From: Sphaerolaimus hirsutus
Lineage: Eukaryota > Nematoda > Chromadorea > Monhysterida > Sphaerolaimidae
DNA length: 64,000 nt
NCBI GenBank assembly: GCA_964036195.1
Contig: OZ038457.1
Location: 2,455,180 to 2,519,179 of the forward strand
Direction: 5' to 3'
Shown one piece after another: positions 1 through 64,000 of the stretch. Within the stretch, counting starts at the first letter, position 1; every line of letters begins with the position of its first letter. A program made the position numbers and the translations under genes. Under the pieces are notes generated by a model that saw only the letters and a list, made by a program, of their open reading frames with translations, made no database searches and was not told the DNA's origin.

Positions 1-3000
1 ACTACATTACCATAACCCTAAAAATGAACCCCCTGGTATACATATACAATTGTGAAAGATCAAAACATATACAATTGTGAAAGAATTGCGTGCTAGGTAT
101 GCCTAATGTAAAAGATAGGACACACAATCACAGGCATCATTGTGCCCAATTCGTGTGTGTTTTTGCACACAATGCAGTCACTATTTATTAGTACAAATGC
201 CCTTTACAAACACGATCCACAATCTTGACAAACAGGGTTAGTAGATGGCAAAGTTGCTTCCCAAGAATGTAATTGCACATGTATAGGGGGTTGACTTGAG
301 TTTTTAGGGGCTGAGTTTACAATTCAGGGTTGAGTTGATGGGTGTTTATAAATTAGGGTTGAGTTGACAGAAGTTTAAAAATAAGGGGCTGTTGACACAA
401 GTTCACAAATTAGAGGCCGAGTTTATGGGAGTTGAGTTGATGGGTGTTTGCCAAATTAGGGGCTGAGTTTATGGGAGTTAACAATAACATTACCATAATC
501 CTTAAGTGAGGCCCCCGGGGCCAAAACTTTCAAATTGTGAAATGATGCATTGTGGGTTTCTAATTACACTGATTTGATATATAATGCACTCCATTTTGAC
601 ACTACATTACCATAACCCTGAAAATGAACCACTGGGGCCAAAAACTTTCAATTTGTGAAATGATGCAATTTTGGGTTTCTGATTGAACTGATTTCAAATT
701 TAGGTTTCTGATTGCACTGATTTGATATATGCACTCCATTGACACTACATTACCATAACCCGTTAATGAACCCATGGGGCCAAATACTTTCAATTTGAGA
801 AATGATGCATTTTTGGGTTTCTGATTGCACTCATTTGAAATATGCACTTCATTTTGACACTACATTACCATAACCCTGAAAATGAACCACTGGGGCCAAA
901 AACTTTCAATTTGTGAAATGATGCATTTTTGGGTTTCTGATTGCACTGATTTCAAATTTGGGTTTCTGATTGCACTGATTTGATACATGCACTCCATTTT
1001 GACACTACATTACCATAACCCTCAAAATGGACCCATGGGGTTAAATACTTTCAATTTGAGAAATGATGCATTTTCGGGTTTCTGATTGCACTCATTTGAA
1101 ATATGCACTTCATTTTGACACTACATAACCATAACCCTAAAATGAACCCCCTGGGCCAAAAACTTTCAAACCATAAAATGATGGATTTGTGGGTTTCTGA
1201 GTGTAGTGATTTCAAATATGCCCAGGGCTTAAAAAATTAGAAATTGTGAAATGATTCAATGTGGGTTTCTAATTGCACTGATTTGAAATATGCACTCTGT
1301 TTTGACACTACATAACCCTGAAAACTACATAACCATAACCCTGAAAATGAACCTCTGGAGCCAAAAACTTTCAATTTGTGAAATCATTCATTTTTGGGTT
1401 TCTGATTGCACTGATTTCAAATTTGGGTCTCTGATTGCACCAATTTGATATATGCACTCCATTTTGACACTACATTACCATAACCCTAAAAATGAACCCA
1501 TGGGGCCAAATACTTTCAATTTGAGAAATGATGCATTTTTGGGTTTCTGATAGCACTCATTTGAAATATGCACTTCATTTTGACACTACATTACCATAAC
1601 CCTAAAATGAACCCCCTGGGCCAAAAACTTTCAAACCATAAAATGATGGATTTGTGGGTTTCTGAGTGTAGCGATTTCAAATATGCCCAGGGCTTAAAAA
1701 ATTAGAAATTGTGAAATGATTCAATGTGGGTTTCTAATTGCACTGATTTGAAATATGCACTCTGTTTTGACACTACATAACCCTGAAAACTACATAACCA
1801 TAACCCTGAAAATGAAGCTCTGGAGCCAAAAACTTTCAATTTGTGAAATCATTCATTTTTGGGTTTCTGATTGCACTGATTTCAAATTTGGGTCTCTGAT
1901 TGCACCAATTTGATATATGCACTCCATTTTGACACTACATTACCATAACCCTAAAAATGAACCCATGGGGCCAAATACTTTCAATTTGAGAAATGATGCA
2001 TTTTCGGGTTTCTGAAAGCACTCATTTGAAATATGCACTTCATTTTGACACTACATTACCATAACCCTAAAAATGAACCCCCTGGGCCAAAAACTTTCAA
2101 ACCATAAAATGATGGATTTGTGGGTTTCTGAGTGTAGCAATTTCAAATATGCCCAGGGCTTAAAAAATTAGAAATTGTGAAATGATTTGATGTGGGTTTC
2201 TAATTGCACTGATTTGAAATATGCAATCCATTTTGACACTACATAACCCTGAAAACTACATAACCATAACCCTGAAAATGAACCTCTGGAGCCAAAAACT
2301 TTCAATTTGTGAAATCATAAATTTTCAGGTTTCTGATTTCACTCATTTGAAATATGCACTTCATTTTCACACTACATTAAAATAACCATAAAAATAAACC
2401 CCCTAAGCCAAAAACTTTCAAATCATAAAATGATGCATTTGTGGGTTTCTGATTGTAGCGATTTCAAATATGCACTCCATTTTGACACTACATTACTAAA
2501 ACCCTGAAATTGAACCCCTAGACCCAAAAATTTCTTATTGTGAAATGATGCATTTTGCAGGTTTCTAATTGCACTGATTTGAAATGACTCAATTTCAACT
2601 CTACATTACTGTAAGCCTTAAATTGAACCCATGGGGCTAATAAATTAGAAATTGTGAAATGATGCATTTGTGGCTTTTTGATTGCCTTGATTTGAAATAT
2701 GCACTTCATTTTGACACTACATTACCATAACCCTGAAAATGAACCCCCAGGGCCAAAAATTTTCAAATCATAAAATGATGTGTTTGTGGGTTTCTGATTG
2801 TAGCGATTTCAAATATGCACTCCATTTTGACACCACATTACTAAAACCCTGATAATGAACCCCTGGGCACAAAAACTTTCAATTTGTGAAATGCTGCATT
2901 TGTGGGTTTTTTATTGCACTGATTTGAGATGTGCACTCCATTTCTACTCTACATTACCATAACTTTTTAAGTCTAACCCCTGGGGCTAAAAAATTGAAAA

Positions 3001-3120
3001 TTGTGAATTGATGCATTTGTGGATTGATGATAGTGATTTTTTGAAATATTCATATCATTTTCCAAATTAGGGGCTGAGTTTACAGGAGTTTCCAAACTAG
3101 GGGCTGTGTTTACAGGATTT
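1..3120. repeat. AT-rich satellite with higher-order structure
   Basis: Degenerate tandem copies of a unit that contains CACTACATTACCATAACCCT, then AATGAACCC, a GGGGCCAAAAACTTTCAA stretch, GAAATGATGCATTT, GGGTTTCTGATTGCACT and a TATGCACTCCATTTTGA stretch. Successive starts are spaced about 115 and 143 bp alternately (for example 601, 744, 859, 1002), so the basic repeat is a dimer. Between about 1210 and 2280 a longer variant block carrying CCCAGGGCTTAAAAAATTAG recurs at a period near 470 bp. Short GGGGCTGAGTTTA repeats flank it at 290-480 and 3060-3120. No gene is visible. Small open frames here (602-847, 2518-2709) follow the repeat and are not genes. Confidence 0.9.
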
Positions 3121-5300
3121 AGAGGGGGTCCCCATGGGGTGCCATTTTTGGGGGGTCTCCAGGGGGTGCCATTTTCTGGAGGTACATATGGGGGTGCCAT
3201 TTAAAGGGGGTCCACATGGGATGCCATTTTTTGGGTGGTCCCCAGGGGTGCCATTTTTTGGTGGTCCTCAGGGGGGTGCTATATTTTTTTTTGCGGGGGG
3301 GGGTCCATATGGGGTGCCATTTTGAGAGGGGTCCCCAGGGGGGTGCCATTTTTGGAGAGTCCCCAGGGGGAGCCAACTTTGGGTGGGTCCCCAGGGGGTG
3401 CCATTTTTGTGGGGGTTCCTAGGGGGTACCATGTTTGGGGGGTCCCCAGGGGGTGCTATTTTTGGGGGGTCCCAAGGGGGTGCCATTTTTGGGGGGTCCC
3501 TAAGGGGTGCCATTTTCTGGTGGTCCTCAGGGGGTGCCATATTTGTGGGGCCCTAGGGGGTCCCATTTTTGGGTGGTTCCCAGGGGGTGCCACTTTTCGG
3601 GGGTTCCCCAGGGGGTGCCATTTGGAGGGGGGTCCCCATTGGGGTGTCAGTTTTTGCAAGCCTCTGAGAAGTGGGTACCTAAAGCAGGATTCTCTCCAAC
3701 CTTCAGTTGGGTTTTGTAGAGTCCCCAGGGGGAGCCAACTTTGGGTGGGTCCCCAGGGGGTGCCATTTTTGTGGGGGTTCCTAGGGGGTGCCATGTTTGG
3801 GGGGTCCCCAGGGGTGCTATTTTTGGGGGGTCCCTAAGGGGTGCCATTTTTGGGGGGTCCCTAAGGGGTGCCATTTTTTGGTGGTCCTCAGGGGGTGCCA
3901 TATTTGTGGGGCCCTAGGGGGTCCCATTTTTGGGCAGTTCCCAGGGGGTGCCACTTTTGGGAGGTTCCCCAGGGGGTGCCATTTGGAGGGGGGTCCCCAT
4001 TGGTGTGTCAGTTTTTGCAAGCCTCTGAGTAGTGGGTACCTATAGCAGGATTCTCTCCAACCTTCAGTTGGGTTTTGTGGTTCTCTACAATTTATACCAC
4101 AAGGATTTACAAACACAAAAAAAACAGCAAAGCACAAATGTAACCAATTGAAGATTACAACAAAGTTTGACACCTTGCAAAAACCACACTATCATATCAC
4201 AAAACCTATACCACACAGAATGCACAGGGTCCCCAGGGGGGTGCCATTTTTGGAGAGTCCCCAGGGGGAGCCAACTTTGGGTGGGTCCCCAGGGGGTGCC
4301 ATTTTTGTGGGGGTTCCTAGGGGGTGCCATGTTTGGGGGGTCCCCAGGGGGTGCTATTTTTATGGGGTCCCAAGGGGGTGCCATTTTTGGGGGGTCCCTA
4401 AGGGGTGCCATTTTCTGGTGGTCCTCAGGGGGTGCCATATTTGTGGGGCCCTAGGGGGTCCCATTTTTGGGCGGTTCCCAGGGGGTGCCACTTTTGGGAG
4501 GTTCCCCAGGGGGTGCCATTTGGAGGGGGGTCCCCACTGGGGTGTCAGTTTTTGCAAGCCTCTGAGTAGTGGGTACCTATAGCAGGATTCTCTCCAACCT
4601 TCAGTTGGGTTTTGTGGTTCTCTACAATTTATACCACAAGGATTTACAAACACAAAAAGAACAGCAAAGCACAAATGTAACCAATTGAAGATTACAACAA
4701 AGTTTGACACCTTGCAAAAACCACACTATCATATCACAAAACCTATACCACACAGAATGCACAGGGTCCCCAGGGGGGTGCCATTTTTGGAGAGTCCCCA
4801 GGGGGAGCCAACTTTGGGTGGGTCCCCAGGGGGTGCCATTTTTGTGGGGGTTCCTAGGGGGTGCCATGTTTGGGGGGTCCCCAGGGGGTGCTATTTTTAT
4901 GGGGTCCCAAGGGGGTGCCATTTTTGGGGGGTCCCTAAGGGGTGCCATTTTCTGGTGGTCCTCAGGGGGTGCCATATTTGTGGGGCCCTAGGAGGTCCCA
5001 TTTTTGGGCGGTTCCCAGGGGGTGCCACTTTTGGGAGGTTCCCCAGGGGGTGCCATTTGGAGGGGGGTCCCCATTGGGGTGTCAGTTTTTGCAAGCCTCT
5101 GAGTAGTGGGTACCTATAGCAGGATTCTCTCCAACCTTCAGTTGGGTTTTGTGGTTCTCTACAATTTATACCACAAGGATTTACAAACACAAAAAGAACA
5201 GCAAAGCACAAATGTAACCAATTGAAGATTACAACAAAGTTTGACACCTTGCAAAAACCACACTATCATATCACAAAACCTATACCACACAGAATGCACA
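3120..5300. repeat. G-rich minisatellite with 537-bp macro-repeat
   Basis: The basic unit is about 27-28 bp, of the form GTCCCCAGGGGGTGCCATTT followed by a short T/G run. Because 27 is divisible by three, long open frames arise on both strands (up to 200 codons at 3235-3837); they are repeat artefacts. A larger unit, minisatellite block plus the unique stretch TACCTATAGCAGGATTCTCT...AATGCACAGG, repeats with an exact 537-bp period (4221, 4758, 5295), preceded by a partial copy from about 3710. The plus strand is strongly G-biased with many GGGGG runs. Confidence 0.9.
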
Positions 5301-5570
5301 CTGCACACCATCATACCAAATCGCAAACTGTCTACATTTTACTACTGAGTTTCATGCCCAACCATTTTACAGAAGTTTACAAAAATCCATTCCAAAACAT
5401 TGCATCTTTGGTATTGGTCTTGTTATTGTTGGTAGATTACATACCGCATTTCAAAACACATGCCTAGCATGTGGGCAAACTTAACTAAAGTATCATATTT
5501 TCTCCAATGGTATTAATTGTAGAGAACCACAAAACCCGACCGAAGGTCGGAGAGAATCCTGCTAGTCAAA
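5100..5570. repeat. Inverted repeat closing the 537-bp unit
   Basis: The tail of the macro-repeat (about 5117-5164, GGATTCTCTCCAACCTTCAG into GGGTTTTGTGGTTCTCTACA) recurs in inverted orientation at about 5518-5566 (TAGAGAACCACAAAACCC, then GGAGAGAATCCTGCT). The stretch between is AT-rich without a gene. This looks like the terminal repeats of one element of which the 537-bp unit is an internally expanded part; that last step is inference. Confidence 0.55.
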
Positions 5571-5647
5571 TACAATACTATAAGCACATCAGATCAACCA
5601 TAAACATCTCAAAATGAAAATGAAAAATAAATTTGGGGACACAATAC

Positions 5648-5829
5648 AGGTTCGATATATCGAAAAAATGGTCGATATTCGATATCGATATTTGATATTT
5701 TTTCAAAATTTTCGATATCGATATTCGATATTTGATATTTTTTCAAAATTTTCGATATCGATATTCGATATTCGATATTAAAAAATGGTCGATATCCGAT
5801 ATTCGATACGATATATCGCTTGAACCCTA
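5648..5829. mobile_element. Miniature hAT-like element with (CGATAT)n interior
   Basis: The right end is CGATATATCGCTTGAACCCTA and the left end is a decayed inverted copy (AGGTTCGATATATCG). The interior is CGATATTCGATATTTTTTC repeats. It belongs with the copies at 7085 and 9967. No clean 8-bp duplication is present; the flanks are only loosely similar (ACACAATA and GCACAGATA). Confidence 0.6.
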
Positions 5830-5836
5830 GGCACAG

Positions 5837-5996
5837 ATACCAATTTGCAGATAATTAGTGATTGTCAATGAAGTTTTATAATGAATTTCAGTTGTCGGTT
5901 GGGTTTCAAAACGGGATTTCGTATTGAAAACGAACCGACAACTGAAATTCATTTGAAAACTTGGAAGACATGCACGAATTATCTGCAAATTGGCAT
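5837..5996. mobile_element. Short perfect-arm hairpin (MITE-like)
   Basis: Two nested inverted repeats: CCAATTTGCAGATAATT pairs with AATTATCTGCAAATTGG, and GAATTTCAGTTGTCGGTT pairs with AACCGACAACTGAAATTC. The loop holds TTTCAAAACGGGATTTCGTA. The open frame from 5881 runs through the hairpin and is not supported as a gene. Confidence 0.65.
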
Positions 5997-6202
5997 GTGT
6001 GTACACTCTACTAGTGAGTATACATCACTGCTTTTTGCGGCAGAAATGGAACTTTATTCTGGAATTATGGAACTTTTTCACTCCTTTTTTGTCGGCACAA
6101 AAATCAGTGTAAACGCCGCTTTAGTCGAGTTATCCCATATAAGTTATTAGGTTTATGGTACCCGTTCCGCTAGAGGCTCAGTAAAATGACAAACGTTAAG
6201 AG

Positions 6203-6379
6203 TAGTGATGTGAAAAGAGCCAGAACTTTAGCGCCAAGCGCCATGACGCTTTTCCGACCAGTGCCAATGGCGCCAAGAGCCATGGCACTTTTTGCTTTGG
6301 CGCTAGCGTCAGCGCCATCGCCAAGCATTTTGTTCCTGGCGCCGGTCAAAAATAGCGCCATGGCGCCTTCACATCACTA
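6203..6379. mobile_element. Miniature hAT-like element with GGCGCC interior
   Basis: The inverted ends are TAGTGATGTGAA and TTCACATCACTA. The interior is rich in GGCGC/GCGCC, CATGGCG and TTGGCGC motifs. The flanks are GTTAAGAG (6195-6202) and GTTGAGAG (6380-6387), an 8-bp duplication with one mismatch, as expected for hAT transposition. Confidence 0.75.
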
Positions 6380-6387
6380 GTTGAGAG

Positions 6388-7076
6388 TAAAGTGGCGTTC
6401 TAGCGGAACTGGTACAGATTCGGCCAACTCACAACCGACATCGCTATTTCTTTGTCACTTGCCTTCATGCGAAGTGAGCAGCACCCGATATAAACATAGA
6501 ACAAAATAATGTGGGTAAATTCAGATTAAGTTTCAGAAACTTTTGCACAGCTCCATAAAATGACATTCAGTGGTGGGAAACACACAGAAATGTTGGAGTC
6601 AGCCGGAGACAACGACACCTGGAAATTAAAACAGCATTTTTGGAACGTGTCTTAGTAGTGCATTCCGCTGCACAAATTACCTATCTTAGTGTTTGACATT
6701 TCGAGGGAGGTGGGCCTATTCAAAGGGGGGAATACGAATAAAAACGGCATATTTTACCCCCCCGAGCTCCCAAACAAAAACTTACATCTAAATATCTACG
6801 CAAGGGGAGCCATCTGCTTTTTATCCAGTATTCGCAAATGTCCTTTTTTCCTAAATCCCAGCGACCCCTGCCAACACTGAAAAGCTCACCCAACAGCCAC
6901 CCACCTGACACATAGCATCGCTGCAAATTAATTCACTGTGAAAATCGACGCCAGAAGACATCTGATGTACAGGGTCCGTTTACTGCGGCACCGGGACCAC
7001 GGGCGGACTGGTACATTGGGAAGCTATCGGATCTGGGGCCAATTCCTCAAATTGACAAGTGGTAGGGAAGTGATGG
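6388..7076. other. No gene seen
   Basis: Unique-looking, moderately AT-rich sequence. A 62-codon frame at 6689-6880 and its antisense partner show no recognisable domain or splice context. Confidence 0.5.
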
Positions 7077-7084
7077 AATGTAGG

Positions 7085-7231
7085 TAGGGTTCAAACGATA
7101 TCACTTTTCGATATTTGATATTATTTCAAAATTTTCGATATCGATATTCGATATTTTTCAAAAATGTTCGATATCGATATTCGATATAAAAAAGCGGTCG
7201 ATATTCGGTACGATATATCGTTTGAACCCTA
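7085..7231. mobile_element. Miniature hAT-like element, (CGATAT)n type, exact TSD
   Basis: 147 bp with ends TAGGGTTCAAACGATAT and ATATCGTTTGAACCCTA and a CGATATTCGATAT interior. It is flanked by exact 8-bp repeats AATGTAGG at 7077-7084 and 7232-7239. It is a clean minimal example of the family. Confidence 0.9.
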
Positions 7232-7239
7232 AATGTAGG

Positions 7240-8622
7240 TCGCTCGGTAACATGTGAAAGTCAGTTAAATACTTGTCACTTTTGCTGTCACTTGTCAACT
7301 TGAGGAATTGTCACCTGGTGTAGCTGCGCTTGTCACAGCAACAACACTGTGCCGGCTTGCTAGAGCCACCGCCCATGGCTCACATCGAAACTGGGGCCAA
7401 TCCCGAGAGTGGACAAGTGAAAATACAAGTTGTAACTGATAAGTAGGTTAGCGAGGTTCAAGTCAAGTCAAATTAACTTGATAAGAAAATTGTAAGGCCA
7501 ATTTCAACAATGAGATATTTGATGAACGTTGCGTTATGACGCAACATACTCAAAACACTTGGCACTGTTCCAGCGGACGAGAAATTTCCTAACGTTCTCT
7601 TCTATCACTTGTCACTCTAGACTTGTAAATATTTACACTTGTCCACTTGCGGAATGGGCGTCTGTTGCTTTTTGTACTGTTACATGGAATTAGTAATGTA
7701 TCGAGCAATGGAAACTTTTTGAAGTTACCTATTTTACTGTAATTTACACTCAAATAGATACTGCATCCATAAACTTAAATATGGCTGCCTAGAGATGGCC
7801 GGTATTTTTATTTAAAAAAACGTTGTTAAAAAAGCAAGCATATATATAACATCACAAAGTACTGTCAATTGTCTGACATAACTGAACATCTTGACTTGGG
7901 AACTTTTGGGATCTGGGAATTTAAAAAAAGGTTTTATTTTATAAATAAAACAGCCATTGAAAAAAACGTATTTTTCATCGCTATGGCTGACTGCGTGAAA
8001 TCTTTTCAGTAGTCGATTTAAATACTGCAAGTAAAAATTAAAGCAAACACGAGCCGCGTGTCTATTGACACTATACAAATTTTTTGTTAACCCAATCACA
8101 TGACCACTTTTTACCTTTACATGTAAAATATAAATACCGTGCGATCGAGGGAACCGGAAAAATGTTCCGTTTAACGTTTTTAAACAATTTACATATGACG
8201 ATTTAATTAGACTCGAGTTGTTGCCAAATAAGTAAAAAAGTAGACATTTACTATTCAATAGCAGAAATGAGCGATAAATTTTTTCCGATTCGATCATCGA
8301 CCATTTCCCATAGGTAAATAGAATTTACTAAGAATTTTTGAAGGTGCTGCACTTCACCAGTACGCAAATGTAACATATCTTTATTTTAAAACAATACGTT
8401 ATGATCTAATAAAGAAATAAAGATTTTTATCATCCTCAGTTTGAAAGATGGTATTCACAATGGATTAATTTAGCACACAATCAAGTGACTTCAATCGTCA
8501 AAATATGGTAACATTGGTTGTAAGCACTCCAATCACTACACATACACAAAATAAATACAGTAATCAAACAAATCTAATCACAAGCCCACAGAAGTGTAAA
8601 ACAGACAAAATTTGTGTGCAGT
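7240..8622. other. 3' flank of the Asterix gene; no gene assigned
   Basis: AT-rich. A 161-codon minus-strand frame at 7812-8297 has no family I recognise, and no supporting splice or start context. A minus-strand AATAAA lies at about 8380-8386, about 240 bp past the Asterix stop, and is a plausible polyadenylation signal for that gene. Confidence 0.4.
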
Positions 8623-9203
8623 TCAAACAACGTTCGCCCAGGGGGGTATTATTGGGGTGGGATTCTGTAGGTAGCACATGACAACTGCGGATATGGACAG
8701 CATGAATGAAGACAGCACCTGGGGGTAAAAAAATATTAGCACATATTTATGTGGTCACAGCGCCACGAGGAACAGTATGTTACTATGAATAGGAACTGTA
8801 TTATGCATCAAATTTGAATTTTGTAAAAAATTTCATTAATTAAACCGAACTTGTCTTTTAAACTATGGTAACCTTCAAAATCAAAAATTCCGTAGTGGCG
8901 ATTTTAGCTATATACATAAATACCTATATCTAAATTTTTAGCAATATTTCACCTAGTTCAATCTATCAAACTTCCACAGGGGGTCCAAAAATCGCAGGGA
9001 ACCCCCGCACCCCACCCACCTGCTTGGCATCGTCACTGGCCCTTCCATGGGCAAAACTGATGCACGAGCAAAAGAGTGCGAGCCAGGCGCACCACTTGAG
9101 CCGCATCATGAGGCCGCACATGGAGAAGATCATGCCCACCATGTTCATGTACTCGGGCGTGGGGTCCTCCGCCGGCCCCGACACGGACTCCGTCGCCTTG
9201 TAG
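8623..9203 (-). CDS. WDR83OS: Asterix / PAT complex subunit homologue, last two exons
   Basis: Asterix is a small ER membrane protein that, with CCDC47, forms the PAT complex, which chaperones nascent multipass membrane proteins. Exon 9020-9203 (read leftwards) enters in phase 2 after TCACTGCCCCAG and encodes [16 protein letters not shown], then [20 protein letters not shown] and [20 protein letters not shown], ending DDAKQ at a GTGGGT donor. Exon 8623-8718 continues in phase 0 with [20 protein letters not shown] and ends PPWANVV before [11 protein letters not shown], the GMIFSMCGL membrane segment, LKWCAW and the second hydrophobic segment match the family closely (from memory of the family). 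The first exon, expected to encode a short PNKV-like N-terminus ending in a split Arg codon, was not found to the right. Neighbours appear unrelated. Confidence 0.93.
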
Positions 9204-9544
9204 CTGGGGCAGTGAGATTTGGATACAGTGTGTGTGTTTGAGTGTGAGTTTGGCTTGGGAATGAATAGCACCGGAATTTTGGAAAAGTTATAAACTAGTG
9301 GTTCAAACAGATTTGAGATAAGGTTAATGAATTTTAACAAAGTCAACAGTAAATACGTTATAGACTCGTCATTCAGATAATTCAAATGTGTCCAAAACAG
9401 ATTCCCAAATTTCGGTGGTGTGCTAGTGTGTGCGGCGCCGAACGGTAACGGTTCGTCAGTAATGGACCGGTGAACTTTCGTATGGCACGTTTTCAAGTTT
9501 GCGGTTAACTGTAGGCGTAGGTTACATTTGCGATGAAGCAGGGG

Positions 9545-9865
9545 TTCAGTATGGGGGGGTTGGGAGGGTAATTGGGAGGGTTAAATTTGGAGGGTAATTG
9601 GGAGGGTAAGATTGGGAGGGTAAAATTGGGAGGGTAATTGGGAGGGTTAAATTGGGAGGGTAATTGGGAGGGTAAGATTGGGAGGGCAAAATTGGGAGGG
9701 TAATAGGGAGGGTAAAATTGGGAGGGTAAAATTGGGAGGGTAAAATTGGGAGGGTAAAATTGGGAGGGTAAAATTGGGAGGGTAATTGGGAGGGTAAAAT
9801 TGGGAGGGTAAAATTGGTAGGGTAACTGGGTGGGTGAAAGTGGGAGGGTAATTGGGGGAGGGCTC
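9545..9865. repeat. G-rich minisatellite, GGGAGGGTAAAATT units
   Basis: About twenty tandem units of 12-14 bp alternating GGGAGGGTAATT and GGGAGGGTAAAATT on the plus strand. The regularly spaced GGG triplets could form G-quadruplexes on this strand. It lies upstream of the second visible Asterix exon, so probably in that gene's first intron or 5' flank. A proline-rich minus-strand frame across it is an artefact. Confidence 0.9.
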
Positions 9866-9966
9866 AGGGGGAAGTACCCAAAATTTTAGCCTAGAATAGA
9901 TAGATAGCTGAGCGGCCTCTGGTATCAATATATAGGTGGCGGATTTGGGGGGAGCCCCCCCCAGGA

Positions 9967-10456
9967 TAGGGTTGGGACGATATGACTTTTCGATATCGAT
10001 ATTCGATATTCGATATTTTTTTCTCAAACTCGATATTCGATATCGATACGATATGGACCCTCGATATTCGATATCGATATTCGATATTAAAATAAGTTCG
10101 ATATACGATATCGATATTTCGATATTTTCGATATTTCGATATTTTACTTTTGTTACTTGCTATTTTTACGTGAATGTCATAGTGTAGTCCCATTTGGTCA
10201 CAAACATAGTTAATCATATCCTTAATGAAGAGTGGATTATACAAATTTACATAAAATGGACGTATGGCGTACTGGCACACTATAAGCCAGGCCAGGGAAG
10301 GGAAGAATATCGAAAAATATCGAAAAAATGGTCGATATTCGATATCGATATTCGATATTTTTTCAAAATTTTCGATATCGATATTCGATATTCGATATGA
10401 AAAAACAGTCGATATCCGATATTCGATATTCGATACGATATATCGTCCCAACCCTA
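9967..10456. mobile_element. hAT-like element, (CGATAT)n type, exact TSD
   Basis: 490 bp. Ends TAGGGTTGGGACGATAT and ATATCGTCCCAACCCTA. Both subterminal regions are CGATATTCGATATCGATAT arrays; a unique AT-rich centre lies at about 10140-10310. Exact 8-bp flanks CCCCAGGA at 9959-9966 and 10457-10464. It shares its core motif with 7085-7231 but has a different bridge (TTGGGACG instead of TTCAAACG). Confidence 0.9.
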
Positions 10457-10464
10457 CCCCAGGA

Positions 10465-12576
10465 GACCCCTGGCAGGGCACCAGGGACAGTTCCGCAAGT
10501 AGTTCACTTTGAACACTTTATCAACTCCCCATTTATCATTTTACTTTACCTTCCCCACCCTGTAAAATAATATATAAAGTGTAAATAACATATCAGACAA
10601 AATTTGTCAAATGTCATACAAATTATTATATGAATAATTACTGGGAAATGAACACTCTACACCGCACTCTACATAATTTTGCGTGACACTAAATAGACCC
10701 TAAATTGTTATCCGAAAAAACCCCGCAAATAACAATGCTAGTCAAATTTTGGCACTATTCCCAATCTAAACCTAAGCTTTTTAGTTCACCATGAGGAAAT
10801 ATGTAGGGCAATATAAGACACAGACAAATTTTAGAAGCCTACCGAGTGATTTTGTTAGGCCGCCGAACATCACTGGAATTATTTACGCTGCTCTGCATTC
10901 TGATCACGACGCACCGCCTCAGCTTTTACCTTTTTATGGGAAAAAATTAGAATTGGATACTATCATATCAACTCAGAGACTCTATTATAGCAAGCTGGCA
11001 GCCGGCCAAAAGTTTCGAAAGGGCTGTAAAACTAAGTGAAATAAGCCAAAAATAGCATTCAATAGGTATATAACCGGTGTATAGACGAGAATAGCAATTT
11101 TGAAAGTGAGAATTGACAGTACAAAATGGACTAACTTTTTCCGAATTTGAGCAAAAATTGGGAGAGCGCAACTTTTTCTTTCGTTCCTACAAGACGCAAC
11201 CGGTAACTTGGACGTGAGCCAACTGGCTTAAATGACCCAAACGTATAATGAGGATACTACTGCAAACTATACGACGTTGGAGTTTACACTTGTTTATTCC
11301 TTTCTCATAATATGCTTATCGATGTGTCGCGTTCCTTTCAGTTGATGAGTATTTTTTAGCTATATTTCATCAGCGTTGGCAATTTTGTTAAGGCAGAACC
11401 TTCATATCCGAGATTTTTATTCTAAATTTTGCGTATGTAACTTAGATTCTCACAAAAAGAAAAATCCCTCTGGGAATCTTCGGTGCGATGTTTTGAGCGA
11501 CATTTTTTGGTGCTTTGTAAACGTGCCTTCACACGATGACCAATGGATGGAAACAGCCTTACAGATTTTATGTTGTTTTTGTGACACTTTTGTATTTTTT
11601 GCTGGACCATGGAATTGTTGCGCAAGGTTGGCTCTACATTTTTTTGTATAATTCATGATCGTATTGAGTTTTGTAAACTTACAACTTAAGCACTCATTGT
11701 TTTGTCTTATTATAGACAATTTCGTTAAGATACACTGAGATTTTCGCGATGGGACGGTTTTGGCACTCGAAAATAAATCTACATATAAACATGTGACGAC
11801 TTTTGACGACTTGAATATGAATTTATCAAAATTTTAGATCCATTGACACTGCCTATTCAAAAGTACATTCACTACAAACTTTAACCACGCTTGTTATGCA
11901 ACCGCAACGGTTCCATTTCACACGCATACACAGAATGTTGCATAACACGGGCAAAAGCCACATTTTTCTGCACGCACCGATGAGACGCGCGATTCTGTGA
12001 TGCGCGCGGCGGTCATCACGCGAAAAAAGCCAAGCTCACATAGGAGCATAACTCCACAACGCCCTTTTTTCAATGTTTCAGTTTATAAAAAGTTGAAATA
12101 AGTTATATGTAAGTTAAATTGGTGAAGAAAATGTATTTCCTGTTGGTGTAATAAGCATTACTGATGAAAATACATCCACAATATTGACAAATCTCGTTTT
12201 TATAAGTGCATTTGTGTCAGCAGCTACAAAAAATGTGTCGTCGACGGCCCCATTAACCTGGCTTTTTTTTATAGTCGCTGACAAGTGCAATTTTCAATAA
12301 TTTGCCATTATCGTGAACAAATTATGACTAATGGAGACCTACGCTAACGGGACCTATGTTTTTATCACTTAAATAACGCGAACATGTTGGATTCAAAAAA
12401 ATCTCATTTCTCCAAAAATAACAATTTTTGTTACAAAATTTCATTTTAAATTTTTTATTATAAATATAACAATTTACAATAACAAATTTCACCATTTCCA
12501 ATCAAAATAAATGTTTTCACCAAATTTTTAGTCCAATAGCTATCGCTCTCTCACAATTTCTTCAATTTCTACTCAG
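10465..12576. other. Between Asterix and the receptor phosphatase; no gene assigned
   Basis: AT-rich. Frames at 10791-11039 (82 codons) and 11376-11651 (91 codons) on the plus strand have no recognised domain. The missing first Asterix exon (minus) and the missing signal-peptide exon of the phosphatase (plus) could both lie here, but I could not identify either. Confidence 0.4.
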
Positions 12577-12678
12577 ATGTAACCACTGAGGCTGTGCTCA
12601 ATGCAGAGTCCACTGTTGTTCTGGACACGGATGGAACGAGTGTCTCTACGGGAGGGACCACTGCCGATAGAAATCCCA
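12577..12678 (+). CDS. Receptor phosphatase exon 1 seen: Thr/Ser-rich linker
   Basis: It follows the acceptor TTCTACTCAG and enters in phase 1. It encodes VTTEAVLNAESTVVLDTDGT and then a Ser/Thr/Gly-rich stretch ending TTADRNP. The donor is uncertain: GTTGGT at 12679 keeps the phase needed by the next exon, and GTGTCT further upstream would also fit. It probably joins the signal peptide or an earlier FN3 unit to the first FN3 seen here. Confidence 0.55.
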
Positions 12679-15600
12679 GTTGGTGGGGATTTATGCTATT
12701 CGTAAAAGTGACCTATAAACCGCCCAGGGGAAGTTCCGAACGCTGTAAAGTGTCAAATGTCATGTAAAGTGCCGATTAAAGACAAATCGTATTTTATTAC
12801 GTATTTTACACAGAGAAAAATGTATTTTATTGCTGAAGTATTGCCATTTGGCATAACAATTGACAAATTTGTATCCATTTTACACAGGGACGTATCCAGG
12901 ATTTTTGAGCGGGGGGGGCTGCTTGTTTACGGAGCCCGGCGAACGGGGGGGGCTCAGCCCCCCCCCCCTAAATTTTTTCCCTATATAGCGACGGAAAGGC
13001 GTTTTGGCGCTAGCGCCATACAAAGGCGCCACACCCTGGCGTTATTGGCGTTAGCGCCAGCGCCAGGAACCGCTTTATATGTATGTAAATATGCATATAT
13101 ATACAGCGAAAGTTGCAAAAATATGCTCATTTCCGAGGATCTTTGTTTACAGGGACCGATCCGCTGAAAATACCATGCATCGGGAAGACATTCCGCGCTT
13201 GCGCGCAAAATTTTTGAGAAACATAGAAAAATATACATGAAAAGTTGCATTTTCCAGGACTTTTTAGGTCTCACCCCGGGAAGGGGGGGGGGCTGCAGCC
13301 CCCCCCGCCCCCCCCCCCTGGATACGTCCTTGATTTTACATGACATTTGACAATTTACTTATGTTGTACGAGAGTATTTTAGAGGCGCTCACATATGGGC
13401 ATTTATCTCAAATCTAGCTTTACTATGTTCACATATTCCCTATGTCGCAGCCACCCAACCCACGTTGTCAACTGGGCAAGTTGGCACAAAGCCAACGGGA
13501 ACTTTACGACCCACTTTCGATGTTCGACCGCACCCCGAATACCCCTGGGGCATTCTTCAAGTGTTTTATGATCCCGAACCGAAGGACACTGGCTATTATT
13601 TGGATTATCGAGTTAATTATACTGATTTGAGCGCCGGCAGCGGCACTGCGGGCCCGCCCGGCTCTTATACGCTTGCTGGTGTGTTTTTTGCACTTTTTTT
13701 TGTTTTTAGTTAAAAATTATAGTAAAAAGTAATTTCATTTGCTAGTTTAGTTGTCAGTTATCAGTGTATTTAGTGGCCCAGTGGTTGGGGTGCGCGTATT
13801 TTGTTTTAGAGGCTTGGGTTCGACTCCTGCCTGCGACAATGCAAATTTTGCACTCTTTCTAAATATTTACCTACACAAGAACTCATGTGATTGGGACGTT
13901 CTTGGAGATTCCACTGGCCTTCAAAAAATTCGTTTCCCAGAAACATCAATTTCGGTTTATATATTTTTTACTGTGCTAAATTTTTTTACCAGCGTCATTG
14001 TTTCCATGCAGGAAACAATCCATTTTCGATTTACGGCTTGCACCCTGGCCATCAATATTCCATCAAAATCACTGGAGACCCGATCGATTCCACTGAACCG
14101 TCGCAGTTCCTTTATTCTGGTGTGAGTTGTTTTTAAATTTGAGTGACATTGCTCTACTAGGTTAAAAAAAAGTTTTTTAAGCTCTATATAGCTACAGTTT
14201 GCGTAAAAATGTAATTTCTTAGGATGGATCACATTTCCTTGATGTTTATTCAGTTCCATTTTTATGTGAAATTTAACCTGGTTCTTCTTGGATCAGTGCC
14301 AGCGTTTCGTCCTTTATTGAACTGTTTCATTCCAGAGAATAGCCAAATATAGCCTGATTTTCCATAAAGTCATAAATCTTAGACGATTTTTTCAAGTCTA
14401 CTTTAATATTTGTAAATTTTTTGTTTATTTCTTAATTTGTCATTGTTTTCCCTGTTTCCAGGTGACAATGACAGCTCCCAGACATCCGTCGTTTAGCGGC
14501 GCCAAAGCCGTGTCCACCACAACTGCGACTATTATGCTCAAAGGTTAGCTACACTTTTGTTTACGTATTTTTTGCTTTTTAAATTGTGTGTTGTCACGAT
14601 TATTTTACTTTTGACATAAGTTTCTTTTTCGGGGAATTTCTGTTAATTGAAGTGTGCAGAGAATCCTTATTTACTTCCAAACGATTCGCGGCAGTGTAAA
14701 TAGATGTCAGTTTTTCTGCAAGCATTTTTCGTCGGCGTGATGTGTTGTCGCTAAAAAAATTTAATGTGACAGCGTTAATATCAGTGTTTTTTAACGATTT
14801 TGTGTCGCGCCGCATCTACAAAACATTTACCATTTCTTGCGGTCTATTAGTTCCCGGATAGTTTTCCTACCGAAAATAGACACTTTTTTTTTTGGGGGGG
14901 GGGGGTGTCCATGAGAGCTATTATTTTTACGTCAGAGTTATTGTGGTTACTGTTGACGATGATTTTTCAACTGTCAATAAGTCTGTAAATTGGCAATAAT
15001 GCAAATTTATTTACCACACTTATTGTGAGTATACACATACGTAGGTATTTTTTAACTTTTTATAATTTCCACTATTTTTTCCGGGATCGGGATCCCGGAT
15101 TTGGGAGATTTTCGGGATCGGGATCGGGATCTGAAAGTTTTCGGGATCGGGATCGGGATTGGTATTTTTGGATTTCGGGATCGGGATTGGGGTTTCGGGA
15201 TCGGGATCGGGACTGCTAAATCCCGGAATTTCACGGGATCCGGGATCGGGATCCCGTTTGAACCCTACCGTCAGGTTTAAGTTGTGTAAATTGCGCTCGT
15301 GTCATGTGACTTAATTCAGTAAACTATGGTAACATTCTTTATGTAAATAGCTTTCATTCAGATCAGTATAAATACAATCAATGATTTGCCAGAAAACTCG
15401 TGTGAAGCCAATAACAAAAAAATCTTGGGCGTCAAATTTTTTTAAAAGGGTAAATTATTGTTCCATAGTGTATAGTTGATTGAATTTGTATTCGGTTCAA
15501 TCAATTACTACAATAGAACATCAGTTTTGTGTAAGTCTTTAAAGATGAAATTCCTGGAGAAAACTCGCATAATTACATTTGGCAGAAATGTCGCTGCACA

Positions 15601-18600
15601 CGCTTGTTTACTTACACCAGTAAACTGAAAGTTTACTACAGTACGCAACAAATCAGCCTTGAAGGCATTTGAGTTTCATTTTGAGTTTACTGTTTAATCT
15701 CCAGTTGACGGAGATTAAAAGGCAAACTCAAAATTAAACTCAAATACGTTTAGAGCTGATTTAAGAGTACTCAATTTTGAATTTACTGGTGTTAGTAATC
15801 TCGTGTGCTCGGCACCAAAGTTGACATAATAACACAAAGGAAATGTATTGAAGTTCATTTTAATGACGGCAAAAGTTATTGTCATTTTTATTCCGTTTGG
15901 AAAATGTTCACTTTTTCTATTTCTATTGCATGGGCGTTTTATAAATATTTATGGTCAGACTCGTTATTTCCCGCTGAAATAGATAAAATTTTGTATCTAA
16001 ATTTGCCGTCAGCGAAACGCTCGAGGTGTAGACATTTATGTACTAAAATTACAAAAATTACAAAAATTAAAGGAACAAAGTAAATTCAAATACATGTGCG
16101 AGCATTGCGGAATTATACGGACATTGGGTTTTACTCGTGAATGATAGTGCTTTTTTAAGCATGTTCATGGAATCATTATTTTCTACCGTATTTCCTCGAA
16201 ATACCCCCCGTCTCGAAATACCCCCCCTCAAAATGGCCACTATGAATTTATTAGCCCCCCTCGAAATACCCCCCCCAAATTGAGTGTAAATGGAACGTAT
16301 ACGACAAAAGCTATGGTTTGTGATCCGTGCAATGCAGAACACACGTTAAAACAATGATTTATATTAGTCTATAGAATATTGTACGATGTAGTTTTGTTGC
16401 ATTTTTTAACGTCTGCGTACGTTACAAGCAACAATTTAGTATTGGGTTTTCAAAAAATTTCTGGCGAGATATTAAGGCCCCCTCGAAATAACCCCCTCGT
16501 TTACCCCCCTCAAAATTCTCACTCTGAAACAATCACCCCCCCCCCCCGGGGGGGGGGGGGTATTTCGAGAAATACAGTATTTTGGTTCAAAATTTCAGTA
16601 CACTCCGCGGAGCGCACGCTATGCTTTTTCTGAAGTAAACATCATCATGACCTCATCATTAATAAATTCAAATTGTTCAACAAAAAGAAGAAAAGAAGCA
16701 AAAGGGAAAAAAAATTCGTCGCCCGTTCCCGGCTTTTTGCATTTTTAGACATTTTTATTTGTGAAATAATTTATTTGCGTGCATAAGTATCCTGCTGGGG
16801 CTAAGACATAAATACTTTTTGACGCGGTCCATCGGGTATAAATACATATTTTTTTTGTAACAGTTGATAAATGTCCGATTTGTCCATTGTTGGCGTGCGA
16901 ATGTGAAGGAGTTTTTTTGTATGACAAATAATGTGATGTATTTATGTCATGGTGAAAAGTGAGCAGAAATTAGCATAAATTGGTCAAACAGAGTTATTTG
17001 TCATACAAGAAGTTGGAATTGGTATCTGAAAAAACTAGGATCTGAAACACTGTGTGTTATTTTCTATGGTCTTATGGAATATTTACTGTCAAACTTAGGG
17101 TTGGAAAAAAACGTTTTTTTTTAACTCGATGTTTTTTTTTTAAAAAAAACGTTTTTTTAAAAAAAAAACGTTTTTTTTAAAAGCTCCCAGATATGACCTA
17201 GTGTCAACATATATAGGTATATCAGACACTGGCAATACTCTGTGATGTTAAATATGACCATATAATGGCTTTGGAGCCATGGGATAGCATTATAAGTGGT
17301 GATTTGTGTCAAAAATATCCATTTTTCGTCGACATATCGTTCGTATATCGCCTTATAGTCAAATGTTCGTGACTTCAGGTAAAGTTTGGCACGGAATGGT
17401 GATCAAACAAGGTTATAAAAGGAGGTTGTTACTTTGGGAGTGAAGTTACACACTGTGGAGGTACATGGAAGCACATTACCTCAATATTATATATTACAGC
17501 AACATATGTCGGCTTATTCACCCATGGTAGCACATAGAAATGGATGTTTTGATACTAAAAATGCAACAAAACCAATGAAAACAACCACCAATGTCAATTT
17601 GTGTGTGAAATTGCGCACTTGCGCGCAAAAATTTTGCAAAATACCTAGTGCTTAGTACTAAAAATTTCGGCCGATGTTTTTTTAAAAAAAAAAACATTTC
17701 GGACGTCATGTTTTTTTTTTAAAAAAAACGTTTTTTTTTAATAAAAAAACGTTTAAAAAAAAACATCGGCCAACCCTAGTCAAACTTTCCATTTCTGTAT
17801 ACTGAATATCAAAAACTATTGCTCACAAAAACTCCCATAGTCCCATTTAGGGTTGGCCGATGTTTTTTTAAAACGTTTTTTATTAAAAAAAAACGTTTTT
17901 GAAAGAAAAAAAACATGACGTCCGAAATGTTTTTAAAAAAAAAAACATTTCGGACGTCATGTTTTTTTTTAAAAAAAAACGTTTTTTTTTAATAAAAAAC
18001 GTTTAAAAAAAAACATCGGCCAACCCTAATCCTGAGACCCCAATCCTGATCCCTAACCCAAAAAGTCTATCGCGTTTGAATCAAACTGCCATGGTCAAAA
18101 TCTACAAGACCCCAACTGTGCGATTTAGGCTCCTGCAACGTGTAAAAAATGTGTAAAGTGGGAAAAAGTGGGAAATGTCATGTAAAATTTCCTTTGCATT
18201 TTACCGGGCATTTTTTGTATGCAATTTTTCCTGACATTCAATGGCTATCCTTTAAGTAAAAAAATGCGTGGCTCCAAAATGTACCAAGTCCCTGTGTGAA
18301 ATTTTTTTCAATAAAACCTTTTTCTTTTTAATCGCGTTTTTAAATGTGGGATTGGGATTTGGAAGTGGATATAAAAAAAAAATTTGATAGAAGAATATGT
18401 ATGGTATACGCTACAGTAAACGTTTGTGCAAATGTGTGAAATTGTGCACCAGGTTCACCCATAACGTTTTTTTATTCAGATGGTATATGGTAGATTTGTA
18501 CGTAAAGTATGCGGTCAGTGGACTATAGAAAAGTCACCCTATCAGAAGTTTGAACGACTGACGCCTGGTGAAGTTTGCGTAAATGTGTGTACAAATATTT

Positions 18601-21600
18601 ACACACCTGTGACTCGTGCGGGCAGGTTAATTATGATGACATCAATGTTCACAATTTATTTATTTGTTTATAATGTTGGTTACGCGTGCTAAAATTTGCA
18701 ACAAGTACATTTTATTGCGGCGGCAAAATTCCCGAATGACTCATTTTCAATTTATTCTCCTGCGGCTGGCTGTTTTCTTTGGGAAAAACTTACAATGATA
18801 AACGATTTTGTTTGTCTGGTTTCGGGCGGCACAACTCGAAAAATGTTTTCGCCATTTCAGTTGCATTTCTTCATTTGTTGAATCGAATTGAGGGGGGTTT
18901 TCTCTTTTTGGCGACGCATTTTGGCGTAATTTATAATACAACGAACATTTTGAAATGATATTTTGTGATTAACAATTCACAATGAACTGCCTATTAACAA
19001 TGTTTGGATTTTTAAAGTTCCTTGACAGGTGTATGTGCAAATTTGTGCCTTTGCATAGGTCGGAATAATCTTCTATGTGTATTTTTACGCGAGAGAACAC
19101 CTCATTTTGATAAAAAACGTGATCGATTATGCGCCAAATTCACCAAAACTGGAAACTATTATCATGTTACCGTATTTCCTCGAAATACCCCCCGGGGGGT
19201 GATTGTTTCATAGTGGCCCGAGAGGGGGGGGGGGTATTTCGAGGGGGGGTTATTATTTCACCGGAAATTTTTTGAAATCCTAGTACAAAATCGTGGTTTG
19301 TGATGTGCGCTGGGGTAGAAAAATGCATCAATAACTGACATGTAAAAACTCCTGTAGACTTATATTAGTACGTAGATGGTATAAACACTGTTCTAACGTG
19401 ATTCCAACATTGTTTTAACGTGTATTCTGCACTACGCAGAACACAAACTGCAGTATTTGTCATGTACGTTCTCTTTACACTCAATCTGGGGGGGGGTATT
19501 TCGAGGGGGGGTGATTGTTTCATAGTGGTCTCGAGAGGGGGGGGGGGGTATTTCGAGGAAATACGGTATCTAAAAAATGATTTTTGGCTCTAATTTCAGA
19601 TGGATTGTGCCTACACACACTAGTTTTCACCGTGACTTCGTGTGAAAACTGAAATTTTTTAAAATGCAAATTAATAAACACGGTTGAATGATTTAATTTA
19701 AATTAAATTTGAATTTTAATAAGTAAAGGTTATAATTTGAAAATTTGGAAACTAAAACACATATAGCATACAAAAAGAGTAGGCTGGATATGGCCATGTG
19801 GCCATTTCAGTTTTCACATCGGTCACGGTGAAAACTAGTGTGTGTAGGGCCAATATGGTAGATTGTGTGCAAAAGTGTGCAGTCGATAACCTATAATATA
19901 AATGTCACAATTGTATTTACATCATACTTTATGTGTATTTACATAGTAAATACATGGGATACTTTAATAAATACGATAAACAGTCAAATGTGCGATCTGA
20001 TGGAATAGAGAAATTTCCGGGAAAAATTTCAGGGCAATAAATATTTTTCAAAATACTGTGTTGGAACCGAGGGGGTTCTTATTGGCGCGTTATGATATAG
20101 AAAAAAATGCAAAATAACTCGTTAATCTATTTTTGAAAGTGGAAATTTAGATTTATCAGGTAATTTAGAGTTTGGTTTTGCGACAAAGCAAAGTCTTGTG
20201 CTGTAAATGCATTCCTTGAACCACCCTGTATGTAAATAAATGGCCTATGTGTTTTCATACAAACGATCATTTTTTACAAATTCACCTGGTTGCAGGTAGG
20301 GTTCAAACGGGATCCCGATCCCGATCCCGGATCCCGTGAAATTCCGGGATTTACCAGTCCCGATCCCGATCCCGATCCCGAAACCCCAATCCCGATCCCG
20401 ATCCCGATCCCGAAATCTCAAAAAGACCAATCCCGATCCCGATCCCGATCCCGAGAATTTTCAAATCCCGATCCCGATCCCGAGAAACTCCCAAGTCCGG
20501 GATCCCGATCCCGGAAAAATTAGTGGAAATTATAAAAAGTGAAATAATGAGGTTTTTGCATGCAAAAAAGTGGATGCAAACCCCCAGCGTCAATTTTATG
20601 CACTTTTCTGGCATCCAACAGTGTTTTGAGACCTTTATGAACAACTGTGAATGCCAGAAAAATGGCCAAAAGCTCTATCCCTACAGTGCACGCAGATATT
20701 TTGCTTTGCATGTGGCGGTCGGCGCAAGCTCCGCCCACTTTCGTGTAAATGCCCACTAGCGCTAACCCCAAAAATCACGAACGTTCTGTCAGGCTCGCCT
20801 TTTTTTGTGTGTGAGCTCAATAACGAAAGTTAAATTTCTACGATTTCTTACATTCGACAGAGAACGCACATGATTTTAGCCCTCTTTGCGTACGCTCGAC
20901 CCACAATTCACATTTTTAAGCGCGCAGTGGGCCTCGAAAGGTTCGTAAAAATCACAAGTTTGTATAGGCAAAACGACACGCCCGGCCGAGCAAAATTCAC
21001 GTGCAGTTTTAAGATGTAGGCTGGCGCGAGTGCGCGGAGTAACAGTGGCACATGGCTCGGTGCCAATACGCACAGGAATTTCTGCGCACACTGTAGAACC
21101 CAATCCCGATCCCGGAAAAATGCCTATCCCAATCCCGATCCCGATCCCGTGACCCCAATCCCGGCCAATCCCGATCCCGATCCCGATCCCGAAATCTCAA
21201 AAAACCAATCCCGATCCCGATCCCGATCCCGAAACCCCAATCCCGATCCCGATCCCGATCCCGAAATCTCAAAAAGTGAATCCCGATCCCGATCCCGATC
21301 CCGAAAAGTCAATCCCGTTTGAACCCTAGTTGCAGGCACTCGACTATATAAATAGTGTTGAAAATGCGTCAAAGCTATGAACGCTTTCACCATATTGTCA
21401 TGGCGCCACGCCGCTGAAACGCCCTAGAAGTACGCACACTAGTTGACTTGGCACCGGGTGTCAACTGGTTTCTATGGCAATTGGGATATTAGTTGACGCG
21501 TCTTAAAATTATATTGAAATGCACGTGCCGCAATGTGCCTAGCCGAAATTGACAACCGAAATTTTCAAAACTGATAAATCTGTTTTGAATGCATTTGAGT

Positions 21601-24600
21601 TCACCGGAATGAATAAATTTTATCGACCGCCAGCCTTAGTTGACGGACGCCGTAATGGGCCCCCACACGCTAGTTGACATCGACACCAAATGTCAACTGG
21701 TGCAGATCCCGATTCAAAGCTTGCTGACGAGCCGTTCAAACGCATGCTTTGAATTGGTAACGGAACCAGTTGACATTTGCTGTCGATGTCAACTAGCGAG
21801 TGTGGGGTCATTCCGGTAAACTCCGGAGTACAAAACTGATCTATTAGCTTTGGAAATTTCGCTTGTCAACTAGTTTGCGTAGAGCCATTCTGCCATGCTA
21901 TAATCATTGACAAACGCCACAAATTTGTTGCGTTTTTACCATCGCTAGTTACAGTCCACCCGCCTGTAACACCACAATTTTTATTGTAGTTTTCCACTGA
22001 AGTGCATTTTTGCATAGGTAGATACGAAACGATTTGATGGGGCACCACTTCAATTTCTATTTTAATTCGATGCGAAACGACGTTTTCGCGTGTGTGTGTT
22101 TTTTTCTGACATATTCTGAATTTTCCCATTGAGATGTCAAGATGGCAATCGAAATTTTGCTGTTTTTTTGGCCTGAAAATATAGATTGGGGATAGTGTCA
22201 TGGTTTCGGGATTCAAGAAAATATCGTTGTTTTTTAATTCATTGTGAATGTCTGGGTTATCATGACAAAATGTAATGTGACAATTAAATAAAAACATTTA
22301 TATGATACGTATAATACGCGCAAGAAGAGGTTATCAAAATTATACAGAAAATTTAAAAACTTTGTTGTCTACCACCACTTAAATGACAATATTCGATGCG
22401 ACAAAACTACTCGACATTCGATATTGCTTCATTCTCTGTTGACAATCCATTTGAAATACTGTTATTCACAAAAGGCAACTCAATTCTGGTGAAATGACAT
22501 AAAAACCCCTCTCGAAATAACCCCTCGAAATAACCCCTCGAAATAACCCCTCGAAATACCCAAATGCAACATAGCACGTTTCACAATAAACTGCGCAACC
22601 AACACATCACACCCATCACACCAAATCCCTCAATAATTACCCCCCCCCCAACCCCCCCAAACCCCCAGGCGAAAAACACGCGGGCGCCCTGCAGGACTTT
22701 TTCCGCATCGAGTACGACCAACTGGACCCCCCGAAATCCTACAAACCCCTGATAGTGAACGACATCAGGGAACAACACACGGTGGAATTATTCGTGCCGA
22801 ATTTACGCGCCGGCACCAGTCACAATGTGTCCGTTTTTGCGGTGGTTAGAGGGGGTGCTGGGGGCACCCCCCAGGTTGAGAGCGAGCCCTGGAATTATGT
22901 GGTTACTACTAGTGGGTTGCTTTTTGGGGGTGTTTTGGGGGTGCTATTTTGGAAGTAGTACATGTTTGCGTGGGAGTTCAATTACGGCGTAATGTGAGAT
23001 GCGATTGAAGGTAAAAAGAACCTTTTACGGTGAAATAAATTGTATGAATTGCGTCAGTCATTTGAGGCGTCAGTGTCATAGACATTTTTTCAGCATTGAG
23101 TTTTGCTTCGGAAAACCGCAATCGCATTTCATTCGAGCAAATCCTGACTACGTCTCTGACTTCACTTATCACTTAGCACTTTTCCTGTCTCTTATCCATT
23201 TGCGAAATGGGCACAAAAACAATGCTTCACTCAACAAAATATAAAAAAAAATTCGCAGAACCCCTGCCCCCTTCGAACGTGCGCGTGGCCGAGGGAACCC
23301 TCCATTCGAACACCTTCGATTTGATCTGGAACAAACCGTCCAAATCCGGTGTCGACTACTACCGTATCCTTTATCAACCTGTCGAAAAAATCGACCCCGA
23401 TACCGTAATCACTTTGAGTGAGGTCATCGGTGAACGGATTACGGTAACGGAAGGGTTACTGCCTGGGGCGAGATACAGATTTTCGGTGTATAGTGTCAAG
23501 AATGGCGAGACCAGTGAGGCTGCGAATAGTGATATTACTATGCGTTAGTTTGGGGTGCCCCGTGCTGGAGGCTGTCCCGCACCCTGTAAAGTGGAAAGTA
23601 AAGCGCCAGATTATCTGCAAAAGTGTCATCAATTTATCAAATGGCATGTCAAGTGTTTATTTAAATGTTCAGTTAAAAATTCTTCTTGTTATTTCATTTG
23701 ACACTTTACATTACATTTTACCGGGCGCTACATTGCTGAATTTTTTTGTGGTGCAGTATTAAAAAATAAGAACCCTTTCTAGGTATATTTAGAAGTTTCC
23801 ATTGTTGCACGGCACACTCAAATTTTCAGTTGCAGTTCGAACACTTTTTCAAGGGCGGAATTCAAAAGGGCGGAATTAAAATCGGGGGTGGAATTCAAAA
23901 TCGTCCGAACCGCCCCCGATTTCAATTCCGCACATGAAACGTTCGAACACTTTTTCGACGGCGGAATTGCCTCGAATTGTGCACGGGCGGAATTAATTCG
24001 GAAAAGGCGGAAAGCGCAAAGCGTTTGAACAACGTCCGCACTCTTTTGAGTGTGCGGTGTGCCATCTAGGCAAGAAAACATTGGGACACTTTCTAGAGGG
24101 TGGAATTCAGTTTCGGTTTACACAAATATGCCACACGGTGAACTTCAATATCTTTTAAACAAGTTGATATTACTAAAAAATTTCTCTATTCATTTTTGAA
24201 GACAAAGCCTACATCTACCTATAAAATTTTTTTCACAAATATATTTGGCAAGATAAGTGAGACAGGGCCGTATCCAGGGGGGGGGGGCGGGGGGGGCTGC
24301 AGCCCCCCCCCTCCCGGGGCGAGACCAAAAAGTGACCGGAAAATGCGACTTTTTCAACGTCAGCGTAAAAAATTTTGCGCGCAAGCGCGCTTTCTTCACC
24401 ATGTGGCCACAAATCATTATAAATACACTCAATGTTGTGTTTTTTTGCTGTTTTGTATGTATGTTTGCATACATATACAGCATTCCATGGCGCTGACGCC
24501 AACGCCAATGGCGCCATGGCGTGGCGCCTACTAATGGCGCCAGCGCCATGGCGCCATTCCGCCACTATGTAGCTAAAATTTTAGGGGGGGGGGCTGAGCC

Positions 24601-27600
24601 CCCCCCCCTCGCCGGCCTCCGTAAACAAGCAGCCCCCCCCGCTCAAAAATCCTGGATACGTCCCTGAAGTGAGATGTGTTTCTCACAACAACCTTCTCTA
24701 ATGGGTGGAATTGAAAGTCAAGGGCGGAATTGAAAGTGTCCCAATCATTTTGAAACTTGCTGCGTGGAAATGTTATGACACGCAAATCAGCGAAAAGTGT
24801 ACGAATTCGTCCGGACTCCGTTCGAATGTCCAAAAAATGCCCTAAAAATCCTTTAAAAAATCGTTCGAACTGCACTTGGAGTTCCGCCTTGGTGGAACTC
24901 AAAAACGTTCGAACTGCACTTAAAAATTTTGAGTGTGCGGTGCACCAATAGATCTCTATGGTTTTTACCTTTAACAAATCGCTCCTCCAAGGGATTATCA
25001 TTGAAAAAATGGCAGATGTTAAAAATATATATATACTTAACCGCCCCCCACAAAAACAGGCCCCCTGTCGCCTACCTCCGTCAACATCAGCGTGGACTAC
25101 ACGGCGAACATGTTCAACGTGCTGGTGTCCCTGCCCGATTTGACACAGTCCAAAGTGGACACGTGTACCCTTAGAGTTGTCAAAGAGACCGCAGATGAAT
25201 TGCAAGCGAGGAATTACAGCGCTGGGGTGCTCTTGGATCAGGGGGGCGGAGCTAGGTGAGTGTGGGTGTGGTGATGATGTTTTAAACTCCGCCTTTTTGT
25301 GGCTTGGTACTGCGCGTGCCCTGTTTATGTTGCAGAATATGCGTATTTGAGATTGGGTAATTCGAAAAGTGCAAAATGTAGTCATAAAATACATGGAAAG
25401 AGGCTGTGAAACAAGTCTTGCTGTGAAAAATAAGGCGATTTTATCAATGTTTCAATCATTGAAAATTTAATGCAATAAACTCTGTTCTTGTCAGGTCATC
25501 TTTCAAACTATCGGTTGGGGTGTAATTATTTAAAGAATCGCAACAAAATGATAGTCTGCGACAACTTTCACACCACAATCCACAACCACCCACACCCGCA
25601 CCTAAATACACAGCTGCATGGTGTCTCTCCCCCTGCTGCCGGGCGAGCGGTACGAGTTCACGGCCAGGGCCGTGTCCAACGGCACTCAGTCAACTGGCCT
25701 GCCCCTGTCAACTGTGGTGCAGCCCGCATTCGATACGGACACGTTTGGAGTCAAAGTGAGCATGGATCAGGCTGGGCAGAGAATTGTTGTGAGGTGGGTG
25801 AAGGGGGTTGGTGATTGGGGTTTGGGTTTTGATTAGAGTTTGAACGGGACCGCGGTACCGGTACGTGGTTCGTTAAAAAGTCGGGACTGGGGCGGTCCCG
25901 ACCCCCCAGTCCCGGTCCCGGTCCCGACAATTGAAAAAAGCCAGTCCCGGTCCCGACGACCCAGTCCCGGTCCCGGTACCGACATTAGAAAATTTCTGGT
26001 CCCGGTCCGAAAAACTGGTCCCGTTTGAACCCTAGTTTTGATGCTACTATTTCACTGCAGAAATTTCAAAATCAGCTTTTAACACGTTTGAGATTTGTGG
26101 TAAACTGAAATGTGTTCAAAACAGGTTCACCAGTTTCAGAAATTTCGGCCGTAAATTCATTTGTGTGTAGAACGATCAGACCCACACTCTGAGGCCGCAC
26201 ATTATCGCAAAATCCCTAATCTCCCAGAAACCCATTTTTACCCCATTTCGCAGCACATCGAACGGCGTGCCGCGCAAAACACTATCCGAAATTTGGTCAT
26301 CCCTAGTTGGCAAAAGTTCGGTGCTGCACGCCGATTTGCGGCTGGCCGCTGAGAAAGTTAGGGATGCGCAAATGTCGCCGTATGAGAATGAAACGGCCCA
26401 GATTGAATTTGCCGATTTGGCTGTGGGCCAGTGTTATGAGGTCGGTTTTGGGTTGCAGTTGTGGGGTCAATTCCTCTAAAGAGTGACTTGTGTGCGATTT
26501 TTAGCCGTTTTACCTATTTTTTACCTTTTACCGTTTTACCTATCGGCTTTCTATATGGTGAAAAAGCCTATAATTTTAGCCCCCCGCAAGCCCCATCCAT
26601 AATTTTTTTTTAAGCTATAGATTTCCGGAGGAGCGATTTGCTATCTACTCAACCCACCGGAGCGTCAAAATCCTGGAGACCCCTGCTAACCACTTCTGGT
26701 CACTTGTCACTTGCAAAATTGGCCCGATGCCAATCACTCTCCATCAACGTCTCAAAGCATCCATGTCTCACGCACGCAGGTGCTGCTGTACACGGTGACC
26801 TCGTCTGGCATCATCTCGGCCAACCAATCGTCGACGTGGCTGCGGGCTCCGCCCCCTTTCGGCGCCATGCGCACGCTGCCACCAAACACTACCGCTCTGG
26901 AGGTGTGATAGTGAGAAGTTTGATATCGATAGAATGGACATTTTGATTGTGAAGAATGTAGAAGGAAAAAAAACCCTGTGGGATAGGGTTGGGAACCCGA
27001 CCCGAACCCGAACCCCATACTCGCTCACTTTTTGGAACCAAAAACCCGATACACGAACCCGAACCCGATACTCGCTCACTTTTTGGAACCGAAAACCCGA
27101 TACACACAAACGACTCTACTACCCGAACCGGAACCCGATATCCGACCTCAATACCCGAACCCGAACCCCATACGCGCAAATATTTTTGGAACCCATCGAA
27201 TTTTTGGTCCCGATATCCGAAGCCGAAAATTTTGAAATTCCCAACCCTACTGTGGGACGACATTGAAGGGAAACTTACTAGTGTGTGTGCCCGAGAAAAA
27301 AACGCCTCGATTCAATCGGATTTCACGAGGGGGGGGTTATTCAAGTGCGGAATTATTCAAACAAGTACTATCGATTTAAACCCCCTCCCAATAACCCCCA
27401 ACCCCCCCCCCCCCACCCCAGGTGTCCATCGACCTCTCAGCAGCCAGCCCCCTGTGCCGGCTGCAGTTCGTGGCGCGTCGCATGGACACTGCCCCTCCGC
27501 TGGTCGTGTCGCAGCAGAGCTACCCCGTGGGCGACAAGACCAACTTCGACGTGCGTCTGCACGACTTGCTGCCCTACAGGACATATAGGTGTGAGGCTAC

Positions 27601-30600
27601 GGTTGTTTGTGGTGGACTGGCTGATGGGGGTGCGTTTTTGAGGGGGGTTTGTTTGTTTGGTTTTGTTGTTGTTGTGGGGGGGTTGTGGTGTGTCCGGGTT
27701 CCAGTCCCGCGCCCTGCAAAGTCTCAAACGTCACTTAACTTTTGACATTTTACGTTTCACACTTTATACGGTGCGTAAAGGTATGAAAAGTGCCAAAAAA
27801 TGTTGCTCTTAGAAAATATTTTTCCAGAAAGTATCGGATACGTTTAAAAAAAAACTGATAGCAGAACCGCTTTTTAAATTCCTATGTCCTAACTCAACCA
27901 CATAAATATTCGAAAAAAACGATCATCAAAAAATAACACCCTCCATTTCCCACCCAGATTCAGTCGACTCAAACTGCGCTCAAACCACATTTACCCTGGC
28001 GGCAAAAAACGTCACCACCGCCGAGGGCCGGCCGGGGCCAGTGCGCCAACTTTCAGTAAGCGCCGAGGCGCCATACAGCGCCACGGTAACTTGGCGCCAG
28101 CCCGCCATGCCCAATGGACGCCTTTTGGACTATGTTGTGCGCGTGGCGCCAGTGAAAGATGGACGATATTTTGGGGAGGAACAGTGGAATGTGACTGTGC
28201 GACCGGATTTGAGCGGGTTTATGAAGTATAGATTGACGAATTTGACTGGAGGCAGCAGGTGAGGGTTTATGGGTCGGGTTTTTTTAAACGCCACTGGTCG
28301 ATACGACGTCAATTGATTTCAGTTGTCTGTTCAGTTCTTAGTTTTAGGTATACCAAAAGTGTTAAATTCATTTTTTGTATATGATGTGTTGTAATTTTGA
28401 ATTGAGTCAAAAATCAAGTCAAGTCTAGGTAGTCAAATGTTGAGTAGAAAAAGAAGTTAATTGACAACTGATATCATTTTACGCTGCCTTAACTGGGTGT
28501 AGGGCTGATGCCGTTAATAGTTAATCACCATATTCGTTTTCTCTTCGAGTTGTTGTTGTTATTCGTGTCGGGCAAAGCCCTGTACCCCTGGGTTCTAAAC
28601 CCGACAACAAACCCGACAAAATGTTGTGCGTTTCACAGGTACGAGGTGTCCGTTCTGGGGCGCACCGGGGCCGGCCTGAGCGAATCGTTCTCCCTCGACG
28701 CGACCACCGAGAACAATTTCAGACACCTGCTAAACATGCCCATATGGGGTTGGTCATTTTTTAGCTGAACAAAGTTTTGGGGGCACAGTCCTGCGGAGAA
28801 AAATCGTTTGAAAAAAATCAAAATACGTGGCCAAAAGTGGTTGTAATGGCTAAACTAGGTGTATGAGTATTTTGAAGGATAAAATGGACAAAAGGCTGCA
28901 AGAATTAGCGATTTTTATGTGAAAATTTGGGCAAAATACTTCAAAACGTAGGCAGTCAGCTGACCAATCTGTGGGGTGTTGTGGGTTTTTCAGGGATAGC
29001 AGCTCAACATATGCATCTACTGAAAATATAGATACCTGATCAACACCAAGGTAGATGAATTGGGGGTAACCTCCCCCACCCAACCCTTACTGGGTCCCAC
29101 TAGGAAATCAACCCCCCCCCTCTCAGCCCCTCCGGCGCCGGGCGCACCCCCTTCAATCCTGGCGCATTCGATCCACCCGAACGACTTCGCCGTGCGCTTC
29201 GTGCCCGCCGAGGTGTTGAGCAACAGGCACGGGCCCCTGCTCAAGTACCAGCTGCTCGTGGCCGAGACCGACGTCGATGGCTGGGTGCCCGCTGCGCAGC
29301 AAAGTGGGGATGGTGTCTCGGGGACTAGGGGGAATAGTAGTAGGGTGAGTTTTGGCTGTCGTGTCTCCGACACATTGTATTTACGATATTTGTGACCAAT
29401 CTGGCACGGAGCCAAAAATATAAAAACGAGAGATTGTCGTTACAGATAAACATATCTTAGGCATGTCCTTTTACCTTATTCTGTTTAAAAAACAAGTCGC
29501 AATTTTCGAAAAATCACTTTTGACATACAACCCCCACTGTAGTTCATGGAAATATTACTTTCACACCTAACTGTACACAGTGCCTTTATATTACCGCATT
29601 GTGATAATTCAGTACCGTATGATAATTTCACGATTCGTTGCAGAACTGGTGGAGCGTTCGCAATGTGGATAAATGGCCGGTTTACGTTGCATTTGAGAAG
29701 GCGCTCTCCCCCGATCTCCTGAGAAACACTGATGGAATTGTGGATGTAATTGGTTAGTTACATGGTAATTGTATTTGGTTAGCAATAAAGGTAAAATGTC
29801 AAACACTTTTGTCAAATGTCAAGTCATGCGACAATGTTAGGCGCAAGGTGTGCTTTCTTTTTTTACTGGGCATTATTTATTCGACGTGACATTTTTACAA
29901 GTTGTGAAATTGCGCCGTGCTTGTTTTTGTTTGCCACCAAACAATTCAAATTTAAAATGAGAGAAAACGTATCACTCCAGATCCAGGGTTCACATGTTAT
30001 TTGACTCGTTACTAGTGGTTTATTAGCGCCATGGCGCTATTTTGCTCTGGCGCTTGGCGCTGTACTACTAAATGGCGCCACAGAATGACTAGTGATGGAA
30101 AAAGCGCCAAAACATTGGCGCCAAGCACTGCGCTTTTTCGAACCCCAGCGCCAAGCGCCAATAGCGCCAGAGTAAAATGGCGCCAGCCACCAGAAGCGCC
30201 GTGGCGTTTTTTTGTTTGGGGCTAGCGCCAAGCGCCAATGCCAGGCATTTTGTTCCTGGCTCCACGGAAAAATAGCGCCACAAGGGCCATGGCGCTTTAT
30301 ACTGTGGCACGGGCGCCAGGCGCCGGCGCCATAGCGCTTTTCCATCACTGGTCCTGACAATTTTCACATCACTACTTCTGCCTCATCACTTCTGCACTAT
30401 CTAAGAAATTGGTCCCTGCTTTCTATCCTCCATTTTCCCCCTCAGGAGTGGACGAGTGTCACTCAAACCGGAAGAAAAGCGCCCCTGGTCTACAGAAGTT
30501 TTGCAACGGGCCCCTGCGCCCGGCGCGATATTACAGGGTGAAACTGCGCGTGTTTACAGGCGAACAGCTTTTCGCCGACTCGACATTTTCTCCCGTGGTT

Positions 30601-30607
30601 CAGACTG
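12577..30607 (+). CDS. Ptp10D: R3-type receptor tyrosine phosphatase, extracellular part (16 exons)
   Basis: Receptor phosphatases of the Ptp10D/PTPRB/PTPRJ class sit in the plasma membrane and remove phosphate from tyrosines; the ectodomain is a stack of fibronectin type III units. Exons read here: 12577-12678, 13451-13678, 14012-14121, 14462-14543, 22669-22911, 23259-23543, 25060-25255, 25614-25793, 26254-26440, 26780-26902, 27422-27629, 27958-28258, 28639-28748, 29127-29344, 29644-29752, 30446-30607. Every junction has AG and GT and the phases match from exon to exon, which is strong support. Exon 16 has the membrane-proximal signature CNGPLRPARYYRVKLRVFTG typical of R3 phosphatases. The signal peptide, any further N-terminal FN3 units, the transmembrane segment and the catalytic domain are not found downstream on this strand. 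The catalytic exons on the minus strand at 62083-64000 may be the rest of this gene. Confidence 0.85.
12724..13347. mobile_element. Outer repeat of the GTAAAGTGTCAAATGTCAT family
   Basis: CGCTGTAAAGTGTCAAATGT at the left and TTTTACATGACATTTGACAA at the right form loose inverted ends around the nested element 12885-13332. Related sequence recurs at 23562-23735, 27705-27775, 54965-55320, 57640-57800 and 60534-60680, commonly with CGGGACTGG or GCGCCCTG at the outer edge. The exact ends are not resolved. Confidence 0.45.
12885..13332. mobile_element. hAT-like element, CAGGGACGTATCC family, exact TSD
   Basis: 448 bp. Ends CAGGGACGTATCCAGG and CCTGGATACGTCCTTG with exact 8-bp flanks ATTTTACA (12877-12884, 13333-13340). 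Inside are opposed runs of G and C, TTTTTGAGCGGGG, a GGCGCC-rich stretch and an ATACATATATACAGCG-like stretch. It has two relatives here, at 24263 and 53705. Confidence 0.92.
13451..14121 (+). CDS. Receptor phosphatase exons 2-3: first FN3 unit
   Basis: Exon 13451-13678 follows TATGTCGCAG and encodes FDVRPHPEYPWGILQVFYDP, EPKDTGYYLDYRVNYTDL and a Gly/Ser loop ending SYTLA, with a split Gly codon. Exon 14012-14121 follows TTTCCATGCAG and continues NNPFSIYGLHPGHQYSIKIT to FLYSG at a GTGAGT donor. The W-G-I-L-Q-V start, the YYLDYRV strand and the LHPGHQYSIKI hallmark (FN3 strand E-F with Tyr) identify an FN3 fold. NYTD is a possible N-glycosylation site. Confidence 0.85.
13765..13840 (+). repeat. 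tRNA-derived SINE-like head
   Basis: Within the intron between exons 2 and 3 an exact polymerase III A-box match (TGGCCCAGTGG) is followed about 40 bp later by an exact B-box (GGTTCGACTCC). The flanking acceptor stems do not pair, so it is not a working tRNA gene. A tRNA-derived retroposon or tRNA pseudogene is the likely origin. Confidence 0.6.
14462..22911 (+). CDS. Receptor phosphatase exons 4-5: second FN3 unit across an 8.1-kb intron
   Basis: Exon 14462-14543 (phase 0 in, one base left over) encodes VTMTAPRHPSFSGAKAVSTT then TATIMLK. Exon 22669-22911 completes the split Gly and encodes EKHAGALQDFFRIEYDQLDP, a mid-section with ELFVPNLRAGTSHNVSVFAV and ends EPWNYVVTT. The PNLRAGTSHNVSVFAV stretch is the typical FN3 F strand. 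The intron 14544-22668 is far longer than the others (about 0.2-2.1 kb) and holds at least eight mobile elements listed separately. Confidence 0.85.
15060..15272. mobile_element. Truncated (GGGATC)n element
   Basis: The right end CGGGATCCCGTTTGAACCCTA is intact. GGGATCGGGATC arrays fill the body, and the left side runs into AACTTTTTATAATTTCCACT, which matches (inverted) the inner edge of the left array in the complete copy at 20297-21328. The left terminal repeat is missing. Confidence 0.75.
15273..16183. other. Intron sequence, no gene seen
   Basis: AT-rich. Contains a loose inverted pair around AAACTCAAAT/ATTTGAGTTT (about 15625-15785). A 92-codon frame at 15805-16083 has no recognisable domain. 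Confidence 0.4.
16184..16579. mobile_element. TACCGTATTTCCTCGAAATACCC element
   Basis: Begins TACCGTATTTCCTCGAAAT and ends in the inverted form ATTTCGAGAAATACAGTA. C-rich tracts (TCGAAATACCCCCC) at the left are mirrored by a G-tract at the right, giving a CCCCCGGGGG hinge near 16540-16560. The middle contains a TGTGATCCGTGCAATGCAGA stretch and TTTTTTAACGTCTGCGTACG, shared by the other copies (19168, 33631, 35488, 37045, 37910). TA at both ends suggests TA target duplication. Confidence 0.8.
17096..17778. mobile_element. hAT-like element with A/T-tract arms, 683 bp, exact TSD
   Basis: Ends TAGGGTTGG and CGGCCAACCCTA; arms are TTTTTTTAAAAAAAACG arrays. Exact 8-bp flanks GTCAAACT (17088-17095, 17779-17786). 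The unique middle contains AAGCTCCCAGATATGACCT, TTTGGGAGTGAAGTTACACA and TTAGTACTAAAAATTTCGG. The same middle occurs in opposite orientation at 32018-32680 and 58358-58996. Small open frames in the middle are not conserved as protein as far as I can see. Confidence 0.92.
17848..18028. mobile_element. Internally deleted relative of the A/T-tract element
   Basis: 181 bp, TAGGGTTGGCCGATGTTTTT to AAACATCGGCCAACCCTA, almost a perfect palindrome of the arms of 17096-17778 with ACATGACGTCCGAAATGTTT motifs in the centre. No matching 8-bp flanks (GTCCCATT versus ATCCTGAG), so it may have formed by deletion or recombination rather than a simple insertion. Confidence 0.8.
18030..19167. other. Intron sequence, no gene seen
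   Basis: AT-rich intron DNA with a GTGTAAAAAATGTGTAAAGT segment near 18140 that resembles the GTAAAGTGTCAAATGTC family. No exon with phase-compatible splice sites was recognised. Confidence 0.4.
19168..19568. mobile_element. TACCGTATTTCCTCGAAATACCC element, intact
   Basis: Starts TACCGTATTTCCTCGAAATA and ends TATTTCGAGGAAATACGGTA, a near-perfect 23-bp inverted repeat with TA at both edges. The interior has opposed GGGGGG runs and the TTCTAACGTGATTCCAACAT and CTGCACTACGCAGAACAC motifs common to the family (inverted relative to the copy near 35520). Confidence 0.85.
19604..19854. mobile_element. CCTACACACACTAGTTTTCACC palindromic element
   Basis: CCTACACACACTAGTTTTCA at the left pairs with TGAAAACTAGTGTGTGTAGG at the right. 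A related, longer copy is at 51084-51575. The AT-rich middle has no gene. The target duplication is not clear in this copy. Confidence 0.75.
20297..21328. mobile_element. hAT-like element with (GATCCC)n arms and internal cargo, exact TSD
   Basis: 1032 bp. Ends TAGGGTTCAAACGGGATCCC and CCCGTTTGAACCCTA; exact 8-bp flanks GTTGCAGG (20289-20296, 21329-21336). The left array (to about 20520) and right array (from about 21097) consist of GATCCC repeats in the same reading direction, not mirrored. Between them lies about 575 bp of unique sequence with no domain I recognise (a 78-codon plus-strand frame lies at 20523-20759). It is the largest element of this type here and the only one with a sizeable non-repetitive interior between GATCCC arrays. 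Confidence 0.9.
21657..21808. mobile_element. GGGCCCCCACAC...TAGTTGACATCG palindromic element
   Basis: Left GGGCCCCCACACGCTAGTTG and right CAACTAGCGAGTGTGGGG are inverted copies, followed inwards by ACATCGACACCAAATGTCAA and its mirror. Related copies: 30684-30916, 51579-51809 and 61294-61432. Confidence 0.7.
21860..22668. other. End of the long intron; TCGAAATAACCCC fragment
   Basis: Mostly AT-rich unique sequence; 22505-22560 has four copies of CTCGAAATAACCCC, a scrap of the TACCGTATTTCCTCG family. It is followed by the C-rich tract that leads into the exon 5 acceptor. A 143-codon minus frame at 21866-22297 has no recognised domain. Confidence 0.4.
23259..23543 (+). CDS. Receptor phosphatase exon 6: third FN3 unit
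   Basis: A whole FN3 unit in one exon, entering and leaving in phase 1 as is usual for FN3 modules. It begins PLPPSNVRVAEGTLHSNTFD, continues LIWNKPSKSGVDYYRILYQP and has EGLLPGARYRFSVYSVKNG before SDITM. W (strand B), YYRILY (strand C) and LLPGARYRFSVY (strand F) are the canonical positions. The acceptor is AAATTCGCAG, the donor C|GTTAGT. Beyond the donor the frame stops at once. Confidence 0.9.
23808..24950. mobile_element. GGCACACTCAAAATTTT element with nested insertion
   Basis: The left GCACGGCACACTCAAATTTT and the right AAAATTTTGAGTGTGCGGTG form inverted ends. The interior has repeated CGTTCGAAC, GGCGGAATTC and CAGTTCGAAC motifs, again in opposed orientation. The element 24263-24666 is inserted inside it. 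The minus-strand 273-codon frame at 24573-25394 crosses both elements and an exon and is not a gene. Confidence 0.7.
24263..24666. mobile_element. hAT-like element, CAGGGACGTATCC family, exact TSD
   Basis: 404 bp, CAGGGCCGTATCCAGGG to CCTGGATACGTCCCTG; exact 8-bp flanks AAGTGAGA (24255-24262, 24667-24674). Opposed G and C runs and a GGCGCC-rich stretch as at 12885 and 53705, but orientated the other way round. Confidence 0.92.
25060..25793 (+). CDS. Receptor phosphatase exons 7-8: fourth FN3 unit
   Basis: Exon 25060-25255 encodes PLSPTSVNISVDYTANMFNV, LVSLPDLTQSKVDTCTLRVV and a tail ending QGGGA with an AG|G split Arg/Ser codon. Exon 25614-25793 continues CMVSLPLLPGERYEFTARAV, SNGTQSTGLPLSTVVQP and starts the next unit (FDTDTFGVKVSMDQAGQRIV). 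LLPGERYEFTARAVSNG is the FN3 F-strand signature. Cys in DTCTL and in CMVSL could pair. NISV, NYSA and NGTQ are possible N-glycosylation sites. Confidence 0.88.
25834..26034. mobile_element. Miniature hAT-like element, (GGTCCC)n type, exact TSD
   Basis: 201 bp inside the intron after exon 8, starting only 40 bp past the donor. Ends TAGAGTTTGAACGGGACC and GGTCCCGTTTGAACCCTA, exact flanks GTTTTGAT (25826-25833, 26035-26042). The interior is GTCCCGGTCCCG repeats. Confidence 0.93.
26254..26902 (+). CDS. Receptor phosphatase exons 9-10: fifth FN3-like unit
   Basis: Exon 26254-26440 encodes TSNGVPRKTLSEIWSSLVGK, then a stretch with NETAQIEFADLAVGQCYE at a GTCGGT donor in phase 0. Exon 26780-26902 continues VLLYTVTSSGIISANQSSTW, LRAPPPFGAMRTLPPNTTAL. 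ADLAVGQCYEVLLYTVTSSG is the F strand and its continuation. Divergent at the start compared with the other units. NETA, NQSS and NTTA are possible N-glycosylation sites. Confidence 0.85.
26600..26690. repeat. Short interspersed motif GCGATTTGCTATCTACT
   Basis: GGAGGAGCGATTTGCTATCT followed by CTCAACCC resembles 32940-33010 and 36110-36165, where AGGGGCTATTTGGTATTTAT and AGAGGCAATTTGCTATCTAT are again followed by GAACC. It is probably a scrap of a low-copy repeat whose full extent I could not define. Confidence 0.4.
26984..27249. mobile_element. hAT-like element, (GAACCC)n type, exact TSD
   Basis: 266 bp. Ends TAGGGTTGGGAACCCGACCC and GAAATTCCCAACCCTA; interior of CCCGAACCCGAACCC and TACTCGCTCACTTTTTGGAA repeats. 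Exact 8-bp flanks CTGTGGGA (26976-26983, 27250-27257). Confidence 0.93.
27422..28258 (+). CDS. Receptor phosphatase exons 11-12: sixth FN3 unit and start of seventh
   Basis: Exon 27422-27629 (phase 0 in) encodes VSIDLSAASPLCRLQFVARR, a middle with FDVRLHDLLPYRTYRCEATV and ends at G|GTGCGT. Exon 27958-28258 opens SVDSNCAQTTFTLAAKNVTT, then starts a new unit at GRPGPVRQLSVSAEAPYSAT with VTWRQPAMPNGRLLDYVVRV, ending LTNLTGGS and a split codon. LLPYRTYRCEATV is the F strand of unit six; VTWRQPAMPNG.LLDYVVRV are the B and C strands of unit seven. Paired Cys are likely. Confidence 0.9.
28639..28748 (+). CDS. Receptor phosphatase exon 13: end of seventh FN3 unit
   Basis: Completes the AG|G Arg codon and encodes YEVSVLGRTGAGLSESFSLD, ATTENNFRHLLNMPIW. 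YEVSVLGRTGAGLSE is the FN3 F-G region. The donor GTTGGT at 28749 is weak but is the one that fits the next exon's phase. Confidence 0.82.
29127..30607 (+). CDS. Receptor phosphatase exons 14-16: membrane-proximal region
   Basis: Exon 29127-29344 encodes a Pro-rich start (PPAPGAPPSILAH), then SIHPNDFAVRFVPAEVLSNR, HGPLLKYQLLVAETDVDGW. Exon 29644-29752 encodes NWWSVRNVDKWPVYVAFEKA and ends DGIVDVI. Exon 30446-30607 encodes GVDECHSNRKKSAPGL, then CNGPLRPARYYRVKLRVFTG and EQLFADSTFSPVVQT. The order 'intervening beta-rich segment, CNGPL.P...YRVK.R.FT' is the hallmark of R3 receptor phosphatases just outside the membrane. The next exon should enter in phase 1 and carry the transmembrane helix; none is recognisable before the assembly gap. 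Confidence 0.88.
30087..30356. mobile_element. GGCGCC-type element
   Basis: Inverted ends TAGTGATGGAAAAAGCGCC and GGCGCTTTTCCATCACTG with dense GGCGCC/GCGCCA content. An additional partial GGCGC stretch lies at 30028-30080. Flanks AGAATGAC and GTCCTGAC agree at only half the positions, so no duplication is claimed. Confidence 0.65.
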
Positions 30608-32017
30608 GTCGGTTTTTTATTTTTTATTTTGAGTTTTTTTTTGGAAATATTTAGGATGGTGTCTTTATCGACATCGTGGTAATAGCGCCACACACGCTGT
30701 ATGTCAACTGAATTCGTGTCAACCAAATTTTTAGTGAATTATGCGGCTTCCACTTTCCCATTTGACAGAGCATTCTGAATTCTTCATCATGGCACTTAAT
30801 TTTCATTGTTTTTGTTAAGTGTGATGCTTGTAAAACGTTTTCTTTTGTGTTATTTAGTTGACATTGAGTTGACTCGCGACATTGAATTTGCGCTGTCCAC
30901 TAGCGTGTGTGGGCCCATTGTTGTAAGTAGACTTTGAAGTGTGCCGCCGCTGACTCCTCAAATGCAAAGGTCGATAAGGCGGGGCGGAGTCTAATGTGCG
31001 TCCTGTGGGCGTGCGCGCTTGGGTCTGTCTCTGGGACGGAAACTGGAATTCGCCGTGTCAGAGGTGTTTTAGGCGTCGAATTAAAAATGTCGATAAGTCC
31101 AAAATGTGCTTTTTTCTGTGCATGTGCTTTTGCATGTGCTCACTTACATTAGAACAGAGCCCGCCATTTTTATAAAGTGACAAATTATTTGCCGCCGCTT
31201 TCTATTCTCTAGATATGTGGGAGGATCCGTTTCCAGAAAGAGCATAGGTGGTGTCAAATAAGATATTTGAAAGGTGGTGAAAAGTTCTTGCAAAGAAAAG
31301 ACTCGTGAAAAGTTGAAAGGAGTCAAATCAACAAGGGGATACATCGACTTTTTCGGACAAGTAGACTTTCCCCGCAACAACTTTTTCCTTCCCGGTCTAT
31401 GAAAATTGAGTCAAATTTTGGATTTTTAGTGTGTATGTACTCTCCTGGAAAAATGTATTTATCCTCCTGATCGGGAACAATAAAATTCAATGTCTTCCCT
31501 GCTTACGTGCGACCCGTGTCGGGATATACATGGGATTAATTCTCATAGATAAAGGTCTTTATTCTTCCTTTATGCCACATGTCGATTTTTAGGTTTCTGG
31601 GTGCCTTGCTGCTCGTCTGACAGCGTCCCAAAGTCAAATTTCCGGTAGAAAAAAGTCTATCCCTTACGTTAAAAACATTAAAACAAATGAGAAAACATGG
31701 TAAAACGATGAAAAAAATGCGATGCGATGTAAACAAACCATGCACTGCTCAAATATTTATCACCCTGCCAATTTGTATTCAAAATGGTATACGCTGTTTT
31801 GCACTCGTATTGATTTCGCATCATGTTCAAAGTCGTCTGCCGTCGGTTGGCAGACAAATATAGACCCGGCATGGTGTGCATTTTTTAATTAATGAACAAA
31901 ACGAAATGTTGGCACCGTGCCAGCTCACGACTGCGCGGATTAAGCAAAATGTATAAAAGCAAGAAAAAATCGCGGAAGGCACTGCGTTCATGCCGCTTCT
32001 GCGTTTAACGTAATGAC
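30608..32017. other. 3' side of exon 16; no further phosphatase exon recognised
   Basis: AT-rich. Includes a palindromic element at 30684-30916 (AGCGCCACACACGC to GCGTGTGTGGGCCC, with TGTCAACTGAATTCGTGTCA inside, related to 51579-51809). No hydrophobic segment followed by basic residues and framed by phase-1 splice sites was found. Confidence 0.45.
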
Positions 32018-32680
32018 TAGGGTTGGTCGATGTTTTTTTTAAAAAAACGTTGTTTTTTAAAAAAAAAACATGACGTCCGAAATGTTTTTAAAGAAAAAAA
32101 CATCGGCCGAAATTTTTAGTACTAAGCACTAGGCATTTTGCAAAATTTTTGCGCGCAAGTGCCCAATTTCACAAACAAATTGACATTTCTGGTTGTTTTC
32201 ATTGGTTTTGTGGCATTTTTAGTATTAAAGCATCCATTTATATGTGCTACCATGGGTTAATAAGCCGTCATATGTTGCTGTAGTATATAATATTATGTGC
32301 TTCCATGTACCTCATAGTGTGTAACTTCACTCCCAAAGTAACAACCTCCTTTTATAACCTTGTTTGGTCACTATTCCGTGCCGAACTTCACCTAAAGTCA
32401 CGAACATTAGACTATACTGCGATATACGAACATGTCGACAAAAAATGGATATTTTTGACACAAATCACCACTTATAATGCTATCCCATGGCTCAACAGCC
32501 ATTTTATGGTCATATATAACATCACAGTATTGCCACTGTTTTATATACCTATATAAATATGTTGACACAAGGTCATATCTGGGAGCTTTTAAAAAAACAA
32601 CGTTTTTATTATAAAAAACGTTTAAAAAACACTTTTTTTAAAAAAACATCGATTTAAAAAACCGTTTTTTTCCATCCCTA
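32018..32680. mobile_element. hAT-like element with A/T-tract arms, reverse copy
   Basis: 663 bp, the 17096-17778 element in opposite orientation. Ends TAGGGTTGGTCGATG and TTTTTTTCCATCCCTA (one end decayed). Flanks GTAATGAC (32010-32017) and GTAATCAC (32681-32688) match at seven of eight positions. Confidence 0.88.
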
Positions 32681-33630
32681 GTAATCACCCTCCCTATGTA
32701 TGAGTCCCACCCCTTAGTGACCCATATTTAATGTTTGGTTCACCATTGAACCAAAAAAATGAAAGGGATAAAGACATTTATCCAGGAGTGTATGTGTGTA
32801 TTTTTATGACTGATTTTCGTTGTGTTTATCTTTGGGGTAAATATTTTTGGTTAACTTTTGAAAAGTATTTACTGATTTTGAGAAAATATAATTTAGTAAC
32901 ATCCCGCGAAACCCCCCAACCCATCCCCCAACCCATTCGAACCCCCAGATAATGTTTCAGCTATCTATCCTTTTGAAGGGGCTATTTGGTATTTATCTGT
33001 CTGAACCCACGCTAACGTTCATATTTACATGACCCTGGAAAAAAACGACGTCGTCTGAACGTTGAGTCGTTTGTATTGTTGAGTTCATTAATTCGAAATG
33101 AGGTACCGTGTAATGTTTTTTTATGTTTGTGCCTGTTTTTCTCTTGTCCGCGCGCCAGAATTATATTTATTTGCGGGAAAGTTTTGACTGCTGTATTTTC
33201 TCCCAAATGCCGTGTGTTTTTTAATATTTACTGGTTGCAATGCAGGACATTTTGCTGTGTAGTTGCTCACGTAGCAGAAAAAAGTTATCTTTATCTAGCT
33301 TGTCAAACTTTATGGGGCCAATTCCGCTAGCCGACGTGTTAGAAAAGTTGTGAATTGTAATAAAGGTTAAGTGGTGACTAAGTGACAAAAAAAGTGACAG
33401 GTGATAAGTAAATATTAGTGTATTTGGACAGACCTCGATAATTAGTTATACTCCGCTGACCACACAGTTTACGATGCAATCTACCATATATTTACAACCT
33501 GAAAAGAAATTCACATTGAGGCGCGAATTCATCAAGATATGGCAACATTCTTTGTGTAGCGCTCAGTCCGAACAGTATAGAAAACAAGTACTTGCAAGTA
33601 CTTTTCTACCCTCCACGAGCATTTTCTACT

Positions 33631-33837
33631 TACCGTATTTCCTCGAAATACCCCCCCCTTGAAATACCCCCGTCTCGAAATACCCCCCGTCTCAAAATGG
33701 GCACTATGAACTTATAACCCCCCCCAATTTACTGTATAGAGAACGTCATGCGGTTTGTGATCCGGGAAACGCAGAACACATGTTAAAAACAATGACTGTG
33801 TTATGTTAGAACCGGTTATAAAAGGTCTACGTACATA
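33631..33837. mobile_element. TACCGTATTTCCTCG element, left part only
   Basis: Starts TACCGTATTTCCTCGAAATA, continues through the shared GTGATCCGGGAAACGCAGAA and TACGTACATAT motifs, then is interrupted at 33837 by the fold-back element. I do not see the right half resume before the gap. Confidence 0.7.
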
Positions 33838-34970
33838 TAAACACCTTCCCGGTCACGTCCGGCACCCTATTTTTGATCGTACTTGTGACACCCTATCTCC
33901 AGTTCTAGGGCGCGCCAGAAGCTGAAACTTGGGGGAGATATTGGCGCAACCCCCCTCTACCTCGCATGAATTAGGGGGGTCGCGGTGACCCCTCTCAGGG
34001 TGGGTCGCCCTAAGTGCAAAAATTTTTTGTGGCTTTTTTGATGTCCCACAGCAGGTCCGGCACCCGCTGATTTTTGAGCTGTGGGAGCAGTATAAATCTA
34101 TAATTTTGAGGATGTGTTACCAACACCACTCCCCTACTATACACTATTCCACTATGTGAGATTAACGTGAAAAATTTCTCAAAAATTCACTTATTCTCCA
34201 AAAAACACCACTCCCCAATAGATGGATGACAAAAAATCCACTTTTTGGAACTTTTTTATTAGACACTTGAAGAGATGGTTTACAATACTTTAAAGGGAAG
34301 GGTTTGATGTTTCAAGTTATGTAAAGAACCATACCTTTAAAATGCATGCATTGCAAAATTTACTTGGGGGGAATTTCAAAGTGTGAATTTTGCAAATTTT
34401 TGTTCCTGCAATGATGTCATTATGATGTCACAAAATTCGCCCTAAGTAAATTTTGCAATGCAGGCATTTTAGAGATATGGTTCTTTACATAACTTGAAAC
34501 ATCAAACCCTTCCCTTTAAAGTATTGTAAACCATCTCTTCAAGTGTCTAATAAAAAAGTTCCAAAAAGTGTATTTTTTGTCATCCATCTATTGGGGAGTG
34601 GTGTTTTTTTGGAGAATAAGCGAATTTTTGAGAAATTTTTCACGTTATCTCACATTATTGAATTTTGTATAGTAGGGGGGTGGTGTTGGTAACACATCCC
34701 CAAAATTTTAGATTTATACCGCTCCCACAGCTCAAAAATCAGCAGGTGCCGGACCTGCTGTGGGACACCAAAAAAGCCACAAAAAATTTTGCACTTAGGG
34801 CGACCCACCCTGAGAGGGGTCGCCGCGACCCCCCTAATTCATGCGAGGTAGAGGGGGGTTGCGCCATTATCTCCCCCAAGTTTCAGCCTCTGCGACACCC
34901 TAGAACTGGGTATAGGATGTGAGAAGTAAAATCAAAAAATGGGTGCTGGACGTGGATGGGAAGGTGTTTA
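33838..34970. mobile_element. 1.1-kb fold-back element
   Basis: Arms of more than 500 bp are inverted copies. TAAACACCTTCCCGGTCACG mirrors the sequence before 34970; the GTCCGGCACCC, GATGTCCCACAGCAGGTCC, TAGATGGATGACAAAAA and GACACTTGAAGAGATGG stretches all recur inverted. The centre is near 34390. The arms differ by scattered substitutions, so they are not one assembly artefact copied exactly. An 85-codon frame at 34665-34922 lies in an arm and is not a gene. Confidence 0.88.
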
Positions 34971-35287
34971 TTTACCGATTGAACGCACAGACATCCATCC
35001 AAACAAACCAAAAAAAAATTCGCACAAACTCGAATACCCACGGATGACAAGCCCTCTGGAAAGACTTTAATTTTAATTTTTAAGCATTTTTTTAAAAAAA
35101 TGACTTCGTATTTCGATTTTTGTCCAAGAACAGTTTTCAAATTCCTTAATTTTCGAATTTTTCAAACAGAAATAAATTTTAAGCGTTTTCTTCTATTGGT
35201 GGAATAAAAATTGGAATAGTCCAAAAAATCAAAAACATCGTTGTTTGCCATCATAAACACTCACTCACATCCTCCTGAAAGAGCTGC

Positions 35288-35487
35288 NNNNNNNNNNNNN
35301 NNNNNNNNNNNNNNNNNNNNNNNNNNNNNNNNNNNNNNNNNNNNNNNNNNNNNNNNNNNNNNNNNNNNNNNNNNNNNNNNNNNNNNNNNNNNNNNNNNNN
35401 NNNNNNNNNNNNNNNNNNNNNNNNNNNNNNNNNNNNNNNNNNNNNNNNNNNNNNNNNNNNNNNNNNNNNNNNNNNNNNNNNNNNNNN
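35288..35487. other. Assembly gap, exactly 200 N
   Basis: A round-number gap typical of scaffolding with unknown distance. Order and orientation of the sequence to the right relative to the left depend on linking evidence that cannot be seen here. Frames spanning it are meaningless. Confidence 0.99.
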
Positions 35488-36007
35488 GAAATACCCCCCC
35501 CCCCAGATTGAGTGTAAAGAGAACGTACATGCCAAATATTGCAGTTTGTGTTCTGCGTAGTGCAGAACACACGTTAAAACAATGTCGGAATCACGTTAGA
35601 ACAGTGTTTATACCATCTACGTACTAATATTAGTCTACATAACCGTATAAATGGCGGTTTTTGTTGTATTTTTCGACGTCTGCGTACGTTTCAGACAACC
35701 ATTTCGTACTGGGATTTAAAAAAATTTCTTGTGAAATAATAACCCCCCCTCGAAATACCCCCCCCCCTCGTTTAACACCCCCCCCCCCTCGAAATACCCC
35801 CCCTCGGTTAACCCCCCCCCCCCTCTCGGGACCCCCTCGTTTAACCCCCCCCCTTATATATAGCGGTTATTGTTGTATTTTTCTACGTCTGCGTACGACA
35901 ATGTAGTACTGGAATTTCAAAAATTTCTGGCGAAATAATAAGACCCCCCCTCGAAATACCCCCCCTCGTTTAACCCCCCTCAAAATTCTCACTCTGAAAC
36001 AATCACA
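35488..36007. mobile_element. TACCGTATTTCCTCG family, tandem or nested fragments
   Basis: Contains GTTCTGCGTAGTGCAGAACA, ACACGTTAAAACAATG, two copies of the TTTTTCGACGTCTGCGTACG / TTTTTCTACGTCTGCGTACG motif with GGGATTT-AAAAAATTTCT or GGAATTTCAAAAATTTCTGG, and several CCCCTCGAAATACCCC runs. It looks like two overlapping copies next to the gap; the gap itself probably arose from these C runs. Confidence 0.7.
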
Positions 36008-36300
36008 GTATGTAATTTAGCTATTTCTACCCTGTTATCTCACAGTTTGCACTTTAAATCTTGAAATATCCAATAGATTGAAACGCTGCAACCCCCAACC
36101 CCCAGACAATCTTTCAGCTTCTACCACTTCAGAGAGGCAATTTGCTATCTATTTGAACCAGTCTTAGTTACACTTGTGTGTTGAGCAAGAAAACTTTTTG
36201 ATTTCCATTATTTGATCATTTTTGTCTTTTTGGAGGCCATACAAGTTATTGAAAGTGAAGAAAATAGTACTTTGTCTCACCTGTATCATTAAAGGCAATA

Positions 36301-36512
36301 TCATTTTGGCGCTGGCGCCATTGGCGCTTGGCGCCATTGCCCCCTGGCGCCTTTGGCGCTTGGCGCTATGGTCCAGAAAAGCGCCATGGCGCTTTTGGCG
36401 CTTGGCGCCATTTTGCTGTGGCGCCATTGGCGCTTGGCGCTAGTTCCGGAAAAGCGCCATGGCGCTTTGGCGCTTGGCGCCAAAAGTCTGGCGCTTTTAA
36501 CATCACTAGTTA
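36301..36512. mobile_element. GGCGCC-type element, left end decayed
   Basis: Dense GGCGCTTGGCGCCA and AAAAGCGCCATGGCGC repeats ending TTAACATCACTA, the same right terminus as 6203-6379. The left terminus is not recognisable. A 94-codon minus frame across it is repeat-driven. Confidence 0.65.
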
Positions 36513-37044
36513 TGACAACAATGAATGTTTTAAACACAGTTGGCACACTTCCAGCGGGAACCACGCGTGCAAAGTGTAAAGTCACCTGAGTATAGTACCC
36601 AGCGAAGTCCCGTCCCCTGTTTGTGTGTTCCCTTCCTTTTTCGTTGGAAATTCACAATGCGTTCTCGTCAAATCTCATCTAATGAAAAAAAACGAACTAA
36701 CAAAAACACGTTGAAAACAACATCCGGACAAAATGGACTGTTTGAAAACAAGTTTTGGATACATGCGGATTTGGAGTTTTGGATACAGCGTGCATGCGTG
36801 TATTTACATAGGAACTAATGCGAGCGCATGTAGCTATCGATCGATTCAGGCCCAGCCATGTATCTTTTAGCTTACATGTGCTTGCAATATTGTGCAGTGG
36901 AGAACGCTGCCTCCAAACTGTGAGAGCGGAATTTTTTCATGCATTTTTTAAGATAGGCTCTTGCGTATATTTATTTGCCATTCTCCCAAATCTTTTTGAC
37001 ATTATATCCTCAATGATTGGTTTACCAAATTACACATTACTATT
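36513..37044. other. No gene seen
   Basis: The phrase GTTGGCACACTTCCAGCGGGAA (as two parts) and CACGCGTGCA near 36540 recurs at about 51358-51390, marking another low-copy repeat. A 133-codon frame from 36818 runs into the next repeat. Confidence 0.4.
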
Positions 37045-37307
37045 TACTGTATTTTCTCGAAATACCCTCCCCCTCGAAATACCCCCCCCTCAAAATGGGC
37101 ACTATGGATTTGTGGTCCGGGAAATGCATAACAGGCGTTCAAAATACTTACTGTGTTACGTTAGAACATTGTTTATACCATCTACATCCTTATATAGGGC
37201 TGTAAAAACTTATAAATGATGGTTATTGTTGCATTTTTCACGTTTTTCTCTCAAAATTTTCACTCTGAAAAAATAAACCCCCGGGGGGTAATTCGAGGAA
37301 TACGGTA
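37045..37307. mobile_element. TACCGTATTTCCTCG element, short copy
   Basis: Starts TACTGTATTTTCTCGAAATA and ends ATTCGAGGAATACGGTA. Same internal motifs, shortened. Confidence 0.75.
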
Positions 37308-37909
37308 GGTATACGCGGCGGACATCACACCAGAGTTGTTAAAAGTACTGAACGTTTTTTAAAAGTAAACGTAAACGTATTTACGCAGTACTCGAGTATC
37401 CGTGATTATCGAGTAAACGTAAATACGTTTTAACAACTATGCATCACACTTAGTATGAACACCTACCATAACTCACCTGAATAATGAACCAAAATTATAC
37501 AGTTTTTTTCATCATAATATTTCTTTTTTACTATGGAATAATTCATTATACTCCAGTTACTTTACACCCTGCACGCATGGTTCCCCCTGGAAGCGTGCCA
37601 ACGATTTTTTTACGCATGCTATTTTCATAAGAAGTTGAAAAAGTAATCGTTGTTATAATGCTAAACGTTTACTTTTTCACTAAAATGATTTTTTTCACCT
37701 TTTATACAAAAATCGCATGCTTTATCATCATTGGCATGCTTCCAACGTGAGACATAAATGAGTGCGAGGGCAGAGTGTCATGTTCGCCGGGTATACGAAA
37801 TTTATCACAAGATTTTATTCATTAAATTATGGTAGGTTTTCATACTAGGCGTGCTGTCCGCTGAGTATACGAGTGACTCTTTGATATGCAATTCTACGAA
37901 AAAACTACC
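37308..37909. other. No gene seen
   Basis: AT-rich. A loose inverted pair of AAACGTAAACGTATTTACG and GAGTAAACGTAAATACG lies at 37360-37430. Confidence 0.4.
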
Positions 37910-38333
37910 TACCGTATTTCCTCGATATACCCCCCCTCGAAATACCACCTCGAAATGGACACTGAGTTTATAAACCCCCCCTCGAAATACCCCCCCCCCC
38001 AAATATAGTGTATAGAGAAGGTATATGACAAAAGCAACGGTTTGTGTTCCGGGAAACGTAGAACACACGTTAAAAACAATGACTGTTATGTTAGAACAGG
38101 GCTTATACTGTCTAAGTACATATATAAGTCTATAGAGTCTCATACACGGCGGTTTTTGTTGCATTTTTCGACGTCTGTGTACATTACCAACAGCAATTTA
38201 GTACTGGGATTTCAAAAAATTTCTGGCGAAATAATAACCCCCCGCCCCCCTCAAAATACCCCCCCCCCCACCTCGTTTAACCCACCCTCAAAAATTTCAC
38301 TCAGAAAAAATAAACCCCCTGGGGCCAGATTTA
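37910..38333. mobile_element. TACCGTATTTCCTCG element
   Basis: Starts TACCGTATTTCCTCGATATA; internal GTGTTCCGGGAAACGTAGAA and TTTTTCGACGTCTGTGTACA as in the other copies. The right end degenerates into AAATAAACCCCCTGGGG at the border of the fold-back element. Confidence 0.75.
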
Positions 38334-38366
38334 ATTCTCCCTGCAGATTTGTAGGGTAGGGCGTAC

Positions 38367-38907
38367 TAGGGTGTCAACTTTCCGTTTTCCGTTTTCCGTT
38401 TCCGCTTTCCGCAGGCAAATTTTTTTCCGTTTCCGTTTCCGTTTTCCGGCTGCTAAATTTTTTTTCCGTTTCCGTTTCCGTTTTTAGGGCTCATCTTCCG
38501 TTTTCCAGCTAAATTTTTGGTTTTTCCGCCTTTTTTCCGTTTTCCGGTTCAATTATCTGTTTTTCCAGCTTTTTTCACTTTCCAGCTCAATTTTTTGTTT
38601 TCTGTTTCAGCCAAACTGGTAAACATGCATGCAGGCTCTTAATTATGTGAATTTTGCCCATTTTTAGCAAAATTTCTGCAAATTTTTTTCCGTTTCCGGC
38701 AACATTTCAGCAAATTATTTCCGTTTCCGGCATATATTTGGCAAATTTTTCCGTTTCCGTTTCCGTTTTCCGGCCTTTCATTTTTCCGTTTTCCGTTTTC
38801 CGGCAAGTGCAAAAAAATTTCCGTTTCCGTTTTCTGTTTTCTGGCAAGTGCAAAAAATTTACCGTTTCCGTTTCCGTTTTCCGCCAAAAAGTTTTTGTTG
38901 ACACCCT
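38367..38907. mobile_element. hAT-like element, (TTTCCG)n type, exact TSD
   Basis: 541 bp. Ends TAGGGTGTCAACTTTCCG and GTTGACACCCTA; exact 8-bp flanks GGGCGTAC (38359-38366, 38908-38915). The interior is almost entirely TTTCCGTTTTCCG variants in one direction. Peptides read from it (KRKRKF, GNGNGK) are repeat translations, not proteins. Confidence 0.93.
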
Positions 38908-39154
38908 AGGGCGTACGCCCGATAGATTTTTTAAAGTTCAGCCGCATCGACGCACATGCACCGAGAGCAAGGCGGTTTGTAAAATATACGAAACCATCCC
39001 TTAAGGTCGCCGATATTGCAATATGACATATATCACTTCGATTTTGGCATGGAAATCATGATTTCGTCATTTCTTGGCTGTCGGCCAATTTGTTTTTTAT
39101 TTTATTTTGTTGGGCGGGTTACTCGCATATGTCACGCTTTTGTGTAGTCAGGTG

Positions 39155-39764
39155 TAGGGTGTCAAATTTCCGTTTTCCGTTTCCGCCTTTCCGCAGGAAA
39201 AATTTTTACCTTTCCGTTTTCCGTTTTCCGGCAGCCGAAAATTTTTTACCTTTCCATTTTCCGGCATCTGAAAATTTTTTACCTTTCCGTTCCCGTTTTT
39301 CCGGCCCATTTTTCCATTTTCTGGCTGAAAATTTTTTACCTTTCCATTTCCATTTTTCCAGGCCATTTTTCCATTCTCTGGCTCGATTTTCAGTTTTCTG
39401 GCATTTTTCCATTGTTTTTCCAATCTGTATTTATTTTTTTTCCACTATGGGGTTTTTAACTACCCGGTTCTTCTGTCATTCATAATTTTTATCTGTATCC
39501 AAATCTGTAAAAAACACAAAGTAATTTTGGACACATACTTTGCAGTCCGCTGAGTATACTTTTTACTGTTCAGTTACATCAAAGTTCACTTTTGCTTAAT
39601 TCTTATTGTTGTAGTGTTTTTTGCTACCTTTTGTTGATTTTTTGTTGGTTCAGTTAAGCTTGAAGTACGAGTGAAGTTACTGGCATGATCCATAGTTGCA
39701 GAATGTACAGCTACCACAATCAAAGCCAAACAGGCAAACCAAAAAAAATTTTTTTGACACCCTA
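39155..39764. mobile_element. hAT-like element, (TTTCCG)n type, exact TSD
   Basis: 610 bp. TAGGGTGTCAAATTTCCG to TTTTTGACACCCTA; exact 8-bp flanks GTCAGGTG (39147-39154, 39765-39772). The left half is TTTCCGTTTTCC and CATTTTTCC repeats, the right half is AT-rich unique sequence. Same family as 38367-38907, inserted independently. Confidence 0.93.
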
Positions 39765-40086
39765 GTCAGGTGGTCACTTTTTTAGTGTCACTTTTTTAGC
39801 GACAAGAAAGAAATGCATGCACAAGCGTACAAAAGCGCGACTTAATGCGAGTAATGCACCCGACAAAATCAAAAAAGAACGAGTTGGCCGACGGCCAAGA
39901 AATGACGAAATCGTGATTTCCGGGCCAAAATCGAAGTGATATACGTCATATTGCAATATCGGCGACCTTAAGGGATGGTTTCGTATATTTTACAAACCGC
40001 CTTGCTCTTGGTGCAAGTGCGTCGATGCGGCTGAACTTTAAAAAATCTATCGGGCATACGCCCTACCCTACAAATTTGTAGGGAGA

Positions 40087-40229
40087 TGTAAGAGCGTTTT
40101 TACGATGGGAAAAACACCACCCCACAAAATTTTAGACAAACAAATGCAATAATAATTCACGGAACGTAAACTACTATGTATTTTGTAAACTAAATTTGGG
40201 CAAACTTTCTCAGACATTGCGACGGCTTT
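40087..40229 (+). repeat. 143-bp direct repeat, left copy (intron-like)
   Basis: Identical over 143 bp to 48567-48709. It begins T|GTAAGAGCG, a strong splice-donor sequence, contains an AT-rich body, and has ACTTTCTCAG, a strong acceptor, at 40204-40213, followed by 16 shared bases. So the repeat looks like a 126-nt intron plus the start of the next exon. Downstream of the acceptor the sequence is open in the polyprotein frame with no ATG for about 480 bp, consistent with a start codon in an upstream exon. That exon is missing: the fold-back element lies directly before the repeat. Confidence 0.8.
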
Positions 40230-43047
40230 AGGCAACCCTAGCGCGCTGGAGCAGGCCACCACTCAATTTTTGGCGTTTTGTTCTAACAGGGGATTAATTC
40301 CACCCATTGCATCTGCAGCTAATGCTACCTTAGGTGCGGGAACGGCCCCTGGGAACACAACCGCGCAGACTGTGCCTCCGCCGGCGAGTGTAAGCGGATC
40401 AGCGGGCGGCAGTGGAGCGGCGCCTGCGCCTGCAAACGCTACGGCTCAACCAGCTACCAGCGTAATCAATTTGGCGGGACAGCCGGGTCCCTCCTCCCCA
40501 GGATCGTCAGGATCGATTTCACCTGCACCTAATCCTACGGATCCAGACTATCTGGCGCAGCACCAGGTGCCGCACGGCACGGCTGCTACGCTGACCGCCC
40601 TGGCTACGCAGTGTGATGCATTCACAGGAAGGGCTGACAAGAGTTTCAAGGATTGGAGACGTAAGTGGGATATTTTGTGTGATGCGCTAGGTGTTTCAAT
40701 GCGCTCTAGGCAAAAGTTGCTGCCTATCTTTTTACAAAAGAATGCTAATTCTATTTTTGTAGCTAGAAGGCGGGAACTGCGCGCGCTTGATTACAAAGCC
40801 ATGATGGATCGTTTGGAAGAATTGTTTGCAAATCCAAACGCTCAGCATCATGCACAGCGCGAGTTTATTGAGTCAACTCAAAGTCCCACTGAATCTGTGT
40901 TGGACTGGGCAACTAGATTGGAACGTGCGGTAAAGCGCGCATACCCAATGCTACATTCCGCCCAAAGGGAAGGCATGTGCATCACTAAGTTTCACCAGGG
41001 GTTGGACAAGGACATTAGGCGCAATTTGGCGGTGCACGCCAATATAAGTTGGAAGGAATTAGTTGATAATGCGCGCATGCAAGAAAGCTACAAAAATCTT
41101 GAAACCGTTCAGAAGGAACATGCGAAGTCGGCCAGCGAGATCGTCGCCGAGACGTCGAACCAGGTCATGGAGCGCATCATGGCCATGAACCTGCACCCCT
41201 CGGTCCAATCGATGGAGGCCGAGAGTGCCGAGAATGCGAAGCTCAAGGCCAAGGAACGGGCACTCGACGAACGACAGAAAAAACTCGACGCCCAGGAAGC
41301 TAAGATGATGGGCGCACCGCGCCCGAGGCGTGAGTTACCGCCCAAGAGGTTTGAAAATGGATGTTGGGAATGTGGATCTCCTGATCACTTTCGCTATCAA
41401 TGTCCAAATAAGCCCCCTCTCGAGCCATCTGCTGGCAACGATAGCAATCAGCGTGGCCGCGGAGGCGACTTTCGGGCGCGCGGTAGAGGGGGCGGCCGAG
41501 GGCGAGGCCATGGACAGGGAGGACAATATCCACAAAACTTTGGGTATCCAGGTGGATGGGTACCAATGCAATTAAGTCAACCTATGACCGTGCCTTCCTC
41601 GCAGATGATGCAGCCTGTGTACGTCCAGAGCCAGCAGCCCGCGGCCATCGGATGGCACCCACAGCCACAACCGGCGCAATGGCCGTTGGAATCGCAGCAA
41701 GGCCAGAGCAGCAGTGTGCCGCTGCTGAATCCGACGACAGTGACACAGGTGGGTGAATGCACTTACAAGGCCGTGACCGAGTCATCGCCGTCTTACGCTC
41801 AAATTCTCTTCCATCATGATCAACTATTGACATTGCAAGGGCTGGAACCGGAAGCCCCTGAAGAGGAGGAGGAGATGGAGGAGCAACCTGTAGCTAGCCT
41901 TCAGTGTAAAATGCATGCGCTCATGGTAGATCGGGAACAGTGGATTAGCCACTGGGCGTATCAACGCGAAGCCACGTCAATCCTATTTTGTACCAGTTGG
42001 TTAGATTATCTGCGGCGCACTGCAATGCATGATCTGAAGGATGAAGATTGTGTGGTGCTCCCAGACTGTCGCCCGCATGACGACCACAATGATACGCTCA
42101 CCAGAATCGAGTGGAGGGTTTTGCGTGACGCCCCATTAGACCCATTCCTAAATGAACCCCCTGTGATTTTGTCCCCGCGTACGTTTTTGAGCACATGCGT
42201 TGATAAAATGGACGAATTCAGAGACAAAACGTCTGCAGTGCCGCGCCAGCGAGCGTATTCTGAACCACCGTATAATAATCAAGTTTTTGGCACCCTGTTC
42301 ACAGTGTTCACCATCGCCGTGGTAATGGCGTGCTTGAGCTTGGTGCCCTTGGCGGCGGCCTCGACGATGCCGGACACGCCACTGCTGTGCAGTGACCTGA
42401 CCGATCACTACGACTTGTACACCTACCCCGACTTGCCTAACTGCACCACGTTAGTCGATTCTGCTGTGTCTTTGACTAAACCGGTTCCCCTGAAACTCAC
42501 TATTTACAAACGCAATATGGTAGAGTATCGTGCCACTGCGTATCGATGTGTAGCGGCCACGCGGTCGGCTCATACATACCAGAACTTTTGGGGTGACGTC
42601 ACTTTGGAACATTTTGAATCGCAGCCGCGTGCGGTAGATCCCTTGGAGTGTGAGAGCATGATGAAGTACCACAAGTGCAACGACGGCGCGCTTCAGCCAG
42701 TGGAAGAGCTGAGCAACGCATGGGACACTCAATACCCGACAAACGTGAGTTATTCGGGGCACGGGCTGTACTGTTGCAGCTGGTTAATTACCAAAACCCC
42801 GCAGTGTGGGTTGTTCAAGGGAGATGTACGCATGCGCTACGGCGCCAAGGTCATGCAAAGTACGCTAGGAGAAGTGTCAAAGTGTAATTACAAGGAGGGC
42901 ACCTGTACCCTGCCCGACGGTAGCCAATTAGTCTGGAAACCAAATCCAAAGGCTGAATGCCCCTATGAGAAATGGCAAGAAATAGCTGGGCTAATTAGAC
43001 AAGATATTTGGCTCGCGTGTGATCACACTTTGGCATTGTCATTTTGA
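40214..43047 (+). CDS. Polyprotein part 1: Gag-like region, CCHC knuckle, glycoprotein-like ectodomain
   Basis: Open from the acceptor at 40213 to TGA at 43045. From 40270 it is 925 codons. An Ala/Pro/Ser/Gly-rich leader is followed by a capsid-like region (about residues 112-290; FTGRADKSFKDWRRKWDILC, KFHQGLDKDIRRNLAVHANI), which resembles retrotransposon Gag. A coiled, Lys/Glu-rich stretch precedes a zinc knuckle CWECGSPDHFRYQC (41362-41403, CX2CX4HX4C) and an RGG-rich segment (RGRGGGRGRGHGQGG). An acidic patch (EEEEEMEE) follows. A hydrophobic signal- or anchor-like segment at about residues 673-699 is followed by a Cys-rich ectodomain with NCT and NVS glycosylation sites. Inference: a Gag joined to an envelope-type surface protein. 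It is GC-richer than its surroundings and on the same strand and frame as the following parts. Confidence 0.75.
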
Positions 43048-44565
43048 GCAAAAGAAGAAATCATTTCATGTGGCAAAAAATTATGGAAATCAGACCAGGA
43101 TATTGTTGTGGCACCGTTCGAAATCCCCCCAATTAGGTATGTGCGGGAGAAACGTCGCGCAGCACGCCCCGGATTCGGCGTAGTGGACACCGGTCACTTG
43201 GCCGCAGCGATGCAAGCGGTGTACGAGACATCTGAGCAAACTATGCGCGCGCAGGCCGTGTCTACTTGTAGGCATGTGCAACATTTCCAGGAACTTCTCC
43301 GTCTAGCTATGACCGAGCACCCGACGACCACAGCGCGCTGGTACATGCGCGACAATGAGATTTTGGCCAAGGCGGTGCCAGACGGATTTCTAGTGCATAA
43401 GTGTTTTGCGGTAAAGACTTATCAGTTGGGCACCGAAACAGGTAAAGGCGCGTGCCATGCTACGGTCCCAATTCGAATGAAATTACATGGACAGAACGTG
43501 ACCTTACATTTGGATACAATTACAAATGCCCTTCTGTTCCAGCCGGTTATGGGAACGTGCACAAATCGCCACAACCGCGTGTTGAAATTGCATGGGCAGT
43601 GGTATAAGTATTTACCTGAGAAAGGCGCCCTGGAACATATCCCCGTTTACAACACCCACAGTTTCCCACACAGGTGGCAGCTCGAACGACCGACGGATGT
43701 GCACCATCAGATCTTTGCCGCAACGACAATGTACAATTTGTCTGAGCTGCTGCCGACCACCACGCTGAACGACGTGTGGCACTCATACGCAATTGTGCGG
43801 CGCGTGCATGGAATGCCGACGCATGCAGTTGATGGCAGTTTACAATCGCATCGATTAATGGCCAGGTCAATGGTGAGCGTGGGATTTTGGGATTTTGACG
43901 CCTTGAGGTCATGGCTGCAGATATGGATTTACCTGGTGTGTGCCATAGTAACTTGCCAGTATTTATTAGCAGCTTTGTTAGCCGCCGCGCCCCCGGCAGC
44001 TACGATGCTAATTGAACGTGCGCGCCGACGACTGCGACGGGAGTCAAGGCCGCTAATTACCAGACACAGAGACGCAGGTAAGCGTAGCTTTATGAAAAGC
44101 TATGACGGCCGACTGACCGTGTTGAATCCGACAACAGGTGCGTCCGAGTGCGCACCAGATGACACGGTAACGGTACAGATGTTTCCATCAATTGAATATA
44201 ATCACCAATTAGAAATGGCGGAAATTTCCATGAGCCCACCGGTGGAGAGAATCAGAATGATTACGCTATCAAAAGATGAACAGGAAAATATAAAGTCTGT
44301 CGTCGCGAGGCGGAACGGGCCTGTGCATGTCTACTACAGTCCTGCAGTGCCCGTGTGCATGGACGGCATCATGTACCACAGATGTTTGCTGGACACTGGC
44401 GCCATGCGCTCGTTATGCAGCAGAGATGTGTTCCAGGAGCATCGACATGGACACGACGCCGTTGAAGAAACTTCTCCCATTTCCCACATGCGATGCGCTG
44501 CGGATTCCAAGCTAATGATAATTGGTCAGTTGGAAATGCCCATTGAAATTGGGGGACACACATGA
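43048..44565 (+). CDS. Polyprotein part 2: membrane-anchor region and retropepsin-like region
   Basis: Directly in frame with part 1 after a single TGA (43045-43047); the frame is open at once after that stop, so this is either a readthrough stop or one inactivating change. A basic REKRR segment lies at 43147, followed by a Cys-containing helical region. Near 43912-43992 there is a clear hydrophobic anchor (WLQIWIYLVCAIVTCQYLLA), then an Arg-rich cytoplasmic-type segment. At 44392-44403 the motif DTGA, preceded by hydrophobic residues (CLLDTGAMRSLCS) and followed by a LMIIGQLEMPIEI stretch, fits a retropepsin-type aspartic protease. Having the protease after the membrane region is not the usual gag-pro-pol-env order. 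The frame closes at 44563-44565. Confidence 0.7.
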   Translation, partial: AKEEIISCGKKLWKSDQDIVVAPFEIPPIRYVREKRRAARPGFGVVDTGHLAAAMQAVYETSEQTMRAQAVSTCRHVQHFQELLRLAMTEHPTTTARWYMRDNEILAKAVPDGFLVHKCFAVKTYQLGTETGKGACHATVPIRMKLHGQNVTLHLDTITNALLFQPVMGTCTNRHNRVLKLHGQWYKYLPEKGALEHIPVYNTHSFPHRWQLERPTDVHHQIFAATTMYNLSELLPTTTLNDVWHSYAIVRRVHGMPTHAVDGSLQSHRLMARSMVSVGFWDFDALRSWLQIWIYLVCAIVTCQYLLAALLAAAPPAATMLIERARRRLRRESRPLITRHRDAGKRSFMKSYDGRLTVLNPTTGASECAPDDTVTVQMFPSIEYNHQLEMAEISMSPPVERIRMITLSKDEQENIKSVVARRNGPVHVYYSPAVPVCMDGIMYHRCLLDTGAMRSLCSRDVFQEHRHGHDAVEETSPISHMRCAADSKLMIIGQLEMPIEIGGHT

Positions 44566-44929
44566 GTATGACGCGCAGCGCGACGAGGTCGGCTACCAGC
44601 GCTACTCAACGAATTGGCGCTCACTACGGCTGCGAGTTGCGTTCACGCCCCGCCGCTACAAGGAGCTGCCGGAGCTGGGCGCGGGCGAGCGCAACGACTG
44701 CGGCCCGGAGCGCCTGGCGTTCGCGCACCGCGAATACACCATGCCCGGCAACCCGATCCCGAGCACAGGTATGTTGGGGATTGCGCACGTCGAGTTTCAC
44801 GACCTGAACAACAACGTGTTTGACAACATCTATTACGCACATGCGTATGGCGTTTTCTTGCTCGAAAAATCGGCGCTGAGACTTAGTAAAAAGACTTTTA
44901 CTTCCACGACCCCCACGAGGTGTCATTGA
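44550..44929 (+). CDS. Polyprotein part 3: short segment in the +1 frame
   Basis: Coding-quality sequence moves to the +1 frame at about 44550, next to a GGGGG run, and returns to the original frame at about 44890, next to an AAAAA run. In this frame the reading is open to TGA at 44927-44929 and includes YRYSTNWRSLRL-like and NNNVFDNIYYAHAYGVFLLE stretches. The two shifts cancel, and both sit at homopolymers. Possible causes are sequencing indels, decay, or programmed shifting; I cannot tell which. No family recognised; it would lie between the protease and helicase regions. Confidence 0.5.
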
Positions 44930-47900
44930 ACCGGGTGCACCCGCCACACCTGCGCACCAAGTACGTGATGCTGGCCGCAGCATACATGTACCACGAGTCT
45001 TTGCTGCGTTTCCGAGCGGCACGCGCTACGGCGGTGCGCGCGCTAATTGAGTGGGAAGCGACCGACGCAGGTACCAAGGCGTGCATCACGATCAACAGGC
45101 TGGACCTGGCCGATGCCGTCAACGACGAGCAAGAGCAGATGGACGAGCAGCAGAGACGCGCGAACGCGCAAATCAACGCTCTACCCCAGCTGCTGGTCGG
45201 CGCCGGGCCGATGTCAGTGCTGACGTTGACCAAGGCGATGCCCGACGACGACCGGCCCGACCCGACGCAGCCAAAGTTGCAACTGCGAGTGGTCACTTTA
45301 GAGGTAAGTCCGGAGCGGGCTGTAATTGTGGGCAATTTGGACTTGAAGTTGAGCCAGGCGGCGCTCCCGGCCGAGCTCGAGAACGGCGACTACATGGTGC
45401 GCACCACCAATGAGTCGCCCAACTATGTGCGAACCATGCGTTCCTTGCAAGGCGCTATTGAGCGCCTGAACGAAGGTTGGAGACCGTCCAACATACGCTC
45501 GGGCAATGTCTTAAAACTGGGTGACCAGATCGCCATTGCCATTGTGTATGATGACCGGTTGTCCGACACGTTCACCCAGTGGTTGCACATCCGCGCCACA
45601 TCCGCGCCCCTAGAAGACGAAATCCGTCAGGGCACGTCCAAAGCGCTGCTGGTGAGTAAGCCCGGCGAGTTCAAGCCACTGGGCGGCCAGGCGAAAACCC
45701 TGGCGGCCGTTTTAGCCGCCTTGAAGCTGGCGTGGCCGCTGTTGCTCATGTGCGACTCCCCGTTCGGCACTGGCAAGACCACTGTGCAGAACCAGGTGGC
45801 GTACATGTGCTCGTTGTACTTCAACCAGTTTAATGGTCGCCCATTCCCAGACAGCAATTCCACCCTTTCCTCCGACATCACTTCCAACGCCAAGTACCAT
45901 TCCACCATCGTCACGTGCACCGTCAACTCGGCGACGGACGAGAGCACTAGGCGTGCTGTGCAAAACATGTGGTGCACCGGCTGCGACGGCGTGCACGAGG
46001 CCGTGCGCCGCCTGCTCCTGGGCCGCAAGCAGTGGTCCGAACTGCCCGCCGCGCAAGTCAAGGACATGCTGCAAGTGCCAGGGTACGTTGAATATTTGAA
46101 ATTGAGAGCAGCGTTCGCTGTAAGGGTGCTGAGCCCCCTGTTGGAAACCCAGGAGGTGTACAGCGACCTCACTGTAGACAACCTGCCCGCGTTGCACAAA
46201 ATAGCGCAGGATACCCCGTTCTCGGTCGCACGGGCCGACGCCCAGTGGGTAGAGCTGGTAGACCAGTACTGGGCGGTAAAAACTGAGTACGAGACCGTGC
46301 ACTCCATCGTCGCAGGTCCCAATCAAACCCCCCAGCAGGTGATGAAGGCGCTAATGGAGCAGGTACCGCACCTGGTCGTCACTGGTGAAGATGACGATGA
46401 AGAGTGGGACGACGACGACAACGAGATCGTAGTGGGCCGCACGGGCGTCGACGTGGACGACCCGGACCTTGAGGACACGGACTGGGGCCGCGTGCTGCGC
46501 CGGGCCGCCAGGAGGTACGCCAAAGGCACCGTCAAGTTGCACAAGTATGTTCTGGATTTGTTGCAGCCGGGCCAGATCCACGTGACTGTCGATTCGACAC
46601 ATGATGTGCGCATCAAGCACATCAAGTACTGTGCCATGATAGTGGACGAGGCGTCGCTCGTCATGAACATCTCCATGGTCACAGCGTTGAACCCCATGTC
46701 GCTCCCTCACAACGGCTTAGTCTTGCTGTTCGGCGACAGCAAGCAACTCACCCGCAAAGTTCAGACCCAGCGATGGGTTGAACCCTTCCTTAATCCCTCT
46801 CCATCTTTGATTGATGGACTCACAGCGTCCAAAATGTGCCCCCTGCTGCGGCTGGAAACGGTCTTCCGCGGGCACCCCCAGCTGATCAACGCCAACTCGC
46901 ACGCGGCGTACGAAGGCCGGCTCCGCCCCTATCATCAGAAATCGCCGTGCAGGGATGACAACTTGCCGCGCATGCCGGGCGACCACGTCCCGATCCCGCT
47001 GTCCACGGTCATCAACCACACCGGACTGGAGACCAAGGAGGGCACGTCGACCGTCAACCTACCCGAGCAGCTCATCGTAGTGCAGTTGGTTAAACATTTT
47101 GTGGAATTGGCAAACCAAGGCGGCGTGCCCTGGAGTGACTTGAGTCGGGCGGATGCCATTTTGGTGGTCACTTTTTATGCGGCGCAGCAGCGCGCGCTGA
47201 TCGACAAATTGGCAACCGACCCGTCGTTGAAGCACTACGGGCGAGAATTCTGGGCGACTCGAGTGCTCACCGCCGACAAAGCGCAAGCCAGAGAAGCTGA
47301 GGTGACCATTGTGTCGTGCGTGCGCAGCAGCGAGCCGCCCGCGCGCGACAGGTTGACCACCCAGTATTCTCAGCAGACCACTCGAGTCGGCTTTGTGGCT
47401 CAGCTGGAGCGTGGAAACGTGGCCACCTCCCGCTCGCGTTGCGCCAGAGTCGTAGTGGCCAACGTGGAGACCTTGCTGTGGTCTGACTTCTTCCACATTT
47501 TCTTTTCATATGAATTCGCTTCGGCTGGTCTTTACCAGTATCACGCAGAGAAAATCTGGGCATCCAGGATATGGACCTGGTCGCCTGACTGGAGGCCACA
47601 GGCCCACTGCCCCGAGCACCAGTACGACGACGACGACGAAGCCGCCCAGACTGAGCTCGCCCAGCCGGACGTCAATATGGACGAGCCCGTGGACGTACAA
47701 AACGCGCCCCAGCCGGCGGACGAACCGCTGCCGTACGACCCCACGGACGAGGTCGAGGACATCGCCAGCACCTCCGACGGCGAGGGCGACGACGCCACAT
47801 TCTCCGCGGCGGAAGAGGAGGCACTGCTGGCCCCCGGCGGCGACATCGAGCCCGACGAACCCGTGGCGGTCGCTGCGCCAGCGCCGGCGCCGGCAAAAGA

Positions 47901-47970
47901 GGACGACATGCAGCCCGAGGTCGCTATTGAAGAAGATGTGCCGATGGAGGGCACTAACGACGGAGTTTGA
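44890..47970 (+). CDS. Polyprotein part 4: SF1 (UPF1-like) helicase with acidic tail
   Basis: Superfamily 1 helicases use ATP to move along nucleic acid. Open from about 44890 in the original frame; 1016 codons from 44920. After about 270 residues of unassigned N-terminal region come motif I DSPFGTGKTTV (45754-45786), motif II VDEAS (46642-46656), motif III LLFGDSKQL (about 46724-46750), motif IV-type LETVFRGHPQLI, motif V-type TADKAQAREAEVTIVSC and motif VI NVATSRSR (about 47416-47439). The GDSKQL and 'NVA.SR.R' forms point to the UPF1/NAM7 branch rather than UvrD. All key residues are present. A strongly acidic, Ala/Pro-rich tail of about 140 residues (DDDDEA, GEGDDATFSAAEEEALL) ends the protein. 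Antisense frames of up to 231 codons are shadows. Confidence 0.9.
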   Translation, partial: KDFYFHDPHEVSLNRVHPPHLRTKYVMLAAAYMYHESLLRFRAARATAVRALIEWEATDAGTKACITINRLDLADAVNDEQEQMDEQQRRANAQINALPQLLVGAGPMSVLTLTKAMPDDDRPDPTQPKLQLRVVTLEVSPERAVIVGNLDLKLSQAALPAELENGDYMVRTTNESPNYVRTMRSLQGAIERLNEGWRPSNIRSGNVLKLGDQIAIAIVYDDRLSDTFTQWLHIRATSAPLEDEIRQGTSKALLVSKPGEFKPLGGQAKTLAAVLAALKLAWPLLLMCDSPFGTGKTTVQNQVAYMCSLYFNQFNGRPFPDSNSTLSSDITSNAKYHSTIVTCTVNSATDESTRRAVQNMWCTGCDGVHEAVRRLLLGRKQWSELPAAQVKDMLQVPGYVEYLKLRAAFAVRVLSPLLETQEVYSDLTVDNLPALHKIAQDTPFSVARADAQWVELVDQYWAVKTEYETVHSIVAGPNQTPQQVMKALMEQVPHLVVTGEDDDEEWDDDDNEIVVGRTGVDVDDPDLEDTDWGRVLRRAARRYAKGTVKLHKYVLDLLQPGQIHVTVDSTHDVRIKHIKYCAMIVDEASLVMNISMVTALNPMSLPHNGLVLLFGDSKQLTRKVQTQRWVEPFLNPSPSLIDGLTASKMCPLLRLETVFRGHPQLINANSHAAYEGRLRPYHQKSPCRDDNLPRMPGDHVPIPLSTVINHTGLETKEGTSTVNLPEQLIVVQLVKHFVELANQGGVPWSDLSRADAILVVTFYAAQQRALIDKLATDPSLKHYGREFWATRVLTADKAQAREAEVTIVSCVRSSEPPARDRLTTQYSQQTTRVGFVAQLERGNVATSRSRCARVVVANVETLLWSDFFHIFFSYEFASAGLYQYHAEKIWASRIWTWSPDWRPQAHCPEHQYDDDDEAAQTELAQPDVNMDEPVDVQNAPQPADEPLPYDPTDEVEDIASTSDGEGDDATFSAAEEEALLAPGGDIEPDEPVAVAAPAPAPAKEDDMQPEVAIEEDVPMEGTNDGV

Positions 47971-48566
47971 GTAAACCCAGGACATTTTGTTTTTGAAAGT
48001 TTCTTTTGAACACCGATAATGTAATGGAAACTATAAACAACAGTGAAACAAACAAAACGATTAACTAAGTATCTCGAAATCACACACCAAATAGTTTCCA
48101 AGACGTTCGCTGCGGCATCGAATGGCCGAGTTTTGTCCCCCCGAGTTGACAAACGTAACCGCCGCCCCCAGTTGACCGTCCAAAATTGGCACTTTTCTGG
48201 ACAAAAAACAAGTTTTTGTAAATTTAAAAAGAGTAAAATAGTTTTGAAAATGGAAATACCTCAAAAATCCAATTGGCAACTCCATTATAAAGTCCCGACT
48301 GCAAAAGGCAGGGCAGTTGATTAACTCCCATACCGTTCTCAGCTTATTATTGCATTTTTGTAATTGCCAGCCACGTTCTGGAATTTGATTTTCGACTGTG
48401 AAATGCACGCAAGCCATTTTTGCATGCAAATAACCACTTTTGAAAATTTCGAAAAGATGAACAACTTTTATATTTAACGAAAAATTTTGTGCATGCGATC
48501 GTAAAAATAATCACCAGTCACACCTCAATAGTTTAGCCAGGAGGTAAACCGCAATGGCTGGTGGGT
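47971..48566. other. 3' flank of the polyprotein locus
   Basis: AT-rich, without a long frame that I can support. An ATG in good context (CGCAATGG, 48554-48556) lies 14 bases before the right copy of the 143-bp repeat. No purine tract or LTR-type boundary is evident. Confidence 0.45.
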
Positions 48567-48709
48567 TGTAAGAGCGTTTTTACGATGGGAAAAACACCAC
48601 CCCACAAAATTTTAGACAAACAAATGCAATAATAATTCACGGAACGTAAACTACTATGTATTTTGTAAACTAAATTTGGGCAAACTTTCTCAGACATTGC
48701 GACGGCTTT
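48567..48709 (+). repeat. 143-bp direct repeat, right copy (intron-like)
   Basis: Identical to 40087-40229. Here the donor GTAAGAGCG follows ATGGCTGGTGGGTT, so a start codon precedes an intron whose acceptor is at 48693. Distance between the two copies is 8480 bp. Confidence 0.8.
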
Positions 48710-48834
48710 TCGACGGCGACGGGGACTGCACGGCATGCACAGCCCTGCAGTGGGCTGCGCAGTACCCCGTCAGAGCACTGCATCGCAAGATCGACGCCGC
48801 TACATGGGCTGACCGAGTTCGCCATGTTTTCTAG
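48694..48834 (+). CDS. Possible short exon after the right repeat
   Basis: From the acceptor at 48693 a GC-rich 46-codon frame reads TLRRLFDGDGDCTACTALQW, then AAQYPVRALHRKIDAATWAD and RVRHVF before TAG. Its composition is like that of the helicase and unlike the flanks. However, the nearby ATG (48554) would enter in a different phase, which gives another open reading to 48946. Which reading is used, if any, is unresolved. No family recognised. Confidence 0.35.
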   Translation, partial: TLRRLFDGDGDCTACTALQWAAQYPVRALHRKIDAATWADRVRHVF

Positions 48835-48839
48835 TGGTT

Positions 48840-51083
48840 GTAGTGCTCTGCACAATTTCGTTCCCTTACCCCCCAATTTTAATTACTATTTTTGTGCGCC
48901 AAATCTATTTAAGTCAAGTTGGCTAGGTTATGTCTAGCTTAGGTGTAACTGCATTCCACATGGCATAAGGTGAGAGGGGAATTTCACATTTTTCACTTTG
49001 AAATGCCGCGGCGCGGCGTGTGGCCGCCTTTGGGCTCGCCGGCACACTGTTGTGACTCTCTGGGCGGTCTAAAGCACATTCTACCCTTTACTTATCTTTG
49101 GGCAGAGGCGGAGACTGATGGCTGATAGGTAGGTGGCGACCAGAAGCCAGGAACAATGAATTTCACTCAAAAAAATACAAAAACACTGTTTCGCGTTCCT
49201 CCCCATGTTGACTAGATTGTCGTGCGTCATCTAGTATCGGTGGGTGGTAGGAACAGCTTCTGATAACGCCCCAAGTGACAAGTCGCAGTCCAAAAAATAC
49301 TTTTCCGCCGCCCTAGCATAAATATCTCCCCGCACTCGGAAGGGTGTGGCCATCGGGCTGAAACCTTTCTCACGGGCGCTAGCTGACCGGATAGTCACAA
49401 TAGTGGGTCGCGGGGTTGGAGGTGATAAGCATTTCGCGCCCGCGGGCACTTTCTAGCTACCGTAACTTATGAATACAAAACCCCCAAACAAAGTTTCCAT
49501 GTGACATGTAGAAATTGTTGTACATATCGTTTCACGCCAATGCCTTTCATTCCCACAAGCTTAATTAATCGTTTTGTATCTTAATTAATTAACATTAGTT
49601 GTAAGCTTGTATTAGCTGTCTAATTACTTGTTAGCTTAAATTGCTGTATTAGATTTTGATGTCGTGATTGCCTTTGTACATACGTTGTTCGTTCCATTTT
49701 GATGAATATGCATTGCACTGCATTGTTATCTTTTTTTAATCGCATTAGATTAAGTAGGGATTTGTAGGTAATTATGGAAGTAAATAATTGCCGCCCCAAG
49801 TAAACTTGTAAATTATAGATTAAGCCCCATGTCGCATGAAGCTTTTAATTACCGTTGTTAGCTGATATTAATTAGTACTCTTTTCATAAGCAGCTGTGTT
49901 ACGTACGATTTTACTAAGTGCTTACATCAGAGCTTATGTGATTTGAAAGTGATTTTGTAACCTTGCCGTTTTATGTCTTTTTTAGCTTTTTATTCACGTC
50001 GATTATGGTAGCCTTGATTGCCTTATAAGTAGCTGAAAATTGTTTTTTCGCCCAAACTTTTCGATTCGACGAAAATTGATTTTGCTTCTACTCTGCCGCT
50101 ACTGTTCTTCCATCGCCCTAAAAATAAACTCTCTTCTCAACCCAACTCGGACCCCCTTTTTGTATTAGCACTAAGTACTAACTGTTTTCCCTTAGTTAGC
50201 TAATTAACAACTGCTCTAATTGCCGCGCTGCTTATGCTGAGTGTAAGTGCTGTGCGTGCTGCGGGAAACGGAACAGCGTGAGCCACCGAGTGGTTCATCG
50301 CACGTTCTGAAAAACTTACTGTCTTCGGACACGTTTCCTTAAAATTTACAACACACATTTATAACCTGGACCTCCGGGCCCAGTGCAGTGCACTGCAGCG
50401 GTGAGCGGCCGGTGAAGTGGGAATAGAGGGAAAAGTGTGGTAAAAAACCTCGTGAATCGTGTAGTCGAAAAACAGCTGAATACACGGATTCATGACAGAG
50501 AAAGAAATCTGGCCCCAGGGGGTACTTCGAGGAAATACGGTAGTCCAAAACCGCAATACTAGCGGACAAATGGAATGCGCAACGAAACGTTGGCGCTGAT
50601 CCAATGGATTGAAATTTAGTTCAAAGCTGCTTAATTGGGCGAGGGGGTATTTCAGGTGTGAATTTTCTTCGGGTATGAATTGTTGAACTTATCCGTATCT
50701 TCTAACATACGCAGACGTTGAAAAGTTCCAATTTAGAAAATCCATCCAAAAATTGAGAAAATGTAAACTTTCCAAATTTGCGGTATGGTAGTCTGCCACC
50801 ATACCTGGAGGTGCTTTGAAAAACGCGCGTTCCACCAATAGCGCTTTTATCTCAGCAACAAATAGTCACTAAAAAGCACAAAAACTACCACCCCACAGGC
50901 CAGAATAAATTGCCATCACTAAGACAGCCCCATCAGAAATTAAATATAAAGGCAGAATATCTAATATCCGATTGAAGTCATTCGAGTGGCGGGAAAAAAT
51001 GCCCATTGTGCCAGTATTGGAGAGGTCAATCCGTGCCAGGAATGCATAGAGAAACACTGGGGGACTTTTTGAGGGACCCCAAT
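48840..51083. other. No gene assigned
   Basis: 48900-49460 is mixed in composition; 48999-49050 is GC-rich (GCCGCGGCGCGGCGTG). 49490-50240 is AT-rich with repeated TTAATTAATT and TTAGCT motifs and contains AAAATAAACTCTCTTCTC near 50120, reminiscent of a polyadenylation or LTR R region, but no matching partner was found. 50515-50541 is a scrap of the TACCGTATTTCCTCG family (TTCGAGGAAATACGGTA). Confidence 0.4.
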
Positions 51084-51809
51084 GGCCCTACACACACTAG
51101 TTTTCACCGTGACTGATGTGAAAACTGAAATGGCCACATGGCGACATTCAGCCTACTCTTATTGTATACTCGGCGTACATGATACTCTGCCGTCGCACTG
51201 ATTTATGTCTCGTGTTGGAAGCGTGCCAATGATTATTAAATCATGCGATTTCCAAAAAAATATGAAAAAATTCATCGATGTGAATATGTTAATGAATAAC
51301 ATTATAACAACAATCAATTTTGTCATCTTTTTATGAAACTCGCACACGCTAACCATCGTTGGCACACTTCCAGCGGGAACCACGCGTGCAGGGTGTTAAG
51401 TAACCGGACTATATGCTGTATGTGTTTTAGTTTGAAAAATTTCAAAGCTCAACTTTCATTAATCTAAATTCGAATTTAAATTCAATGAAATCATTCAACC
51501 GTGTTCATTAATTTGCATTTGAAAAAATTTCAGTTTTCACACGAAGTCACGGTGAAAACTAGTGTGTGTAGACACAATGGGCCCCCACACACTGGATGTC
51601 AACTGAATTCGTGTCAACTAAATGTCAACTGAATTTAAGTGATACTGTGATTTCAACTTATCTATCTGATAGAGGATAGTTAATTTTACATCATGACACT
51701 TCATTTTCATTGTTCCTGTTAAGTGTGATGCTTTTTACAAACTTCTTGTATTATTCAATTGACACTGAGTTGACGCGAATTTGCGATGTCAACTAGTGTG
51801 TGTGGGCCC
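51084..51809. mobile_element. Two adjacent palindromic elements sharing an AAT junction
   Basis: 51084-51575 starts GGCCCTACACACACTAGTTT and ends AAACTAGTGTGTGTAGACAC. 51579-51809 starts GGGCCCCCACACACTGGATG and ends TCAACTAGTGTGTGTGGGCC. AAT occurs before, between and after them (51081, 51576, 51810), suggesting 3-bp target duplications. Their outer 15 bases are alike although the interiors differ (TTTTCACCGTGAC versus ATGTCAACTGAATT), so they are sister families. Confidence 0.7.
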
Positions 51810-51909
51810 AATGTGACGAGTGCCGAGAAAAGTGTCAAGTCAGGTGACAAGTATTCTCAGATAGTAATTTACTTGTCACTCACTTACCTAAATATCTACC
51901 ATTTTTTAC

Positions 51910-51966
51910 CAGTCTTCTTCGGACGTCGACACCGGTAAAATCGCCAGTGAAATTGTAGAGTTTGTA
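51910..51966 (+). CDS. Possible short exon (low support)
   Basis: Between a TTTTTTACCAG acceptor and a GTAAGA donor lies a GC-richer stretch reading SSSDVDTGKIASEIVEF. No family recognised. The phase (0 out) does not match the next candidate exon at 52368 (phase 2 in), so the two are not joined with confidence. Confidence 0.25.
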
Positions 51967-52254
51967 AGAAATATTTATCAGGTGAAAAATCGCATCTTTG
52001 GTGTATTCCAGAGTAAAAATTGAACAAATTCTAGCTTTTACGTTTTCAAGAGTAAATATTGAAAAATACTCACTTTTGCGGTTTCTGTGAGAAAAATAGT
52101 CGCTTTTACGCTTCCACCCCCCCCCCCCAAAAAAAAAGTATTTTACTCGCCTTTTACGCAGTGTGAAAGGAAAAACAATTCTTTACGTTTCCTGTACGGT
52201 GTATTTTACGGTGAGTAAAATAAAAATAATGTACTTGCTTCAATAATTCCCCCA

Positions 52255-52325
52255 CTTGGTGCCTTTGGCACCATTTTGCTATGGTGCCTCTGGCGCTGGG
52301 CGCCCGGAAAGCGCCATATGGCCAT
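52255..52325. repeat. GGCGCC-type fragment
   Basis: TGGTGCCTTTGGCACCATTT and CTGGCGCTGGGCGCCCGGAA, a scrap of the family at 6203 and 36301. Confidence 0.5.
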
Positions 52326-52367
52326 GTGACCACAAAGAGTCGGTCCTGTGTTTGTCTATGCATCTAG

Positions 52368-52976
52368 GTACTTACTTCTGTCCTACACGTGCGACTCTCT
52401 GAAACTGTGTGCGGTTTGTCTCAAATTCATAGTGGCCGTTCTGCTGGCTGCCTACGTGACCAACGCTGATGCGCAGGTAAGGGTGCGAAGTCGGAATTTG
52501 GAAAATGTTTGAATTTTTAACATATTTTTTGATCTTTGGAGGTTTATCGTTCGACTGCGAAAGAAAGATTCACACGTAAAATCGATCTTTTTCAGAGATT
52601 CGAAAATTTATCGTTGTTTCTCGAAAATATTACGAAATAACACTGAATGAAATAACAGGTGCGATGTCAACATAAAATTTGGAAAAATCCAAAAAAACCG
52701 CACCCACCCAACTGGGACAGGTAACCACCATGGGAATTTCAACTTTTTCGGCGGCAACAGGTGGAAGCCTTTTATTTACATCTGGTTATTTTACCTCACC
52801 CATCAGACAGGGGGCGGGGGAGTTGTTCGAAGGGGGGGCATTACCGAGGAAATACCCAATAAAAATTCAATTCAAATCGAACCGGACAGGTAGCGGGCGG
52901 CGGCGGACACGGCGCCCGAGCTATTCAACATGAACGCGTAGTTGTGGATGACGACAGATGGGCGTTTAGAGAGTGA
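52368..52976 (+). CDS. Possible two-exon small secreted protein
   Basis: Exon 52368-52476 follows TGCATCTAG (phase 2 in) and reads YLLLSYTCDSLKLCAVCLKF then IVAVLLAAYVTNADAQ, with a CAG|GTAAGG donor in phase 0. LKFIVAVLLAAYVTNADA looks like the core and cleavage site of a signal peptide. Exon 52890-52976 follows ACCGGACAG in phase 0 and reads VAGGGGHGARAIQHERVVVD then DDRWAFRE before TGA. Matching phases and GC-rich composition in an AT-rich area are the support. There is no initiating Met in this frame, so an earlier exon would be needed. A competing minus-strand reading of the second exon exists. No family recognised. Confidence 0.3.
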
Positions 52977-53696
52977 ACAGTGAGTGATTATCATTGGAAA
53001 AAAGTGAAGGAAATTTATTTTCAAAAATATCAGAAAATGTAGATGTTTTTTTTTCTGGGAGATTTGATTATGTTTTACTTTTGAGAATTTTTTCGAGTTT
53101 TTTAGAATTGCCAGAAAATGTAAGAAATCGCATAAATATTTTTTCGGGCTTTTCTCAGAGTGATTTGATCACAATTTTCTTTTTGAGAGTGTTTTTTAGA
53201 TTCTTTTAAATTTATTTTCTCAAAATCAGCATTTTTTCAATGCGGCACAAAATGACCAAAACAGAAAATACATCAATGTTTTACAGGAATGAAAGAACGA
53301 AAATACCTGTTGGAAAATGATCCTCAGAGTCAGAAATGATTCAACTGGGCTAGAAATCGTCGTTATTTTATCAATTATTAAATAGTATTATCTAATGATT
53401 TCACTCTTTTCCACAGTATAAATATGGCCATACCCCACTGACCGCACGCTATGCATTTTTCTGAAGGAAACATTCCATCATGATGTCATCAGAATCAAAA
53501 TTGTTCCAAAAACATGTAAGGGAAAAATCATTCGTCGCTTGTACGCAACCGCCGTTTTTGTTTAATAAATATTTTTCGACATTTTCGACTAGACATAAGT
53601 AATTTTGGACGCATACTTTGCGGTCCGCCGAGTATAATTCAGTAATTGACGCTACAAAGCGAACATAAATATCACCTCAAAGGAAAGTACAGCGAT
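52977..53696. other. No gene seen
   Basis: AT-rich with many TTTTTC and GAGATTTGATTA-like stretches around 53030-53200. No supported frame. Confidence 0.4.
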
Positions 53697-53704
53697 ATTT
53701 GATG

Positions 53705-54105
53705 CAGGGACGTAGCCAGGATTTTTGAGCGGGGGGGGGCGGATTGTATACGGCGCCCCCCCCCCCCCTAAAATTTGACCCCTGCGGTAAAGGAATGGCG
53801 CTTTGGCGCCAGCGCCAGTCGTAGGCGCGACGCCATGGCGCCATTGGCGTCAAATAGTGCTGTACTTGTATGTATTTTACATACATACACAGCGACGGGG
53901 CAAATTTTCAAAGCTTTTTTGGTCCCAAACCACAGGTATAACTAAAATATACCGTGCGTCGCCGAAATGCGCGCTTGTGCGCAAATTTTTTCTGAACTGG
54001 CGACAAAATCGCTTTACGGAGGCACCATTTCGGGCATATTTTCTTGTCCGACCCGGGAAGGGGGGGGGCCACCCCCCCCCGCCCCCCCCCCTGGCTACGT
54101 CCTTG
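53705..54105. mobile_element. hAT-like element, CAGGGACGTATCC family, exact TSD
   Basis: 401 bp. CAGGGACGTAGCCAGG to CCTGGCTACGTCCTTG with exact 8-bp flanks ATTTGATG (53697-53704, 54106-54113). Same layout as 12885-13332: opposed G/C runs, GGCGCC-rich patch, ATACATACACAGCG. Confidence 0.93.
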
Positions 54106-54234
54106 ATTTGATGAACATTTTAAAATGTTTCACATTTATAAACGATGATGATTAAAAAACAGTTCAATTACAGCTAATTACGGCAATTATTGATTCTTTT
54201 TTTTTTGTTTATAAATCGCTCGGCAGTGCATCAG

Positions 54235-55690
54235 TAGGGAGGATCCCATGAAACATACAAGCCCACGAAACAGTTTGTATATTTACACATACCCATGCGC
54301 CCATGAAACAGTTTGTATCTTTACACATGCCCATGCTACCATGAAACATGCTGATGTGCCCACGAAACATACGCGGTGTTATAGCATGCAACCATTGACG
54401 TGAAATGTAAAATTTGTTCCCTGACGTAAAATAAAAAAAATTAAAAATTTTCCAATTTGCTCCAGCTGTCGCTGATAACACTCAGTATCAGTCACAATTA
54501 AGGTATTGATACATATATTATCCATAAAAAATTGGAGACCCGTAGCATCATCCACACTCATTTAAACTATTTTTACAACTTCATTTTACATCATCATTTT
54601 ACGCTGAGCTCTAATCTCAGCTTTATGGTTTACTAATAAACACACAATTTGGCACAATTTAGATGTGACACGCGCAGATACATTGCTATAACACCGCATG
54701 TGTGTATGTTTCATGGGCGCACCGTTGTTTGATGGGCGCATGGGCATGTGTAATGATCAGGTTGGCAAAATCTCAGAAAAAAATAAAAATAAAATGGAAA
54801 ATTTAAGAATAAAATAAAATGGAAAATGTCAAAATAAAAATAAAAATTGTATAAAAATTCGAATTTTTGTAAATTTTTTGTAAAATTGTATACAAATTCA
54901 TATTTTTTGTAAAAATTTTATCTTGTTGTTTTTTGTTCAACATGTTCATTCGCGGAGCTGGCGCAGTCCCAAGCCCTGTAAAGTGTCAAAATGTCATATG
55001 AAATGAAATACAAAGTGTCAATTGTCATGACAAGTGGTAAGTAAAGTGTCAATTGTCATGACAAATATAAATGAAAGTGGAAACTGTATAGCAAATTGTA
55101 TCTGTATCTTATCCTTTGTATCCAAATCTGAAAATATTAACATTTGGATACAAAAAAAGTTGATTTTGATACCTAAACATAAGGTTTGGATACAAAAACA
55201 TAAGATTCAGATACACAATTTACACTTTACATGACATTTGTCATGGCAATTATACTTAGCTTGAGATTTGAGATGTCAATTGACTCCTTACAATTGACAC
55301 TTTGCATGACATTTTACTGAAAATGCAAACCAGTATTGTCAATAATTGTAACTTTACACTTGCAATCAGCTAATAATACCTACTGCATGCAACTTTTGCA
55401 AAGTAATGGACAAATTTGTCACACATTTATCATTTTTAGGTCTAATTATCACATTTTTCTGGCCTTGCATGCAAGATTATGATTTTTTGTAAAATTTCTG
55501 TAAAATTTTTGTAAAATTTTTGTAAAATGGTCCATTTTATTATTTTATTAACATTTTGGAATAAAATAAAATAAGAATAAAATAAAAATAAAATACATTT
55601 TTATACAATTTTTATACAATTTGTATACAAATGATTTTTATAAAACCAACCCTGGTAATGATACAAACTGTTTCATTCCCCAGAAAATCT
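54235..55690. mobile_element. ATGAAACAGTTTGTAT palindromic element with nested insertion
   Basis: Left repeats of CCCATGAAACAGTTTGTATC/TTTACACATGCCCATG at 54240-54370 are mirrored at 54695-54757 and, beyond the nested element, at 55655-55680 (ATACAAACTGTTTCAT). The element 54758-55654 has been inserted in the right arm. Confidence 0.65.
54758..55654. mobile_element. hAT-like element with (AAATAAA)n arms, exact TSD
   Basis: 897 bp. CAGGTTGGC at the left and AACCAACCCTG at the right; exact 8-bp flanks GTAATGAT (54750-54757, 55655-55662). The arms are AAAATAAAAATAAAATGG repeats and the mirror; the centre (about 54960-55330) contains GTAAAGTGTCAATTGTCATG repeats of another family, probably a further insertion. 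Confidence 0.9.
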
Positions 55691-55958
55691 CTGAAAAAAG
55701 GGGTTTATTTTTTCGATCCCATTTTTTCAGAGTGAAAATTTTGAGGGCGTTATGTCGAGGGTGGTTTATTCCAGGAGGGTTTATTATTTCGTCAGAAATT
55801 TTTGGGGAATTCGAAGTAAAGAATACGCTTTTACATACCCCAAACCGGGTATATACGTGAGGAAATAAAACGATATATTGGACAAAAAACCGTTAATCGG
55901 ACATCACTACACAAACAAGCGCATATGTAGCTCTTATGCAAAATGCCAGCAATAAATA

Positions 55959-56871
55959 CATGGTCCGGCTGAAAAGTCCTCGGGCAGTGCTCGCCATTCG
56001 CGCTAGGGGTAAGCTACAGTCATAAAATTTTGACAGGTTGAGATCTCAGGTGTTTTGAGTTTTCACTCAAAATTTCACCCCTCTAGCTCCACCCACTGCG
56101 GAACTGTGGGGGTTTAAATTTTGGTCATTTTGTACTGATGTACAAATGGTGCTCTAGCTCAATGCTGCTTTAAGTTGTGATCATGAAACTTTGGCTAGTG
56201 TAAGCCACCAGTGTCGGCAATGTGCCAGCACTAACCAACATTACATATGATATCATAAGCCTAGTTCATATTGTCATTACTGTCACTACTCTCACTACCA
56301 AATTCATCATTCCGCCTATCCTTCTCAAAAAGTGGTTAATACAGGATGCATTTTGCATGCACACTGCTGTTGAACACAGGTAATGTGTCCACTACAGATT
56401 AGTAATGAAACAGGGAAATTTTGAACACATAACTCACTTACTGCACATTTCAAAACAACATTAAAATCACTGCATTACAACATGATCTCAGATGATCACC
56501 AAAAACATCCATCACAGTTCCCACGTTTTTTGCACATCACCCTGATCTGCATATTAATTTTACCTTAAAAGCAATGATGTTGATAAAAGTGTTGAATATT
56601 ATCAGCACAATACCAACACTGGTGGCTTACACTAGCCAAAGTTTCATGATGACAACTTAAATCAGCATTGAGCTAGAGCACCATTTGTACATCAGTACAA
56701 AATGACCGAAATTGTAACCCCCACAGTTCCGCAGTGGGTGGAGCTAGAGGGGTGAAATTTTGAGTGAAAACTCAAAACACCTGAGATCTCAACCTGTCAA
56801 AATTTTATGACTGTAGCTTACCCCTAGCGCGAATGGCGAGCAATGCCCGGGCACTTTTCAGCCGGACCGTG
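55959..56871. mobile_element. Fold-back element with mariner-like ends
   Basis: CATGGTCCGGCTGAAAAGTC at the left, the inverse of GCACTTTTCAGCCGGACCGTG at the right (two halves), TA on each side (55957-55958, 56872-56873). Arms of about 260 bp are inverted copies through the CGCTAGGGGTAAGCTACAG, TTTTGACAGGTTGAGATCTC and TGAGCTAGAGCACCATTTG stretches. The centre is unique and non-coding. The TA duplication and the GGCTGAAAAGT end are typical of Tc1/mariner derivatives (family knowledge). Confidence 0.88.
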
Positions 56872-57110
56872 TACATCATGTACCTTATTCTAGACAGGCG
56901 GTATTTCGAGGGGGGGGGGTTTCTGAGTATTTTATGAGCATTTACCCATACGCGTACTTTTACAAAAGTTCAATACTTTTATTAACTCTCATTTATTAGA
57001 TCATTTCAAAATGGAGAGTTTTTTTCAAATTCAAAACATGTGTTATTCTGATACATTCCATATGGTCAATAGAAATGAGAAGCAACAAAATATAGTTCAC
57101 TTTATGTTTA

Positions 57111-57409
57111 CACAGCAAAAAATGGGTTCGTGAAGTGTGTGGAAGTGCGCCTTGTGAAGACACTTCCACTCACTTCCACACACTTCACGAAGTTTTCGGT
57201 GAAGTGTCTTCCACTCACTTCACCTAGCTTCACGAAAACTGAAATTTGTGAAGTGCACTTCAAGAACCTTTGCAGCATACTTTGCGTGGTTCGTGAAGTG
57301 CCGTGAAGCGTCTGGAATGCGGTGAAGTGTCTTCACGCCGACATTGCGCGTCTGCGTGAAGTCACTTCAGGACACTTCACCGCGCATCACACACCCATTT
57401 TTTGCTGTG
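57111..57409. mobile_element. Element with GTGAAGTG repeats and TTA duplication
   Basis: 299 bp. Ends CACAGCAAAAAATGGGT and ACCCATTTTTTGCTGTG with TTA on both sides (57108-57110, 57410-57412). The interior is made of GTGAAGTG, CACTTCAC and CACTTCCAC repeats. A 3-bp TTA duplication would fit the PIF/Harbinger group; the ends alone do not prove it. Confidence 0.8.
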
Positions 57410-57639
57410 TTATATAAAAACACACACATAAACAAAAATGTACACAAATATGTAAGCTGCATTAGGTAATCATGGTAAAGCGACACAATCTCAAAACCCA
57501 TTACCGTTAAATGCCAAATACTTGTCTAAGTTCTTGGGGGCTTACACATTGTTAGTCTAAAAAAAATTGATTGGCACTTCCCGGTTCAGTGAACTTTTTA
57601 ACAGAACATCACAAAGAACCACGTAGTGTCAGGGGCCAG

Positions 57640-57800
57640 TACTGCAAAATGGTATTCCCGATAAAATGGCAGATCAAATTTGGCAAATGCCACGTAAAAT
57701 GCCAAGTAAAATTTCGTTTTATTTTTTTACCTGGCAGTTTACATTTTATGTTACATTTGACAAAATTACTTTACATTTTACAGGATGCGGGACTGGTCCC
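57640..57800. mobile_element. GTAAAATGCCAAGTAAAAT element
   Basis: CCAGTACTGCAAAATGG at the left and TTACAGGATGCGGGACTGG at the right are inverted ends around AAATGCCACGTAAAATGCCA and its mirror. A relative is at 60534-60680 (CCAGTTCCGCACCATGTAAA ... TTTTACATGGTGCGGGACTGG in two parts). Confidence 0.65.
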
Positions 57801-58357
57801 TGTCCTCAAACACAAAAGTATTGTACAAAAGTCAAGTAAGTACAAAGTAGCATCAGACGTAAGCACCAGGAAAGTTATGTACCTATTTATCAGGTTGTCA
57901 CAGTTTTGCTGTTTTCACTCTTCAGTAATATAATGGCCCTTTCATAACGTGAAGTTTCTGGCAATCAAACCGAGCGCGCCACTGCGAACAGAAAGTGCAT
58001 TTTTCCAAAAAATACGTTGTAAATTGAAATTTCTTGAGTTGAGAGAAATAAAATTTAGAAGTCGTCACACATAACTTTTTCTTCCATCTCTTTTAACAAA
58101 ATAAATAATTGATATAAAATGAGCTATTCTTAGATCTGGATGGTTATGAAATAAGAACAATAAAAATCTGGGGAAAAAACGACATTGACATTCATACTGA
58201 AGCCGATTCCCAAGTGGACAAGTGATAAATTCTTAAGTGGTATTCTACACTGAGTACGTATTTTGCTTACACATCGCTTGACATACCACTTGTGACTATC
58301 ACTTGACATCGCTTTTGACTGTCACTTGACATAATACACTTGTGACAGTCACTTGAC

Positions 58358-58996
58358 TAGGGTTGGCCGATGTTTTTTTAAACGTTTTTTTATATAAAAA
58401 AACATGACGTCCGAAATTGACCGAAATTTTTAGTACTAAGCACTAGGTATTTTGCAAAATTTTTGCGCGCAAGCGCGCAGTTTCACACACAAATTGACAT
58501 TGGTGGTTGTTTTCATTGGTTTTGTGGCATTTTGAGTATCAAAGTATCCATTTATATATGCTACCATGGGTTAATAAGCCGTCATATGTCGGTATAGTAT
58601 ATAATATTGAGGTAATCTGCTTCCATGTACCTCCACAGTGTGTAACTTCACTCCCAAAGTAACTACCTCCTTTTATAACCTTGTTTCATCACTATTCCGT
58701 GCCAAACTTTACCTGAAGTCACGAACATTCGACTATAAGGCGATATATGAACGTATCGACAAAAAAATGGATACTTTTGACACAAATCACCACTTATAAT
58801 GCTATCCCATGACTCCACAGACATTATATGGTCATATATAACATCACAGAGTATTGCCACTGTCTGATATACCTATATATGTTGACACAAGGTCATATCT
58901 GGGAGCTTTTAAAAAAAACGTTTTTTATTAAAAAAAACGTTTTTTTTAAATAAAAAAAACATCGAGTTGAAAAAAAACGTTTTTTTTTCAACCCTA
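58358..58996. mobile_element. hAT-like element with A/T-tract arms, reverse copy
   Basis: 639 bp, same family and orientation as 32018-32680. TAGGGTTGGCCGATG to TTTTTTTTCAACCCTA, flanks CACTTGAC (58350-58357) and CACTTAAC (58997-59004), seven of eight positions. Confidence 0.9.
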
Positions 58997-59586
58997 CACT
59001 TAACATATCACTTGTAAATCATTTGACATAAATGACTGTCAAATGACATACCACTTATCACTTTTCCAGTCGCGGACACTGTAAACACTGCTGTAGCAAA
59101 CTTTCTGTTGGCAGTTTACATCATTCCAATTTAACCAATTTATGTAAAATTTAACCTTAAAAGTCATAAGAAGTGCGAAAATCTGGGTGCGAAATCCCAC
59201 TAAATAGAGTATGAAAACAGTCTATTTATAATATCTACAACATTTTGTGCATTCCGGAAATGGTGGCGGAATTTGGAGCAATCCTTGTCAAACACATGTA
59301 AATATTCCAAGGCTGTTATAATTGTGATTATTGTGTATTACGCCCGCTAGTTTCCAACAGCAACTTTGAAAACTCATAAAACAGTTTTGAACGCATTTGA
59401 GTTCACCCGAATGAGTTTTTCTCAATCCTTATCAACTGTAGTTTCCGGACACCTTAATTCAGTAAACTCAAATGCGTTGAAACTGATTCACGAGTTTTCA
59501 AAATCTCCATCGGTATTTATTTTTTGCAGATATTTTCCATTACCATTTTCATTGTCGCTTGTCAACTTTTTGAACCGCCCCCAGAC

Positions 59587-60103
59587 TAGGGTTCAAACGG
59601 GACCAGTTTTCGGGACCGGGACCAAAAATTTTCTAATGTCGGGACCGGGACCGGGACCGGGACTGGGGTGTCGGGACCGGGACCGGGTCCGGGACTGGCA
59701 TTTTTCAATTGTCGGGACCGAGACCGGGACTGGGGTGTCGGACCCGGGACTGGGATTTGTCGGGACCGGGACTGCGACTGGGTCATCAGAAACGGATTTT
59801 TGGCCAAAATCAACACTTAGAATGCTATTAATAACATCGTAAATTACTACCGCTTGTCTCGTATATCTGTATTTCTTGGCTTTGCGACTATATTTAGGAG
59901 CGTAGAAAAAAATTTGTAGAAGGGATGGAAAAAACGACATTTTTTCCATCCCTTGTCGGGACCACTAAAAACTTCCGGGACCGGGACTGGGTGGTCGGGA
60001 ACGGGACCGGGACTGGCTTTTAGCGATTGTCGGGACCGGGACCGCCCCAGTCCCGACATTTTGCCGAACCATGTACCGGGACCGCGGTCCCATTTGAACC
60101 CTA
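59587..60103. mobile_element. hAT-like element, (GGGACC)n type, exact TSD
   Basis: 517 bp. TAGGGTTCAAACGGGACC to GGTCCCATTTGAACCCTA with exact 8-bp flanks CCCCAGAC (59579-59586, 60104-60111). Two GGGACC arrays flank about 180 bp that includes a GGATGGAAAAAACGACATTT hairpin. Same family as 25834-26034 but with a spacer. Confidence 0.92.
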
Positions 60104-62082
60104 CCCCAGACGCACTCAAAACGGCTCAAAACACACCCCAATCCATATTTCCGGAACACACAAAGCACAACAATAAGTGAAAAGTAGAACAGTTTCGTGA
60201 TTGAGGTGATTTGAAAGTCAATAGAAAATAAAAATAAAAACATTTTAACCCATTTCGTGGCTTGCTGATGTGTCGTGACAATGTCGGGAAAATCGAAAAG
60301 AAAACAACAACAGTTGCCAGTTCCGCAAATTGAGACTTAAAATGGCAAATGCGAAGAAAATTGGCAAAAGCGAAGTGAAATGGCAAGTGAATTTAAAAAA
60401 ATTCCCTTCGCATTTGCCATTTTGCTTCTCAATTCACTTCTTACTTCTCATGTCACTTCGCATTTGCCATTTTACCTCTCACTTCTGAATTTTCGGAACT
60501 GGCCCCAGATAAACGTGTGCTGCAATAAACAGAGACCAGTTCCGCACCATGTAAATATCAGGCAAATTTAAGTGTCAGAAAAATGTAAAATTCGCTGTAA
60601 TAGAAAAAAAACATTGTTATCTCTTGCCATTTTTTGATTAGAAAAATTTGCGTTCTATTTTACATGGTGCGGGACTGGCCCCAGGGGACACCGTCACTCT
60701 ACCCCAATTAGCGATCCAAAACATGACACTAAAAGTCGAGCTAAAAAGTGGGTGATTTTAAGAAAATATAATTTCATATTCTCCCAGGAAACCTACCATC
60801 AAAAATTTTAATCCTCCGAAACATTTGGAACGCTAACCCGAATACACATAAATATTTTCACGTGAAAAAATGCCCCCGATGTCGAAATACACAAACATTA
60901 AACGAGCAGCGTCCAATCTCAAATTTCACAAAAAAATGCAACAAAAACGTGAAAGGAAGAGCCTTTTATCCACAGCCAGTGCGTGTATGTGCCCAGAAAA
61001 ATTCGTACAAAATAATGAAATACTAATTAATTAAACACAACACCTAATCAAATATCCACGTGCGAATGTGAAAGTATAGTGGAATAAATAGTAATAACCA
61101 GAATGTTGCGGAAATGTGAAGGACAGTGATTTTGGAAATGTTGAAAAAAGAAAAAACGACAACAAAATGTTCCTAAGCGCATTTTCAATATGCAAAATAT
61201 CATTTGCAAAATGAGAAGTGCGCATCAGGACGTTTACATTTTATGAGCTCATGTTCACCGGCTGCCAGGGGCCAATCCCACGAGTTGATAAATGGCCCCT
61301 GCACACACTAGTTGACTAGTACACCACATGTCGACTGGTTCCCATCCCAATTCAAAGCTTGCTCACCAACGACGTTCAAATGCAAGTGTTGAATCATGTT
61401 GCAAATGAAGCTGTAGTGCCAACTAGTGTGCCAATAAATTTATATCAGAAATTACGCCATGACACCAGGTGGGGCGGAGTTTAATACAATATTATAATTT
61501 TCTGACCTATCAGCTAATAGATTTGCATTTTGCACTAAATAATCGACCCACCGAGTATCACATGTGACTAGTTTCGCAAGCTAAGAGAGCCAACAATTAT
61601 GTATGCAATCCACCTAAATCCAGCAAATAAATATTATACACGTGAGGGCCGCAAGGCGGCAAACGCAGCAAGTGAGAAAAGTTGGCAATGGGCCAAAGGT
61701 GTACAAAACCAAATATGTGAACACTGGGCACATCGTAAAGTTACCACAAAGTTACAGTAAAGTGTGCTCGCTAGAAACACAAATGACATGGCGAAAAGTG
61801 CAAATGCTTGCAAAGTGGTCTTGGTGGGGGTAACGATGGCAACCCCTTGGAAAAAGTGTTTAAATTTTCAAGTGTTTTTCCTGAATAACTTTTCGAGTTT
61901 CAAATTTTTTACACAAATAGTTTTCAGTTTTCAAATTTCTCAAAAAATCCATTTTCAAATGTTTTTCTATGAATGAAATAAAAATTCAACGTTTTGTTCG
62001 AAATCGTTAAGTGGGGGGGGGCGAACCGGGCACTCAACCCACAGCCACATTACCCCCCAAACACCAATCCCAAATGCCCCCT
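60104..62082. other. 3' flank of the catalytic phosphatase gene
   Basis: AT-rich. Includes GAAGTGAAATGGCAA / TTGCCATTTTACCTC palindromic repeats (60340-60500), the 60534-60680 element and a small TAGTTGAC element at 61294-61432. No other gene was recognised. Confidence 0.4.
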
Positions 62083-64000
62083 TCACATGCCGCTCTCCAC
62101 GATACCTTCATCCACCTCTATATCATCGGGCTCAAAAGCTGGATTCTGATGCACGTGCGCCACCGCCGGCGCGGACCTCTGCTGTACTAAGTGCTGATGC
62201 AGGGGCACCCCCAAAGTGTCACCCCCGGGACTGGCCAGCGTGGCACCCCCGTTGCTGCTGGGGTGCGAGTAGGTGCCCGTCAGGCCGCGTTGTTGCAGCA
62301 CGAATAGAACGCACTGGTGGATGCTGATGTATTGTTGCTGGGGGGGGGGGGGTGGGGGGTTGGAGGTGAATTTTTGAGGTGAGGTTTCTAGTGCGGAGAC
62401 CCGGTTGCTTGTACGTTGACAAAAAAAATGTTGAAAATATAATGTTGAAAATAAAATAAGAAAGACTTTTAAAAAATGAAATCGGTAGAACCATCCACGT
62501 TTTTCTCAAATTTTCGCTTACAACTTTCGGTTTGTGTTTTTATCTTCCGACTTGCTACTTATAAGTTGACTTGACTTTTTACTTTCACACGTTTTTTTCA
62601 CTTCCCACTAGATATTGGCACAGTGCCAAACACATCCAACCCAACCCAGCCAAAACGCCATCACCCACAAACTCCCCCCCCCCCAACCTCAGTCTGCACC
62701 ATAGCAACTCTATCCTTCCTCATCTGATAGACCATGTTGAATATGTCGACGTACTGGGCTGGGGGGTGCGCGTCGACGCTCTGCAGCACCGCGTCGACGG
62801 ACACGAACGTGCCGCTGCGGCCCACCCCAGCGCTGCAGTGCACTACTGAAGGGCGCTGCGCTGACGCGCTGGGTGGCACCCGTTGTCTGGGGGGGGGGGG
62901 GGTTGAGGGGGTGGAGTGTGGCATGTGTCGAGTGAATTGTGAGCGATTTTGCTGGAGTTTTCACTTAAAGTCGCTAATTGTTTATTTGTTGTGACCAATT
63001 TATACCTTTTTTCGACTGTTTTTGGCCTGTAAATATTGTTTACTCGTTACTGTTATTTTTCCAACAACATTTTAACGATTTTTAGCTCTTTTTGCTTTCT
63101 ACATCTCGACATAGTTTGTATACAGAACCCCTAACCCCCCTGAAAAACATTGTTCATCCAATCGGAGCGGCGCTTTTATATTTAAATGACCCCCATACAA
63201 AACTCTACATTTTTGAGACCCCCACAGCCTGAATTTGAGTCGCCGTTCGACGAAATGTTCCGCGTTGAGTTGAAATTCCGTTGAGTTGAAATTGAAACAT
63301 TCAAAACAAATCTAAACACTCAAAAATCAAATAAAAAAACTATAAAAAACCGACCTGAAAGCGTAAATAAACTCGACCAAACTCTGCGGCCGGTCGGGCA
63401 CGCCGAAATCTGGCCAGGCCAAATAATGCAAATGGTAAACGGTTCTGACTGGTTGACTGCTGTCTTCCACATTGACCATCTCGTACTGGCGAACTTCATA
63501 CTCTCCGTTCATTTTTGTTTCGTTTAAAAGTGTCACCTGCGTGTGGAAAAATGTAGTGGTTGGTGTCCAATTATTTGTGAAACGAGCTGTAATTTTTCCG
63601 GGATTCGGGAATCGGGATCCCGTATGCACCCTAATCGGGATTGCGTTTTTTTTTATTTTTGGGGTCTGGATTGGGGTGTCGAGAACGTCATCCCGTTTGA
63701 ACTCTACCCTAAATCCCCCGAGAAAATTTACCATCGATCAATCCCCGGAAAGCGGCAATTTACCATTAACCCGACTCAAAACCACAACAACACACTTCCA
63801 AATCGTATCTACCCCAACACCCCCCAAAAAAAACCAAAAAACAAAAACTCACTTCCAAATCCCAAAACCTCTGAGTTTCGGTCGAGTCGGGCCAATACTT
63901 GTAGCACTTATCTCTGCCCTTTTCCACACACTTTGTCAAGTTGACAACTGCGGGACATTGCTGTTCGTAAACCATGCGCCAGAAATCGTCCCTCGTAGCA
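62083..64000 (-). CDS. Ptp10D: R3-type receptor tyrosine phosphatase, C-terminal part of catalytic domain (4 exons, 5' incomplete)
   Basis: Hydrolyses phosphotyrosine by the Cys-based PTP mechanism. Exons, read leftwards: 64000-63853 (enters from outside; [20 protein letters not shown], then [20 protein letters not shown]), 63536-63355 ([20 protein letters not shown] ... [19 protein letters not shown]), 62886-62688 ([20 protein letters not shown] ... [14 protein letters not shown]) and 62337-62083 ([18 protein letters not shown], a Gly/Ser/Pro-rich tail, then [20 protein letters not shown] and stop). Phases agree at all three junctions. The WPD loop (Asp at 63408-63410), catalytic Cys (62835-62837), P-loop Arg (62817-62819) and Q-loop Gln are all present, so the enzyme looks active. 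The NPAF...DEGI.ESGM end is characteristic of insect Ptp10D/Ptp4E (from memory). The start of the PTP domain and the membrane segment lie beyond the window. Confidence 0.95.
62895..63350. other. Introns between catalytic exons
   Basis: Short introns (63354-62887 and 62687-62338) with long C/G tracts next to the acceptors (GGGGGGGGGGGGTTG on plus). No other feature seen. Confidence 0.6.
63590..63712. mobile_element. Decayed (GGGATC)-type element in an intron
   Basis: TTCCGGGATTCGGGAATCGG, CGGGATCCCG and an end CATCCCGTTTGAACTCTA resemble the right end CCCGTTTGAACCCTA of the 20297-21328 family. The left end is not recognisable. Confidence 0.5.

Follow-up and report, generated by a model that had tools for sequence, protein, structure and literature searches.

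The closest described systems include Atlas virus, a nematode belpaovirus represented by an endogenous element of ~9 kb with identical 271-nt long terminal repeats (LTRs) and a Gag-Pol-Env polyprotein (PMC9094657). As described in that report, Atlas virus and other nematode belpaoviruses resemble the locus studied here in having short identical end repeats, a one-frame polyprotein, a Gag, and a captured viral glycoprotein (PMC9094657). Atlas virus differs, however, in possessing a Pol with reverse transcriptase (RT) and in the order Gag-Pol-Env, whereas at our locus no RT was found, the glycoprotein precedes a protease-like part, and a helicase comes last; the main text of the Atlas virus paper does not contain the word helicase (PMC9094657). 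A captured glycoprotein is also known from Anakin, mosquito BEL/Pao elements that took theirs from a chuvirus (PMC7642597); the match of the locus, to Monjiviricetes_fusion, is below threshold. The Anakin copies classed as complete retain the whole polyprotein, the main text of that paper lacks the word helicase, and three env-bearing BEL/Pao elements carry the glycoprotein downstream of the polyprotein, in contrast to its place before the protease-like part in the locus (PMC7642597).

Gene acquisition by retroelements has been described in several other lineages. LTR elements of bdelloid rotifers acquire foreign enzyme open reading frames (ORFs), with one non-autonomous form lacking most of pol; these extra third ORFs are of esterase, exonuclease, membrane, or env types, and helicase occurs in that text only in the title of a reference (PMC5408684). 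Host gene capture is common in LTR elements of rice and sorghum (672 and 1,343 genes, respectively), which differ in their plant hosts and in an abstract that names no viral glycoprotein (PMC3726574). Insect LINEs carry a viral SF1 helicase domain for which the authors discuss Upf1-like roles, and thus share with the locus an SF1 helicase domain within a retroelement; unlike the RT-less LTR-type locus, the insect cases are non-LTR elements (TRAS and Jockey-like LINEs) (PMC5563155). Reports on ERI-6/7 of Caenorhabditis elegans (PMC11778786, PMC3213143) and on Troyka (PMC12440569) serve as background only. Among the matches listed, mostly from the open literature, none was an LTR-type element in which an SF1 helicase takes the place of pol and follows gag, glycoprotein, and protease, and the phrase gag-helicase had no literature match. 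Each ingredient has precedents of its kind (genes and viral glycoproteins that were captured, helicases in retroelements, and elements that are non-autonomous); their combination and order are, to our knowledge, new. In the Gag-oncogene transforming retroviruses, a captured gene fused to gag replaces pol and the element is moved in trans, and by this general description the locus would be comparable to them, with a captured gene in place of pol and movement in trans.

The locus lies in a 64-kb stretch of nematode DNA (the window) and consists of the following features.

40087-40229, plus strand: left copy of a 143-bp repeat, starting with TGT; ACA at 40214-40216, GTAAGA at 40088, acceptor-like TTTCTCAG at 40206-40213
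40189-42290, plus strand: Gag-like region without a start codon; capsid-like part at ~40627-41007, CCHC knuckle at 41362-41403
42295-43044, plus strand: signal/anchor-like hydrophobic segment (42295-42351) and Cys-bearing stretch, followed by a stop codon (43045-43047)
43048-44040, plus strand: glycoprotein-like region with REKRR (43144-43158), the Monjiviricetes_fusion match, and an anchor (43933-43989)
44149-44562, plus strand: protease-like remnant, DTGA (44392-44403) plus 53 residues
44549-44884, plus strand: stretch open in another frame, GC3 of 0.80
44890-47967, plus strand: SF1 UPF1-like helicase with the AAA_12 match and an acidic tail from 47626
45754-45783, 46639-46656, 46732-46749, 46861-46878, 47278-47328, and 47416-47439, plus strand: helicase motif-like blocks
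47971-48566, plus strand: AT-rich stretch of 596 nt from the helicase stop to the right repeat; TATAAA at 48032 and 48286
48567-48709, plus strand: right copy of the 143-bp repeat, 100% identical to the left copy

The bounds given in a preliminary description of this DNA, 40087 and 48709, are precisely the outer ends of the exact direct repeat. The same description read positions 40214-47970 as almost one frame, and three plus-strand ORFs (40189-43044, 43048-44562, and 44890-47967) do share one frame; they are interrupted by the stop codon at 43045-43047 and by ~320 nt (at about 44.56-44.88 kb) that are open in a different frame only, with frame changes near 44.56 kb and 44.88 kb. Between the repeat copies, the stop-free runs on the plus strand span 952, 505, and 1,026 codons, compared to a longest run of 351 codons (mean, 166) in simulations of the locus (n = 200, first-order Markov), indicating that the long open frames are not due to chance. 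We term the copy decayed because gag has no start, one stop codon splits the coding region, and there are two frame changes, which may represent sequencing error.

Profile searches against Pfam, which the preliminary description had proposed for the individual parts, placed the helicase above its cut-off, gag and the glycoprotein below theirs, and the protease only weakly. The claim of a Gag-like region with a CCHC knuckle is borne out by collinear matches to PNMA (E = 1.6e-5), Retrotrans_gag (E = 3.9e-4), and the CCHC knuckle (E = 0.007), though each stays under its own Pfam cut-off. A PDB search with the gag piece returned weak CCHC matches (best, 5a9e; E = 0.009), and the structure predicted for the capsid region from its single sequence was of unusable quality (mean pLDDT, 45.8). 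The first in-frame Met of gag is residue 171, and a stop closes the frame upstream.

The glycoprotein had been read as a signal/anchor followed by a Cys-rich ectodomain and a second anchor. Both hydrophobic segments (42295-42351 and 43933-43989) are present, but the stop at 43045-43047 splits the region, so that the pieces on either side of it would be parts of one glycoprotein. The upstream piece alone (42295-43044) matched no Pfam family; the downstream piece, which contains the basic run REKRR at 43144-43158, matches positions 337-473 of 653 of Monjiviricetes_fusion (E = 4.2e-5; 22.1 bits versus a cut-off of 27). Chuviruses belong to the Monjiviricetes. For ORF2, the PDB search gave nothing useful and no PHROGs family was found.

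At the protease, the DTGA motif named in the preliminary description is present, but the match to Asp_protease_2 is weak (E = 0.23), running from 44347 to 44469 and covering positions 1-38 of the 90 in the profile, i.e., its first 40%. Since only DTGA plus 53 residues and this partial match are at hand, a full protease is not established; read by eye, the frame from 44469 on to 44562 also looks protease-like. The piece matched no protease in the PDB. No RT, RNase H, or integrase was detected by Pfam in any of the 29 ORFs of at least 100 amino acids that overlap 38-51 kb (E limit of 1 for 4 ORFs and 0.1 for 25 ORFs [10 + 10 + 5]), in agreement with the earlier statement that neither RT nor integrase was found in any frame of the locus. 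A YDDD in the helicase tail (~47.6 kb) was considered as an RT motif and rejected, as it belongs to the acidic run.

The helicase had been described as UPF1-like, of the SF1 type, and with an acidic tail, and all three points stand: AAA_12 matches above its cut-off (E = 4.1e-23), the main motif blocks are present, and the tail begins at 47626. AAA_11 remains below its cut-off (E = 8e-4). The blocks seen (P-loop, DEA, GDxxQL, RGHP, and VATSRSR) are what we take to be SF1 motifs, and ~295 residues separate the P-loop from the DEA block. The segment aligns to the UPF1 chains 8ftm_A (residues 543-867) and 2xzo_A (565-867) at ~21 bits, a distance that leaves the donor gene unnamed. In PHROGs, the helicase (E = 8e-6) and a 135-aa frame (E = 0.0044) each matched one family, that of the helicase being of unknown function. 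The single-sequence structure prediction for the helicase (mean pLDDT, 35.8) was likewise unusable. The stretch at 44549-44884 had no Pfam match; because of its GC3 of 0.80 we group it with the helicase and read it as the N-terminal part of that segment, which over its ~3.4 kb shows no evident intron. Toward the N terminus of the helicase frame, a subthreshold match to FBO_C (E = 0.0055) was also noted (45376-45606, plus strand).

Codon usage changes abruptly within the locus. GC3 rises from 0.56 to 0.78 at a best change-point of 44570, cuts between 44551 and 44576 are almost as good, and the gain in log likelihood is 68 versus a maximum of 6.9 in 300 permutations (the frame path was set by us and the permutations were scanned at every third cut). 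The 40 codons before the break have a GC3 of 0.45 and the 40 codons after it 0.85, and codon preferences shift at the same break. It coincides with the first frame change, and the weak protease match ends ~80 to 110 bp earlier. The jump in GC3 at the first frame change shows the coding part to be a chimera. Pooled over parts of five host exons in the window (375 codons), GC3 is 0.65; its range of 0.57 to 0.87 covers or nearly covers both halves, so GC3 does not alone name the donor; the helicase codons favor C/G-ending forms, as do those of the ASTER exon part (GC3 of 0.87).

Such a junction could also arise from two unrelated events, in which a host helicase gene, inserted or retrocopied on its own, came to lie on the same strand next to an old LTR-element fragment (gag, glycoprotein, and part of a protease). 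The coincidence of codon-usage break and frame change fits this, as does the likeness of the helicase codon bias to that of the ASTER exon part. Both parts are, however, enclosed by one exact repeat, and the longest A run past the helicase stop is 6, and we regard independent insertion as rather unlikely. It is extremely improbable that the assembly joined an element to a helicase contig: frame changes do lie near the junction and the window contains an assembly gap (N at 35288-35487), but this is its sole N-run and the junction has none.

Like an LTR element, the locus ends on either side in one of two identical terminal repeats (143 bp, 100%), and the pair is the sole exact direct repeat of at least 60 bp in the 64-kb window whose copies are separated by more than 3 kb; exact inverted repeats of at least 60 bp are present elsewhere in the window. 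TGT...ACA spans 130 bp, and identity extends 13 bp further, on the left into gag and on the right into a differing flank. The opening T-GTAAGA is donor-like. By definition, LTR elements have a target-site duplication of 4 to 6 bp (PMC12440569). None of at least 5 bp was found near the repeat ends, and just two 4-mers are common to the left (40075-40099) and right (48680-48724) ends, neither of them at the repeat ends. No tRNA primer site adjoins the left repeat (the nearest TGG within 40200-40400 is at 40247; judged by TGG alone), and 48300-48570, before the right repeat, contains no purine run of at least 8. A tRNA scan with bacterial settings found nothing, as did Rfam at gathering scores.

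The left edge can be placed with the help of a related repeat in the window (38336-38365; 30 bp, 93% match to the left flank), whose match halts at 40086 and thereby supports 40087 as an insertion edge. Use of the same repeat as an empty insertion site was rejected, as the right flank fails to continue the match. On the plus strand, neither AATAAA nor ATTAAA occurs in 47900-49000. Right of the second repeat lies a GC-rich stretch (48710-48830, plus strand) that has no further match within the window; its open tail of 41 codons appears coding on inspection. On the left, an inverted-repeat element (38907-40065; arms of ~195 to 237 bp, 92 to 94% alike) adjoins the locus, and repeats rich in TTTCCG occur within and near this element.

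Repeats of this kind would also fit a linearized circle or a tandem unit in which 143 bp are terminally redundant. The locus would then represent, in permuted form, a virus-like unit of 8,480 bp, circular or tandem, that naturally carries gag, glycoprotein, protease, and helicase, with the helicase working in genome copying or unwinding. A circle-derived or permuted copy would explain repeats that come without target duplication, primer site, or purine tract; moreover, the acceptor-like site just before the start-less gag might mean that the gag start precedes the other repeat copy. The codon-usage break inside the coding unit and the partial match of the protease speak against it, as does the lack of a relative among viral contigs, and we consider this origin rather improbable. 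We only modestly favor an LTR insertion with later-rearranged flanks over the circle or tandem reading.

The acceptor-like site could alternatively connect gag to an upstream host exon, as would be the case for a host-domesticated Gag-glycoprotein-helicase fusion gene. The length of the open frames and the presence of the main helicase motif blocks would fit such a gene. Given the stop codon, the two frame changes, and no upstream exon identified, domestication appears very unlikely.

The locus is a real, unusual, and broken chimera. The explanation to which we give about an even chance is a decayed, non-autonomous copy of a nematode LTR retroelement in which pol was replaced by a helicase segment of other origin. 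Its gag and a captured fusion glycoprotein of viral type would persist as broken frames, and a foreign helicase coding segment would have taken the place of everything beyond a point inside the protease, including the expected RT, RNase H, and integrase. Most likely, template switching during reverse transcription would have joined a spliced helicase mRNA to the element, as happens in the Gag-oncogene viruses. Gag could have packaged the chimeric RNA, and the RT and integrase of an autonomous relative could have copied it in trans; we infer both this capture and the mobilization in trans from the anatomy of the locus. This explanation is favored by the polyprotein-like order of the gag and glycoprotein matches and by the exact repeat that encloses the parts. 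It is weakened by the missing target duplication, TGG, and purine run, by repeat identity that continues 13 bp beyond TGT...ACA, by a gag without start codon, by a glycoprotein that precedes the protease-like part, by the distance of the helicase from UPF1, by a host-exon GC3 range that suits both halves or nearly so, and by the failure to find a relative. Also in its favor are the GC3 break at the frame change, the truncated protease match, the lack of any RT, RNase H, or integrase match among the ORFs scanned, and a helicase segment with no evident intron.

The preliminary description had proposed an unusual RT-less, retroelement-derived unit, possibly mobilized in trans; the anatomy is compatible with this. 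Its proposal of an undescribed system does not hold for a working unit, given the codon-usage break, three breaks in the reading frame, and repeats without most LTR hallmarks. We consider it quite doubtful that the locus represents a reproducing type of nematode element (LTR or circular) with Gag, fusion glycoprotein, protease, and SF1 helicase and no polymerase, i.e., an intercellular satellite dependent on a borrowed RT or other polymerase. No relative was found in a protein database when the query was the helicase (residues 200-860; 7,987 candidates; E up to 1e-3), the ORF of gag and glycoprotein (7,992 candidates; E up to 1e-3), or ORF2 (7,996 candidates; E up to 10), and the helicase, gag, and ORF2 queries found none among viral contigs; as these searches covered a protein database and viral contigs and no nematode genome collection, they say little about nematodes. 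If copies exist, the element would be a naturally occurring satellite that encodes an envelope-like protein and has recruited an RNA-surveillance-type helicase; helicases of this type often restrain such elements. If it is a single copy, it would offer a snapshot of gene capture with a junction that can be placed to some tens of bases.

Elsewhere in the window, Pfam scans of 10 ORFs outside 38-51 kb revealed host exons. Dep-1-like receptor exons with Fn3 domains lie at 22590-28259 on the plus strand, with the locus downstream on the same strand, and those at 22.6-23.5 kb match the Dep-1 Fn3 families PF24943 (E = 1.4e-19) and PF25300 (E = 4.6e-8), which are named after a C. elegans protein and so point to a nematode host. 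Other exons match fn3, ASTER, and tyrosine phosphatase, the last two being represented on the minus strand by an exon for the PAT complex subunit Asterix (8966-9577; E = 5e-25) and a tyrosine phosphatase exon (63327-63734; E = 1e-9). At 3109-5120, dense G-rich units of ~27 bp occur inside longer direct repeats with a spacing of ~0.3 to 0.5 kb.
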